Source: Bacteroidales bacterium | GTDB taxonomy: Bacteria > Bacteroidota > Bacteroidia > Bacteroidales > VadinHA17 | Length of the DNA: 46,678 bases | Reading direction: 5' to 3' | NCBI GenBank assembly: GCA_003141415.1 | Contig: PLLX01000275.1 | Coordinates: forward strand, 1 to 46,678 | Shown: positions 1-46,678 of the stretch, in pieces | Position numbering within the stretch: position 1 is the stretch's first letter | Layout of the letters: the number at the start of each line of letters is the position of its first letter | The notes under the pieces: model-generated | What the model was told of the DNA's origin: nothing | Database searches by the model: none | What the model saw: only the letters and a program-made list of their open reading frames with translations | Position numbers and translations under genes: made by a program

Positions 1-145
1 TTGAAACAAATTAGAAGAATTTGATGCCTTTAATTGTTGAAAGGAAATAAAAAGTAAAATAAAAAGTCCATTAAATATCCTATATCTCATTTACATTAAT
101 ATTAATCATTGATTGTCAACTTAAAATCATCCTAATTCTAATAGA
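1..145. other. Non-coding left edge
   Basis: AT-rich sequence downstream of the corrinoid protein gene. I see no open frame with recognisable homology and no clear hairpin followed by a T tract. Confidence 0.4.
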
Positions 146-820
146 TCAGGATACAAGCTTTTTCAGATAATTCACTGCGCCCTGAGGGTCAGGTGAATAA
201 AAATCAGCTCCGATCTTTTTGCAATATTCATTCGTAACAGGAGCACCTCCAACAAGAATTTTTGAATTTGGATATTTTTCTTTTATTGCGAGAACTATGT
301 TTTTCATGTTTTCCATTGTAGTTGTGAGGAGAGCAGACAAACCAATTACCGCATTTTGATTTTTATTAAGCGCTTCTAGGAATTTTACCTCACCCACATC
401 AACTCCAAGATCAATGACTTCCCAACCACCCCCTTCTATCATCATAGAAACTAGGTTTTTACCTATATCGTGCAAATCACCAGTAACCGTTCCAATAATA
501 AATGTTCCCTTTCTTTTTGTTTCTCCAGATATAAAATATGGCTTGATATGGATCATTGAGCTACTCATAGCTTTTGCAGACATCAACATTTGCGGAACAT
601 AAATCTCCATCCTGCTAAACTTATTGCCAACATTTGCCATAGCAGGTATCAATGATTTTTCCAAAATTTCATCAGGACTGATCCCATTTTCGAGAGCCAG
701 CTTTGTCAATTCATCTGCACCATTCTGATCTTTCATATTTGGCGGATAGGGACAGTCTTTACTAATTTTTCCATATTCAATACATTGTGCTAATTTATTG
801 AGGATGTCACTCATAATCAT
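146..820 (-). CDS. Corrinoid (B12-binding) methyltransferase carrier protein
   Basis: This 224-residue protein has the two-part layout of MtaC/MtbC/MtvC-type corrinoid proteins: a helical cap domain (about residues 5-95) and a B12-binding Rossmann domain (about 103-222). The cobalt-ligating DxHxxG motif is present as D115-L-H117-D-I-G120. It is followed by the conserved SxL stretch near residue 158 and the GG turn (LVGGAP) near 193. Such proteins carry a methyl group on cobalt between a substrate methyltransferase and an acceptor methyltransferase in the cytoplasm. Length is normal for the family. It lies 180 bases downstream of a UroD-fold methyltransferase-like gene on the same strand, so the two probably form a pair. 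A second ATG at residue 3 (position 814) is an equally good start; neither has a clear Shine-Dalgarno. The family call is secure, the methyl donor is unknown. Confidence 0.9.
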   Translation of the reverse strand: MIMSDILNKLAQCIEYGKISKDCPYPPNMKDQNGADELTKLALENGISPDEILEKSLIPAMANVGNKFSRMEIYVPQMLMSAKAMSSSMIHIKPYFISGETKRKGTFIIGTVTGDLHDIGKNLVSMMIEGGGWEVIDLGVDVGEVKFLEALNKNQNAVIGLSALLTTTMENMKNIVLAIKEKYPNSKILVGGAPVTNEYCKKIGADFYSPDPQGAVNYLKKLVS

Positions 821-1000
821 TTAGATTTTATAGTCAACTATTATTTTGAAAATTTATTTAATGCTTTAAACCCGTCAAAATTGAAAAAGAGAATTAAAAT
901 TTTTAATTAAAGTGATCTTCTGCAGCTACATTTTTGTTTTGATTTCCACATTTAGCAGAAGTAAATGTAAGAACTACCAAAGTTTAAAATATGCCCCATG

Positions 1001-2182
1001 TCACAAATGATAGACTCCATACTCCATGAGGGTTTCCCAGAGAGCTATAACGTTCGCTACCGGCACATCTTCCTGAATATTATGAACCGTCGCAAAAACA
1101 AAACCTCCTCCAGGTGCAAAGTCATCGATACGCCTTTTTACTTCGTCCCTCACTTCCTGTGGCGTACCATGGGGAAGGACCTGCTGTGTATCTATGCCTC
1201 CTCCCCAAAAAGTTATTTCGCTTCCGAATTCCCTTTTTAATCTTGCTGAATCCATTGAAGCTGCAGTCACCTGGACAGGATTCAGAATATCTACTCCTAT
1301 CTCTATCAAGTCGGGGATGATATCATAAACACTTCCACAGGAGTGGAAGAGAATCTTTACACCTGGGGCCTTTCTTTTGATGAATTCGAACAATTTCTTT
1401 TCACGGGGTTTAATGAATTCACGGTACATTTCAGGTGAGATGAGCAGACCCTGCTGACTGCCCAGATCATCCAATTCCCTTATAATATGCACCTGGTTAC
1501 CTATTTCTTCAAGCAGAGTATTGAAATAATTGAGTTTTAATTCCAGAATATGGTCCATGATATAATTAACCTTATCGGGATCGTAAGCAAGATCAACAAA
1601 AAAGTCCTCGTAACCTTCAAGAATAGCGCCTGTATGAAAAAACCCGTTTCCAATTCTTGCGTCAAGAACCAAGGCGGCATGAGATTCGGAGAAAACTTTT
1701 TTAGTATAATCAGCAAGTTCCTTAGCTAGAGCCGGATCATTGCCATCTGGCCATTTATAAGAATGTACCGCATCAAAATCAGCTCCTCTAAGCGGATTGG
1801 CAACCATATCAAAGTAATGACCATCTTTTTTAGGCATCTTCCATATAGCACCCCACTCATCGCTAAACCACTTTGCGTCTTCGTTCTCCTTAACGACCAG
1901 TTTCCATGATGAAAGATTGTTGCGGGTTATCCTTCTTGTATCCACACCAAGTAATTTACAAATGTCAGTGTCCGGTTGTGCAAGCTGACCACCGAAACTC
2001 AGTATCTCAGGTTCCTTATCCGGGAGCCCAAAGTGATGACGCAAAACCGAATAAGCTTTCAGACTGATGGAAGATGATTCTGTAGCTCCAAGGTCAAAGG
2101 GCACTCTGTCAGGCTCTTTATGGTTTACTGCCATCATAACCCGCTGCCAGGGTTGCATAACTTCTTTCTCAATTTCTTTCAT
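1001..2182 (-). CDS. UroD-fold methyltransferase-like protein (MtaA/CmuA-type superfamily)
   Basis: This 393-residue protein belongs to the uroporphyrinogen decarboxylase fold (COG0407), not to true HemE. The HemE N-terminal arginine signature (RPVWxMRQAGR type) is absent; the start instead reads RVMMAVNHKEPDRVPFDLG. A zinc-type motif FHSCG lies at residues 279-283, and a histidine in TVHNIQ near 367 could supply a further ligand, as in the zinc sites of UroD-fold methyltransferases that act with corrinoid proteins. The corrinoid carrier gene lies 180 bases downstream and a glycosidase-like lipoprotein gene 23 bases upstream. From family and context it probably moves a methyl group between a substrate, perhaps a methylated sugar, and the corrinoid protein. 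UroD homologues in sugar loci are poorly characterised, so another lyase or decarboxylase role remains possible. Confidence 0.75.
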   Translation of the reverse strand: MKEIEKEVMQPWQRVMMAVNHKEPDRVPFDLGATESSSISLKAYSVLRHHFGLPDKEPEILSFGGQLAQPDTDICKLLGVDTRRITRNNLSSWKLVVKENEDAKWFSDEWGAIWKMPKKDGHYFDMVANPLRGADFDAVHSYKWPDGNDPALAKELADYTKKVFSESHAALVLDARIGNGFFHTGAILEGYEDFFVDLAYDPDKVNYIMDHILELKLNYFNTLLEEIGNQVHIIRELDDLGSQQGLLISPEMYREFIKPREKKLFEFIKRKAPGVKILFHSCGSVYDIIPDLIEIGVDILNPVQVTAASMDSARLKREFGSEITFWGGGIDTQQVLPHGTPQEVRDEVKRRIDDFAPGGGFVFATVHNIQEDVPVANVIALWETLMEYGVYHL

Positions 2183-2205
2183 ATAATTAATTTTCCGGAA
2201 TTGTT

Positions 2206-4338
2206 TTATAAAGAGATAGTTTCGTTGATCGGGAATATTGGTCTGCGGATTAATTTTGTTCCATTATGCTTCAATACATCCAGATGCATTATAACTAAAG
2301 TAGGCAATTGATGATTTGTGTTATTAAGCATTACCTTAATATTGGCTTTTTTGCCATCCTCTGAAATTACAAGTTCAACGTCTAGTAGTCCAAACTCGGT
2401 ATATACGCCATTAAGAGCAGTTTTCATCCCCGGCTTTACCCAGGTAGGTGGCAAACCTTCAAACAAATGAAGCTCTTTTCCTCTTTCAAGTGCTATAAAA
2501 TGGCGATTCATCCTGATGAATTCTGCACTTGCCCAATTGTGGGGCATATCGCCAATATAGCTGCGAGAATTCAGCGATTTAACCGGCTGTTCTTCTCGCC
2601 AGACGAGTGTGGGCGACGCATGATTTGCCATAGCATACATGGTTTGAGCTGCTTTTTGACCCTCACCCAGCCACAACCAGGCATGTGCATAAAATGATCC
2701 AAAATAATTCCAAACGCCTTTATCCTGCCAGCCGGTTTCATAAACCAGTCCTTCCCTCTCATTACATTTAAGCATATTCATTGTACCATGCATAAGGGAA
2801 TCATCGTTGCTGAATATTTTCCCGGGAAATATTGCATGACAGAATGCCCACTGTGCACGCTGGAGCTGACAGCTATCGACCATATAAATTGGTACTGCTC
2901 GATTTCCGCAGGAATCGGTTTTCAAACTTCTAGTTGCAGCTTTTCGATATGCCGCAAACATTGTATCATATTTGGCTTTCCATAATCCAGCTTCCTTATC
3001 CTTATTGAGCATTACAGCAATATCCACTGCTGATTTAAGTCCGTTTAATGTCCAGTATACATTGGTAAACTCATAAACATTTTTGTTGAGTCCACCATCA
3101 CTGAAACCGGGGGGAATCAGACCATAATTTGGTGCGTTTTTATCTTTCATTGTACTATAACGCATAGAATCGATAAAATCTACAGCCCTTTCTACATTGC
3201 CCCATTTTGATTCGAGCCATTTCATGTTGCCAGTTAATTGTGCATGGCGTTTTATAACCCATAATACTATTCCAGTTTCTTTCCAATGACGACCTATAAT
3301 CAAAAAAGAACCATTTTTTTTCTGAAAGCCAAGCATGTATTCAATCCCGTTTCTCACATCCTGAACCTGGCCCAAATATGTCATTGACTCAAGAAGAAAT
3401 GAACCATCGATAATCCATAAACCACGATATATTGTCGGACCTACCTGAAATGCCGGCAGCCCATACTTGATCTCGCGTGCCTGATAAATATTGCGGATAC
3501 AGGAATAAATTAGATTTTGAATATTACTATCGGGAACTACAATACGATCATATGGGAACTTATAAGTATTCCAGAATGAAATAGCTTTCTTTTTGTAATC
3601 ATTAGCATCACTCATTGAAGAAGGAATTTGAACAGCCTTGCTACCAATGTTAATTGCAAATGCAATCGCAACCTTGCTACCCGGTTTAAGTGGTATTTGG
3701 CCGAATTTAAAAGTATAAGAATGACTTGATCTGATAGATTTTTCAATTACCGAGGCAACACCGTTAGGTAAGGAGACGGTAATCCTGTTATCAATCGATA
3801 GTGATTTTTTATCCTTACTTACCTTTATTGGATACACGGAATTGATAAATAGTTTTGGAGTTATCGAAGTGTCTCTGCCTGACTTGTTGCCTATATTTAC
3901 AATTAATAAGTCATTGTGAGGAAATCCTACGAATCCTTTTGACAGTTCGCAACTATCCTGTGGTGAAGATTTCAAGGCTGGGGCAGCTGCAAAGATATCA
4001 GTTGAAAAAAGTATATGGTTCTTTTCGAATGAGGTTTGAAGTATAGGCACTTTGGAAGAATAAAGATGTTGTGATACGCCTACGGCTTCCAGCGAATCCA
4101 TTCCGGCAGAAATAGAAATATTACAACCGTTAAATGGTCCAGTCCTCAAAAAATCGTAGTAAATTAATCCTTTGTCGTCTACGATTGTTTTCTGAACTTC
4201 ATCAGGCAGGCAGATAGAAGTCTGTCCCCAGATGGGTGCATATCGTAGATCCATTTTGAAATCTTTTTCATTAAATGCTGGTTTCCTATAACAAGCAAGA
4301 AAAGTTAAAGAAAATAAAACGAGTATTTTAATTTTCAT
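2206..4338 (-). CDS. Six-hairpin glycosidase-like lipoprotein (GH78-like)
   Basis: This 710-residue protein starts with a lipoprotein signal (hydrophobic KILVLFSLTFLAC, lipobox Cys16), so it is probably anchored in an outer or periplasmic membrane. A beta-sandwich region occupies about residues 25-240, then an (alpha/alpha)6 barrel about 265-620, and a short beta C-terminal domain. Aromatic and acidic patches typical of six-hairpin glycosidases are visible, such as GLWIIDGSFLLES near 320, ETGWQDKGVWNYFG near 560 and GDMPHNWASAEFIRM near 630. The architecture fits alpha-L-rhamnosidases (GH78) and relatives, but I cannot assign the catalytic acids or the substrate. The stop lies 23 bases before the UroD-like gene, which suggests co-transcription with the methyltransferase pair. 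Confidence 0.65.
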   Translation of the reverse strand: MKIKILVLFSLTFLACYRKPAFNEKDFKMDLRYAPIWGQTSICLPDEVQKTIVDDKGLIYYDFLRTGPFNGCNISISAGMDSLEAVGVSQHLYSSKVPILQTSFEKNHILFSTDIFAAAPALKSSPQDSCELSKGFVGFPHNDLLIVNIGNKSGRDTSITPKLFINSVYPIKVSKDKKSLSIDNRITVSLPNGVASVIEKSIRSSHSYTFKFGQIPLKPGSKVAIAFAINIGSKAVQIPSSMSDANDYKKKAISFWNTYKFPYDRIVVPDSNIQNLIYSCIRNIYQAREIKYGLPAFQVGPTIYRGLWIIDGSFLLESMTYLGQVQDVRNGIEYMLGFQKKNGSFLIIGRHWKETGIVLWVIKRHAQLTGNMKWLESKWGNVERAVDFIDSMRYSTMKDKNAPNYGLIPPGFSDGGLNKNVYEFTNVYWTLNGLKSAVDIAVMLNKDKEAGLWKAKYDTMFAAYRKAATRSLKTDSCGNRAVPIYMVDSCQLQRAQWAFCHAIFPGKIFSNDDSLMHGTMNMLKCNEREGLVYETGWQDKGVWNYFGSFYAHAWLWLGEGQKAAQTMYAMANHASPTLVWREEQPVKSLNSRSYIGDMPHNWASAEFIRMNRHFIALERGKELHLFEGLPPTWVKPGMKTALNGVYTEFGLLDVELVISEDGKKANIKVMLNNTNHQLPTLVIMHLDVLKHNGTKLIRRPIFPINETISL

Positions 4339-4421
4339 CTTTCTAAAATATTTGATTTAACAACAATATGCATCAATAGTCATTCTCAAGGATTTTCCTC
4401 TGCTTTTTCTCTTGGACATTT

Positions 4422-4856
4422 TTAAGAATCAGCAAAATTTTCAAGAGCGTACAGAACAATTATCTCATCATTTTCGCCTGCGCCTTTAGCTGTACCTCCC
4501 ACTGCGATTGCACCGACCGTTTCTCCGGCAGCTTTTATCGGGTATGAGCCCATCAATGGAACCATCGTGGTAATTCCGAAATTCGCCATCATTGCTTTCC
4601 TTTCGACTGACACTGCTTCTTCCAGGACTTTACCCGGACGGTCAAAAGTGAGAGCGGTAACTGCTTTGCCGATTGTAATATTTGCCGAAACAATAATTGT
4701 ACCGTCAAGTCTTTCGAAATATATCAGATGTCCTCCGGCATCCACAATGGCAATTGCTGCTCCGACTCCCAATTCAGTGGCCTTTTGAACCGCCCGTGCT
4801 GCCAGCTTTTTTGCACCCTCGAGTGACAAAGTTTTCCTGATTATTAAATTTCCCAT
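4422..4856 (-). CDS. GlcG/HbpS family (DUF336) protein
   Basis: A 144-residue single-domain protein of the GlcG/HbpS family. Family hallmarks are visible: LGVGAAIAIVDAGGHLIYFERLDG (residues about 30-53), ITIGKAVTALTF (about 62-73), and the glycine-rich C-terminal GETVGAIAVGGTAKGAGENDE. HbpS binds haem, and the same domain forms the C-terminus of PduO cobalamin adenosyltransferases, where it binds haem or corrinoid. Its position two genes upstream of the UroD-like and corrinoid pair could mean a cofactor-handling role for cobalamin, but stand-alone GlcG proteins also occur in glycolate and sugar-acid operons without known function. The family call is firm, the role is inferred. Confidence 0.85.
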   Translation of the reverse strand: MGNLIIRKTLSLEGAKKLAARAVQKATELGVGAAIAIVDAGGHLIYFERLDGTIIVSANITIGKAVTALTFDRPGKVLEEAVSVERKAMMANFGITTMVPLMGSYPIKAAGETVGAIAVGGTAKGAGENDEIIVLYALENFADS

Positions 4857-4939
4857 AGCGTTCAGATATTTGATTCTCTTTCTTTAATAATTTGTCAAAT
4901 CCTATGATCTTTTAACACCAGTTAAATCTCCAGCGTTTA

Positions 4940-5479
4940 TTAATACTTGATCTTCGAAATTCTGATCACATCCGGGTCAGTAAATTTATCCATTATATCG
5001 CGGGCTATCGTGGAATAGCTGTAAATTACTACTTCCTCAATGCCGGACTGGAACCAATGTCTCGTTCCCGGTTCAAAGGTGACCTGGTCGTTCACTTTCA
5101 TAACTAGTTCATTCTTACATGTATAAACATTACTTTTATTTTCAGGTATGTGTCCTTCCTTAAGAGTGTCTGGTCCGGACTGATATAAATACAATGTTCC
5201 TTTAACCACTCTTATTGTTTCTTCTTTGCCGGGATCGTCTCCCACAGGTGGGTGCCAATGCTCCGGTTCTGTCTGACCAGAAAATAATGCAATAACCTTA
5301 ACACTAATCCGTTCTGTCTGAACCAGCGTCAATATTTGCGCACCTTCCTTTTTTAGATCATTGAGTCCAAAATCGACTACCTCGATACTTTCAGCTTCTG
5401 TTTGGGACATCTTAATTCCGGAAGCGAGGATCATTCTGGCAGCTTCCTTCCGGGCAACCATAAATTCATCTTTTGTCAT
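4940..5479 (-). CDS. Cupin sugar isomerase, D-lyxose/D-mannose isomerase-like
   Basis: This 179-residue cupin resembles the D-lyxose ketol-isomerase family (Bacillus YdaE type, EC 5.3.1.15). The shared signature is a SGQTEPEHWHPPV block (H74, H76), a nearby glutamate run GKEETIR (E86/E87) and the later H141 in GTRHWFQSG. Together these form the usual His-His-Glu-His manganese site. The C-terminal FTDPDVIR also matches that family. Such enzymes interconvert D-lyxose with D-xylulose and D-mannose with D-fructose in the cytoplasm. In this locus it gives the cell another aldose-ketose interconversion beside two FucI-like isomerases and an RpiB-like isomerase. The native sugar may differ from lyxose. 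Confidence 0.8.
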   Translation of the reverse strand: MTKDEFMVARKEAARMILASGIKMSQTEAESIEVVDFGLNDLKKEGAQILTLVQTERISVKVIALFSGQTEPEHWHPPVGDDPGKEETIRVVKGTLYLYQSGPDTLKEGHIPENKSNVYTCKNELVMKVNDQVTFEPGTRHWFQSGIEEVVIYSYSTIARDIMDKFTDPDVIRISKIKY

Positions 5480-5559
5480 AGTAAGTATTATTAGACACCT
5501 ATACCATGTCAGAAAGTAAGGTATAGCTGTTATAAAAATAATTTTATTTATTAATAGAA

Positions 5560-5586
5560 ACCGACAGGTTTAAAAAACCTGTCAGT
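5560..5586 (-). terminator. Inverted repeat, likely rho-independent terminator
   Basis: Arms of 12 bases (5560-5571 and 5575-5586) pair around a three-base loop with a single G-T mismatch; both sides end in AT-rich sequence. It lies 31 bases after the stop of the small cupin gene and well upstream of the lyxose-isomerase-like gene, so it probably ends the transcript coming from the cupin. Confidence 0.6.
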
Positions 5587-5616
5587 TCTATTAATTCCCA
5601 TTTCCCCAAATAATTA

Positions 5617-6009
5617 TTACTTAGCTTTTGAAGCCTTTTCAGCCCTTTCATAAATCTGTTTTGATGTTTCTGCAGGAGCAAACATTGCAACAAGACTCAT
5701 CGTCTCATCACTATAGTTCCTTATATCGTGAGGTGAATTCGGCGGACATATCATAAGTATCCCAGGACCGATCTTGTGCATCTTATCTCCAATTGCGCAT
5801 TCTCCAAACCCTGTCATAATAAACATCATCTCGACTCCAGGATGCGTATGGTGCAGATCTGTTGAGCTATGAGGTGAAATGACACAATGACTGATACTCA
5901 TATCTTTTACAAGATCCTGTGTATCAGGTGCTAGTAGGACTCTTATTACTCTTTCATAAGGTCCTTCAATTTTAACTGACTTAACATCAAGAACATTAAT
6001 AACTGGCAT
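5617..6009 (-). CDS. Small cupin-domain protein
   Basis: A 130-residue single cupin_2 barrel. The metal-binding pattern is present: HSSTDLHHTHPGVEMMFI in the first motif (histidines about 48-56 and the following glutamate) and PPNSPHDIRN in the second (H94). Such small cupins bind a metal and act as isomerases, dioxygenases or sugar-sensing proteins; nothing here decides between them. The gene has an unusually strong Shine-Dalgarno for this phylum immediately upstream. It sits between an MFS permease gene and the lyxose-isomerase-like cupin, with a terminator after it. Confidence 0.75.
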   Translation of the reverse strand: MPVINVLDVKSVKIEGPYERVIRVLLAPDTQDLVKDMSISHCVISPHSSTDLHHTHPGVEMMFIMTGFGECAIGDKMHKIGPGILMICPPNSPHDIRNYSDETMSLVAMFAPAETSKQIYERAEKASKAK

Positions 6010-6013
6010 AATT

Positions 6014-6023
6014 ACCTCCTTTT
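6014..6023 (-). promoter_or_regulatory. Strong Shine-Dalgarno of the small cupin gene
   Basis: On the minus strand the sequence reads AAAAGGAGGT four bases before the ATG at 6009, a near-perfect complement to the 16S rRNA tail. Bacteroidetes genes usually lack this, so it fixes the start and suggests strong translation. Confidence 0.7.
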
Positions 6024-6099
6024 AAATTTCTATTAACTTATCATAAAAAACTCAGTGTTCTATAAATCTTCTAATTAAAATTCATCATTAAGTTCCACT

Positions 6100-7473
6100 T
6101 TAGGGTTTCATAAAGAATGTTTTATAGATATAAAGTCCGATGAATGCTATCAGTATTGAGGCAATCATGATAATTACCCTCAGTCTGATCTTTTCTTTTG
6201 GCATTGAGGTATTCAGCTTTTTCAATGGATTCATGAACATCCACGAACACATCCCAAGGATATTCAGGACCGCAGCCAGGATGAAGAATGAATTTCCTGA
6301 ACCTGCATTTTCTGCAAAAATAGGTATCGTAACATTGGCAATGAAAAACGGAAAAATAATTGCGCTTGTTGCAGAACCAACATTACCAAGCATGTTCATT
6401 GTTCCTGAGACGGCTCCTGAACTTTTACCCCCGATATCCATACAGAATGTCCAGCTGGGCGCTATTGTCATTTCAACACCAAAAACTGCTATACCAAAGC
6501 AGGTTATAAAAGCTAAAGCTGAAATGTTTGTAATAAGAGTGCATAAAATGAGTCCGGTAGCAGCCAGAGCGAATCCAACTATTGCAGGAATTCTTCTAGA
6601 TGCAACATGGTAACCTTTATGATATAATAACGTAATAAGTGACCCTGAAATCCAATGGGCAAACATACCTAGAACGAGCGGGATAGGTGCATACACCGTG
6701 GCGTTCTCACCCCACTGACTTTTCATATAGGGAAACAACCATGAGAGACTGATGAAAAAAGTCAGTCCGCTAGCAAAATATTGGAACATGGCGAGGGCCA
6801 TATTTGATGATGTTATTACAACACCAAAAGGTATTTTTTCTCCAACTCTTTGTGTATCTGATAATCCCTCTTCAATGTACTGGCATTCCAATTCGTTGAC
6901 TCCCGGATGTTTTCCGGGTTGGTTTCTGAACCAAAGCAACCAGATAATCATCCAGATGAAACCGATTATCCCGTTTATTATGAACATCCATCGCCATCCG
7001 ACAATATGAATTAACCAGGGCATGAAAACTAATGATAATGCTGCACCCACACGACCACCAGAATGGAAAATGCCATTAGCAATTCCTCTTTCTTTTGCTG
7101 GTACCCAATTATAGACTGCACTTGTTGAGCCAGGAAATGCTCCTGCCTCCCCGGCTCCAAAGAAGAATCGGAAAAAAAGCATTGAAACTGCGTTCCATGC
7201 TAATCCGGTCAATGCTGTAAAAACACTCCAGAAGGATACAACGAATGTCAATAGTTTTTTTGGACCATATTTGTCGGCAAACCAGCCTGAAGGAATCTGA
7301 AACAGTGAATAACTTAAGGCAAACATAGCAAAGATATAACCAATCATTTGCGAGCTTATCTTAAGATCTGCCATTATCTGATCGCTTGCGGTCGAAATAC
7401 AGATACGATCCATGAATGTTATTGCAGTCAGAAAAAATAGCAACAATATTATCAGATACCTTTTGTGCGTCAT
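6100..7473 (-). CDS. MFS permease, ACS (anion:cation symporter) family
   Basis: A 457-residue inner-membrane permease with 12 predicted membrane helices. The N-terminal MDRICISTASDQIMADL, the loop motif GWFADKYGPKK (about residues 63-73) and GAGEAGAFPGSTSAVYNWVP (about 111-130) are typical of the anion:cation symporter family, which carries hexuronates, tartrate, glucarate and related acids. Nearby genes point to sugar or sugar-acid uptake. It precedes the cupin gene by 90 bases. The family is clear, the substrate is not, and an acidic or neutral sugar released by the upstream GH29-like proteins is plausible. Confidence 0.85.
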   Translation of the reverse strand: MTHKRYLIILLLFFLTAITFMDRICISTASDQIMADLKISSQMIGYIFAMFALSYSLFQIPSGWFADKYGPKKLLTFVVSFWSVFTALTGLAWNAVSMLFFRFFFGAGEAGAFPGSTSAVYNWVPAKERGIANGIFHSGGRVGAALSLVFMPWLIHIVGWRWMFIINGIIGFIWMIIWLLWFRNQPGKHPGVNELECQYIEEGLSDTQRVGEKIPFGVVITSSNMALAMFQYFASGLTFFISLSWLFPYMKSQWGENATVYAPIPLVLGMFAHWISGSLITLLYHKGYHVASRRIPAIVGFALAATGLILCTLITNISALAFITCFGIAVFGVEMTIAPSWTFCMDIGGKSSGAVSGTMNMLGNVGSATSAIIFPFFIANVTIPIFAENAGSGNSFFILAAVLNILGMCSWMFMNPLKKLNTSMPKEKIRLRVIIMIASILIAFIGLYIYKTFFMKP

Positions 7474-7543
7474 CGTTCAGCTTGTTTACATCGAAATGTA
7501 TCCTTGTAAATTGAAAAAAAATCCATTTCCCAAAATGAAACTA

Positions 7544-8644
7544 TCATTTTATTGCATTTCCGATCGTCTTCATCTGTTTTATACCAAAATCCTTAATTAG
7601 TCCGGATTTTGGATCGAATGGCCAGTCGAGGGTACAGACACCCCCCTGCTGGTTACAGGTTCTAATCCAATTTATCAGCTCCTGATCACTGAATTGATTT
7701 GCATCCCCCTGTCCATGATACACATTTCCACAGTAAACTTTGCCATGCCACAGAATATCTCCTTTTACCGGTCGTAGTTTTGGTGTGAGACGTGTCAGGT
7801 CTTGTTTACTCCAGGTATCGCCAGCGGTGAAATCATCTATACCTGGCTTTACACACTCAAATTCATTTCCACCATGACTAAAAGCTATGACAGCTTTAGG
7901 ATTATTTGTACGGATTATCGTTGAGATGGTACTCCAATCATTTGGCGATTTGCTATAAGAATTTGGTTCGATAATATCAAACCACCAACCTGCGATTTTA
8001 TCCTTATACCTATCAGCAAATTCTTTGAATATATCAACTCTTCGTTTGCGACATTCAGCAGTTGGCGGAATTTTTTCACCGAGTACCCCTCGTTGATTGG
8101 CATCATCTTTTAGTCCAGCCAAAGCCTTTTGATCCATCATATAGCCATTCAATCCGGCATAGTAAATAATCACTTTAATATCTTTTGCACTCAGGGCTTC
8201 TGTCACGTCCATAATCAGGTCTCTTCGCGAGCATTTGTCACCAGGAGCATACCCTGTATATTCAGAGAATGCCTTATTTGGAGCACACATCCACCCAAAA
8301 TACGCATCGTCCAGACCGAACATCACCCATCCAATTTTCGCTTCTGCCATCTGATTTGCAAATCCTTTTGCATCAAAACCATCTACGAAACGATTCCAAT
8401 CTGCAGCGGTCATTTGTGAAGATTTTGGAAACTTTGGGTTTGTCATTGTCGAATAATTCAGAAGAATGCGATATTGATAATGCATAAAGATCCCATACTT
8501 GCCTTTAATCATCCAGTCCGTATTACCTTTAACGGCGAACAGACTAAATTGAATAAACATAATCATCAATAATGAAAGGATCACTCTTCCTTTTTTAATA
8601 AGATTCTTTTTTAAGCCTATTATAATTCCTGATAAAGAATTCAT
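7544..8644 (-). CDS. GH29-like exported TIM-barrel protein, paralogue 1
   Basis: This 366-residue protein has a basic N-terminus and a hydrophobic signal segment (about residues 20-38), then one TIM-barrel domain related to GH29 alpha-L-fucosidases. The first strand motif GKYGIFMHYQYR (about 48-59) corresponds to the GH29 KFGIFIHWG motif. The strand motif GWWFD, near residue 220, places an aspartate where GH29 has its nucleophile. The C-terminal GGVCTLDWPFDPKSG is shared by all copies. It is shorter than classical GH29 enzymes, which carry a C-terminal beta-sandwich. It is the most downstream member of the tandem array and has a perfect Shine-Dalgarno. Activity on fucose or another deoxy or methylated sugar is unproven. 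Confidence 0.65.
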   Translation of the reverse strand: MNSLSGIIIGLKKNLIKKGRVILSLLMIMFIQFSLFAVKGNTDWMIKGKYGIFMHYQYRILLNYSTMTNPKFPKSSQMTAADWNRFVDGFDAKGFANQMAEAKIGWVMFGLDDAYFGWMCAPNKAFSEYTGYAPGDKCSRRDLIMDVTEALSAKDIKVIIYYAGLNGYMMDQKALAGLKDDANQRGVLGEKIPPTAECRKRRVDIFKEFADRYKDKIAGWWFDIIEPNSYSKSPNDWSTISTIIRTNNPKAVIAFSHGGNEFECVKPGIDDFTAGDTWSKQDLTRLTPKLRPVKGDILWHGKVYCGNVYHGQGDANQFSDQELINWIRTCNQQGGVCTLDWPFDPKSGLIKDFGIKQMKTIGNAIK

Positions 8645-8649
8645 ACTTT

Positions 8650-8657
8650 TCCTCCTT
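8650..8657 (-). promoter_or_regulatory. Strong Shine-Dalgarno of GH29-like paralogue 1
   Basis: AAGGAGGA on the minus strand, five bases before the ATG at 8644. It fixes the long start that includes the signal peptide. Paralogue 4 has a similar GGAGGA, paralogue 3 a weaker GAGG, and paralogue 2 none. Confidence 0.65.
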
Positions 8658-8743
8658 AAGTTTAAGTTAGTTTTTCATGTGCATTTGGTTGAAATTAATG
8701 TGCATTTTCTGTTACAAATATGAAAATACTTCCGGAAACCAAT

Positions 8744-9847
8744 TCATTTTACCTTTTTACCGATATTAATTATTTGTTTTACTCCAAAGTCTTTAATAAG
8801 TCCTGTTTTAGGGTCAAAGGGCCAATCAAGAATACAAACTCCGCCCTGACTGTTGCACGTCTTTATCCAGTTGATCAGATAGTCATCGGTATACCGGTTT
8901 GAATTGCCCAGTCCGTGATAGATATCTCCGCAGTAAATTTTACCGCACCATAGAATGTCACCTGTCACAGGATGGATTTTTGGAGTAAGGTTAGCTAAAT
9001 CGAGAGGTGACGGAGACCATTGGTCGCCTGAAGTATAATTATCGACACCCGGGAAAAGACGACCAAAAACATTGTCACTGAAGTTAAAAGCTACAGCACT
9101 CTCTGGATTTGCTTTATAAATAATCGAGGCAAGTTTTTCATAACCATAACCGTCCTTTTCGGAATAGCCACCGGCAATTACTCCGTCAAACCACCATCCA
9201 GCTATTTTTGTGCCATATCTTTTTGCATATTCCTCGAGTACTCTCAGATGTTTCTTCCTGCTTTCCAATGTTGGAGGTTTCCTGTAGAGAAAATCATCGC
9301 CGAAACCCCGGGCTGTCTTTTCATCTCTTGGATAACCGAACATTCCCGACAAATACGCTATTAATTTAATTCCCTTTGGGTTCAAAGCTTTCGCCAGATC
9401 CATTATCAGGTCGCGATTTGAACATTTATCTCCCGGTTTATATCCTGTAATTGAATCAAATGCTGCATTTGGCGCACAATGAAATGCGAAAGGCCCGTCA
9501 TTAATACAGAACAGCACCCAGCCAACATTTGCCTCTGACATTTGATTTGCAAATCCTTTTACGTCAAAACCATTAACAAACTGATTCCATTCCTTTGATG
9601 TCATTGCAGATGCAGGGGGATACTTTTCATCAGGATGAGCTGTAAGGTTTGTATTAATCTGGCAATAGCCCAGCATGATACGGTACTGGTAATGCATAAA
9701 TATTCCGTATTTGGCCTTTACCATCCAGTTTGTGTCACCTGGTCCGGCTAAGATTATAGTTTGAGATATCATTACTAACAACACGAATAAGATCAAATGT
9801 CGTATCCTGACTTTTACCATATAGATTAATTTTTGAAAGGATCTCAT
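8744..9847 (-). CDS. GH29-like exported TIM-barrel protein, paralogue 2
   Basis: A 367-residue paralogue with signal segment HLILFVLLVMISQTIILA (about residues 18-35) and the same landmarks as its neighbours: KAKYGIFMHYQYRIM, a GWWFDGV strand with the putative nucleophile aspartate, and GGVCILDWPFDPKTG near the C-terminus. It is the most diverged copy. It has CINDGPFAFHCAPN where copies 3 and 4 have CLDDHHFAWPC-type sequence, and its loop after the aspartate is GVIAGGY, so its substrate pocket probably differs. It lies only 21 bases after paralogue 3 and 99 bases before paralogue 1. No Shine-Dalgarno is visible. The family call is moderately secure, the function inferred. Confidence 0.65.
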   Translation of the reverse strand: MRSFQKLIYMVKVRIRHLILFVLLVMISQTIILAGPGDTNWMVKAKYGIFMHYQYRIMLGYCQINTNLTAHPDEKYPPASAMTSKEWNQFVNGFDVKGFANQMSEANVGWVLFCINDGPFAFHCAPNAAFDSITGYKPGDKCSNRDLIMDLAKALNPKGIKLIAYLSGMFGYPRDEKTARGFGDDFLYRKPPTLESRKKHLRVLEEYAKRYGTKIAGWWFDGVIAGGYSEKDGYGYEKLASIIYKANPESAVAFNFSDNVFGRLFPGVDNYTSGDQWSPSPLDLANLTPKIHPVTGDILWCGKIYCGDIYHGLGNSNRYTDDYLINWIKTCNSQGGVCILDWPFDPKTGLIKDFGVKQIINIGKKVK

Positions 9848-9868
9848 AATTTTAGGAGTAAGAATGAT

Positions 9869-10981
9869 TTATTTCAACGCTTTCTTAATAGCAACCATTT
9901 GTTTAAAGCCAAAATCTTTTATGAGTCCGGTTTTAGGTTCAAATGGCCAATCGAGCGTACATACACCGCCCTGATCGTTGCATGTTTTAATCCATGTAAT
10001 TAATTCCTGATCAGTAAACTGGTTTGAATCACCCTGTCCATGGTAAACATTGCCGCAATATATTTTACCATGCCACAAAACTCCTCCTTTAGCAGGGTAA
10101 TTCTTAGGGATTAATTTGATTAAATCCTGTTTAGTCCAGGTATCACCTCCTGTATAATCGTCTATTCCCTGGACAAGTGGTCCCATTTGGGAGACACCGC
10201 CCTGAGCCAATGAAATCACTGCCTTAGGATTGGCATTGCGAACTATCGAATTTATGGCCCACCAATCGTAAGGAGGATCATCGTAAGAGTTTTTCCCCGG
10301 TGTATCAAACCACCAACCGGCTATTTTTGTGCCAAATCTATCAGCATATTCTTTTAGTATTTCTAATCGTTTTTTTCGACTTTCAGCAGATGGTGGGGCT
10401 TTTTCACCAACATTTCCCCGATTTGTATCTCCTAATCCGGTAAGGATTTTAGGTTCTTTCTGATAACCGTTCAAACCTGCATAATTGACAATCAACTTAA
10501 TGTCTTTTGCATTAAGGGCATCGGCTACATCCATTATCAAATCACGTTTAGAACATTTTTCGCCAGGTTTATAACCAGTATAGTAGTCAAATTTACTGTT
10601 TGGACTACATGGCCAGGCAAAGTAATGGTCATCCAGACAAAACATAACCCACCCGATTTTTGCTTTTTTCATTTGTTCGGCAAATCCCTTAACATCAAAA
10701 CCGTCAACAAATCGATTCCATTCTTTGTATGTCATCAAGGAGGTATCTGGCACTAAAGGCCTTGTACCAAGACGTTGAGTACCACTACTGTATCCAAGCA
10801 GAATCCGATATTGGTAGTGCATGAATAACCCGTACTTTCCTCTGGTCATAAATGTTGTATCACCAGGGCCCGCATTAGCAACCATGTGAATTATAAACAA
10901 CATCATTATGGTTAAAATCGATCTCTTTACGATCGTTAAATCTTGCCTAATGAATTTTAGGTTCTTTTGAAAGATTTTCAT
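9869..10981 (-). CDS. GH29-like exported TIM-barrel protein, paralogue 3
   Basis: A 370-residue paralogue with signal segment SILTIMMLFIIHMVANA (about residues 21-37). GKYGLFMHYQYR opens the barrel. CLDDHYFAWPCSPN carries the loop shared with paralogue 4, and GWWFDTPGKNSY holds the putative nucleophile aspartate. The end reads GGVCTLDWPFEPKTG. It differs from the others by a short insertion after the first strand (SGTQRLGTRPLVPD). A weak GAGG lies nine bases before the ATG. It is the second gene transcribed in the array, 84 bases after paralogue 4. Confidence 0.65.
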   Translation of the reverse strand: MKIFQKNLKFIRQDLTIVKRSILTIMMLFIIHMVANAGPGDTTFMTRGKYGLFMHYQYRILLGYSSGTQRLGTRPLVPDTSLMTYKEWNRFVDGFDVKGFAEQMKKAKIGWVMFCLDDHYFAWPCSPNSKFDYYTGYKPGEKCSKRDLIMDVADALNAKDIKLIVNYAGLNGYQKEPKILTGLGDTNRGNVGEKAPPSAESRKKRLEILKEYADRFGTKIAGWWFDTPGKNSYDDPPYDWWAINSIVRNANPKAVISLAQGGVSQMGPLVQGIDDYTGGDTWTKQDLIKLIPKNYPAKGGVLWHGKIYCGNVYHGQGDSNQFTDQELITWIKTCNDQGGVCTLDWPFEPKTGLIKDFGFKQMVAIKKALK

Positions 10982-11064
10982 TTGTTTTTCCTCATTTAGA
11001 TTACGTAAACTATAAAAGTGTATTCTTATTTATTTTAAAGAAGATAAGAGTTTGTCGGTATGAT

Positions 11065-12159
11065 TCATTTAATTGCATTCCCGATCTTTATCATCTGTTT
11101 TATACCAAAATCCTTAATGCGTCCAGTCTTGGGATCAAACGGCCAATCAAGAGTGCAAACGCCACCCTGGCTTTTGCAGGTTTTAATCCAGTCAATCAAT
11201 TCCTCGTCTGTAAACTGATTAGTATCCCCCATTCCATGATAAAAATTTCCACAATAGATTTTACCATGCCATAAAATGCCATCCTGAGGAGGTAATATTT
11301 TAGGAGTCAATCGTTTCAAATCCTGTTTGGTCCAGGTGTCACCACCTGTATAATCATCCATGCCTTTAAGGATACATGCCTGTTCATTACTGCCATAGCT
11401 AAAAGCGATGACAGCTTTGGGATTCGCTTTACGAACAATAGAATTGACCATAGACCAGTCATAGGGTTTATCCCTGAAAGTATTTAGTTCCACTGCATCG
11501 AACCACCATCCTGCTATTTTATCATTATATCGATCTGCATACTCTCTAAGTACTTCTAATCGCCTCTTCCGACACTCTGCGGATGGTGGTACTTTTTCAT
11601 TATACATTCCCCGCACAGTATCTTTTAATCCTGCTAAAATCTTAGGCTCTTTCATGTAGCCATTCAGACCGGCGTAATAGACAATGAGCTTAATCCCTTT
11701 GGGATTGAGAGCTTTTGCCAAGTCCATTATTAAATCTCTATTCGAACATTTTTCACCTGGTGCATAACCAGTATAATCGCAGAAAGTTTTGTTTGGGGCA
11801 CATGGCCAGGCGAAATGATGATCATCCAGACAAAACATTACCCAACCCACTTTTGCGCTTACCACCTGATCTACAAATCCTTTTACATCAAAGCCATCCA
11901 CAAATTGATTCCACTGTGAAGCTGTCATTTGGGAAGGATCAGGTAACATGGGTTTTGTTGTTCCCCCATAACCGAGAAGAATCCGATACTGGTAATGCAT
12001 AAAGATCCCATATTTACCTTTAGTCATCCAGCTTATGTCTCCTTTTCCTGCCAATCCTACTGATTGTATAAGAAATAAAATCATCACGGTCGTAATGATC
12101 TTGCTTTTCAGTACCAGGACTTTTGATAAAAAATCCATCTTATTTTTATTGATTTTCAT
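11065..12159 (-). CDS. GH29-like exported TIM-barrel protein, paralogue 4
   Basis: This 364-residue protein is first in the tandem array. The signal segment is about residues 20-37. GKYGIFMHYQYR opens the barrel at about 48-59, CLDDHHFAWPCAPN lies at 110-123, and the putative nucleophile is D221 in GWWFDAVELN. The C-terminal GGVCTLDWPFDPKTG is the most conserved block of the array. Repeated cysteines (CLDD, WPC, KCSN, TCKSQGGVC) are shared by most copies and may form disulfides in the periplasm. A GGAGGA Shine-Dalgarno lies five bases before the ATG. Just upstream sits the 3' scar of a fifth copy. Confidence 0.65.
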   Translation of the reverse strand: MKINKNKMDFLSKVLVLKSKIITTVMILFLIQSVGLAGKGDISWMTKGKYGIFMHYQYRILLGYGGTTKPMLPDPSQMTASQWNQFVDGFDVKGFVDQVVSAKVGWVMFCLDDHHFAWPCAPNKTFCDYTGYAPGEKCSNRDLIMDLAKALNPKGIKLIVYYAGLNGYMKEPKILAGLKDTVRGMYNEKVPPSAECRKRRLEVLREYADRYNDKIAGWWFDAVELNTFRDKPYDWSMVNSIVRKANPKAVIAFSYGSNEQACILKGMDDYTGGDTWTKQDLKRLTPKILPPQDGILWHGKIYCGNFYHGMGDTNQFTDEELIDWIKTCKSQGGVCTLDWPFDPKTGRIKDFGIKQMIKIGNAIK

Positions 12160-12164
12160 TATAT

Positions 12165-12172
12165 TTCCTCCA
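12165..12172 (-). promoter_or_regulatory. Shine-Dalgarno of GH29-like paralogue 4
   Basis: TGGAGGAA on the minus strand, five bases before the ATG at 12159; it supports the long start with signal peptide. Confidence 0.6.
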
Positions 12173-12264
12173 ATGGTTAAAGAAGATTTTCAATTATATA
12201 TTTTGTATTTCAAGTTATTTCAGGTTTTCCGGCAGATAGTGTATTTCCCAGTTGAGGAACCGGC

Positions 12265-13002
12265 CTATTTAATTGCTTTACCGAAATTTATCATCTGTTT
12301 TATTCCAAAATCCTTAATGAGCCCGGTTTTAGGATCAAAAGGCCAATCTAGGGTACAAATGCCACCCTGGCTATTGCACGTTTTGATCCATGTGATCAGT
12401 TCCGAAGTGAGGTCCTCCTTTATCAGGATCTATAACGTATTCGTTAAAAGGCTGCTGCAAGTCCCTGTCTTGTTCGTACCAGTACAGAGCAAATTGTTCG
12501 GGTTTGGATCCAGGCACAATATGATCTGCTATTATATCTTTATGTCCGTCACTTTCAATATCGTCTAAGGCGACACCGCAATGGAAATGACCATTTGCGA
12601 CTAAACCCTTCTCAAATGTTGAAGGACGATACCATAACATTGCCCCACTCCTCCTATCACAATCTCCTGTTTGCCGTCACCATCAATATCGCCCACCGCT
12701 GTACTACCGGTCTCCCCAATTCCCTCCGGAGCCGCATCCAAGAGCATCAGATCCCGTCTCTCCGATTGCTGTGATCCTTTGTCCGGGACATTAAGTAATC
12801 TGACTTCACCGAAAGTAAGACTGTCCACCTTTTGAGATGTATTTTTCTTTTATGCAGTGTTACAGGATAACACAAAAAATGCAATTATAAAAGTCATAAT
12901 AGATATTGTCATAAATGAAAATAGAACTTGTTTCATTTCTGACCAGTATTTGTTCTTTTTGCTTTTAAAATTGAATGAATTTGTTTTCATAATATTTTTC
13001 AT
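12265..13002 (-). pseudogene. Broken FG-GAP lipoprotein gene fused to the 3' scar of a fifth GH29-like copy
   Basis: Read from the right, ATG at 13002 or 12990 opens a lipoprotein signal (FIIAFFVLSCNTA). An in-frame TAA follows directly, and the same frame then continues with an FG-GAP repeat (STAVGDIDGDGKQEIVIGG, about 12690-12645). A frameshift near 12640 moves the reading to another frame, with MLWYRPSTFEKG and DDIESDGHKDIIADH, ending in GGPHFG near 12405. From about 12403 down to the TAG at 12265-12267, a different frame encodes the last 45 or so residues of a GH29-like paralogue (LITWIKTCNSQGG, LDWPFDPKTGLIKDFG). So the gene has a nonsense codon, a frameshift and a deletion that joined it to a lost fifth array member. 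It should not make a working protein. Confidence 0.8.
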
Positions 13003-13124
13003 TTTGCCCTGTGAAACCGTAATTAATTACTTGTTCTATTTACTGATTTGATCTTAATTCATAATTTAAACCTGAAAATATTGATGACGTCATTTTTTTC
13101 TAAAATATTAAAATGTTTTTCATT

Positions 13125-13583
13125 TCAAATTTTAAACAACCCCTTATCTATCTCTCGTATGCGTTCAACTTTGGGTAAAGAACGTCCGCCCTGAAAAGTA
13201 CTGTTTACCCAGGCGTTAACGATGCTTTTTGCCAGCTCTGATCCTAAAACCAGGGCGCCAAGACAAAGAATCTGAGCATCGTTACTTTTTACCAGTCTCT
13301 CAGCCGAATAAACATCACTGCATGTGCCTGCAAATATCCCTGGCACTTTATTGGCACATATTGCCATGCCAAGACCCGTTCCACAAATCAATATGCCCCG
13401 GTCGAATTTGTTCTTTCTTATTGCATTTGCAAGGTTTATTGCAATGTCGGGATAATCTTCCCTTTCATGCAGATCAAGATATGACATATCAGTTATATCA
13501 CATTTAATATCAGACAGGTACTGAATAAGAATTTTTTTCAGTTCTAACCCGTTTTTATCCGAATCAATAGCAATTTTCATCAT
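13125..13583 (-). CDS. RpiB/LacAB family sugar-phosphate isomerase
   Basis: A 152-residue protein of the RpiB/LacA/LacB family. ILICGTGLGMAICANKVPGI carries the catalytic cysteine C67 and the phosphate-binding GTGxGM loop. YPDIA near residue 44 and VKSNDAQILCLGA near 98-110 are also family-typical. Family members interconvert aldose and ketose phosphates such as ribose-5-P/ribulose-5-P, galactose-6-P/tagatose-6-P and allose-6-P. Here it is the last gene of an isomerase, kinase, phosphofructokinase and aldolase series, so a hexose-6-phosphate isomerase role like LacAB is as likely as RpiB itself. It starts with MMK; either Met could be used. Confidence 0.85.
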   Translation of the reverse strand: MMKIAIDSDKNGLELKKILIQYLSDIKCDITDMSYLDLHEREDYPDIAINLANAIRKNKFDRGILICGTGLGMAICANKVPGIFAGTCSDVYSAERLVKSNDAQILCLGALVLGSELAKSIVNAWVNSTFQGGRSLPKVERIREIDKGLFKI

Positions 13584-13607
13584 TTTTATATAGATGCAGT
13601 TAAATAA

Positions 13608-14594
13608 TTACATTTTACCCTGATCTGCCATTCCGGCGCAACCGAAAACTTCCTTCATCTTATAAATATAAACTTCTTTCATGGCATCTCGTGCCGGTGC
13701 AAGGAATTTTCTCGGATCAATAATAGCGGGATTCTCCGTCAAAACTTTTCGGGTAGTGGCAGTCATTGCTATCCATCCATCAGATGCAATATTTATTTTG
13801 CAAACTGCAGTCTTTACAGCCTTTTTCACCTGATCCACTGGAATTCCTTGTGCGTGTTCTAGCTTTCCTCCAAAACGGTTAATCATTTCGATATATTCCT
13901 TTGGGATTGCTGACGAACCGTGCAATACAATAGGAAAACCAGGAAGCTTCTTCTCTACTTCGGCCAATATATCAAACCGAAGCGGCGGGACAGGTTCGCC
14001 GGGTTTTACTTTTATTTTTACTAATCCGTGTGAAGTCCCGATGGAAATAGCCAGGCTGTCTACCCCTGTGCGGTTAACAAATTCATGTACTGCATCTGGA
14101 TCAGTAAAACGAGATTCAGAATGGGAAACTTCTTCTTCAATACCTGAAACAATTCCCAGTTCACCCTCTACTGTAACATCATACCTGTGAGCAAATTCAA
14201 CAACACTGGCTGTCAGCTCAATATTTTCTTTAAAAGGAAGTGCAGAACCATCAATCATGACCGAAGAGAAACCGCCTTCTATAGCAGCTTTGCACTCTTC
14301 ATAGGAAGTTCCATGGTCCAGATGCAGTGCCATTGGGATCTTCATACCCTTCGATTGAATAATCTCTGCGCATGCAGTAGCCATGTGCCTGGCCATAACA
14401 GGATGGATATATTTGCGGACCTTAGCGGAGCATTGCATGATAAAAGGAGAGTGGGTTTCTATAGCGGCTGCGGTAATGGCCTGCATTTGCTCCAGGCACA
14501 CAAAGTTAAAGGCACCGATTACATACCCGCCATTATATGCTTTTTTGAACATTTCCCGGGTATTTACGAATCCTAATTTTTTAAATAAGATCAT
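13608..14594 (-). CDS. Class II (zinc) ketose-bisphosphate aldolase
   Basis: A 328-residue zinc aldolase of the fructose/tagatose-bisphosphate family. Motifs in order are HLDHG at 91-95 (catalytic Asp93, zinc His94), the EGELGIVSGIEEE loop, GTSHG and LHGSS (zinc histidines), and KINIASDGW for phosphate binding. It is longer than the gatY/kbaY type owing to an extra segment before the last motif. It cleaves a ketose 1,6-bisphosphate to glycerone phosphate and an aldehyde phosphate in the cytoplasm. The neighbouring PPi-type phosphofructokinase gene, 26 bases upstream, would supply the bisphosphate. The exact stereoisomer (fructose, tagatose, sorbose, psicose) cannot be read from the sequence. 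Confidence 0.9.
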   Translation of the reverse strand: MILFKKLGFVNTREMFKKAYNGGYVIGAFNFVCLEQMQAITAAAIETHSPFIMQCSAKVRKYIHPVMARHMATACAEIIQSKGMKIPMALHLDHGTSYEECKAAIEGGFSSVMIDGSALPFKENIELTASVVEFAHRYDVTVEGELGIVSGIEEEVSHSESRFTDPDAVHEFVNRTGVDSLAISIGTSHGLVKIKVKPGEPVPPLRFDILAEVEKKLPGFPIVLHGSSAIPKEYIEMINRFGGKLEHAQGIPVDQVKKAVKTAVCKINIASDGWIAMTATTRKVLTENPAIIDPRKFLAPARDAMKEVYIYKMKEVFGCAGMADQGKM

Positions 14595-14620
14595 AATAGT
14601 TGTTTATATAGTAATTAATT

Positions 14621-15829
14621 TTAAATATATGTCCATACTTCATCTTTTACTTCTCCTGAATCTGTCTTATAAGCCACAGGTTCGCGCCCAAAACAAATTC
14701 CCATACTTTCATAAAACGAAACCATATTCATTTCAACCAGTCTTTGTTTGATAGCTTTCCGGATATCCATGTATTGTACCCTGCCTTTGATAACGCCAGT
14801 AACAGTAACACCTGTTATACCATCTCTGAGTAAAATAACAGCGCCGGCGCCAGCATCTTTACCAAAATTAATGTCCAGTGCAGAAGAATATCCGGAACGG
14901 GTCAGATATCCTGGAACCGATTCTCTTATTTCAGGGAACATATTCATGTCCTGAATGAAAAGCCCCATTTCTTTGTAAAATACCTGCATTTCTAAATCCG
15001 CCTTCAAGTATTTGGCAAGCTGTTCACGAACATATTTCCCTGAACCACCAAGTTTTTTATGACCAAATGCATCCACAGTAACGGTATTATCGGCCGTTTT
15101 AACACCAGTATGATCATGCATCCCTTCATTCACAACAATAATATAGGTCCCATTATGAGTATCGCTTTCACGAATACGACGCATGAAAGTTTTCCTGCAG
15201 TGTTTGTAGATAACATCAAAATCAACAGGGATTTCCGGAATGAGAATACAATCCGCACCACCAGCTACACCTCCCCTGAAGGTAGTGTGGCCTGCATATC
15301 TTCCAAATACTTCCAGTATCATAATGCGGTTATGTGTACGGCCTGTTGTCTTTAATTCTTCTAAATAATTTGCTATCCTGTTCACAGAGGAGTCTCCTCC
15401 AACAGAATAAGTATTCAGATCCATATCCATAGTTTTAGGAACATGAATACATGGAATTCCATTTTCATTTAAATCAACAACCACGCCGCCGGTATCGTCA
15501 CCACCGGCTATAATTAAAGCATCGATAGAATACTTTTCAAGTCCTGCTTTAATGCGACGGTATTTGTCGGGATCATCGATCTTTGAAATCTTAACGCGTG
15601 AGTGGCCTGCTTCTGATCCCGCCATAATAGATCTTATCGAGTCAATTTTTTTTGAATCAAGTTTTAAAATAGTATCTTTTTCGAGAAGATTATAAAGTCC
15701 TGCATAACCATTTGTAATCATATATGCTTCACAACCTGATGAAACAGCCATTTGTGCGGCACCTTTAATGACAGCGTTTAGCCCTCCGCAATCACCTCCA
15801 CTAGTGATAATTCCAATCTTTTTTATCAT
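14621..15829 (-). CDS. 6-phosphofructokinase family, PPi-type active site
   Basis: A 402-residue protein of the PfkA superfamily. ITSGGDCGGLNAVIKG (residues 8-23) forms the phosphoryl-donor loop. The donor-specificity positions read GGDD (109-112) and PKT (131-133). ATP enzymes have GGDG and PGT at these places, while pyrophosphate enzymes have Asp and Lys. The catalytic TIDND loop is changed to TMDMD (133-137), with the first catalytic Asp kept. EVFGRYAGHTT near 170 is typical. It should phosphorylate a ketose-6-phosphate at C1. Its ATG overlaps the stop of the upstream PfkB gene by four bases, implying coupled translation. PPi use is inferred from residues. Confidence 0.85.
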   Translation of the reverse strand: MIKKIGIITSGGDCGGLNAVIKGAAQMAVSSGCEAYMITNGYAGLYNLLEKDTILKLDSKKIDSIRSIMAGSEAGHSRVKISKIDDPDKYRRIKAGLEKYSIDALIIAGGDDTGGVVVDLNENGIPCIHVPKTMDMDLNTYSVGGDSSVNRIANYLEELKTTGRTHNRIMILEVFGRYAGHTTFRGGVAGGADCILIPEIPVDFDVIYKHCRKTFMRRIRESDTHNGTYIIVVNEGMHDHTGVKTADNTVTVDAFGHKKLGGSGKYVREQLAKYLKADLEMQVFYKEMGLFIQDMNMFPEIRESVPGYLTRSGYSSALDINFGKDAGAGAVILLRDGITGVTVTGVIKGRVQYMDIRKAIKQRLVEMNMVSFYESMGICFGREPVAYKTDSGEVKDEVWTYI

Positions 15830-16803
15830 ATCATTGTAACTAATTTTAAAAATTCATTTACCTCATGTTTGTCCGGCAACGCGGGAATAACTCCTTTTTT
15901 GGTAGCTGTAAGTGCCCCAACCGCATTGGCATAAATCAGAAATTCTCTTAACTTTTCCGGTTCTGTGTCACCCTGTGTTTTCTCTTTAATATAAAGTGAA
16001 AGGAATCCAGCTACAAATGCATCACCACAGCCAATTGTATCGACAGAATTAACTTTGAAAGCTTTGACAAATATTCCTTCGTTCCTAGTAAACACCCAAC
16101 TTCCTTTTGATCCCATAGTTAAAAGTACAATTTGAGGACCTAAGGTTAATAAAGGAGTTACAGCAATTTCCGGATTATCACTACCGGTAAGTAATAAAAG
16201 TTCATCGTCGTTGAGTTTTACAATATCCACAAGGGCTATAATTTTTAATATTGAATCAATGGCGTCCTGTTTACTTTCCCAAACCGGTTCCCTGTAATTG
16301 ACATCAAATGAGACAGTTCCTCCATTGTCCTTTACAATTTTTATGGCTTCCATAGTTGCACTCCGGGTAGGTTCGTTTGTTAGATTTAGCGAGTCAAAAT
16401 GCAAAATTTTACATGATTTTAGCAGATCGCAGTCAAGTTCATCCGGTGTTAACAGAGTGTCGGCGCCTGGTTTGCGGTAAAAAAGGTACTCGGTAGTTTT
16501 TTCATCAGGTTTGGCGTGTAAATTCATGGTTGTGCAGGCCGTTTTATCGAATTGCATACCTTTAACATTCACGCCATGTGATTCATAAACCTTCGCCAGG
16601 TGACGTCCAAAGATATCATCACCCACTTTACCTATGAAAGCCGATGAAGCGCCTAATTTTGCCGCTGCAACAGCTACGTTGGCCGGTGCTCCGCCCGGGG
16701 CAGGAATGAAATAGGGTACATCTGTCAAATGTTTTCCGTACTCAGATGGGAACATATCCATTATGGCAACTCCAATACATACAATATCCATATTGTCTTT
16801 CAA
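15826..16803 (-). CDS. PfkB/ribokinase family sugar kinase
   Basis: A 325-residue ribokinase-fold kinase. PAPGGAPANVAVAAAKLGA near 31-49 is the substrate-side signature. DTIGCGDAFVAGFL near 255-268 is the catalytic anion-hole signature with base D261; the usual GAGD is GCGD here. The layout resembles bacterial fructokinases. It probably phosphorylates the ketose made by the FucI-like isomerase encoded upstream, at C6 given the phosphofructokinase that follows. Its stop overlaps the next start by four bases, so the two kinases are translationally coupled. Kinase class is firm; sugar specificity is not. Confidence 0.88.
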   Translation of the reverse strand: MKDNMDIVCIGVAIMDMFPSEYGKHLTDVPYFIPAPGGAPANVAVAAAKLGASSAFIGKVGDDIFGRHLAKVYESHGVNVKGMQFDKTACTTMNLHAKPDEKTTEYLFYRKPGADTLLTPDELDCDLLKSCKILHFDSLNLTNEPTRSATMEAIKIVKDNGGTVSFDVNYREPVWESKQDAIDSILKIIALVDIVKLNDDELLLLTGSDNPEIAVTPLLTLGPQIVLLTMGSKGSWVFTRNEGIFVKAFKVNSVDTIGCGDAFVAGFLSLYIKEKTQGDTEPEKLREFLIYANAVGALTATKKGVIPALPDKHEVNEFLKLVTMI

Positions 16804-16958
16804 TTTCTTTTATGTTTGTAGTCAAACCGTTTAATTCTTTTTAATCTTAATATTTGTCTTTGCCCCCTTTCTTTATTCCGACTCCTACTGATTGTTTACT
16901 TTCCGGATGCCCACAACAGAACCGATAGCGGGACATCCTTCGGTAAAATCATATTTCT

Positions 16959-17309
16959 TTATCCAGATAGATGGTATGTACATTTGTCATAAAAGGCGCG
17001 AGTTACTTTAATGATGCAACATTGCGCCTGCAAAATATCTTTCGTACACGCACCGCACCCGATCCATTTTTGAAAGGTTATTTTATCATTGACGATGATT
17101 GTATAAGGAGGGTCAGCGACTTTAACAGGATTAAAATTCACATCAGACCCCTTTGTCAATTTCATTGTTTGATCGGCAGTGGACACCCATACATGGACAG
17201 TATCCACCATGGACGTTTCAATCTGTACTTTGTTTTGCTTAACTCTGTTACAACATACTGATACAGAGAGTAGAAGTACAACAACCAATTTATAGTTTTT
17301 CATTCTCAT
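16959..17309 (-). pseudogene. Truncated GH30-like lipoprotein relic
   Basis: A 116-residue frame begins with a lipoprotein signal (KLVVVLLLSVSVCC). It then shows VWVSTADQTMKL and a later FQKWIGCGACTKD, which correspond to the VWLTTADxS and YQxIDGFGAxLTDS segments at the start of GH30 glycosidases. Similarity stops near residue 95, where a catalytic barrel of several hundred residues should follow. Instead the frame ends at 16959. A short unrelated-looking frame (FTEGCPAIGSVVGIRK) lies just downstream at about 16890-16955 and may be another gene's C-terminal relic. The piece lies between the FucI-like and PfkB genes and cannot be an active enzyme. Confidence 0.6.
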
Positions 17310-17343
17310 CAGTATTTAAGGGTGATTTATTAGTAATAGTTCA

Positions 17344-18765
17344 CTAATGACCTCTCAAATAAGCCTTAATTTCTTCAGTAGTTGGCTGCGCCGGATCAGC
17401 TTTCAACCCTGGAATAAAACGGGTAGCCTCGTGCAAAGCAGCAGCAGAAAGATCGTGGATGCCAGCCACATGATGGATATAAGGCCCATAAATTATTTTC
17501 TCCTCCCATAATGGCCAGTCTGGCACTTCAAACCACACATAAGTCCCCAGGTTATATGGTCCCTCAACGCTTTTTCCCTGTCCCATTAACAATGAATATT
17601 CACCATTCATTCCTTCAAACCGGGCAATGGTAATATCGCCGCCTTTGATTTCGAAATTACCTGTACCATGTATTGCACCTTCAATATTACAATGTCCTCC
17701 AATAAAAGCGTTGTCTTTATTCTTACAAAGACTATAGGGAAAATTTCCGCAATGCCAGAGTAATTCAGCATTGTCGTTATCGGGATGGCGCTGGGTAAGA
17801 TCTGCAAAAAAGATGGGCGTGGTTACCATGCTTGCACTTTGAAGCAATAATGCAGAAAGCGCCCCATGTATATCCGTTTCGCAAACAACAGGAATGTCAA
17901 GTGAAGTTAATTCCCCGTTAGCAAAACACGAATAAAAATTCATGGCATTCGGCAGGTCTTCATGGCATTTAAAGGCAATCGCCGAAAGTTCTTCTTTCTC
18001 TGCCCAGTCTATCATGAATAGTTTAAGTGCAGCTGTTTTCAATAATGCATCTTCACTAATCCTTAGCGCTATTTTTTCCCTTATTAATTCCGCTTCTTCT
18101 TTCACACGGGGATCCGATTTGATCATGGATGTGATCGTATTGGCCATTGTAATAAGTGAAATTGGGACCAGTTCAATTCCCCACCTCGAGAGAAGTTCCT
18201 GCTCATTGATAATAACCGTGTAAAAATTCCATGGACGGGTGCCAACCTGACCAATCCTTGCCCCGATGAAATTACGTGCTGCCCTGGCGGCTCCCAGGAA
18301 TGTTTTAAAACCACGTTCAAATTCGATTGAATCCACTCTGGAATTCACTACATACATAAAGGGCACACCATATTTCTTAAGCACGTTGCTGGTAGCAAAC
18401 AAACCGCATTGTGTATCGCGAAGGTGTTTTCCATCTGGCAGAGGTGATTCATCGCGCGGTCCCCAAAGCAGGAAGGGCTTGTTTACCTTTTTTGCCATAC
18501 GTGCAATAACTTCCTCAGTACCGAAATTTACATGCGGACAAAATACAGCGTCAACTTTCTCACGAAGAAACAGTTCTGCCACCTTATCTGAGTCTTCGCC
18601 ATGTATAAGCAATCCCTCTTCATTGATCGAATCAATGTTTATAAAATCTACATCCCATTCGCGTAATTTTTCCTCAATCAACTTTTTATATTTATGCGAA
18701 TCTTCTACTGAGAAGCAAAAGCGACGGGTTGGTGCGAGACCTAGTCTTATTTTTTTATTTGTCAT
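17344..18765 (-). CDS. L-fucose/L-arabinose isomerase-like protein I
   Basis: A 473-residue protein of the FucI/AraA-like isomerase superfamily. The C-terminal half holds the expected metal and substrate residues: CETDIHGA near 287-294, ADLTQRHPDNDNAE near 315-328, and the later HHVAGIHD near 435. The N-terminal half has the alternating Rossmann-like segments of this fold, with the conserved WGPRDESPLPDG loop. Such enzymes convert an aldose to a ketose with a divalent metal. It is the first enzyme of the catabolic series that continues with PfkB kinase, PPi-type phosphofructokinase, aldolase and RpiB-like isomerase. It belongs to a distant branch, so the native sugar need not be fucose or arabinose. 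Confidence 0.78.
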   Translation of the reverse strand: MTNKKIRLGLAPTRRFCFSVEDSHKYKKLIEEKLREWDVDFINIDSINEEGLLIHGEDSDKVAELFLREKVDAVFCPHVNFGTEEVIARMAKKVNKPFLLWGPRDESPLPDGKHLRDTQCGLFATSNVLKKYGVPFMYVVNSRVDSIEFERGFKTFLGAARAARNFIGARIGQVGTRPWNFYTVIINEQELLSRWGIELVPISLITMANTITSMIKSDPRVKEEAELIREKIALRISEDALLKTAALKLFMIDWAEKEELSAIAFKCHEDLPNAMNFYSCFANGELTSLDIPVVCETDIHGALSALLLQSASMVTTPIFFADLTQRHPDNDNAELLWHCGNFPYSLCKNKDNAFIGGHCNIEGAIHGTGNFEIKGGDITIARFEGMNGEYSLLMGQGKSVEGPYNLGTYVWFEVPDWPLWEEKIIYGPYIHHVAGIHDLSAAALHEATRFIPGLKADPAQPTTEEIKAYLRGH

Positions 18766-18828
18766 ATAAGTTAACTTTTCAAGTTATTAAAATAGTTGCA
18801 AAATCTACATAACCCATTTCTACCGCAA

Positions 18829-18854
18829 GGAGATGCCTGTCAAATGGCATCTCC
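18829..18854 (-). terminator. Hairpin between FG-GAP/TIM fusion and FucI-like gene
   Basis: Perfect nine-base arms, GGAGATGCC (18829-18837) and GGCATCTCC (18846-18854), with an eight-base loop. No T tract follows on the minus strand, so it may be a weak terminator or a transcript-stabilising hairpin in the 144-base intergenic region. Confidence 0.4.
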
Positions 18855-18909
18855 AGGGATAGACAACACATATTTATCTGTAAACTTTATCAAAAGCTAA
18901 AATTGTAAT

Positions 18910-20937
18910 CTACTTTAGAGTTTCAAGGTACTTTATGCTGAATGGTACCTGATCAGCGGCATTTTTTGCCTCATCTTCTATATAATATTTTTTTGTTCCC
19001 ATCTTCTGTGCGAGACGCAGTAATCTTGGCCAATCGGTAACTCCCCTTCCAAGTGATACGCTTGTCTCATCAGGAGCCGAACCTGTATTATTGCCTGGTA
19101 CATCATGATTAATCTCCTTCAGATGCATCAATTCAAATCGTCCGGGATATTTTTTCAGGTACGCCAGCGGATCAGCCCCGCCATGCGTTGCCCAGAATAC
19201 ATCCAACTCAAATGTGACCAGTTGGGGTTTGGTTTGTTCAAGTATCAAATCCATCAGGTTACCGTCAGCAGTATTGAATTCATATCCATGCGGATGGTAG
19301 AAAAATTTTAACCCTGCTTTTTTTAGTTTTGCGCCAAAATCATTGAAATCTTTACAGGCTTTTTTTGCATCTGCCATATTGAATGGGCCTGCAGTGTGAG
19401 GAATCCAGCCTACTCCTGCGTACTTTGCGCCGAAAAGTTTTGCTTCTTTGATAATCCCTCCAATATCTGTCTGGAATCGATTGTAATCAAATATCATGCT
19501 TGAACAGGTAAGACCATTCTTACTTATTTCGTCTTTAAACGCTTTAGGTGTTAATCCATAATAGCCTGAAACCTCCAGGTCCTTAAAACCCATTTGTTTC
19601 ATAAGCGCTATGGTTTTGGGAACGTCTTTCTTAAGTTCAAATCGCAGACTGTATATTTCAAGGCCATAAGGTATGTTGAATGATCCTTTTCTGGCTGAGA
19701 CTACTTCTCCTGTACCGTTTTGAAGCCAGATATCAAGCCTTGGGGTATCGCCGTTATAGGGTTTATCAAGGATATCTAAATCACCATCACCATCCAGATC
19801 TGCCATTTCAGATTCATGTACATCAATTCCCCTGGAAACCACGATCTCTCTTGGAAAATTCCCCTTACCATCACCCAGTAATATGTGGTCTAGAGCATGG
19901 GTATTTCCTCCTAACGTCATTTCTGCATTCCAAATGTCCAGGTTCCCGTCCCCGTCAAAATCAACAAGCTGAAGTGTATGCCCGTTGCTCACCGTATCAA
20001 TTATGGTTTTTGGAACCCACGTTTTATCACCCTTGCCCTTGTCCTGGTACTCATAAAGTTCCAACGGCGCCCAACCATCCCCTACTACAAAAACAATTTC
20101 AGGACGGCCTCCTTTGATTAGTTGCCCCGCAGCCGACCTGCTGAATGTGTAAGAGTCATCTACCACATTACATGAAAATTTGTCGTTCCCGATATACTTA
20201 AACCAGCATCCTCCTCCTATAATATCTTCGATACCGTCACCATCTATATCGAGTTTAGCCAATCCCTCATGTTCGTTCACCCCTTTAAAATCGGGGTATC
20301 TTCCGCGCTGTTGCATCTGCCCGTCGTCATAATATTTATAAATTGGGATACACTTCCATGCCGAAAAATCCTTCGGGTTATCCGGTATCCGTGCCCATAT
20401 CAACTCATGTTCGGTCTGTGACCAGAAGGCTAGATCCGGTTTCCCGTCTCCATCGAAGTCGCCAACTATTTGATCGTGGTATTTACCTCCTCCTTTATAA
20501 ATCATATGCCGCTTCCATGGAGTTTTAGGATCGAAGTTCGGGTATGGGTTTTCCCACCAGTACACTTCTTTCGTTTTTCCACCATCACCACCCGCAATGA
20601 TATCCAAATCACCATCTCCATCAACATCGAATGCTACAGTTCCGGCTTCGGGAGACATTGCGCTATCCTCTACAATGTATTTGTCCCAGCCTTTATTGGT
20701 TCGGCGGTACCATACTATGCTGGGCGTTTGAGTACGCTCCGTTACACAAAAATCATTTATTCCATCGTTATCAAAATCGCCAACGGCAGTTGAGGTTTGT
20801 TGTATACCTCCGTTAGGAGCTTCTATACCACCATCTTTACTTGAAATATGCACCCAATTAAGGGGTTTTTGCTGTGCCTGAGTGTAGCCCATAAATCCAA
20901 ACAAGCATAATGCAAGAAAAAGTTTCATTTTTTTCAT
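18910..20937 (-). CDS. Exported fusion: FG-GAP/VCBS propeller plus sugar isomerase-like TIM barrel
   Basis: A 675-residue protein with a Sec signal (KLFLALCLFGFMGYTQAQ, residues 5-22). The first part (about 25-415) carries at least six calcium-type DxDxDG repeats, for example DFDNDGIND and DLDGDGDLD, predicting a beta-propeller. The second part (421-675) is a xylose-isomerase-like TIM barrel of the sugar phosphate isomerase/epimerase family. YHPHGYEF (H548), FELDVFW (D579), MHLKE (H605) and YIEDE (E654) sit at the usual metal-site positions. These barrels are normally cytoplasmic; the signal peptide puts this one in the periplasm or on the surface. A secreted lyase or isomerase acting on glycosides is possible. 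The two domains share one uninterrupted frame. Confidence 0.85.
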   Translation of the reverse strand: MKKMKLFLALCLFGFMGYTQAQQKPLNWVHISSKDGGIEAPNGGIQQTSTAVGDFDNDGINDFCVTERTQTPSIVWYRRTNKGWDKYIVEDSAMSPEAGTVAFDVDGDGDLDIIAGGDGGKTKEVYWWENPYPNFDPKTPWKRHMIYKGGGKYHDQIVGDFDGDGKPDLAFWSQTEHELIWARIPDNPKDFSAWKCIPIYKYYDDGQMQQRGRYPDFKGVNEHEGLAKLDIDGDGIEDIIGGGCWFKYIGNDKFSCNVVDDSYTFSRSAAGQLIKGGRPEIVFVVGDGWAPLELYEYQDKGKGDKTWVPKTIIDTVSNGHTLQLVDFDGDGNLDIWNAEMTLGGNTHALDHILLGDGKGNFPREIVVSRGIDVHESEMADLDGDGDLDILDKPYNGDTPRLDIWLQNGTGEVVSARKGSFNIPYGLEIYSLRFELKKDVPKTIALMKQMGFKDLEVSGYYGLTPKAFKDEISKNGLTCSSMIFDYNRFQTDIGGIIKEAKLFGAKYAGVGWIPHTAGPFNMADAKKACKDFNDFGAKLKKAGLKFFYHPHGYEFNTADGNLMDLILEQTKPQLVTFELDVFWATHGGADPLAYLKKYPGRFELMHLKEINHDVPGNNTGSAPDETSVSLGRGVTDWPRLLRLAQKMGTKKYYIEDEAKNAADQVPFSIKYLETLK

Positions 20938-21156
20938 TTTGTTAATTTTAATAGTTTTAAATTTAAATCAAATATGTTCCAGACTTCGCCTCGAAACAAC
21001 TACTTTCACATCATAATCTGATATTTTTTTGCCAAATCTGTTACTAATTGCCTCATTCAGGATAAAATATTAAAAAATGTTAAACCATGTACTAATTTAC
21101 ATATAAGTATATCCTTTCATTTTATGAATACTGTTGTACATAAAATGAGTTTTTTA

Positions 21157-22650
21157 TCAAGTGATTTCTACCTGTTTATAACCTCCTTTCTTCTTAAAAT
21201 AAAGAAACAAGACTATAAAACACATAAACATGATAACCGGAAGCACAGCTACTAATTTCAAAGCCTCTTTTTTTGCTTTAAATATGCCGGTTTGAATAAT
21301 TTTCCGTTCCTGAACCGGAGCTGTTTCAAACTTTGCAACATCAAGAGTTTTGTAACTGCCGAATATGCTGTTCTTTTCGATGGTGATATATTTCTCATGT
21401 AAACCGGTATTGTTTATTCTGTCATAGCCGGCGATACTATTACCGATCTCTTTATCCTGAGCAAAACCCAGAAAAACAGCTCCGACAATTCCTACTGTCA
21501 TCATACCTACACCGGTAGTTACATTTAAGGTCAAAGCTCCTCCTTTGGGAAAACGCTCGGCTACAATCCCCATCACGGTGGGCCACAGATAAGACTTAGC
21601 AAATCCATAAATAGTGGCTGCAATAAAAATTATGATGCCTGTTGACAGGGAAAGAAAGAACAATCCTGCTGCTGCAATGGCAGAACTAAAAATAAGCAGT
21701 CCTGATGGTTTAAGTTTTTTGATAACAGGTCCCGCAGAGAAGCGGGCAATGGCCATAATCAGAGCAGTATAGACCAGAATCCAGGCAGGCTGCAAATGGA
21801 GGCTTTTCATTTCGTTGGCCATGAGATCCACAATCCAACTGTCAGTTCCCAGTTCAGCGGTGGATAATGGAAACATAATTAATAACAAAATAATAAAGAC
21901 CGGATGCCCTGGTACCCGCACATAAAAGCCGAAAGTTCCTGTTAAAAGGATGATCAATACTATTTCTGTTGCCAGGGACAAACTGAAAAAGTTCCCAATT
22001 TCAAAAATGATCAAAGAAATAATAATCAGAGCTCCGAAAATTCCCAGTTCTTTAAGCATATCCATGTAAGAAACTCCTGCAGCAACCCTCTCCTGCACGG
22101 GAAACTTCTTCTTCAACATTAAAAATCCATAAATCAGTATAGGTATCAGAATGACGGCTATTTTATATTGCCACTTAACTGATTCACCTAATGAGATAGC
22201 TATAATTCCACCGATCACCATTCCACCAGGCCAGCCTGCATGCAATTTATTGATCCATTTTGTTTTCTCTTTAGGAAACATACTTGTAACAGTTGGATTA
22301 ATAGTTGCTTCAATTATACCATTTCCCAATGCAAAAATGAACGTGCCTATGTAAAGCATCCAATAGCCATTTGCCAGTAAAGTGATCACCAATGAACTGA
22401 TATGACAAATAAAGGCAATAGCCATAGCCCGGCCATAACCGATTTTATCAATAATCAGGCTGAACAGAACTATTGATACTGCAAATGGCCATAATCCCAC
22501 ACCCATTATTTCACCCATCTGAGTTTTGGTCAGGTTAAACTCAACTCCCCATCCGGTTATTAGCATTGCCCGAAGCATGAAGCCGAAGGAAGTTGCCATC
22601 AATGCAAAAAAACATGCGCGAAACAGGCTTTTTCTTGATTTATCATCCAT
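21157..22650 (-). CDS. MFS permease
   Basis: A 497-residue inner-membrane permease of the major facilitator superfamily with about 12 helices. The stretches IIDKIGYGRAMAIAFICH (about residues 66-83) and FALGNGIIEATINPTVTSMFP (about 111-131) match the A-type loop and the helix 4-5 region of sugar permeases. An extra soluble loop of about 65 residues lies before the last helix (about 405-470), which is unusual and probably sits in the periplasm. It is separated by 219 bases from the FG-GAP/TIM fusion gene downstream. Substrate unknown; the context suggests a mono- or disaccharide. Confidence 0.82.
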   Translation of the reverse strand: MDDKSRKSLFRACFFALMATSFGFMLRAMLITGWGVEFNLTKTQMGEIMGVGLWPFAVSIVLFSLIIDKIGYGRAMAIAFICHISSLVITLLANGYWMLYIGTFIFALGNGIIEATINPTVTSMFPKEKTKWINKLHAGWPGGMVIGGIIAISLGESVKWQYKIAVILIPILIYGFLMLKKKFPVQERVAAGVSYMDMLKELGIFGALIIISLIIFEIGNFFSLSLATEIVLIILLTGTFGFYVRVPGHPVFIILLLIMFPLSTAELGTDSWIVDLMANEMKSLHLQPAWILVYTALIMAIARFSAGPVIKKLKPSGLLIFSSAIAAAGLFFLSLSTGIIIFIAATIYGFAKSYLWPTVMGIVAERFPKGGALTLNVTTGVGMMTVGIVGAVFLGFAQDKEIGNSIAGYDRINNTGLHEKYITIEKNSIFGSYKTLDVAKFETAPVQERKIIQTGIFKAKKEALKLVAVLPVIMFMCFIVLFLYFKKKGGYKQVEIT

Positions 22651-22694
22651 AGTCTTGAATTTAATTAGGTAAAGCCAGTTATAAGCAATTAATC

Positions 22695-22789
22695 GGAAAT
22701 GTCAATTCATTTACGGGATTTCGAGGACTCCTTAACAGCATCAAGCGTCAGTTGGCACTTATAGCCATCGTGAAAGTCGGGAGTAATTT
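22695..22789 (-). pseudogene. 3'-end fragment of a Gfo/Idh/MocA gene (duplicate of 26394-26488)
   Basis: On the minus strand this 95-base piece reads ITPDFHDGYKCQLTLDAV and then ESSKSRK before a TGA. It matches the C-terminus of the intact Gfo/Idh gene (ITPDFSDGYKCQLALDAV, ESSKSRKW) at roughly 90 percent nucleotide identity with no gaps and a constant offset of 3699 bases. The Trp codon TGG has become TGA. It is a leftover of a duplication. Confidence 0.88.
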
Positions 22790-22832
22790 AAGATTTAAGG
22801 ATTTGTATCCCACTTACTATTGCATTACTTCC

Positions 22833-23813
22833 TCAGCCTTCAGCTCTCATTTCCCACCATTTTTTAATAACTGCATCTCTTATGACAACTTTTTTCAGAA
22901 AATCCATCGCTTTTGCAAGGCCCTCTTCTCTTGTCATCAGGCAGTCCTCATGTTCAATGCTCAAAACATAATCATAGCCAATTGCAGCAAGGGCGCTTAT
23001 CATATTCCTCCATATTTCTTCCGGGTGTCCATAACCAACAGTTCGGAAAATCCACGACCTTTCAATAAAAGCAGAATATGGTTTTGCATCCAGTACACCG
23101 TTTATTTGTATATTTCTGTTATTCAAGTAGGTATCTTTCGCATGAACGTGAAAAATTGAATCGCCAAACGTCATTATGGCTTGTACCGGGTCAATTCCCT
23201 GCCAAAAGAAATGACTGGGATCAAAGTTTACTCCAATTTCTTTACCTACAGCATTTCTTAATCTCAAAAGGGTTTCGGTATTATATACGTTGAAGCCCGG
23301 ATGCGGTTCAATGGCAAGCTTTGTAACTCCGTGCTCCCTGGCAAAAGCAGTAGCTTTTTTCCAATAGGGTATAAGGACTTCGTTCCACTGGTAATCCAGT
23401 ATCCTGAGAAAGTCCTCCGGCCAGGCACAGCTCACCCAATTGGGCGTTTGATCGTTGGGACATCCCCCCGGACATCCGGATGCCAAAAGAACTGTATCTA
23501 TACCTAGTTTTTCTGCAATAAGAACAGTATTTTCGAATTCCTTATGATGCTGGGCAGCATATTCTTTATCCGGATGCACCGGGTTACCATGAGTGCTTAA
23601 AGCACTGATAAACATGTTCCTTTTCTTGAACTTGCACTTATATTCCTCCACCTTTTGTTTGCTGCCCAGCAACTCTGCAACATCACAATGGTTGGATTTG
23701 GAATAGCCGCCCGTTCCTATTTCCACAGCCTCGACTCCAATGCCTGAAAAATAATCCAGTGTATCATCCAGGCTCAAATCATTGAAAAGAATTGAAAAAA
23801 CACCAATTTTCAT
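22833..23813 (-). CDS. Sugar phosphate isomerase/epimerase family TIM barrel
   Basis: A 326-residue xylose-isomerase-like TIM barrel (AP endonuclease 2 superfamily, IolE/IolI-like). The metal-site residues appear in order: KLAIEPHPGFN (Glu), GVNFDPSHFFW (Asp, His), FHVHAKDT (His), and LSIEHED (Glu). No signal peptide, so cytoplasmic. Family members include inosose dehydratase/isomerase, epimerases, and the lyases that cleave 3-keto-glycosides beside Gfo/Idh oxidoreductases. An intact Gfo/Idh gene lies 2.6 kb upstream in the same direction, which makes a partnership plausible. The exact reaction is unknown. Confidence 0.82.
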   Translation of the reverse strand: MKIGVFSILFNDLSLDDTLDYFSGIGVEAVEIGTGGYSKSNHCDVAELLGSKQKVEEYKCKFKKRNMFISALSTHGNPVHPDKEYAAQHHKEFENTVLIAEKLGIDTVLLASGCPGGCPNDQTPNWVSCAWPEDFLRILDYQWNEVLIPYWKKATAFAREHGVTKLAIEPHPGFNVYNTETLLRLRNAVGKEIGVNFDPSHFFWQGIDPVQAIMTFGDSIFHVHAKDTYLNNRNIQINGVLDAKPYSAFIERSWIFRTVGYGHPEEIWRNMISALAAIGYDYVLSIEHEDCLMTREEGLAKAMDFLKKVVIRDAVIKKWWEMRAEG

Positions 23814-23974
23814 AAGTCTATAATTTATTATTAATGGTCAGATGTAACTACACATGATTGACTTTGTCGAGCTCCCACGATGAAGCGGGGTAGGTTGAGA
23901 ATGAATTATTTTCACTCTCGTTTGTGATTTGGATCAATCATTTAGGTTTCATATCCTGTCTCTTTTTCATTAAT

Positions 23975-25072
23975 TCATATTGTTTTACCATAAAGATACC
24001 CTTCCTCAAGCATTGCTAGAAGGTTCGTAACGGGTACATAATTCGGTATGGAATTTCCCGATCCCAATGCCCATCCTCCGCCAGGGGAGCATCGTTCAAT
24101 TAGAAAAGCAGTATGCTTGCGGACTTCATCTTCGCTCATGGATGCCAGTTTATTCATATCAAAGACTCCAAGCAATGAAATACGTGATCCATATTTTCCT
24201 TTAGCAATCCATATGGGCTCGATAACATCTTCGAAAGAGTGCTTTGCATCCCATCCGGTTTCAATTATATCCTCCATTATATCATCCAGATTTCCGCAAG
24301 AATGGAGTATAATCGGTTTGCCATGCTTGTGGGCTAAATCGACTATTTTCCTGTGCCATGGGAAAAGGAACTTCCTGAAAATATCCGGAGGGAGGAGGGT
24401 CTGGGTCTTGAAACCCATATCATCACCATAACGTACAGCTCCTACTACGTCATAAGATGCGATGTTGTCAAAGTATTGGCATACTCTTGTTCCTACTTCC
24501 TCGAACATATCCTCCAGAAGCTCAGAATCTTCATAAAGCATATAAGCCAATTTTTCATAGCCCAAAAGCCAGAAAATATTTTCAAATATTCCAGGACTGT
24601 CGCCAACGGCTTTCATCCCTTCCGGAATTATCTCTGAAGCTCTTTCAAAGTATGAATAGTCAATTTTCGACATCACCGGCCACACATATTTATCAAAGTC
24701 TTCTCTGTCAGCTATGGTATTACTGTCCTGGGACATATATTCTCTGTCTCCCTGAGCTGTCATAGCACTCGGCCTTTTGTTTCGCGGGAACTGAAAACCG
24801 GTCATATCTTCTCTGATATTTATATAGTCATAGCCCAGATAATACTGGTAAGTAATATGGGGTACAAGGATGCGGTCCTGAGGAGTGGAATTTTCCAGTC
24901 TCATTGAATAAGGAACATTTGGATTTCCCAGCGCCGTCAGGACTTCATTCTCTATGTTTGAAAACAGTTCATAGAAAACAATCCTGTCTGGTGTGCCTTG
25001 CCTGCGCAGCACTTTATCAAGCCGCCTGAAGTCAGGATCCGGCTTAATTTTCAAATCGATTGATTTTTCCAT
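23975..25072 (-). CDS. Second UroD-fold methyltransferase-like protein
   Basis: A 365-residue UroD-fold protein that lacks the HemE N-terminal arginine signature. It has the zinc-type ILHSCG motif (HSCG at 257-260) and a C-terminal GSGNSIPNYVP in place of the HNIQ block of the first copy, so the two are distant paralogues. No corrinoid protein gene lies beside it; the only one in the window is 23 kb away. It may share that carrier, or act without one. The neighbours are a TIM-barrel isomerase gene downstream and a Gfo/Idh relic upstream, whose disrupted frame overlaps its start. Confidence 0.72.
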   Translation of the reverse strand: MEKSIDLKIKPDPDFRRLDKVLRRQGTPDRIVFYELFSNIENEVLTALGNPNVPYSMRLENSTPQDRILVPHITYQYYLGYDYINIREDMTGFQFPRNKRPSAMTAQGDREYMSQDSNTIADREDFDKYVWPVMSKIDYSYFERASEIIPEGMKAVGDSPGIFENIFWLLGYEKLAYMLYEDSELLEDMFEEVGTRVCQYFDNIASYDVVGAVRYGDDMGFKTQTLLPPDIFRKFLFPWHRKIVDLAHKHGKPIILHSCGNLDDIMEDIIETGWDAKHSFEDVIEPIWIAKGKYGSRISLLGVFDMNKLASMSEDEVRKHTAFLIERCSPGGGWALGSGNSIPNYVPVTNLLAMLEEGYLYGKTI

Positions 25073-25155
25073 TCTTTCAGTTCATAATTTATATTGATCC
25101 AGACCGAGCCTTTGCTGTTCGATTCGGCTGCTTTTGTAATAAACTGCATTCCCCG

Positions 25156-26363
25156 CTAGCCATCAATGACAGAGGGAAAGTCATACTTGTCCATTTGAAG
25201 GGGCTCACCGACTATATGACTACGGATTGCATCGAATATTTTGCAGTAAATGTTGGCAAAAGCCTCCAGGTAGCCCTCCGGGTGCCCCGGCGGCACCCTT
25301 GTGCATGTAAAGGATTCCTCAGAAAGGTACTCTTTATGGGCACGATCCAGAATCTGGCGAGGCTGCCCGTATTTATACAGGTACATATAGTTCGGATTTT
25401 CCTGTTCCCATATAATGGCTCCTTCTGAGGCGTATATTTTTAAACGCAATCCGTTTTCCTCTCCTGTGCATACCTGACTGACCGTCATGATGCCTTTCCC
25501 TCCACCCTTTAACCGGAAAAGCAGGTTTGCATCCTCATCAAGCACGCGTTCAGGAACAAAGGTTGAAAAATCTGCACAAACCTCCGTAATTGGTTCACCA
25601 ATTATATATTCTATCAGATTTTCACAATGTGTTCCGGCATCTCCCATTATTCCTACCAAACCTGCCTGTTTTGGGTCAACCCGCCAGACTGCCTGCTTTA
25701 CACCCTGTTTTTCCAATGGAAGCATCAGGCAATCCTGAAGGTATTCAATGATAACTTTTCTGACAGTTCCCATTAAACCACTCCGGAACAGTTGCCGGGC
25801 ATGGCGAATAATGGAATTGCCGGTGTAATTGTATGTCACAGCAAAAACAAGACCTGTCTCCTTAACCAGCTTCGCCAGACTTTCTGCTTCAGATAACGAA
25901 TATGTCATCGGTTTGTCACAAACGACATGGAAGCCCGCCTGAAGGAATACCCTGACAGTACCGAAACATTCTTTGTACCAAAATTTACCGATGCCATGAT
26001 GGTCATTATCAGTTGGTCGGTTGCCCATTCGGTCCTTGCTTTTGGATTCAAGCCCCTGAGATAAAAAGCATCAAACATGGTTTCGTAAGCCGGGTGAATA
26101 GCAATCACCTGTCCCTGAAGATAAGCAGCCAATTCAACCAGAGTTAAGCCTTTTGACTCGGCTTTCCCTTTTAATTCATTGCAATAAGTCCTGGATGTGG
26201 CGGACCGCTTTAAATCGATCAGGCGGTTATCCCATGCAGGTATTTGAATGCCTTTGTAGTTCAGATCGGCTAACCATGAAGTAATTCCGTAAAGGTTATT
26301 AAAGGGAACTTCATCTCTTATAAACTGGGCCAGGAATATCGCCGACCCTTTAATTGTATTCAT
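25156..26363 (-). pseudogene. Chimera of a sugar isomerase N-terminus and a Gfo/Idh oxidoreductase, frameshifted
   Basis: From 26363 the frame encodes the first 125 or so residues of a TIM-barrel sugar isomerase (IKGSAIFLAQFIRDEVPFN, KGIQIPAWDNRLIDLK, AIHPAYETMFDAF). Around 25970-26020 the homology switches, in a different frame, to a Gfo/Idh/MocA oxidoreductase entered at about its residue 85 (LQAGFHVVCDKPMTYSLSEAE). This continues through GDAGTHCENLIEYI to PSVIDG at 25156. The NAD-binding N-terminus of the oxidoreductase and most of the isomerase barrel are missing, as if a deletion fused two adjacent genes. A TAG then interrupts the C-terminus: the same frame resumes with RGMQFITKAAESNSKG downstream. 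Two lesions and missing domains make it non-functional. Confidence 0.8.
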
Positions 26364-26387
26364 AATTATGATCCTTTTTTGTAATTT

Positions 26388-27515
26388 CTAACTGGGAATG
26401 TCAATCCATTTACGGGATTTCGAGGACTCCATAACGGCATCAAGCGCCAATTGACACTTATAGCCATCGGAAAAGTCGGGAGTAATTTTCAAGTTACCGG
26501 CAATAGCCAACAGAAAATCGCCAATCTCATGAATAAAAGTATGCTCCCAACCTATTACATGGCCGGATGGCCACCATTTATTAATGTATGGATGCTCGTT
26601 CTCCGTCACTAGAATATTTCTGAAACCCTGCTCTGAAGACTGATCATCCCTGGAATAATATTCCAGCTCATTTAATCGTTCAAGGTTGAAAATCAGACTC
26701 CCTTTGCTTCCAAATATCTCAAGTCTTAGAAAATTTTTTCTGCCTGTCGCAAAGCGGGTTGCAATAAAATTTCCGGATGCCCCGTTTGTAAACCGGGCAA
26801 GAAAAGAGGTTGAATCATCGGCAGTTACTTTTCCTGTTCTGTCAGTTCCAGGTATTTTCCTTTTGTCGATAAATACTTTCCCCTCGCCGCAAACCGAGTC
26901 AATTTCTCCTACCAGGAACCTGGCCAGATCAACAGTGTGGGCATTCATATCGCCATGAGCTCCCGATCCGCCTATTTTAACATCGTGGCGCCAAACCCAT
27001 GGAAAGTCCGGATCAACCAACCAATCCTGATAATAAACGGCATTAAAATGATAAATCTTACCTAATTTCCCTTCCGATATTATTTTTTTTGCCAGGCCTA
27101 TTGCAGGTAGTCTCCTGTAGTTAAATCCTATCATATTTTTGACTCCGGCCTGATCGGCAGCATTCATCATCTGCATGGCCTCTCCGGCATTCATCGCTGC
27201 CGGTTTTTCGCAAATCACATGTTTCCCTGATTGTACAGCCGCGACCGCGATGGGCATATGTGTATTATTAGGAGTACAAATGTCAATAATATCAATATCC
27301 GTGCTGTGAACCAAAGTTTCCCATGAGGTTTCAAATGACAACCATCCCAGCTTTTGTGAAAAATCTTTCTCAGAGGCAGGATTGATGTCACAGGCAGCTT
27401 TCATCACCGGTTTAAAAGGAAGGTCATAAAATTGCGCCACATCATACCATGCATTGGAATGAGCCCTGCCCATAAACTGAGCACCAACAATTCCTATATT
27501 TATTTCTTTTTTCAT
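26388..27515 (-). CDS. Gfo/Idh/MocA family NAD(P)-dependent oxidoreductase
   Basis: A 375-residue intact member of the Gfo/Idh/MocA family. The Rossmann start is IGIVGAQFMGRAHSNAW (residues 7-23), IDICTPNNTHMPIA lies near 77-90, and the catalytic lysine motif is CEKPAAM (about 100-106). The substrate side carries the metal-free GAHGDMNAHTVDLARF histidines near 185-200, as in inositol and sugar dehydrogenases. It oxidises or reduces a sugar hydroxyl, commonly at C2 or C3. It is the last gene of the long catabolic operon, 35 bases after the FucI-like gene. Its 3' end is duplicated at 22695-22789. Confidence 0.88.
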   Translation of the reverse strand: MKKEINIGIVGAQFMGRAHSNAWYDVAQFYDLPFKPVMKAACDINPASEKDFSQKLGWLSFETSWETLVHSTDIDIIDICTPNNTHMPIAVAAVQSGKHVICEKPAAMNAGEAMQMMNAADQAGVKNMIGFNYRRLPAIGLAKKIISEGKLGKIYHFNAVYYQDWLVDPDFPWVWRHDVKIGGSGAHGDMNAHTVDLARFLVGEIDSVCGEGKVFIDKRKIPGTDRTGKVTADDSTSFLARFTNGASGNFIATRFATGRKNFLRLEIFGSKGSLIFNLERLNELEYYSRDDQSSEQGFRNILVTENEHPYINKWWPSGHVIGWEHTFIHEIGDFLLAIAGNLKITPDFSDGYKCQLALDAVMESSKSRKWIDIPS

Positions 27516-27550
27516 CTCAAACCCTTATTTTAAAATTGATAATTGCAATT

Positions 27551-28873
27551 TTAAATAGTCTCAAGCTCGTAATCAAAAATGCCAGCAATTAATTTCAGGG
27601 CAGCTTTCTGGTGGCCTTCCATTACAACATAATGGTGTGATACAACTTTATCAACAAAGTTCTGCCCGTCTTTTACTTTTATTATACCTCCATTTAAACA
27701 ATCGGAATTTTCGTATTGAATATAGCCAGTTAACTCGGCCTCCGACAGCGATATTTTTTTCAGGTAAGGCTGGAATTTAACTAAAGTGATTGGACCTGTT
27801 GGCATGGTTGCATCAAGAACATGAGCATTTTCATCAACCATGGCGAGAACTCTTTTACGTAAATTCCACTTATCTGAAAAAACTTCGGGCAACAAACCAA
27901 AATAACCGCAGTGTGCAGCCAGGATATGGTTGTCGGGCTCATCCACTTCAGGGAAATATGGTATACGTTCGTGCGCTAAAGCTGCCTGCTTCATAATAAA
28001 CGGGTATAAGTTCGTCATGAAAAATGGAACCTGTAAAACTTTATCTGCAAGTATTTCGGTGAGCATAGTCATTGTATCTGCCTCGCAACCCCAAACCAGT
28101 TTTTCTTCCTGGTAAAGTAAATTCCATGCAAGACAAGGTGTTGTATCGCAACTTCCCGATTCATTCAGGCAGTTTAAGCCCATGGCCAGTATATTATCAT
28201 CTTTTTTATATTCCTTTTTTAGCTCCATATATAATTTTATTGCGCTTAATAAAGGTTTACCGGAGATACTTTTATGTTTCGATGTCCAATTATCGATAAC
28301 TTGTAGCGCTTCATTGTCAGGAATATGACTTGCTTTTTTTGCCAGCTCTTTAAAACTGCGTTTTTCAATTTCTATTCCATATTTCTCGAACATCTTTTGG
28401 GATGATTCCTTTTCGAGCCAGTAAAATCGTTTAAAAATATCAGATTGCTTCCCTGTCGGTCCTGCAGGATCGTCCTGATAGACTACGAATTTACTTTTGG
28501 TTAATAACCTACGAACCAAAAGCGCCCTGCAGGCTAATTTAGTATCTTCGAGACTTGGCGGACAAATAGTTTGAATACCATTCAGCTTTAAATAATACAC
28601 CACTTCCCAGTCCCACATATTTACTGTACCAAATTGAGATGTAATAACCATGATAGGCAGGGAAACAGCTTTTAATTCTTCAATTTTATTGTATGCTTCT
28701 CCAAGCATTTGAGGGAAAATAACTGCATCGGCATCAGGTAAGGTTGCGCCAAGAGCATGCGGCTCCATAAATTCAGCATCATCTTTTAATAAACCTTTTA
28801 ATATACTTAAATGTTTATCAAAATTCTCGTCACGTCCAGGATCAAAATAAACTGGTATTAATGTTATTTTCAT
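27551..28873 (-). CDS. L-fucose/L-arabinose isomerase-like protein II
   Basis: A 440-residue protein of the FucI/AraA-like superfamily, distinct from the copy at 17-19 kb. The C-terminal half has NCLNESGSCDTTPC, WGCEADTMTMLTE near 255-267 (putative metal Glu and Asp), ILAAHCGYFG near 318-327, and SHHYVVMEGH near 412-421. The N-terminal half has segments of the sugar-binding Rossmann-like domain. It would convert an aldose to a ketose before the PfkB kinase encoded 17 bases upstream. Specificity cannot be deduced; the unusual cysteine-rich stretch near 235-245 is a possible distinguishing feature. Confidence 0.7.
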   Translation of the reverse strand: MKITLIPVYFDPGRDENFDKHLSILKGLLKDDAEFMEPHALGATLPDADAVIFPQMLGEAYNKIEELKAVSLPIMVITSQFGTVNMWDWEVVYYLKLNGIQTICPPSLEDTKLACRALLVRRLLTKSKFVVYQDDPAGPTGKQSDIFKRFYWLEKESSQKMFEKYGIEIEKRSFKELAKKASHIPDNEALQVIDNWTSKHKSISGKPLLSAIKLYMELKKEYKKDDNILAMGLNCLNESGSCDTTPCLAWNLLYQEEKLVWGCEADTMTMLTEILADKVLQVPFFMTNLYPFIMKQAALAHERIPYFPEVDEPDNHILAAHCGYFGLLPEVFSDKWNLRKRVLAMVDENAHVLDATMPTGPITLVKFQPYLKKISLSEAELTGYIQYENSDCLNGGIIKVKDGQNFVDKVVSHHYVVMEGHQKAALKLIAGIFDYELETI

Positions 28874-28890
28874 AGTCTTACTTCATTAAG

Positions 28891-29850
28891 TTAAAGATAA
28901 AATAGATTTATATAATTACTGAAATTCTGATCAAAAATTCTATTATTTTCAAGTGCAATATTGTTTAATTCGTCCTGAGCAATTTTTTGAGTTGCCCCCT
29001 TTTTAGTAGCAACCAATGCTCCCAGCTGATTTCCTGATTCACCTGCCTCTCTTAGCGATTTCCCCCGAAGCAAAGAGTTGACAAACGCTGCTGAGAAAGC
29101 ATCGCCGGCTCCCAGAGGATCAGTAAGGTTTACCTTAAACCCGGGAGTGTAAACCACTTCCCCCCTTACTGATACAGCTAAAGAACCACGTTCCTCAAGA
29201 GTGATTACGCAATATTGAAGTCGATACGAATTTATCAGTTCCGTGCAAATTTCTACCAGTCCTTTTTTATTTAACTGTAGTAAATTGTTTAACTTATTTG
29301 CTTCCTGCTCGTTCAGTTTTAATATATCGGTAGTTTTGAGTGATGAAATTATATTTTCAATTGAATAGCATTCTTTACGGAGATTTAAATCATATAACCG
29401 GTATTTACCCTTAAAGTGTTGCAATAGGTTTTGAAGTGTCTGCTTTGAAACTGAATTACGTTGCGCTAATGTTCCGAAACAAATACAATCAACTTGTGAA
29501 ATAAGTCTTTCCAGCTTTTCATTGAATGTTACAAAGTCATATGCAACACCTTTAATTATTTCGTAATCGGGATTTTTGAATTCATCAAAAAAGACATTTA
29601 CCGTCCCAGTTGGATATTCAGGATTTATTTGAATATATCGATCAGAAATCTGCAATGCAGAAATGGCTTTAAGCGCTTTTTCTCCAAGGAAGTCCTTCCC
29701 AACTGCACTTATCATTACACCTTCATTGTCAAGAGAGTTTATCCGATAAGTAAAATTAAAGGGGGCTCCTCCCAAAACTGAAGCATCCGGTAAAAGATCC
29801 CATAGTACCTCGCCAAAAGCTGCTATTTTAAATTTCCTGCCCGTATTCAT
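28891..29850 (-). CDS. PfkB family carbohydrate kinase
   Basis: A ribokinase-fold kinase of 319 residues from the ATG at 29850, chosen because GAGG lies five bases before it. A longer start at 29877 would overlap the upstream transaldolase gene. Landmarks are FGEVLWDLLPDASVLGGAPFN near the N-terminus, typical of fructokinase-like enzymes, and DPLGAGDAFSAAF with catalytic D250. It probably phosphorylates the ketose from the adjacent FucI-like isomerase. The aldolases in this operon could then act on a ketose 1-phosphate or 6-phosphate; the sequence does not say which. Confidence 0.87.
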   Translation of the reverse strand: MNTGRKFKIAAFGEVLWDLLPDASVLGGAPFNFTYRINSLDNEGVMISAVGKDFLGEKALKAISALQISDRYIQINPEYPTGTVNVFFDEFKNPDYEIIKGVAYDFVTFNEKLERLISQVDCICFGTLAQRNSVSKQTLQNLLQHFKGKYRLYDLNLRKECYSIENIISSLKTTDILKLNEQEANKLNNLLQLNKKGLVEICTELINSYRLQYCVITLEERGSLAVSVRGEVVYTPGFKVNLTDPLGAGDAFSAAFVNSLLRGKSLREAGESGNQLGALVATKKGATQKIAQDELNNIALENNRIFDQNFSNYINLFYL

Positions 29851-29860
29851 TGATACCTCG

Positions 29861-30517
29861 TTATACAAGTCCGGCATTTTTCAGTTTATCCCATGCAATA
29901 TCAAACTCACTCAGTCCCTGATCGGTCTGAGGATGTTTAAACATATCAAAAAAGATATTTTCAGGTAATGAAACAATATCAATTCCTGCTTTCATACAAT
30001 CAATCACATTGGCTCTGTTTTTGATACTGGCTGCTAGTATTTCACCTTTAAAACCATAGTTTTGTTTAATTTTAACCGAATCGTTTATAAGCGCAACAAC
30101 ATCACCACCGATCTTATCGAGTCTGCTTATTACTATACTCACGAAAGCCGGTTTGGTTTTCAAAGCCAGTAAAACCTGATCGGCGGCAAATACCATGGTG
30201 ACATTCACCCTGATATTATTATCGCAAAGCATCCTGGATGCCTTTAAACCCTCGGGAGTCATGGGTACTTTTATGGCAATATTAGGCGCTAACCCTGCAA
30301 TAATCACAGCCTCTTTTACAATATCTTCTGCTTTTACAGCAACAGCTTCAGCGCTGACAGGTCCTTTTACAATTTTGCAAATCTCTGTTATAACATCATA
30401 AAATTTTTTGCCGGATTCCAGTATTTTACTTGGATTAGTCGTTATTCCATCCAAAAGCCCGGTATCATTTGCTCTTTTAATAGATTCAATGTCAGCAGTG
30501 TCTAAAAATATTTTCAT
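29861..30517 (-). CDS. Small transaldolase / fructose-6-phosphate aldolase-type (TalC/FSA)
   Basis: A 218-residue TIM-barrel of the short transaldolase family (TalC/FsaA). MKIFLDTADIESIKRA opens it and DGITTNPSKIL carries the conserved TTNP. The Schiff-base lysine is K83 in IAIKVPMTPEG, followed by VNVTMVFAADQ and SRLDKIGGD. Members either transfer dihydroxyacetone between sugar phosphates or cleave ketose phosphates to dihydroxyacetone and an aldehyde phosphate. The role also recalls the transaldolase step of some unusual hexose pathways. It lies one base after the HAD phosphatase gene and 10 bases before the PfkB start. The family is certain; transaldolase versus aldolase activity is not. 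Confidence 0.88.
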   Translation of the reverse strand: MKIFLDTADIESIKRANDTGLLDGITTNPSKILESGKKFYDVITEICKIVKGPVSAEAVAVKAEDIVKEAVIIAGLAPNIAIKVPMTPEGLKASRMLCDNNIRVNVTMVFAADQVLLALKTKPAFVSIVISRLDKIGGDVVALINDSVKIKQNYGFKGEILAASIKNRANVIDCMKAGIDIVSLPENIFFDMFKHPQTDQGLSEFDIAWDKLKNAGLV

Positions 30518-30518
30518 T

Positions 30519-31241
30519 TTACTTGTTTTTATTATTGATTAATAATATTAAGTCATCAATAGTAATTTGAATGTTGGGTTCATCTCCTAATTCATTTACC
30601 ATTATATCAGCTTCGGCAAAATCTTCATCAGCTGTATAATCGTTGGTTGTTATCAGGCAATTGAAATCGGCGGCTTTTGCGGCAATCAGACCATTACGAC
30701 TATCTTCAATAACCATACAGTTTTTTGGATTAATATTCAGCTTTTCAGAACATAAATTATAGATTTCAGGATCCGGTTTTTTTCTTGTGGCCATATCCCC
30801 TGCCAGAATAGCCTGAAAATTACCTGCAAGTTCTTTTCCCAGAAGAAGATCAACAATCAGGCGAACACTCTTTTCGTTGGAGGTTGAGCAAACTGCCAGC
30901 TTGATTTTTTTTGCCACGGCTTCTTTAATTATTCGTCTGATTCCGGGTCGCAGGGGTAAGGTACCAGCCTCAATCAATTGGATAAAAAACTGCGTTTTCC
31001 GTTTGTGCAAATCAAAGATAAGCTGTTCCCGATCATCAAACTGAGCAGGCCATCCTTTCTCGTTGAAATAATACTTCATCCGTTCTTTGCCTCCTGCCAC
31101 TTTCAGAAGTTTTTTATACTCCTCAATGCTCCATTCTGCGGCAATTTTCCTGTCAGCAAAAGCGATATTAAAAGCAACCCGATGCCCGTCACGTTCCGTA
31201 TCAACTAATACCCCGTCACAATCAAAGATCAGCGCCTCCAT
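30519..31241 (-). CDS. HAD phosphatase, CbbY-like
   Basis: A 240-residue HAD hydrolase. The nucleophile motif is FDCDGVLVDTERDGH (D7, D9), motif II is VCSTSNEKS, and motif III/IV is KKPDPEIYNL with VIEDSRNG. TERDGHRVAFNIAF plus KVAGGKERM are the signature of the CbbY branch, whose best-known member dephosphorylates xylulose-1,5-bisphosphate in Calvin-cycle organisms; no RuBisCO is present here. In this operon it may remove phosphate from a ketose bisphosphate or sugar phosphate by-product, or clear a dead-end inhibitor. beta-Phosphoglucomutase-like mutase activity is an alternative. Confidence 0.82.
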   Translation of the reverse strand: MEALIFDCDGVLVDTERDGHRVAFNIAFADRKIAAEWSIEEYKKLLKVAGGKERMKYYFNEKGWPAQFDDREQLIFDLHKRKTQFFIQLIEAGTLPLRPGIRRIIKEAVAKKIKLAVCSTSNEKSVRLIVDLLLGKELAGNFQAILAGDMATRKKPDPEIYNLCSEKLNINPKNCMVIEDSRNGLIAAKAADFNCLITTNDYTADEDFAEADIMVNELGDEPNIQITIDDLILLINNKNK

Positions 31242-31260
31242 TCTGTTTTTCCCTTATTTA

Positions 31261-32556
31261 TTAATTTGAAAAATTTTCAATAATTTCTTTTAAGCAGCTT
31301 AAAAATTCAGATGCTTTTGCTCCGTCAACTGCCCTGTGGTCGCAGGCCAACCCTAAGGTAAGACTATCGATAATTATAATTTCGCCACCTCTTGGCACTA
31401 CCTTTTTTTCGACAGCACCTACACTCAAAATAGCACATTCCGGGGGATTAATAATCGGTAAGAACCTGCTTATTCCATACATTCCAAGGTTACTTACAGT
31501 AAAAGTTCCGGGTTTGCCAATTCGGATTATTCCCTGTCGGGCATCCTCAGTATTTCTCCGCGATTGGTTATTGATTTCAATCAGATTTAACCTGTCGGTA
31601 TCCGGAATAACAGGAACCAGCAACCCGGTTGGTGTTGATACAGCTACTCCTATGTTTATTTCCGGCTTAAGAAGTATCTTTTCATCATCAACCCACGAAT
31701 TCATTTCCGGAAATTTTTTTAACGCCTCTGCCGTTGATTTAATAATGATATCGTTTACAGAGATTTTGATTCCGAGATTTGTGTTCGATATTTTTCTCCA
31801 TTTTAAAGTGTTTGTAACATCAACATCAGAGAAAATATAATAATGTGGAATAGTTAGTTTGCTGAAACTCAGCCGTTCAGCAGTGCGTTTTTTTGTTTTA
31901 TTAAAAAGGACTACCTGATCTCCGGGGGTTTCTTTTAATATGGCAGATTTAACAGGGCTGATAGATGAAACAACATCTTTCTTCATTACCCGCCCACCAT
32001 ATCCGGTTCCTTGCATTGAACCGGAATTAGTTCCGGTTTCTTCAACAATTTTTTTTGCGACAGGAGTAATCATTTTTAATGATTTATTCTGTTCAAAATA
32101 AGCTATCACATCATTTTTGACAATCCGGCTGTTTGGTCCGGAGCCTTTTATTTCTGAAAGTTCCAGATTTCTTTCTCTGGCTATTCTTCTAGCTGAAGGA
32201 CTTGAAAAAAGACCTTCAGGGTTAGTTTCCCCCTTCCTGACTGAAGAAATTTCATCTTTTTTTTCATTTTCTTCCTCATTTGCTGAAATTTTTTCATCTT
32301 TGTAATGAACCCATTCATCTATTTGACCGATGTAAGCAATTGGTTTAAAAACCACTGCTTCATCGCCTTCTTTAAACAACAATTGCAGAACAATTCCCGC
32401 TTCAGATGCTTCGACCTCAAAACTGGCTTTATCAGATTCAACTGTTGCCAAGATATCGCCTTCTTTAACTTCATCGCCTTCTTTGACATGCCATTCGGTG
32501 ATTCTTGCAAGTTCAATGTCCTGACCTACCTGAGGCATATTTATTGCTTTGCTCAT
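31261..32556 (-). CDS. Dihydrolipoyl acyltransferase (E2) of a 2-oxoacid/acetoin-type dehydrogenase
   Basis: A 431-residue E2 subunit. The N-terminal lipoyl domain (1-77) has the lipoylation lysine K43 in ESDKASFE. Two peripheral-subunit-binding-like motifs follow, SPSARRIARE (about 120-150) and ITPVAKKIVEE (about 160-197). The catalytic domain (about 210-431) ends with the DHRAVDG motif, H407 and D411. It passes an acyl group from lipoamide to CoA. Unusually, the E1 genes are separated from it by an aldolase gene, and no E3 gene is present, so a household lipoamide dehydrogenase must be used. The acyl substrate is unknown. Confidence 0.9.
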   Translation of the reverse strand: MSKAINMPQVGQDIELARITEWHVKEGDEVKEGDILATVESDKASFEVEASEAGIVLQLLFKEGDEAVVFKPIAYIGQIDEWVHYKDEKISANEEENEKKDEISSVRKGETNPEGLFSSPSARRIARERNLELSEIKGSGPNSRIVKNDVIAYFEQNKSLKMITPVAKKIVEETGTNSGSMQGTGYGGRVMKKDVVSSISPVKSAILKETPGDQVVLFNKTKKRTAERLSFSKLTIPHYYIFSDVDVTNTLKWRKISNTNLGIKISVNDIIIKSTAEALKKFPEMNSWVDDEKILLKPEINIGVAVSTPTGLLVPVIPDTDRLNLIEINNQSRRNTEDARQGIIRIGKPGTFTVSNLGMYGISRFLPIINPPECAILSVGAVEKKVVPRGGEIIIIDSLTLGLACDHRAVDGAKASEFLSCLKEIIENFSN

Positions 32557-32568
32557 ATTCTCATCCTT

Positions 32569-33423
32569 TTATACTTTTTGATTACTACCAAATAACATAA
32601 TATTTTCTGCAACAGCTTGTTTTAAGGCATTATATTGTGCTTTCAGAATAGTGAGCGGGTTGTATTCTGTTGGTTTGGATTTATAATAATTCAGAAATCC
32701 ATCTATAAATGCATATTTCAGCTGGGTTGAAATATTGATTTTAGAGCACCCCAATGCGATACATTTTTTAAAAACATCTTCTGATAAACCTGTTCCACCA
32801 TGAAGGGCAAGAGGAGTATCAGATAAAAGGCTGATTTCTTTTAACCGATCGAAAGCTATTTTAGGTTCTCCCTTGTAAAGACCATGAGCTGTTCCTATGG
32901 CCGGGGCAAAGCAATCAACTTTTACTTTTTCAAGGAATATTTTTGACTGTTCCACGCCGGCCAGATGAGCGTTTTCTTCATTTATCGAAATATCTTCCTC
33001 AATACCTCCAATTTCCCCAAGTTCCGCTTCAACACTAATTCCGTGAAACTTAGCCATTTTCACGACCTGTTGGCTGAGGGCTATATTTTCCTCCAGAGGC
33101 CTGGAAGAAGCATCAATCATTACAGATGACCAGCCAGCATCGATGCAATTCTTAATTATACTGAGATCTTTGCAATGATCCAGATGAATTGCAACAGGTA
33201 CATTAGCGTCTTCGGCAAGCTCTTTTATCCAACTCACTATTGGTTTAAATCCCCAGAACAGAACTGTTTTTTCAGAGGTTTGCACAATAACAGGAGCCTG
33301 TAACTCCCGGGCGGTTTCAACTACAACTCTCATCGAGTTATAATCCAATATATTAAAAGCGCCTACGGCATATTTGCCTTCTCGGGCTTTTATTAACATT
33401 TCAGTAATACTAACCAAAGACAT
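32569..33423 (-). CDS. Class II ketose-bisphosphate aldolase (GatY/KbaY-like)
   Basis: A 284-residue zinc aldolase. Motifs: HLDHC at 80-84 (catalytic D82, zinc H83), EAELGEIGGIEE near 135-146, GTAHG and LHGGTGL (zinc histidines), KINIST for phosphate binding. It is shorter than the paralogue at 13.6 kb and closer to tagatose-bisphosphate aldolase size. It would split a ketose phosphate to glycerone phosphate plus an aldehyde. It lies between the E1 beta and E2 genes, an arrangement I would not expect for an unrelated enzyme, so its product may feed the dehydrogenase. Confidence 0.9.
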   Translation of the reverse strand: MSLVSITEMLIKAREGKYAVGAFNILDYNSMRVVVETARELQAPVIVQTSEKTVLFWGFKPIVSWIKELAEDANVPVAIHLDHCKDLSIIKNCIDAGWSSVMIDASSRPLEENIALSQQVVKMAKFHGISVEAELGEIGGIEEDISINEENAHLAGVEQSKIFLEKVKVDCFAPAIGTAHGLYKGEPKIAFDRLKEISLLSDTPLALHGGTGLSEDVFKKCIALGCSKINISTQLKYAFIDGFLNYYKSKPTEYNPLTILKAQYNALKQAVAENIMLFGSNQKV

Positions 33424-33449
33424 ATCTTTTCTCTTATTTAAGTTACCCT

Positions 33450-34454
33450 TTATTTATTGTACACGGCTTCCTTCGAGGCCCTGACAATATCATCCGTCTG
33501 TGGAATTACCAATTTTTCAAGATTCAGATTAAAAGGGCAGGGGACATTTAATCCACCCAATATTTTAACCGGAGAATCCAGGTAATCAAAGGCTTCTTCC
33601 TGTATGATGGATGAAATGTCCGAACCCACACCCCCTCTTCGAACTGCTTCCTGGACTATTAGCACATGTTCGGTTTTTTTCACCGAATTGATAATGGTCA
33701 TTTTATCAAGGGGCACCAATGATCTGAGATCGACTATTTCAGCGCTAATACCTTCACCATCAAGAATTTTAACTGCTTCCATTACTTTTGGGACCATACC
33801 CGACCAGGCAATAATTGTCAGATCGCTTCCATCTTTCTTGATATCAGCCTTCCCCAATGGAATAATATATTCTTCTTCAGGAACTTCACCCTTATTCATA
33901 TATAATAACTTATGTTCTATAAAGATTACGGGATCATCGCAACGGATTGCTGCTTTCAGTAATCCTTTTGCATCATATGGTGTGGAAGGCATGACCAGCT
34001 TTAATCCAGGGATATGATAAAAGAGGGCTTCAAGACTTTGTGAGTGCTGCGCGGCCAATCCATTTCCAACACCGCCTTGTGTACGAAGAACCAAGGGCAC
34101 TCTGGCAGTATTTCCTGACATAAAGCGAAACTTAGCGGCCTGATTGACAATTTGATCTAAAATTAGCATGGTGAAATCGATAAAAAGTATTTCCACTACC
34201 GGGCGCATTCCGGTCAGGGCAGCTCCAATACCGGCGCCTGTAAAGCCATTTTCTGACAGGGGAGTATCAAAAACCCTCTTTCCACCAAATTGTTCAAGTA
34301 AACCGACTGTTACTTTATATGAACCTCCGCGTTCAGCAATACCTTCACCCATAATAAAAACCTTATCGTCTCGGGCCATTTCTTCTTTAAGCGCTTCATT
34401 TAAAGCATCACGATACATTATTTCGCGTTTCTCAATCAATATGTTTGTATCCAT
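33450..34454 (-). CDS. Thiamine-diphosphate dehydrogenase E1 beta subunit
   Basis: A 334-residue transketolase-type pyrimidine-binding plus C-terminal domain protein of the E1 beta family. MYRDALNEALKEEMARDDKVFIMGEGIAERGG, then DTPLSENGFTGAGIGAAL and EILFIDFTMLILDQIVNQAAKFRFMSG, match PDH/acetoin dehydrogenase beta subunits. GGVGNGLAAQHSQSLEA keeps the channel region. The C-terminal domain begins near residue 210 with DLTIIAWSGM. Its start abuts the stop of E1 alpha. It forms an alpha2beta2 heterotetramer with the product of that gene. Presence of a dedicated E2 in the operon argues against a split transketolase. Confidence 0.9.
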   Translation of the reverse strand: MDTNILIEKREIMYRDALNEALKEEMARDDKVFIMGEGIAERGGSYKVTVGLLEQFGGKRVFDTPLSENGFTGAGIGAALTGMRPVVEILFIDFTMLILDQIVNQAAKFRFMSGNTARVPLVLRTQGGVGNGLAAQHSQSLEALFYHIPGLKLVMPSTPYDAKGLLKAAIRCDDPVIFIEHKLLYMNKGEVPEEEYIIPLGKADIKKDGSDLTIIAWSGMVPKVMEAVKILDGEGISAEIVDLRSLVPLDKMTIINSVKKTEHVLIVQEAVRRGGVGSDISSIIQEEAFDYLDSPVKILGGLNVPCPFNLNLEKLVIPQTDDIVRASKEAVYNK

Positions 34455-35420
34455 CTAATATTCCTCCACGAATTTTAAGAAATTTTCTTCAGACATCTCC
34501 GGGCTTTTAATCGCAAAATCAATTGCATCCTTAATTTCAGCCATGACCATGTTTTCAATTTCCAAAATGTCTTTTCCCGATAATCCGGCTAATTCAGTCA
34601 AATGCTTTTTTCCGATCAGCAGCGGATCGTGCAATTTATAATGATCTACCTTTTCCTTTGGAAGATAAAGACCGGGATCATTGACATGATGCCCGCTTTT
34701 TCTGAATGTAAGGCATTCCATAAGGAACGGGCCTTCACCGTTTTTACAACGTTTAACATATAATTTGGCTGTATTATAAACTTCAAGAACATCATTCCCG
34801 TCGAGCCTTATGCTTTCAACGCCAAAGCCGGCCCCTCTTTTATACAATTCGGGTTCGCCGGTAGAATCTTCAATTCGGGTTGAAACTGCATATTGGTTGT
34901 TCTCAATTACAAATAACAACGGTAATTTCCACGCAGAAGCCAGGTTAAGGCTTTCCAGAAATGAACCGTTACACGTAGAACCGTCGGAAACGAAGGATGA
35001 AACCATCTGTCTTTCTTTGCGAATAGAAATTCCAAGAGCTGCTCCAACAGCTAATGGCGCTCCCGAACCTACTATTCCATTGGCTCCCAGATTATTTTTG
35101 GTGTAATCGGCAATATGCATTGATCCGCCCAAACCTTTACAAAATCCGTTTTCTCTACCTAGCAACTCTGCGAACATGATTTTTAAATCGGCTCCCCATG
35201 CCAGGCAATGTCCATGCCCCCGGTGAGTACTGGTGATATAGTCTTTTCTGTCCATAGCGGCACAAACACCGGTAGCTATAGCCTCCTCGCCCAAATATGG
35301 ATGAAAATATCCCCGAATGTACCCGTCCCTGTACAGCTTGATTGCCTGTTCTTCAAAGTTTCTGATTTTGTACATTGTTGTATAAAGAGAAACTAAAAAA
35401 TCTCTCGTATTTTTCTTCAC
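34455..35420 (-). CDS. Thiamine-diphosphate dehydrogenase E1 alpha subunit
   Basis: A 321-residue E1 alpha subunit. The ThDP-binding motif is GDGx25-30N-like: SFVSDGSTCNGSFLESLNLASAWKLPLLFVIENN, where the asparagine-rich end is intact. HRGHGHCLAWG near 64-74, MHIADYTKNNLGANGIVGSGAPLAVGAAL near 101-129 and TFRKSGHHVNDP near 240 match acetoin/PDH alpha subunits. Family enzymes oxidatively decarboxylate 2-oxoacids or cleave acetoin. Here the first gene of a sugar operon, it may attack a carbonyl product of the aldolase step. The stop shares its boundary with the E1 beta start. Confidence 0.9.
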   Translation of the reverse strand: MKKNTRDFLVSLYTTMYKIRNFEEQAIKLYRDGYIRGYFHPYLGEEAIATGVCAAMDRKDYITSTHRGHGHCLAWGADLKIMFAELLGRENGFCKGLGGSMHIADYTKNNLGANGIVGSGAPLAVGAALGISIRKERQMVSSFVSDGSTCNGSFLESLNLASAWKLPLLFVIENNQYAVSTRIEDSTGEPELYKRGAGFGVESIRLDGNDVLEVYNTAKLYVKRCKNGEGPFLMECLTFRKSGHHVNDPGLYLPKEKVDHYKLHDPLLIGKKHLTELAGLSGKDILEIENMVMAEIKDAIDFAIKSPEMSEENFLKFVEEY

Positions 35421-35457
35421 TTTTTATTCGTTTTTGGTTTTCGTGCATAATCATAGG

Positions 35458-35742
35458 TCAAGGAATAGCCAGTACTGAGAATTTGTATTTATCTCCCCTG
35501 TATATAGATTCTTCCGCCTCTAAAATCAATTCTTTATCACAAAAAGTAACACCTTCAACTTTTATACCTACTATCTCTTTTTTTATTCCAAATTTTTCTT
35601 TTGAATATTCATCCAGACTTATTGCACTTAAATCCTGTTCTATTTTTGTAATGTACCGGTAATACCTTTCATTGTATATCTTGTATAACGAACCCTGTAA
35701 ATCATGTTCCCATATTTTAGGACAACATTTAAGCCCATCAGG
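35458..35742 (-). pseudogene. Relic of a GntR/HutC-type regulator: UTRA domain C-terminus
   Basis: Between the MFS permease stop and the E1 alpha gene, a frame without an ATG encodes about 95 residues. The residues GSLYKIYNERYYRYITKI, DEYSKEKFGIKKE and IYRGDKYKFSV correspond to the last part of the UTRA effector-binding domain, whose typical end is YRGDRYRF. The DNA-binding winged helix and most of the sensor are absent. The frame reads on directly after the permease stop. This looks like the remnant of the original local repressor of the sugar operon. Confidence 0.7.
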
Positions 35743-36948
35743 TCATTGAATGGGTTCTACTTTCTCATTTTTAAAAAAGAGAATAAAGGTAAACAGAAGG
35801 ACAATAGAGAAGATCGAAGTTAAACCCCAGATACTATCCCAGTCATATATTCTGACACCGGTTGAATTATCGTGAAAGAGTCTTATTATTTCTCCATCAA
35901 TGAGATTTCCTGCTAACAGACCTAACCCGAATGTAACCAGAAAGATAAAACCCTGTGCCTGGGCTTTGAGTTCATCAGGAGTCTTTTTATCGATATAAAT
36001 CTGCCCTCCGACATAGAAAAATCCAAAGATCAATCCATGCACCAATATACCAATATAGAAGAGCCACTGCTGGTTGACAACACCTCCTAGGTATAATGCA
36101 ACATAACGCACTACCAGGGCAAACAATCCAAGCATCATCACCTTGCGCAATCCAAATTTCTTAATGGTAACAGGGATCAGCAGCATAAATCCCATCTCTG
36201 CAAGTACCCCCCAGTTCATAGTGACCGTGATATATTGAGTCTTTATATTCAACAGGAATTCAGAGAAATAAGAAAAATACATTGCAAACGGAATCATGGA
36301 AAGGAATGAGAATACAATAAACAAAGCAAAGTTTCTCTCTTTCATAAGTTGCACCGTACCTAATCCGAAAGCATCGATGAGTGAGCCTTTTTTACCTTTT
36401 CCTGCAGGAGGTGTATCAGGTAAAGTAAGGTTAAATAATGCTGCCACCAGACCTGTACATGCACCAAAATAAAAAGGAAGATTTGTCCCGTCAAAATCGA
36501 GATGAAACAGCTTAGTTACGACAACACTGAAAAGTCCTGAAGCAACCCATCCTACTGAGCCAAATACCCTGATTTTCGGGAAATCTTCGGCAGGAGAATG
36601 TGCCATGGCAATTGCACTTGCGAGGCCCCATGTCGGCATATAAAATAACATGGTGAACAACAGATTAATAAAAAGCAGATCAGGGTTGCTGGTATTTGCC
36701 GCCCAGAAAAGGAATAGACTATTGAGAACGTTTAAAACAAAAAGAACTTTTTGACCTGGAAAATATCGGTCGGCAAGCATTCCGATTATTGGTGATGCAA
36801 TACAGCCGATGGCCATTGAACTGAGTATTAAAGCTTTCTGCGCACTTGCAACATCCATGTTTGTAAGGTATGCTGCAAGAGGAACCCACCATACTGCATA
36901 CATGAGGTATTGAAAGAACATCATTATATATAAATTGAATCGTTTCAT
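35743..36948 (-). CDS. MFS nucleoside:H+ symporter-like permease
   Basis: A 401-residue permease with 12 helices, from the ATG at 36948 (MKRFNLYIMMFFQYLMYAVWW); an upstream in-frame ATG at 37011 would add 21 hydrophilic residues and looks unlikely. The MLADRYFPGQK loop (about residue 60 of this start), the proline-glycine-rich MLFYMPTWGLASAIAMAH segment and the C-terminal DGEIIRLF match the NHS (NupG/XapB) family. Relatives in Bacteroidetes sugar loci transport sugars rather than nucleosides. Its neighbours are the relic regulator and the catabolic operon downstream. Confidence 0.82.
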   Translation of the reverse strand: MKRFNLYIMMFFQYLMYAVWWVPLAAYLTNMDVASAQKALILSSMAIGCIASPIIGMLADRYFPGQKVLFVLNVLNSLFLFWAANTSNPDLLFINLLFTMLFYMPTWGLASAIAMAHSPAEDFPKIRVFGSVGWVASGLFSVVVTKLFHLDFDGTNLPFYFGACTGLVAALFNLTLPDTPPAGKGKKGSLIDAFGLGTVQLMKERNFALFIVFSFLSMIPFAMYFSYFSEFLLNIKTQYITVTMNWGVLAEMGFMLLIPVTIKKFGLRKVMMLGLFALVVRYVALYLGGVVNQQWLFYIGILVHGLIFGFFYVGGQIYIDKKTPDELKAQAQGFIFLVTFGLGLLAGNLIDGEIIRLFHDNSTGVRIYDWDSIWGLTSIFSIVLLFTFILFFKNEKVEPIQ

Positions 36949-37147
36949 GGCTGGTTTTTTTGGAAAAGTATGATTATTGTTCAGAATCAGTCTTTCCGAT
37001 TTTATTATCACTTAAATATCTAATTTGAATTTTTTGAGCCGGAATTAATCCGGTATATGAGTAAAAGCTATCCAATTACGGCCAAATTAGTTTAAATCCG
37101 CGGTTTAAATCTTCTATATGCCTTTGACCTTTGGGGTATATTCCCCT

Positions 37148-37172
37148 CTATAGCTTGATTTTTGAGCTATAG
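37148..37172. other. Short perfect hairpin near the transposase relic
   Basis: CTATAGCT (37148-37155) and AGCTATAG (37165-37172) pair around a nine-base loop, between the MFS gene and the transposase relic. It may be a terminator or part of an insertion-sequence end; nothing decides this. Confidence 0.3.
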
Positions 37173-37232
37173 GAACGTACTTCACCCATACATTCCTGTG
37201 TTGGTCCTCATGTTTTTCTCCTTTCTTTGTTT

Positions 37233-37833
37233 TTATGCCGCTTCGATGAGCCTGTCAAGCTCTTCCCAGTCATCTTTGTAAAAATGGTGTCCATACATTT
37301 TCAATTCAATTTGATGCCCACTCCTGGTTATTTTTGCAGGCACTCCAATAAACCAATCAATAAAGCTGCGGTGTTCCTGTTGTTTAAACTTGTTTTTATT
37401 TTGGCGCATCATCACCGATATGTTGTATACCAATACGCTTAACTGCCATAATATATCATTTATCCAGAAGTCAGCGGTCAGCGTACTTCCGGCCATAGTG
37501 TGCCCTTTTACCTGTTCAATCCATGTCTCGCTCGTCGAACGCTGTTTATAAACCTCATGCAACTCCATGGCATTCATATCATAACTGCTTGCGTAGCATA
37601 CGTACTGGTAAACCGGGACAATTTGTTTCTGTCCAAGATATGAAACCTGGACATATTCCTTTACACTACGCATTACCTTCAATATCCGAGGCTTACTCCA
37701 TTCCTTTGCCGTATAGCTGAACTCACATATCGCAACATCTTTTTTGCCTTTGATCTCAGCCCATGTTTGTGACTGAAGTAATTTCCCCGGCTTTCCTTTT
37801 TTATCTGTGCTTAAAATCGATACATAGGAAAGA
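37233..37833 (-). pseudogene. IS1380-family transposase C-terminal remnant
   Basis: About 200 residues of an IS1380 transposase C-terminal half are readable. The upstream part (SYVSILSTDKKGKPGKLL) starts directly after the FG-GAP gene stop. Then come KDVAICEFSYTAKEWSKPR, STSETWIEQVKGH, DFWINDILWQLSVLVYN and MYGHHFYKDDWEELDRLIEAA. The N-terminal half and the first catalytic aspartates are missing. No pair of terminal inverted repeats was found. It marks a former insertion that was later truncated, at the border between the SusCD region and the catabolic genes. Confidence 0.82.
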
Positions 37834-37838
37834 TTCCC

Positions 37839-39038
37839 CTATTGTTTTAATTTATTAATTAATCTATTTTCCAAATAATAAACTGATCCACTGGTCCATT
37901 CTTTACATACGATGTCCATATCACCATCTCCGTCTACATCGCCTACCACAGCGTCATGCGCTACAAATCCTTTCAAAATCACATGTTCTTTCCAATCAGT
38001 AGAGTCGGGTTTTTTATGGGGGCCTGCCAAATTCTCATAAATGAATGTTTTTTTACCGGGAGAGAGAGGACCGTTACCAACCATAATATCCAAATCACCA
38101 TCATTGTCATAATCAAAAACCCACATGCTGTGAAAATCATTATTGGCTAGTCTGGGTACTATCCAGTGCAATTTAAAATTTCCTTTACCGTCAGTATTTT
38201 CCCACCATCCTAACCCTGCAGGCCCCTTCAGGTCACATTCGGCTTGTACGATATCCAGATCTCCGTCTCCATCCATGTCCGCCACAAAGGTCTTAACACC
38301 AGCTCCCCACGGACCCTCATAACCTATGCCTTCAAGAGGATGTGCTTTCCATGCCGTTCCTTTCCCATCTGTATTTTCAAACCATGCCTGTGCAGAAGCG
38401 ATATCGAGATCTCCGTCGCCATCGAGATCGCCCACACCATACGGAGCTATTCCTGCATGGCAAAAGTATCCTTTCCCTCCAATTTCATGTTTTATCCATG
38501 GCTTCGTAGGATCATCTCCTGCTTCATACCAGCACAATCCTTCCCCTTCCTTTGAACCACTATTGGTTATAACATCCATTCTCCCATCCTTATTTAAATC
38601 TACCTTTACCATATCATGGCACCATTCATCTCCAGTTCCTATAAAGTATTTATCCCATCCGATCCCTTGTTTCCCTGCTTTATTGATGAATAAATATTCT
38701 GATGATATGATATCCGTTCTACCATCGTTGTTGACGTCCATTGAAACGGCGCCCCCATAAAATCCATCATCGCTGCCAATGACATGTTGTATCCATTTGT
38801 CAGCATTGATATATTCATACCAGAACAGACTCGGATTTTGATGCACATTTCCTGTTGTAAAATCGAGGTCTCCATCATTATCGATATCTGACAATGTGGT
38901 TTGTTGAGCGGAAGTAATCCATTTGGCGTCTTTGTCAATATAATGGAATTTAAAATTAGGTCCACGAGGTTTCTCATCGTTGCAGCTAATCAGAAAGCTG
39001 ATAACTGATATCACTAAAATATTACAAAAAGTTTTCAT
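37839..39038 (-). CDS. FG-GAP/VCBS repeat lipoprotein
   Basis: A 399-residue protein with a lipoprotein signal (NILVISVISFLISC, lipobox Cys19) and about seven DxDxDG-type calcium repeats spread over residues 50-390, such as DIDNDGDLD, DLDGDGDLD and DVDGDGDMD. They predict a surface or periplasmic beta-propeller. In Bacteroidetes such proteins often sit in glycan loci and bind sugars or serve as accessory domains of lyases and hydrolases. It is 223 bases downstream of SusD, beyond a terminator-like repeat. No catalytic domain is present, unlike the fusion at 18.9-20.9 kb. Its stop codon abuts the transposase relic, so the C-terminus may have been altered. Confidence 0.82.
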   Translation of the reverse strand: MKTFCNILVISVISFLISCNDEKPRGPNFKFHYIDKDAKWITSAQQTTLSDIDNDGDLDFTTGNVHQNPSLFWYEYINADKWIQHVIGSDDGFYGGAVSMDVNNDGRTDIISSEYLFINKAGKQGIGWDKYFIGTGDEWCHDMVKVDLNKDGRMDVITNSGSKEGEGLCWYEAGDDPTKPWIKHEIGGKGYFCHAGIAPYGVGDLDGDGDLDIASAQAWFENTDGKGTAWKAHPLEGIGYEGPWGAGVKTFVADMDGDGDLDIVQAECDLKGPAGLGWWENTDGKGNFKLHWIVPRLANNDFHSMWVFDYDNDGDLDIMVGNGPLSPGKKTFIYENLAGPHKKPDSTDWKEHVILKGFVAHDAVVGDVDGDGDMDIVCKEWTSGSVYYLENRLINKLKQ

Positions 39039-39110
39039 AATTAAAATTTTTAATTTAATTTTTATAATTTTTAATTAAGTTTCTCAATTTTGAAATTCGT
39101 AAAGAAAAAA

Positions 39111-39200
39111 GCGTTGGTGGTGTTTTTTATAATTAGAAGATAATCAAGCATATTGATATCTTCAATTTTATATTCCTGTTGCAGATAAACTCCACCAACG
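39111..39200 (-). terminator. Long-loop inverted repeat after SusD with a T-rich tail
   Basis: CGTTGGTGG (39112-39120) and CCACCAACG (39192-39200) are perfect complements 71 bases apart. On the minus strand the second arm is followed by CTTTTTTC. This fits a rho-independent terminator with an unusually long loop, about 60 bases after the susD stop. Confidence 0.45.
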
Positions 39201-39261
39201 TGCTAAATAAAAAATGGTTCTTACATTTACATTAAATGATAGTTTTTCGATATTAATAAAT

Positions 39262-40983
39262 CTACCATCCTGGATTTTGTTCCAATTGAGGATTTAGTAA
39301 TAACTGTCTGGTTGGCAAAGGCATTAAATAATTTTTATCAGGATCAAATTTTCTTATGCTTGCATCTTCAACAACAAGATATCCATCTGCATCTAAATTA
39401 ACAATAACATTACTATACTCAGGACTAGTCTTATACGTCCCTGTCCATAAAACCCCTCTCATTGATTGTGTCAACTCAGTTTCGGCAGTTTTCCATCTTC
39501 TTATGTCGTCCCACCTTTGTTGCTCCTTGAACAATTCTACATTTCGTTCTCTGCGGATTTCTGTTCTCATGTCCAACCCATTCGATGTTACAAATGCATT
39601 GCTGAGTGCTGCGACCCCTGCTCTGAACCTTAGCTTATTAATAGTTAAATCCAACTGGGCATCAGTAATAGAACTATTCTTTTCAAACAAAGCCTCAGCA
39701 TTAATCAATAATACCTCTGCATAACGAATAACCGGTAAATCATAACTAGGCATAAAAATTTCACCTACACCCTTTTTATCCATATAACCTGTAAGCGTGG
39801 CCATACCTAAAGTAACAATATTATGATAAGCATTCCCATCCGGATACCCACTTGCATAAGGATTATTCCAATCCCTACAAGTAGATGCCATAAAACCTGG
39901 CCAAGCTTGAGTATATGGAACAACCATAGTATTCGTCATTCTTAAATCTCTATTTATATATTCACTGGTATTAGTTAGTTTACCTTGAAAGAGGGGTGAT
40001 TTATCTATCGGCAGTCCATCCGTGCATAAAAACATATCAGCAAACTTAAGTGTAGGACAATCACCACCGGTAAAACTGTTTTGGGGTACACCCCTGATGG
40101 TACCATCATACCTGTTCACAAGTATATTTTCTTTTTGATCGGTTTTTGTTAAATTGCCAAAATTTGACTTCTTAATATCAAGAAAGAAAAAATATCTCCA
40201 GCTTTCATTCCCCAGTACATCCCGTCTGTCGAAAAGCTCATATTCCCCACTGCTTATGATCTGATTAGATGCATTGATAGCTTTATCGAGTAAGGTTTGA
40301 TATCCGGTAATGCCTCGAAATTCATCCCATGTTCCTTCAAAAAGTGCAATCCTGGCTTCCAGGGCAAGTGCAGCTCCTTTGCTGACACGTCCCTTATCAT
40401 CCGACGCTATAGCTGATTCGACAGGTAAAACACTAATAGCATCATCCAAATCTTTCATAATATAATCAACAACCTCCTGCCTGCTGTTCCGTGGTCCATA
40501 TAACAAGTCTTTATCCCCTAAAGTCAGAACTTTATCAATAATCGGTACCCCACCAAAATCCCTGAACAGGTTAAAATAAGCTAATGCCCTGAAAAACTCT
40601 GCTTCTGCAACATAAATGGCCACCTGATCTTTCAAATCAGAGCTGGCATTAACTCCTTTTCCAATCAAATAAGTTGTATTACGGATAGTTTGATAGGAAG
40701 AAGTCCAGGTGTCACTGGTGGGTGTTGCAACATAACTTCCATTGCTAACGGTATTCGTGGTTTTTGTCATTGTAAGGTCAGCATAAGAATCACGAGTCAG
40801 GTCATAGGTAGTGGTTGGTAAACTTAGGTAGAACTGATTTGTAAATAATTTGTATTGATCAGTTGTTTTAAAAAAAGTGCTCTCTGAAAAAGTGGTTTGT
40901 GGAACTAAATCCAGACTCTTTTCGCAGGAATAAAAAAGAAAACACAAGAAAATAAAAAATGTGAAATAAAATATCTTTCTCAT
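39262..40983 (-). CDS. SusD/RagB-family glycan-binding lipoprotein
   Basis: A 573-residue SusD-like lipoprotein, started at MRKIFYFTFFIFLCFLF because this gives a proper lipobox signal ending YSC; an in-frame upstream extension to 41106 would precede the signal peptide. The RagB/SusD landmarks are KSLDLVPQTTFSESTFFKT after the lipid cysteine, VAEAEFFRALAYFNLFRDFGGVP (about residues 125-150), and QQRWDDIRRWK near the C-terminus. It binds glycans at the cell surface over the SusC channel. The gene follows susC by 11 bases in the longer frame, so the two are one operon. Confidence 0.92.
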   Translation of the reverse strand: MRKIFYFTFFIFLCFLFYSCEKSLDLVPQTTFSESTFFKTTDQYKLFTNQFYLSLPTTTYDLTRDSYADLTMTKTTNTVSNGSYVATPTSDTWTSSYQTIRNTTYLIGKGVNASSDLKDQVAIYVAEAEFFRALAYFNLFRDFGGVPIIDKVLTLGDKDLLYGPRNSRQEVVDYIMKDLDDAISVLPVESAIASDDKGRVSKGAALALEARIALFEGTWDEFRGITGYQTLLDKAINASNQIISSGEYELFDRRDVLGNESWRYFFFLDIKKSNFGNLTKTDQKENILVNRYDGTIRGVPQNSFTGGDCPTLKFADMFLCTDGLPIDKSPLFQGKLTNTSEYINRDLRMTNTMVVPYTQAWPGFMASTCRDWNNPYASGYPDGNAYHNIVTLGMATLTGYMDKKGVGEIFMPSYDLPVIRYAEVLLINAEALFEKNSSITDAQLDLTINKLRFRAGVAALSNAFVTSNGLDMRTEIRRERNVELFKEQQRWDDIRRWKTAETELTQSMRGVLWTGTYKTSPEYSNVIVNLDADGYLVVEDASIRKFDPDKNYLMPLPTRQLLLNPQLEQNPGW

Positions 40984-41117
40984 CCCAAAATAATTCATTT
41001 TGATATCCTCTGATGATACATTCATGTACTTATTTTCATCTTGAGGATTTCCATTTCTTTTCAATTCATGAAAGTCTTTGTAGTTGTGAAAATATGTTCG
41101 TTTCATAATAATTTATA

Positions 41118-44100
41118 TTATAAGGTTAAAGAAAGTCCGAATGAAAATTGCCTTGGAAATGGCGACACAGATTGTCCGAATGGAGTTTCAGGGTCCTGCT
41201 TACCTGGTAAGTTAGTGTGTTCCCAAAGATCCGTTCCACTGAAATAGACACGAAGGTTACTTACATGTATTCTTTCGGAGATACTATTTGGTAATGTATA
41301 TCCTACCTGAATGTTTTTCAATCGAATATATTTATTGTTCCAAATTTCGTAAGGAGCATCGGAATACTGGTAATCATAGTTCCTAATCGTAGCATCTTGA
41401 TGCACAGCTGGCCAAAAAGCATCTGGACGATCAGGAGCCCATGTATTATTATAGAAGTAAGTCTCAACGCGTTGCCACCACTGAGAACATGGTACGACAT
41501 TATCAATAACATTCCACTTCAGTACTCCTTGAAAGAAGGAACTTACATCAAAGTTTTTCCAACTAAAACCAAGGTTGATTCCAAACAAATTGTGTTGTCC
41601 TCCATCGCCTAAATAAACCAGGTCACCTGATGTGGCAGTCGGTTTGCCATTTTCATCTAATGTATAAGGGTTAGATGTCAATTTCCCATCGCCATTTTTA
41701 TCAATATAACGGACATCACCAACTATTATTTTGGTGGGTAAACCGGTTAATTTAGCTTGATAGTCTTCCAATTCCGAAGCTGTTTGAATTATTCCATCAT
41801 ACTGATATCCAAAATATGCAATGGCGGGATATCCCTGAACGAAGTTATTAGTTCCCATAGAAGGAATAACAGCATCAGCAAGGGAAATAATTTTATTGTT
41901 ATTGTTGCTGAAGTTCAACTTCACAAAATATTTGAAATCGCTTATTTTATCCGTCCAGCCAATTTCTACCTCATAACCTTTTGTTCTCAGATGTGCTCCA
42001 TTTATATTAGGTGCAGTTGTCCCCAAAACCTGTGGATATTCCTGATTAAAAAACATATTTTTATTATCTTTAATAAAATAATCAAAACTGCCGGCTAATT
42101 TTGAGTTAAAAACTGAGAAATCAAGTCCAAGATTTTTAGTTTCAATCTTTTCCCAGGTTCGCGTAGTACTAGGCATAGTACCTAATGTAGCATTAAGTGT
42201 TTGAACAGGAGATAGCCATGGGCCCATCGGATATGACCCGCCTACATTGATCTGAGAAAGGTAATCATATAAACCAATACCTGTCTGATTGCCTAGCTGT
42301 CCCCATGATGCACGGATCTTCAAAAAATTAACCACATTTTTCAAATTCTTCATAAAGTCTTCGTCTGAGATTAACCAACCTCCTGATGCACCAAAAAATG
42401 GCGACCATTTATATCCTTCTGCAAATTTGGAAGTTCCATCATATCTGAATATCCCTTCTACCATGTATCTATTTTTGTAGCTGTAATCCAACCTTGAATA
42501 TGCTGAATTCAGAGCATAATCAGTTTTTGATTCAGAGTTATATTGGTACGAAGCACTACCCGCACCCATGGTAGGCAACTCTGCGGAAATTAATCCATAT
42601 TGACGATAAGCTGCAAAAGTTCGATAATCATTTTCTTCGTGGGAATAACCTGCCAGAAGTTTAATTGCATGATTTTCTAATTTTGTAAAACTATATGTAG
42701 CATTAACATCACCGACCGTATAACGGGTGCGGGTGTATCCTGCTCCGGCCTGATTGAGACCTCCAAAATGCATCCCCACAAAAGTATCAGTAGCATCATA
42801 CTCCGCATAATCAATTGACGACCAATCGCTTTCCTGGATGTTGTAATTTGATGAAATTTCACCTGCAATTACTAAATCTTTAAAAGGTCTAAGTTCTGCG
42901 CCCAGGGTACCATTTAATATGTATGACGGCTCAATTATACTGCCAGCCAAAGCATTAGCTATGGGGTTCGAATATCCACCAATGGCCATAAAATGACCCG
43001 GGGCTGAATAAGGCTGAAGTACTTGTACAGTTTCTCCCTGTGGATAACTGTAAGGTGTAACCATTTTTATATCTCCAATATTGAAATTTGATTTTATTTT
43101 AAGCCAGTTGGTAACATCATAATCATTTTTTAATGTAATTAATAATCGGTTTTTATAATTAGTCCCATATGCCAGCATTCCGTTTTCACTAGTATAATTA
43201 ACAGATTCAAAATAGGTTAAATTATTCCTTCTCCCTGAAACTGACAAATTATAATTTTGTTGTAATGCAGGCTTCCACATTATTTTACTCCAGTCATAAT
43301 TTGCGAGGTAAAAAGGGTGGTTCTCACCATAAGGTTCATACAGCAAAGTCGTTTTGGGGTTATTTTTTATATCTGCGAACGTAATACCCTGATCAGAAAT
43401 AAGTTTCAAATTATTAGTAAATATATCTGTGAGCTGCCCGTCATTTTGATAGGCCTCATGTTGTATATTCCACTCATCTAATATATTCATGATTTTTGGC
43501 ATGAGTGAAGGTGTCTGAATGGTATTAACAGCAGAAAAATTGATGGTGGGTTTATCTGACTTACCTACCTTAGTCGTAATCAGAATAACGCCACCAGCAG
43601 CCCGTGCCCCATAAATTGCTGCCTGAGCATCCTTTAATATAGTAATATTATCGATAGAATTGGGATCAATATTATCCAAAGCACTGGCATCTGTGGCCGC
43701 CTGAGGAATACCGTCCAATATAACCAGTACCCCCGGTGCGTTACGTGATGTTAAACCTCTTATAGTAATACTGTTCAGTGAACCCCTGATATTTCCGGTG
43801 TTACTCCTTGTAATTTGAAGCCCACTACTTACACCCTGAAGAAGATCAGTAGTTTTCGCACTTGGCCTACTTGTTAAAGCTACATCATTTATTTCAGAAA
43901 CAGCACCCGTAACTGTTGCTTTTGATTTTGTACCATAACCGATCACCACCACTTCATCCAGTCCAATTGCCGTCTCTTTCAATACAACATCAATTAGTCC
44001 GCGACCTTCTGAGGGAATTTCCTGTGTTGTCATTCCAACAAAAGAAAAGACCAGTGTGGCATTCTGAGGAATATTGTTTATGGTGTATTTACCTAATGCA

Positions 44101-44594
44101 TCTGTAAGACTTCCGAGGGTGCTTCCTTTAACAATTACTGTAACCGCTGGTAATGGGTTCCCTTTATCATCTGTAACAGTTCCGGTTATTTTCAGTTGTT
44201 GCAAAGCCGCAGAAAGAGACGTTACATTACCTGGAGTGAGTATTATTTGCCTGTCGTAAACGATATATTTTGTATCTTTGCTGAGAATATCATTCAGAAT
44301 ATCCTTAATTGGCTCTTTGTCTGCTTCAATATTAACTTTTCGGGTTACATCGATTAGTTTATTATTGTAGAGAAAATAGAATTCACTTACATCCTCAATT
44401 TTATTGAGGACCTCTTCGATCGTTGCATCTTTTAGATGGAGTGAAATTTTTGTTGACTGAGAATAGGTCGGGGCAGCAAACATATTCACCAGACAACAAA
44501 ATAAAAGAAAGGCTGTAATTTTCATGGTTAGAAAGAATTTATGCCAATTACCATTTGGTTTGAACAAACCATAGTAATTATGATTTTTTTTCAT
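41118..44594 (-). CDS. SusC/RagA-family TonB-dependent outer membrane receptor
   Basis: An 1158-residue TonB-dependent transporter. After a signal segment (about 24-46), an STN domain (about 50-120, ISLHLKDATIEEVLNKI) signals to an anti-sigma factor. A carboxypeptidase-regulatory-like beta domain follows (about 135-208, GTVTDDKGNPLPAVTV), then the plug (from about 213, DEVVVIGYGTKSKATVTGAV) and the 22-strand barrel with the RLKNIQVGYTLPNS C-terminal SusC motif. It imports oligosaccharides through the outer membrane using TonB energy. The STN domain ties it to the FecR gene immediately upstream, so it is probably induced by its own substrate. Confidence 0.95.
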   Translation of the reverse strand: MKKNHNYYGLFKPNGNWHKFFLTMKITAFLLFCCLVNMFAAPTYSQSTKISLHLKDATIEEVLNKIEDVSEFYFLYNNKLIDVTRKVNIEADKEPIKDILNDILSKDTKYIVYDRQIILTPGNVTSLSAALQQLKITGTVTDDKGNPLPAVTVIVKGSTLGSLTDALGKYTINNIPQNATLVFSFVGMTTQEIPSEGRGLIDVVLKETAIGLDEVVVIGYGTKSKATVTGAVSEINDVALTSRPSAKTTDLLQGVSSGLQITRSNTGNIRGSLNSITIRGLTSRNAPGVLVILDGIPQAATDASALDNIDPNSIDNITILKDAQAAIYGARAAGGVILITTKVGKSDKPTINFSAVNTIQTPSLMPKIMNILDEWNIQHEAYQNDGQLTDIFTNNLKLISDQGITFADIKNNPKTTLLYEPYGENHPFYLANYDWSKIMWKPALQQNYNLSVSGRRNNLTYFESVNYTSENGMLAYGTNYKNRLLITLKNDYDVTNWLKIKSNFNIGDIKMVTPYSYPQGETVQVLQPYSAPGHFMAIGGYSNPIANALAGSIIEPSYILNGTLGAELRPFKDLVIAGEISSNYNIQESDWSSIDYAEYDATDTFVGMHFGGLNQAGAGYTRTRYTVGDVNATYSFTKLENHAIKLLAGYSHEENDYRTFAAYRQYGLISAELPTMGAGSASYQYNSESKTDYALNSAYSRLDYSYKNRYMVEGIFRYDGTSKFAEGYKWSPFFGASGGWLISDEDFMKNLKNVVNFLKIRASWGQLGNQTGIGLYDYLSQINVGGSYPMGPWLSPVQTLNATLGTMPSTTRTWEKIETKNLGLDFSVFNSKLAGSFDYFIKDNKNMFFNQEYPQVLGTTAPNINGAHLRTKGYEVEIGWTDKISDFKYFVKLNFSNNNNKIISLADAVIPSMGTNNFVQGYPAIAYFGYQYDGIIQTASELEDYQAKLTGLPTKIIVGDVRYIDKNGDGKLTSNPYTLDENGKPTATSGDLVYLGDGGQHNLFGINLGFSWKNFDVSSFFQGVLKWNVIDNVVPCSQWWQRVETYFYNNTWAPDRPDAFWPAVHQDATIRNYDYQYSDAPYEIWNNKYIRLKNIQVGYTLPNSISERIHVSNLRVYFSGTDLWEHTNLPGKQDPETPFGQSVSPFPRQFSFGLSLTL

Positions 44595-44668
44595 ATTTTT
44601 GAAGTGTTAGGGTTAATAATAAGATTTTTCTTAGTTAAGCAGGAATCGGTTTATTGTCCCCTGGCATT

Positions 44669-44696
44669 GAGGGAAGGTGTTTCAGCGCCTTTCCTC
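44669..44696 (-). other. Stem-loop in the susC leader
   Basis: Arms of 11 bases (44669-44679 and 44686-44696) pair with one mismatch and one wobble around a six-base loop, about 75-100 bases upstream of the SusC start and 90 bases after the FecR stop. No T tract follows, so a leader structure is more likely than a terminator. Confidence 0.4.
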
Positions 44697-44789
44697 TCTT
44701 TATGAGGTCAATTCCTTTTGATTTTTAGGTTTTTTGCATAGGCGCTAGATTTAGGTTAGAATCAGGGTAGAATTATAGATTTAATAAAG

Positions 44790-45860
44790 TCAATTTTGCA
44801 AGGATCTCTTTTGACCGGCAGGGAATATAATAACTTCCTTCCGTGGAAACGAGCCGTCAGGTAAAGGATCTCGTTTTACTTCTATATAATTAATGGGAGA
44901 AGACAGCTTAAGCAATTTAAGGATCTCTGCCAGGGATTCATCCTGGAAAGTGGCTCTGAGATTGTATTCCCTTATTTCCTCACCTTTAATCTCGATATCG
45001 ATATTAAATATCTGACTGATCCTTTTTACAACACTGCTCAGAGGTTCATTCCGGAAAATCAGTTTGCCATCTTTCCAGGATATATATTTATACGTATCTT
45101 CAGTAGTAATTGAAGTTGTTCCACTTACTTTATTAAACGAATAATGTTGATCAGGAACAAGTTTTGCACTCTTAATATTTTCTTTGTTATCGGTAAGATT
45201 AACTTCAACTTTACCCGAAACAAGAGTTACTTCTACCTTATCCGCAGAAGTATATCCCGATACATTAAATTTTGTCCCGGTAGCCTTAACACTCAAAGAT
45301 GAAGTCTCAACAATAAAAGGCTTTTTGAGATCACTTTGAACCTCAAAATAGGCTTCTCCTTTAAGTTCTACAATACGTTTATTGCCAACGAACCTATCAG
45401 GATATTTAATACTGCTACCTGAATTAAGCCAGACTGAAGTCCCATCGGAAAGCTTTAATGCAGATCTGGTCCCGAATGCTGCAAACAACTCATTGTAAAC
45501 TGGTTCCTTATGTGTCGTGAGGTTTTTAGGATGAAACGAAAAATATAATAAATTACCCAATAAAAGAGGGATAATTAAAACAGCGGCGATCTTCATCCAG
45601 TATTGCCAGAAATTTGTCTTGGGAGATTTAAAAACGACTCTGTTGTTGATTATTTTATATGCCTTGTCAACATCTATCATTTTTTCTATCTTGCTGTGTT
45701 CAGTGTGATCCCAAATACTTTTTACTTGCTGAAAATATAACAAGTTATCTTTTGAAGAACTTAACAATTTCTGTAATTCAACAAGTTCGTCAGTATTTGC
45801 CTGCCCAGTAAGATACCTTGTAATTAAGAATTCTCGTTTTTTAAATTCTATCAATTTCAT
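44790..45860 (-). CDS. FecR-family anti-sigma factor
   Basis: A 356-residue FecR-type protein: cytoplasmic N-terminal anti-sigma domain (about 8-75, with ITRYLTGQANTDE), one membrane helix (about 88-108), periplasmic FecR domain (about 120-230, LKLSDGTSVWLNSGSSIKYPDRF) and a C-terminal STN-like domain (about 270-350, LIFRNEPLSSVVKRISQIF). It holds the ECF sigma factor until the SusC STN domain reports substrate binding. It lies 195 bases upstream of susC and is separated from the sigma gene by 437 bases with a terminator. Confidence 0.93.
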   Translation of the reverse strand: MKLIEFKKREFLITRYLTGQANTDELVELQKLLSSSKDNLLYFQQVKSIWDHTEHSKIEKMIDVDKAYKIINNRVVFKSPKTNFWQYWMKIAAVLIIPLLLGNLLYFSFHPKNLTTHKEPVYNELFAAFGTRSALKLSDGTSVWLNSGSSIKYPDRFVGNKRIVELKGEAYFEVQSDLKKPFIVETSSLSVKATGTKFNVSGYTSADKVEVTLVSGKVEVNLTDNKENIKSAKLVPDQHYSFNKVSGTTSITTEDTYKYISWKDGKLIFRNEPLSSVVKRISQIFNIDIEIKGEEIREYNLRATFQDESLAEILKLLKLSSPINYIEVKRDPLPDGSFPRKEVIIFPAGQKRSLQN

Positions 45861-45995
45861 AATTAAGTATTCCTTTCTGATAAATATAATTCTCTTAATA
45901 AATAATAAGACGTTTCAGAGACCAAGTACCACATATAATAAGCATGAAACATGCAATAATTACATTCCAGTTTGTCCGGTGTATTTCAAAAACAA

Positions 45996-46021
45996 TCCCC
46001 CGGACTCGCGGAACCGGGGGA
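45996..46021 (-). terminator. GC-rich terminator hairpin downstream of the sigma factor gene
   Basis: TCCCCCGG and CCGGGGGA pair as eight-base arms (45996-46003 and 46014-46021) around a ten-base loop. On the minus strand the arm is followed by TTGTTTTTG. It probably ends the sigma-factor transcript before the FecR gene and is the most GC-rich stretch nearby. Confidence 0.65.
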
Positions 46022-46030
46022 ATTGAACTA

Positions 46031-46075
46031 ACTAACCTAATTCTACTAACCTACTATCCAAACCCAACTAACCTA
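46031..46075 (-). repeat. Three copies of TAGGTTAGT next to the terminator hairpin
   Basis: ACTAACCTA on the plus strand (TAGGTTAGT on the minus strand) occurs at 46031-46039, 46045-46053 and 46067-46075, spaced 14 and 22 bases. The cluster lies directly upstream (in transcription) of the GC-rich hairpin, so it may be a protein-binding array or part of a structured 3' UTR. Confidence 0.6.
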
Positions 46076-46297
46076 TGATTAAAAAAAATGCTTTTCAAAG
46101 AAGGTCAAATTTCTATTATAAAGACGAATCAGAAACGAGTTACCACATTTATCTGAATTTCAGAATGAGTAAATCAATTATTATAATGTAGGATAATTTG
46201 TTGAAATTAAGATAAATAGGAGTTTGATGTACCCTTTAGAAATCCTGACAAATTTTATCCAGAGTAGGTCAAAAACAATGATTTTTAACTATTCTTA

Positions 46298-46678
46298 TTA
46301 AAGAAAATCAATTAGACTCTTTCTTAACAATTCCAGAGCCTTGCTGATCCGCACTTCAACAGTTCTGACTGAAACATTCAATTTGGTTGCAATCTCCTGG
46401 TATTTAAGACCTTCAAACCTGTTCATTTCAAAGGCTTCCTTAAACTTTTCAGGTAAGTTGGCCATTGCTTTTTCTATCCTCCCTTCCAATTCAGATCTGA
46501 GAATATAATTGTCGATATCATATTCATAAAGAGGTGAATTGTCAATAATAAAAGTACTATGATTATTGATAATTTTTTTGTGACGGTGCCAATCAATACA
46601 CTTGTTTTGAATTGTTTTTAATAGAATTGATTTCAAAGAAATTGTCACATTTAGTTTTTCATGATCCTCCCAGAGTTT
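46298..46678 (-). CDS. ECF RNA polymerase sigma factor (partial, runs off the right edge)
   Basis: The frame stays open to the window end, so at least 126 residues are seen and the N-terminus (region 2) is cut off. Region 4 is clear: LPEKFKEAFEMNRFEGLKYQEIATKLNVSVRTVEVRISKALE, a helix-turn-helix that binds the -35 element. The preceding KCIDWHRHKKI is the end of region 2 and linker. It is the FecI/RpoE-type partner of the FecR protein encoded downstream and should switch on the susCD operon when the substrate is present. Confidence 0.9.
   Translation of the reverse strand, partial: KLWEDHEKLNVTISLKSILLKTIQNKCIDWHRHKKIINNHSTFIIDNSPLYEYDIDNYILRSELEGRIEKAMANLPEKFKEAFEMNRFEGLKYQEIATKLNVSVRTVEVRISKALELLRKSLIDFL

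Follow-up and report, generated by a model that had tools for sequence, protein, structure and literature searches.

The closest described relatives of the system reported here are the OdmB, VdmB, MtvB and MtoB systems, whose UroD-superfamily O-demethylases use methoxylated aromatics (parts of PMC13222342), and CdmBCA. All share with it a UroD-superfamily methyltransferase (MTI), a corrinoid carrier and a folate-dependent MTII, here of the MtrH/AcsE type. Unlike the three-component O-demethylases, the present system has a MetH-activation-domain protein and no RACo was found in the MAG; in the relatives it lies in glycan-utilisation loci, and its predicted donor is a sugar rather than an aromatic or, as for CdmBCA, a haloalkane. 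Type 1 mlp gene clusters, which also occur in anaerobes, likewise bring together a corrinoid protein and multiple genes of the UroD family, but the available parts of PMC10418091 describe a Ram/RACE activase, no folate methylase in the cluster and an indicated role in methyl-sulfur/selenium; the present system has MtrH, MTHFR and glycan genes, and no RACo was found in the MAG of the window. The main text of that paper, as far as available, contains no word starting with 'Bacteroid', 'sugar' or 'glycos', and that of PMC10805028 ('Methylotrophy in the Mire'), to the same extent, none starting with 'Bacteroid'. The only sugar O-demethylation in the literature found was the bacterial P450 route for 6-O-methyl-D-galactose of porphyran, which is oxidative, uses a monooxygenase and yields formaldehyde (PMC10033563, in part); among open-licence papers, at the level of titles and abstract beginnings, none on corrinoid demethylation of sugars, including 4-O-methyl-D-glucuronate, was found. 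Like that route, the one proposed here would free a polysaccharide sugar of its ether-linked methyl group, but it would need no O2 and would keep the methyl group in folate metabolism.

The window, a stretch of 46,678 nt from an uncultured member of the Bacteroidales, a host group that is apparently anaerobic, probably contains a satellite copy of a corrinoid relay acting on the methyl ethers of sugars, the donor being most likely 4-O-methyl-D-glucuronate in the family and some O-methylated sugar in the window. Corrinoid-dependent demethylation of sugar methyl ethers, which the initial annotation had proposed, explains the system best and, as a reaction class deduced from sequence, is likely; the support comes more from the rest of the genome and from relatives than from the window, and the list of partners was partly wrong. 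4-O-Methylglucuronate is one of the main side groups on the xylan of hardwoods and grasses, so that its methyl group amounts to a large store of C1 units in anoxic environments (soils, sediments and digesters). If the reading is true, an O2-free B12 route would explain the fate of this methyl group, the methyl carbon would gain a path other than methanogenesis, and many 'uroporphyrinogen decarboxylase family' proteins of hitherto unknown role would acquire functions.

The genes, their order, their conservation and their co-location were observed directly. All genes named in the initial annotation are long minus-strand ORFs (Table 1), and its one-direction set of carrier, UroD-fold protein, glycosidase-like lipoprotein and DUF336 protein agreed with the Pfam matches (the glycosidase being without one), including the GlcG/HbpS identity of the DUF336 protein.

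Table 1. Features of the window and the matches on which their assignment is based.
Feature	Position (nt)	Strand	Basis
Secreted-looking ORF start, immediately downstream of the carrier, truncated by the contig end	1..90	-	translation
Corrinoid (B12) carrier protein, 224 aa	146..820	-	PF02607 + PF02310
UroD1, UroD-fold candidate methyltransferase (MTI), 393 aa	1001..2182	-	PF01208
Glycosidase-like lipoprotein, 710 aa, membership in system doubtful	2206..4338	-	weak TIGR01577
HbpS/GlcG (DUF336) protein, 144 aa, membership doubtful	4422..4856	-	PF03928, 92.6 bits
D-lyxose-isomerase-like cupin, 179 aa, sugar context	4940..5479	-	PF07385, 21.1 bits (cut-off 20.8)
MFS transporter, galactonate-transporter-like	6100..7473	-	PF07690; TIGR00893, 206.6/395 bits
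Four tandem paralogous secreted proteins, GH29-like matches on two	7544..12159	-	PF01120
UroD2, second UroD-fold protein, 365 aa	23975..25072	-	PF01208, 68.9 bits

The carrier matched PF02607 (E = 2.9e-15) and PF02310 (E = 8.9e-24) and resembled the MtgC, MtbC and pyl_corrinoid models of NCBIfam, yet fell under every curated cut-off. The D, H and G of DxHxxG were invariant across 16 aligned carrier sequences. At a strict threshold (1e-40), a carrier match was found in 1 of 394 genomes outside the family. UroD1, previously recognized as a UroD-fold protein with the motif FHSCG, scored 85 bits on PF01208 and 70 bits on the MtaA/CmuA model TIGR01463, far below the 235.4 bits required; the HemE model TIGR01464 was not among the matches of UroD1 or UroD2 at 1e-3, and a HemE of a relative scored 328.8 on it, above the cut-off. 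D239, H280-x-C282 (the FHSCG motif) and H367 were invariant in 18 aligned sequences. The H-x-C is common to MtaA/MtbA/CmuA and UroD1, but the later Cys of the H-x-C...C motif, which we take to be a zinc ligand in MtaA/CmuA, is absent from UroD1 in the alignment. The AlphaFold model of UroD1 (mean pLDDT 78.5) was closest among PDB folds to 4AY8, the methylcobalamin:CoM methyltransferase of Methanosarcina mazei, with HemE nearly as close, and the best PDB match of the UroD1 profile was 4AY7.

A tetrahydrofolate methyltransferase had been described as missing from the window; this is correct for the window, yet one is encoded on contig C181 of the same genome. This contig carries, in tandem, a carrier 79% identical to that of the window, a PF00809 protein of the MtrH/AcsE type (NF005719, 261.3 bits; cut-off 259), an MTHFR with a MetV-type domain (MTHFR + DUF5981), and a stand-alone MetH-activation-domain protein (PF02965), followed by an FGGY kinase and XylA. 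The corrinoid reactivase, also stated to be absent from the window, had no RACo-type match (PF14574) in the whole MAG, which is 81.75% complete. Set against a three-component O-demethylase, the DxHxxG carrier is present with a UroD-fold MTI beside it (judged by fold and position), a THF-type MTII is encoded in the genome outside the window, on C181, and no RACo was found. Across 78 carrier loci of the family, MtrH was found in 61, MetHact in 57 and MetFV in 40; a xylan, glucuronidase or xylose gene occurred in 32 of the 61 MtrH-bearing loci, and no xylan gene was seen in the stretches read, some of them short, of the other 29. The isomerase and kinase, labelled by size as rhamnose-type, were rejected as such, as NCBIfam gives a xylose isomerase above the cut-off; the best NCBIfam match of the L162 kinase was XylB, below the cut-off. 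A formate-THF ligase (FTHFS) gene adjoins the module in L225, and the FTHFS search of the window MAG gave 24 bits, below the cut-off, in a 58-aa frame. Acetyl-CoA synthase had no match in 115 of 117 family genomes, and acetogenesis was dropped because matches were confined to the other 2.

In relatives, the module is found at glucuronoxylan loci, where it is accompanied by GH115 and GH67 alpha-glucuronidases, GH10, SusC/D, XylA/XylB and a further UroD-fold protein, UroD-X, so that glucuronidase, xylanase, UroD-X and carrier module occur in one region. When strong GH115 genes of the family were counted (26 of 33 rows, at least 391 bits; carrier rows below 50% identity and carrier fragments left out), 13 of the 26 were located within 15 kb of a carrier, against 0.26 expected at random; the P value of 6e-20 assumes independent random placement, which is violated by related genomes, and 9 of the 13 cases belong to a single genus. 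A contiguous LacI-GH67-UroD-X-XylB-XylA-MetFV order was found in L162 (confirmed by Pfam/NCBIfam) and L178; L164 has the same order with a short GH67 ORF, and GH67 and XylA were not called in L163. UroD-X lay within 25 kb of a carrier, on a contig that also bears GH115, in 7 genomes of one genus, in four of which the gene order was read (leaving out the part from within L169 to within L170); the UroD-X set consisted of 55 rows taken by score alone among the matches listed. In the window MAG, UroD-X, LacI, a GPH symporter, GH10, GH3 and GH115 are on contig C60 and the module is on C181, the window being without a full glucuronoxylan locus. None of 19 control stretches held a xylan gene, after removal from the original 20 of L235, which overlaps a module (control stretches of up to 10 kb, carrier loci of up to about 20.7 kb). 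UroD-X lacks H-x-C in the alignment, reached 54.2 of the 302.95 bits set for TIGR01464, and was found in 0 of 394 genomes outside the family at a strict threshold (1e-30); it is a candidate rather than a proven sugar enzyme. The presence of the module and UroD-X in GH115/GH67 loci of relatives therefore points to 4-O-methyl-D-glucuronate as donor. No evidence was obtained for the sugars named earlier (methylated rhamnose, fucose, xylose and galactose), and the enzyme to which the relatives direct attention belongs to another UroD clade.

The individual catalytic steps, the assignment of the C181 MtrH as partner of the window carrier, and the substrate are all inferred. A glycosidase would release the O-methylated sugar, and the UroD-fold enzyme (UroD1 in the window, UroD-X in xylan loci) would transfer its methyl group to the carrier, whose corrinoid would be in the Co(I) state. 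From there the C181-encoded enzyme of MtrH type would hand the methyl group on to tetrahydrofolate, and the MetV-MetF-type protein would oxidise methyl-THF to methylene-THF for biosynthesis; where a formate-THF ligase is linked, methylene-THF could be converted to formate with a gain of ATP. The stand-alone MetH-activation-domain protein would re-reduce the carrier in place of RACo. More tentatively, this lineage of uncultured Bacteroidales may in part be a 'glycan methylotroph', in which a conserved carrier-MtrH-MTHFR-MetHact module serves radiating UroD-fold enzymes, each with its own methylated sugar (4-O-methylglucuronate in xylan, others in GH38- and GH106-linked loci and in the window), the methyl group entering folate C1 metabolism and in some members giving formate and ATP, independently of O2, apparently with no RACo and, in nearly all genomes, with no acetyl-CoA synthase.

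The DUF336 protein and the adjacent glycosidase had been counted as components and were dropped, as neither occurred in any of the 78 carrier loci and no carrier or UroD gene was found, in the stretches read, beside the two close homologues of the glycosidase (72-76% identical, in 2 other genomes). The D-lyxose-isomerase-like cupin was also found in 0 of 78. The description of the lipoprotein as six-hairpin glycosidase-like is plausible, given a weak match to the oligosaccharide-amylase model TIGR01577 (1.8e-5), but unproven because this is its sole match, Pfam giving none; when the PDB was searched with a profile of 4 sequences, nothing was returned at 0.01.

It is unlikely that UroD1 stands beside a duplicated carrier by chance or in decay, with no joint function. 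The gap of 180 bp between the two genes would fit such a history, as would the truncated carrier copy at the end of contig C241 of the same MAG (95.5% identity over 337 bp), where the sequence of the window's contig end recurs near-identically. Moreover, in none of the ten nearest UroD1 homologue loci (L181-L190, 38-41% identity) was a carrier found within the stretches read, two of which were shorter than 7 kb. The window carrier, however, is not truncated and keeps every invariant residue, and UroD genes were found again within 3 kb of a carrier in 14 of 96 loci (4 of 18 in one set, 10 of 78 in the other). The region after the window carrier is cut off because the contig begins 145 bp past it.

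A biosynthetic or thiol-methylating C1 shuttle, that is, a split methionine-synthase-like or folate-salvage unit in which MtaA-like UroDs methylate a thiol and the sugar loci are mere hosts, is regarded as quite improbable. It would account for the MetH-like parts of the module, for the homocysteine-methyltransferase-like and CobW-like genes adjoining the carrier in L156 (assigned by eye), and for gcvP-like genes beside UroD-X in at least 8 loci read in the window's genus (with a GH10-like gene about 6 kb away in one). It also agrees with MtaA-like UroDs bearing the full H-x-C...C in the window MAG and three genomes of a second genus, so that a thiol could be another methyl acceptor; the best models of these proteins are MtaA/CmuA-type or methylcobalamin:CoM methyltransferase, below cut-off. 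The second URO-D of that genus, taken by score for HemE, was rejected as such since the three copies read and that of the window MAG show the MtaA-like motif. Full-length MetH frames (about 1220 aa) are nevertheless already present in the same genomes, the window MAG included, and the contiguity of the module with GH67/XylA/XylB and its co-location with GH115 favour the sugar reading.

Little credence is given to O-demethylation of lignin-derived methoxylated aromatics that accompany hemicellulose, by UroD, carrier and MtrH in the manner of Odm/Vdm/Mtv/Mto. The known activity of those enzymes and the peat fens among the family's habitats, suggested by record titles, would suit it, but UroD-X loci embed alpha-glucuronidases and xylose genes, and CdmB, a relative of the O-demethylase group, was matched weakly by the UroD1-type profile (3.1e-5) and not by that of UroD-X at 0.01. 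Homologues mainly beside aromatic O-demethylation or amine genes would have spoken against the proposal of the initial annotation; the nearest UroD1 homologues sit in carbohydrate-type neighbourhoods, and the commonest Pfam families near UroD1-type genes were mostly sugar-related or SusC-type, with no aromatic-degradation or methylamine family among the 25 listed of 105 (102 of 121 proteins scanned; the control scan covered 110 of 157 proteins, with 25 of 167 families shown, and includes 5 proteins from L235). Use of methanol from methyl esters, with UroD as an MtaA-like second methyltransferase, is highly improbable and was dropped because none of the 117 family genomes gave an MtaB match (Methanosarcina control positive), although in L153 the carrier has MtaB and a RACo-like gene as neighbours, and MtaB and RACo occurred in 3 and 5 of 78 loci.

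Up to 19 UroD1-like matches were found per genome. The loci of the UroD2 relatives L109, L192, L194 and L195 also contain UroD1-type genes, with GH38-like genes in three of the four. PF01120 was matched by two of the three tandem paralogues scanned, one above and one below the cut-off; the fourth (11065-12159) was assigned by sequence resemblance.

Corrinoid-dependent demethylation of methylated sugars, which the initial annotation proposed for the genes at the start of the window, is probably right as a system, and is less certain for the window pair itself. The best-supported methyl donor in relatives, and at another locus of the source genome (G000), is 4-O-methylglucuronate, with all catalytic steps inferred. 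The pair formed by the window's corrinoid carrier and its UroD-fold candidate methyltransferase (UroD1) is best read, more tentatively, as a paralogous set that would serve another methylated sugar, and its catalytic steps are likewise putative.

The carrier, the UroD-fold protein, the glycosidase-like lipoprotein and the DUF336 protein were all found on the minus strand, an orientation shared by almost every large gene in the window. The contig (C206; 56,997 bases, from a MAG of 5.26 Mb and 81.75% completeness) starts 145 bp from the carrier, and therefore the genes beyond the carrier lie outside the window, save for one cut, secreted-looking ORF. Window positions 1-337 and positions 6654-6990 of contig C241 (L063) form a 337-bp repeat at the ends of both contigs (95.5% identity); it includes the 3' end of the carrier gene, and the C241 carrier copy comprises the C-terminal part only.

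Features of the window
Feature	Position	Remark
Corrinoid carrier	146-820	minus strand
UroD1	1001-2182	minus strand
Glycosidase-like lipoprotein	2206-4338	minus strand
DUF336 protein	4422-4856	minus strand
Lyxose-isomerase-like cupin	4940-5479	
Sugar isomerase-like, PfkB/PFK kinase, FBA-like aldolase, TalC/F6P-aldolase, HAD and pyruvate-dehydrogenase-like genes	13125-18765, 26388-35420	dense
ORF of 116 aa	16959-17309	no Pfam match; by eye, similar to a truncated N-terminus of a secreted glycosidase
Distant sulfoquinovose-isomerase relative	17344-18765	132 of 700 bits
Xylose-isomerase-like TIM barrel fused to FG-GAP repeat protein	18910-20937	
UroD2	23975-25072	second UroD of the window
Gfo/Idh protein	25156-26028	most of N-terminal domain missing; overlaps next ORF
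TIM-barrel fragment ORF	25905-26363	
MFS transporter		minus-strand set
Four tandem paralogues		GH29-like matches on two, weak
Sugar kinases, aldolases, isomerase-like proteins		some labels from sequence resemblance alone
Pyruvate-dehydrogenase-like set		
SusC/SusD		label from sequence resemblance alone

The dense kinase, aldolase and isomerase-like genes possibly constitute an unusual sugar pathway, and the overlapping Gfo/Idh and TIM-barrel ORFs reflect a frameshift, decay or an assembly error.

Among the commonest Pfam families near UroD1-type genes (102 proteins) were Gfo/Idh/MocA (8), MFS (6), SusC-type plug domains (6) and GH38 (5), together with xylose-isomerase-like TIM barrels (4), GH106 (2), 3-keto-disaccharide hydrolase (2) and SusD (2). 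The aromatic or amine neighbourhood that would speak against a sugar substrate was not encountered, no aromatic-degradation or methylamine family being among the 25 families listed out of 105. In the control set (110 proteins), histidine kinase, response-regulator, ABC and AAA families were commonest, and an alpha-L-fucosidase family and MFS were each found twice. A UroD gene lay within 3 kb of a carrier in 4/18 and 10/78 loci, counts in which L066 and L109 are one place and the L159 match is weak; that one place reads UroD1-like, GH38-like, GH38-like, UroD2-like, UroD1-like, carrier, GH38. No carrier was seen in the ten nearest UroD1 homologue loci, and neither UroD nor carrier in the stretches read near homologues of the window glycosidase (G036, G044). 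The glycosidase and DUF336 protein, which had been proposed as parts of the system, were each absent from all 78 carrier loci, as was the lyxose-isomerase-like gene.

The tetrahydrofolate methyltransferase noted as missing from the window has a candidate in the same genome. Contig C181 carries a second carrier (79% identical to that of the window), followed by a PF00809 protein, an MTHFR, a PF02965 protein, an FGGY kinase and a xylose isomerase. The PF00809 protein is of the MtrH/AcsE type and exceeded the cut-off of the methyl-THF:corrinoid methyltransferase model NF005719 (261.3 versus 259 bits); the MTHFR (479 aa) has a DUF5981 domain, which we take to be MetV-like (MetFV), and the PF02965 protein is a stand-alone match to the MetH activation domain. 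No match to RACo (PF14574) was found in this 81.75% complete MAG.

When genes in the 78 carrier loci were labelled by blastp against one reference per gene, MtrH was found in 61, the MetH-activation protein in 57, MetFV in 40, SusC in 19, XylB in 18, XylA in 15, GH115 in 11, GH10 in 8 and GH67 in 3. Domain matches confirmed representatives of these labels: PF15979 and GH115_C for GH115, PF00331 for GH10, three Pfam domains for GH67, and TIGR02630 above cut-off for XylA; the symporter was confirmed to be of the GPH type. At least one xylan, glucuronidase or xylose gene occurred in 32 of the 61 loci with carrier and MtrH (some of the other 29 are short contigs), versus none of 19 usable control stretches (0/20 including one that overlaps a module). 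Within the family of G000, 13 of 26 strong GH115 genes lay within 15 kb of a carrier, versus 0.26 expected at random placement; the 13 cases divide into nine from a second genus (g14) and four from that of the window, which puts the effective number below 13, and the pattern still recurs in both.

In several g14 genomes, including G092, G097 and G103, just two URO-D matches exceed the cut-off; one of them is UroD-X (~350 aa). L162 and L178 share the order LacI, GH67, UroD-X, XylB, XylA, MetFV. The GH67 ORF of L164 is short, and L163 gave no call for GH67 or XylA. All four stretches have GH10-like and GH3-like genes (the L162 GH3 match is weak) and GH115 on the same contig, and all except L162 have GH30-like genes and a GPH-resembling symporter. 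Contig C60 of G000 likewise carries UroD-X, LacI, a GPH symporter, GH10, GH3 and GH115. GH67 and GH115 enzymes free (4-O-methyl)glucuronic acid from xylan, and the placement of UroD-X in their loci therefore points to 4-O-methyl-D-glucuronate as substrate. A point against this substrate comes from the window's genus, where UroD-X immediately adjoins a gcvP-like gene (~960 aa; NCBIfam names the L165 copy gcvP) in at least eight loci (L165-L169, L171, L173, L176), an arrangement that suits C1 metabolism and not a sugar locus.

In a tree of 64 UroD proteins, UroD-X, the UroD1 clade, UroD2 and MtaA-like groups were apart. UroD-X has H-N-D at the position of H-x-C; the UroD1 clade has H-x-C, GG and mostly H-N-I, and the MtaA-like groups have H-x-C and a later Cys. 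Against the PDB, the UroD1 profile best matched Methanosarcina methylcobalamin:CoM methyltransferase (1.5e-9) and weakly CdmB; at 0.01 the UroD-X profile matched only uroporphyrinogen decarboxylases, and in NCBIfam UroD-X scored higher with the methylcobalamin:CoM methyltransferase model (70.4 of 244 bits) than with hemE (54.2). CdmB is reported to be zinc-independent (PMC13222342), so an absent zinc ligand does not disqualify a UroD. The predicted UroD1 structure (mean pLDDT 78.5, built with 14 sequences) was closest to 4AY8 (TM 0.59-0.67) with HemE almost equal, and the fold by itself therefore gives no verdict on function.

The second g14 URO-D was rejected as HemE on its H-x-C...C motif, read in three genomes. 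Its best models (L257, L258, L259) were MtaA/CmuA-type or methylcobalamin:CoM methyltransferase, below cut-offs; an MtaA-like URO-D is also present in G000 (L179:9601-10617), and in the three g14 genomes it lies on a different contig from the xylan locus. It is possibly a thiol methyltransferase partner of the carrier. This adds an alternative acceptor and leaves the odds of the sugar reading where they were.

As for the fate of the methyl group, acetyl-CoA synthase was matched in just 2/117 family genomes, which makes acetogenesis unlikely for nearly all of them; MtaB was matched in none of the 117. In L225 formate-THF ligase adjoins the module (carrier, MtrH, MetFV, UroD, FTHFS), where it would yield formate and ATP; G000 gave no convincing FTHFS match. 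Elsewhere (L148:10001-14006, L156:306-5225) a carrier lies beside a 539-aa UroD, a CobW-like GTPase (by eye) and a MetH-activation protein, in L156 also beside a homocysteine-methyltransferase-like protein (by eye); here the methyl group is perhaps passed to homocysteine, not folate. The same carrier type lies next to MtaB (PF12176), a UroD with MtaA-like motif and a RACo-like gene in L153:7393-12680, and next to RACo (PF14574) in L150:10001-12172, a methanol-type version in other lineages.

The carrier was found near full length at 50% identity or more in 88/117 family genomes and 9/15 genera, by a tally of listed rows; the automatic tallies (carrier 109, MtrH 106) also take in weak MetH matches. 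The C181 MtrH had many full-length matches (68-89% identity). Among 394 sampled Bacteroidia outside the family, the carrier was found in one (E 1e-40 or better) and UroD-X in none (E 1e-30 or better). The 80 named GTDB records, unsorted by family membership, bear titles of MAGs from Bacteroidales, Bacteroidia, Bacteroidetes or Bacteroidota or of organisms named within these groups, one being titled Balneolales, and the titles point to fens, sediments (of lakes and elsewhere) and digesters as habitats.
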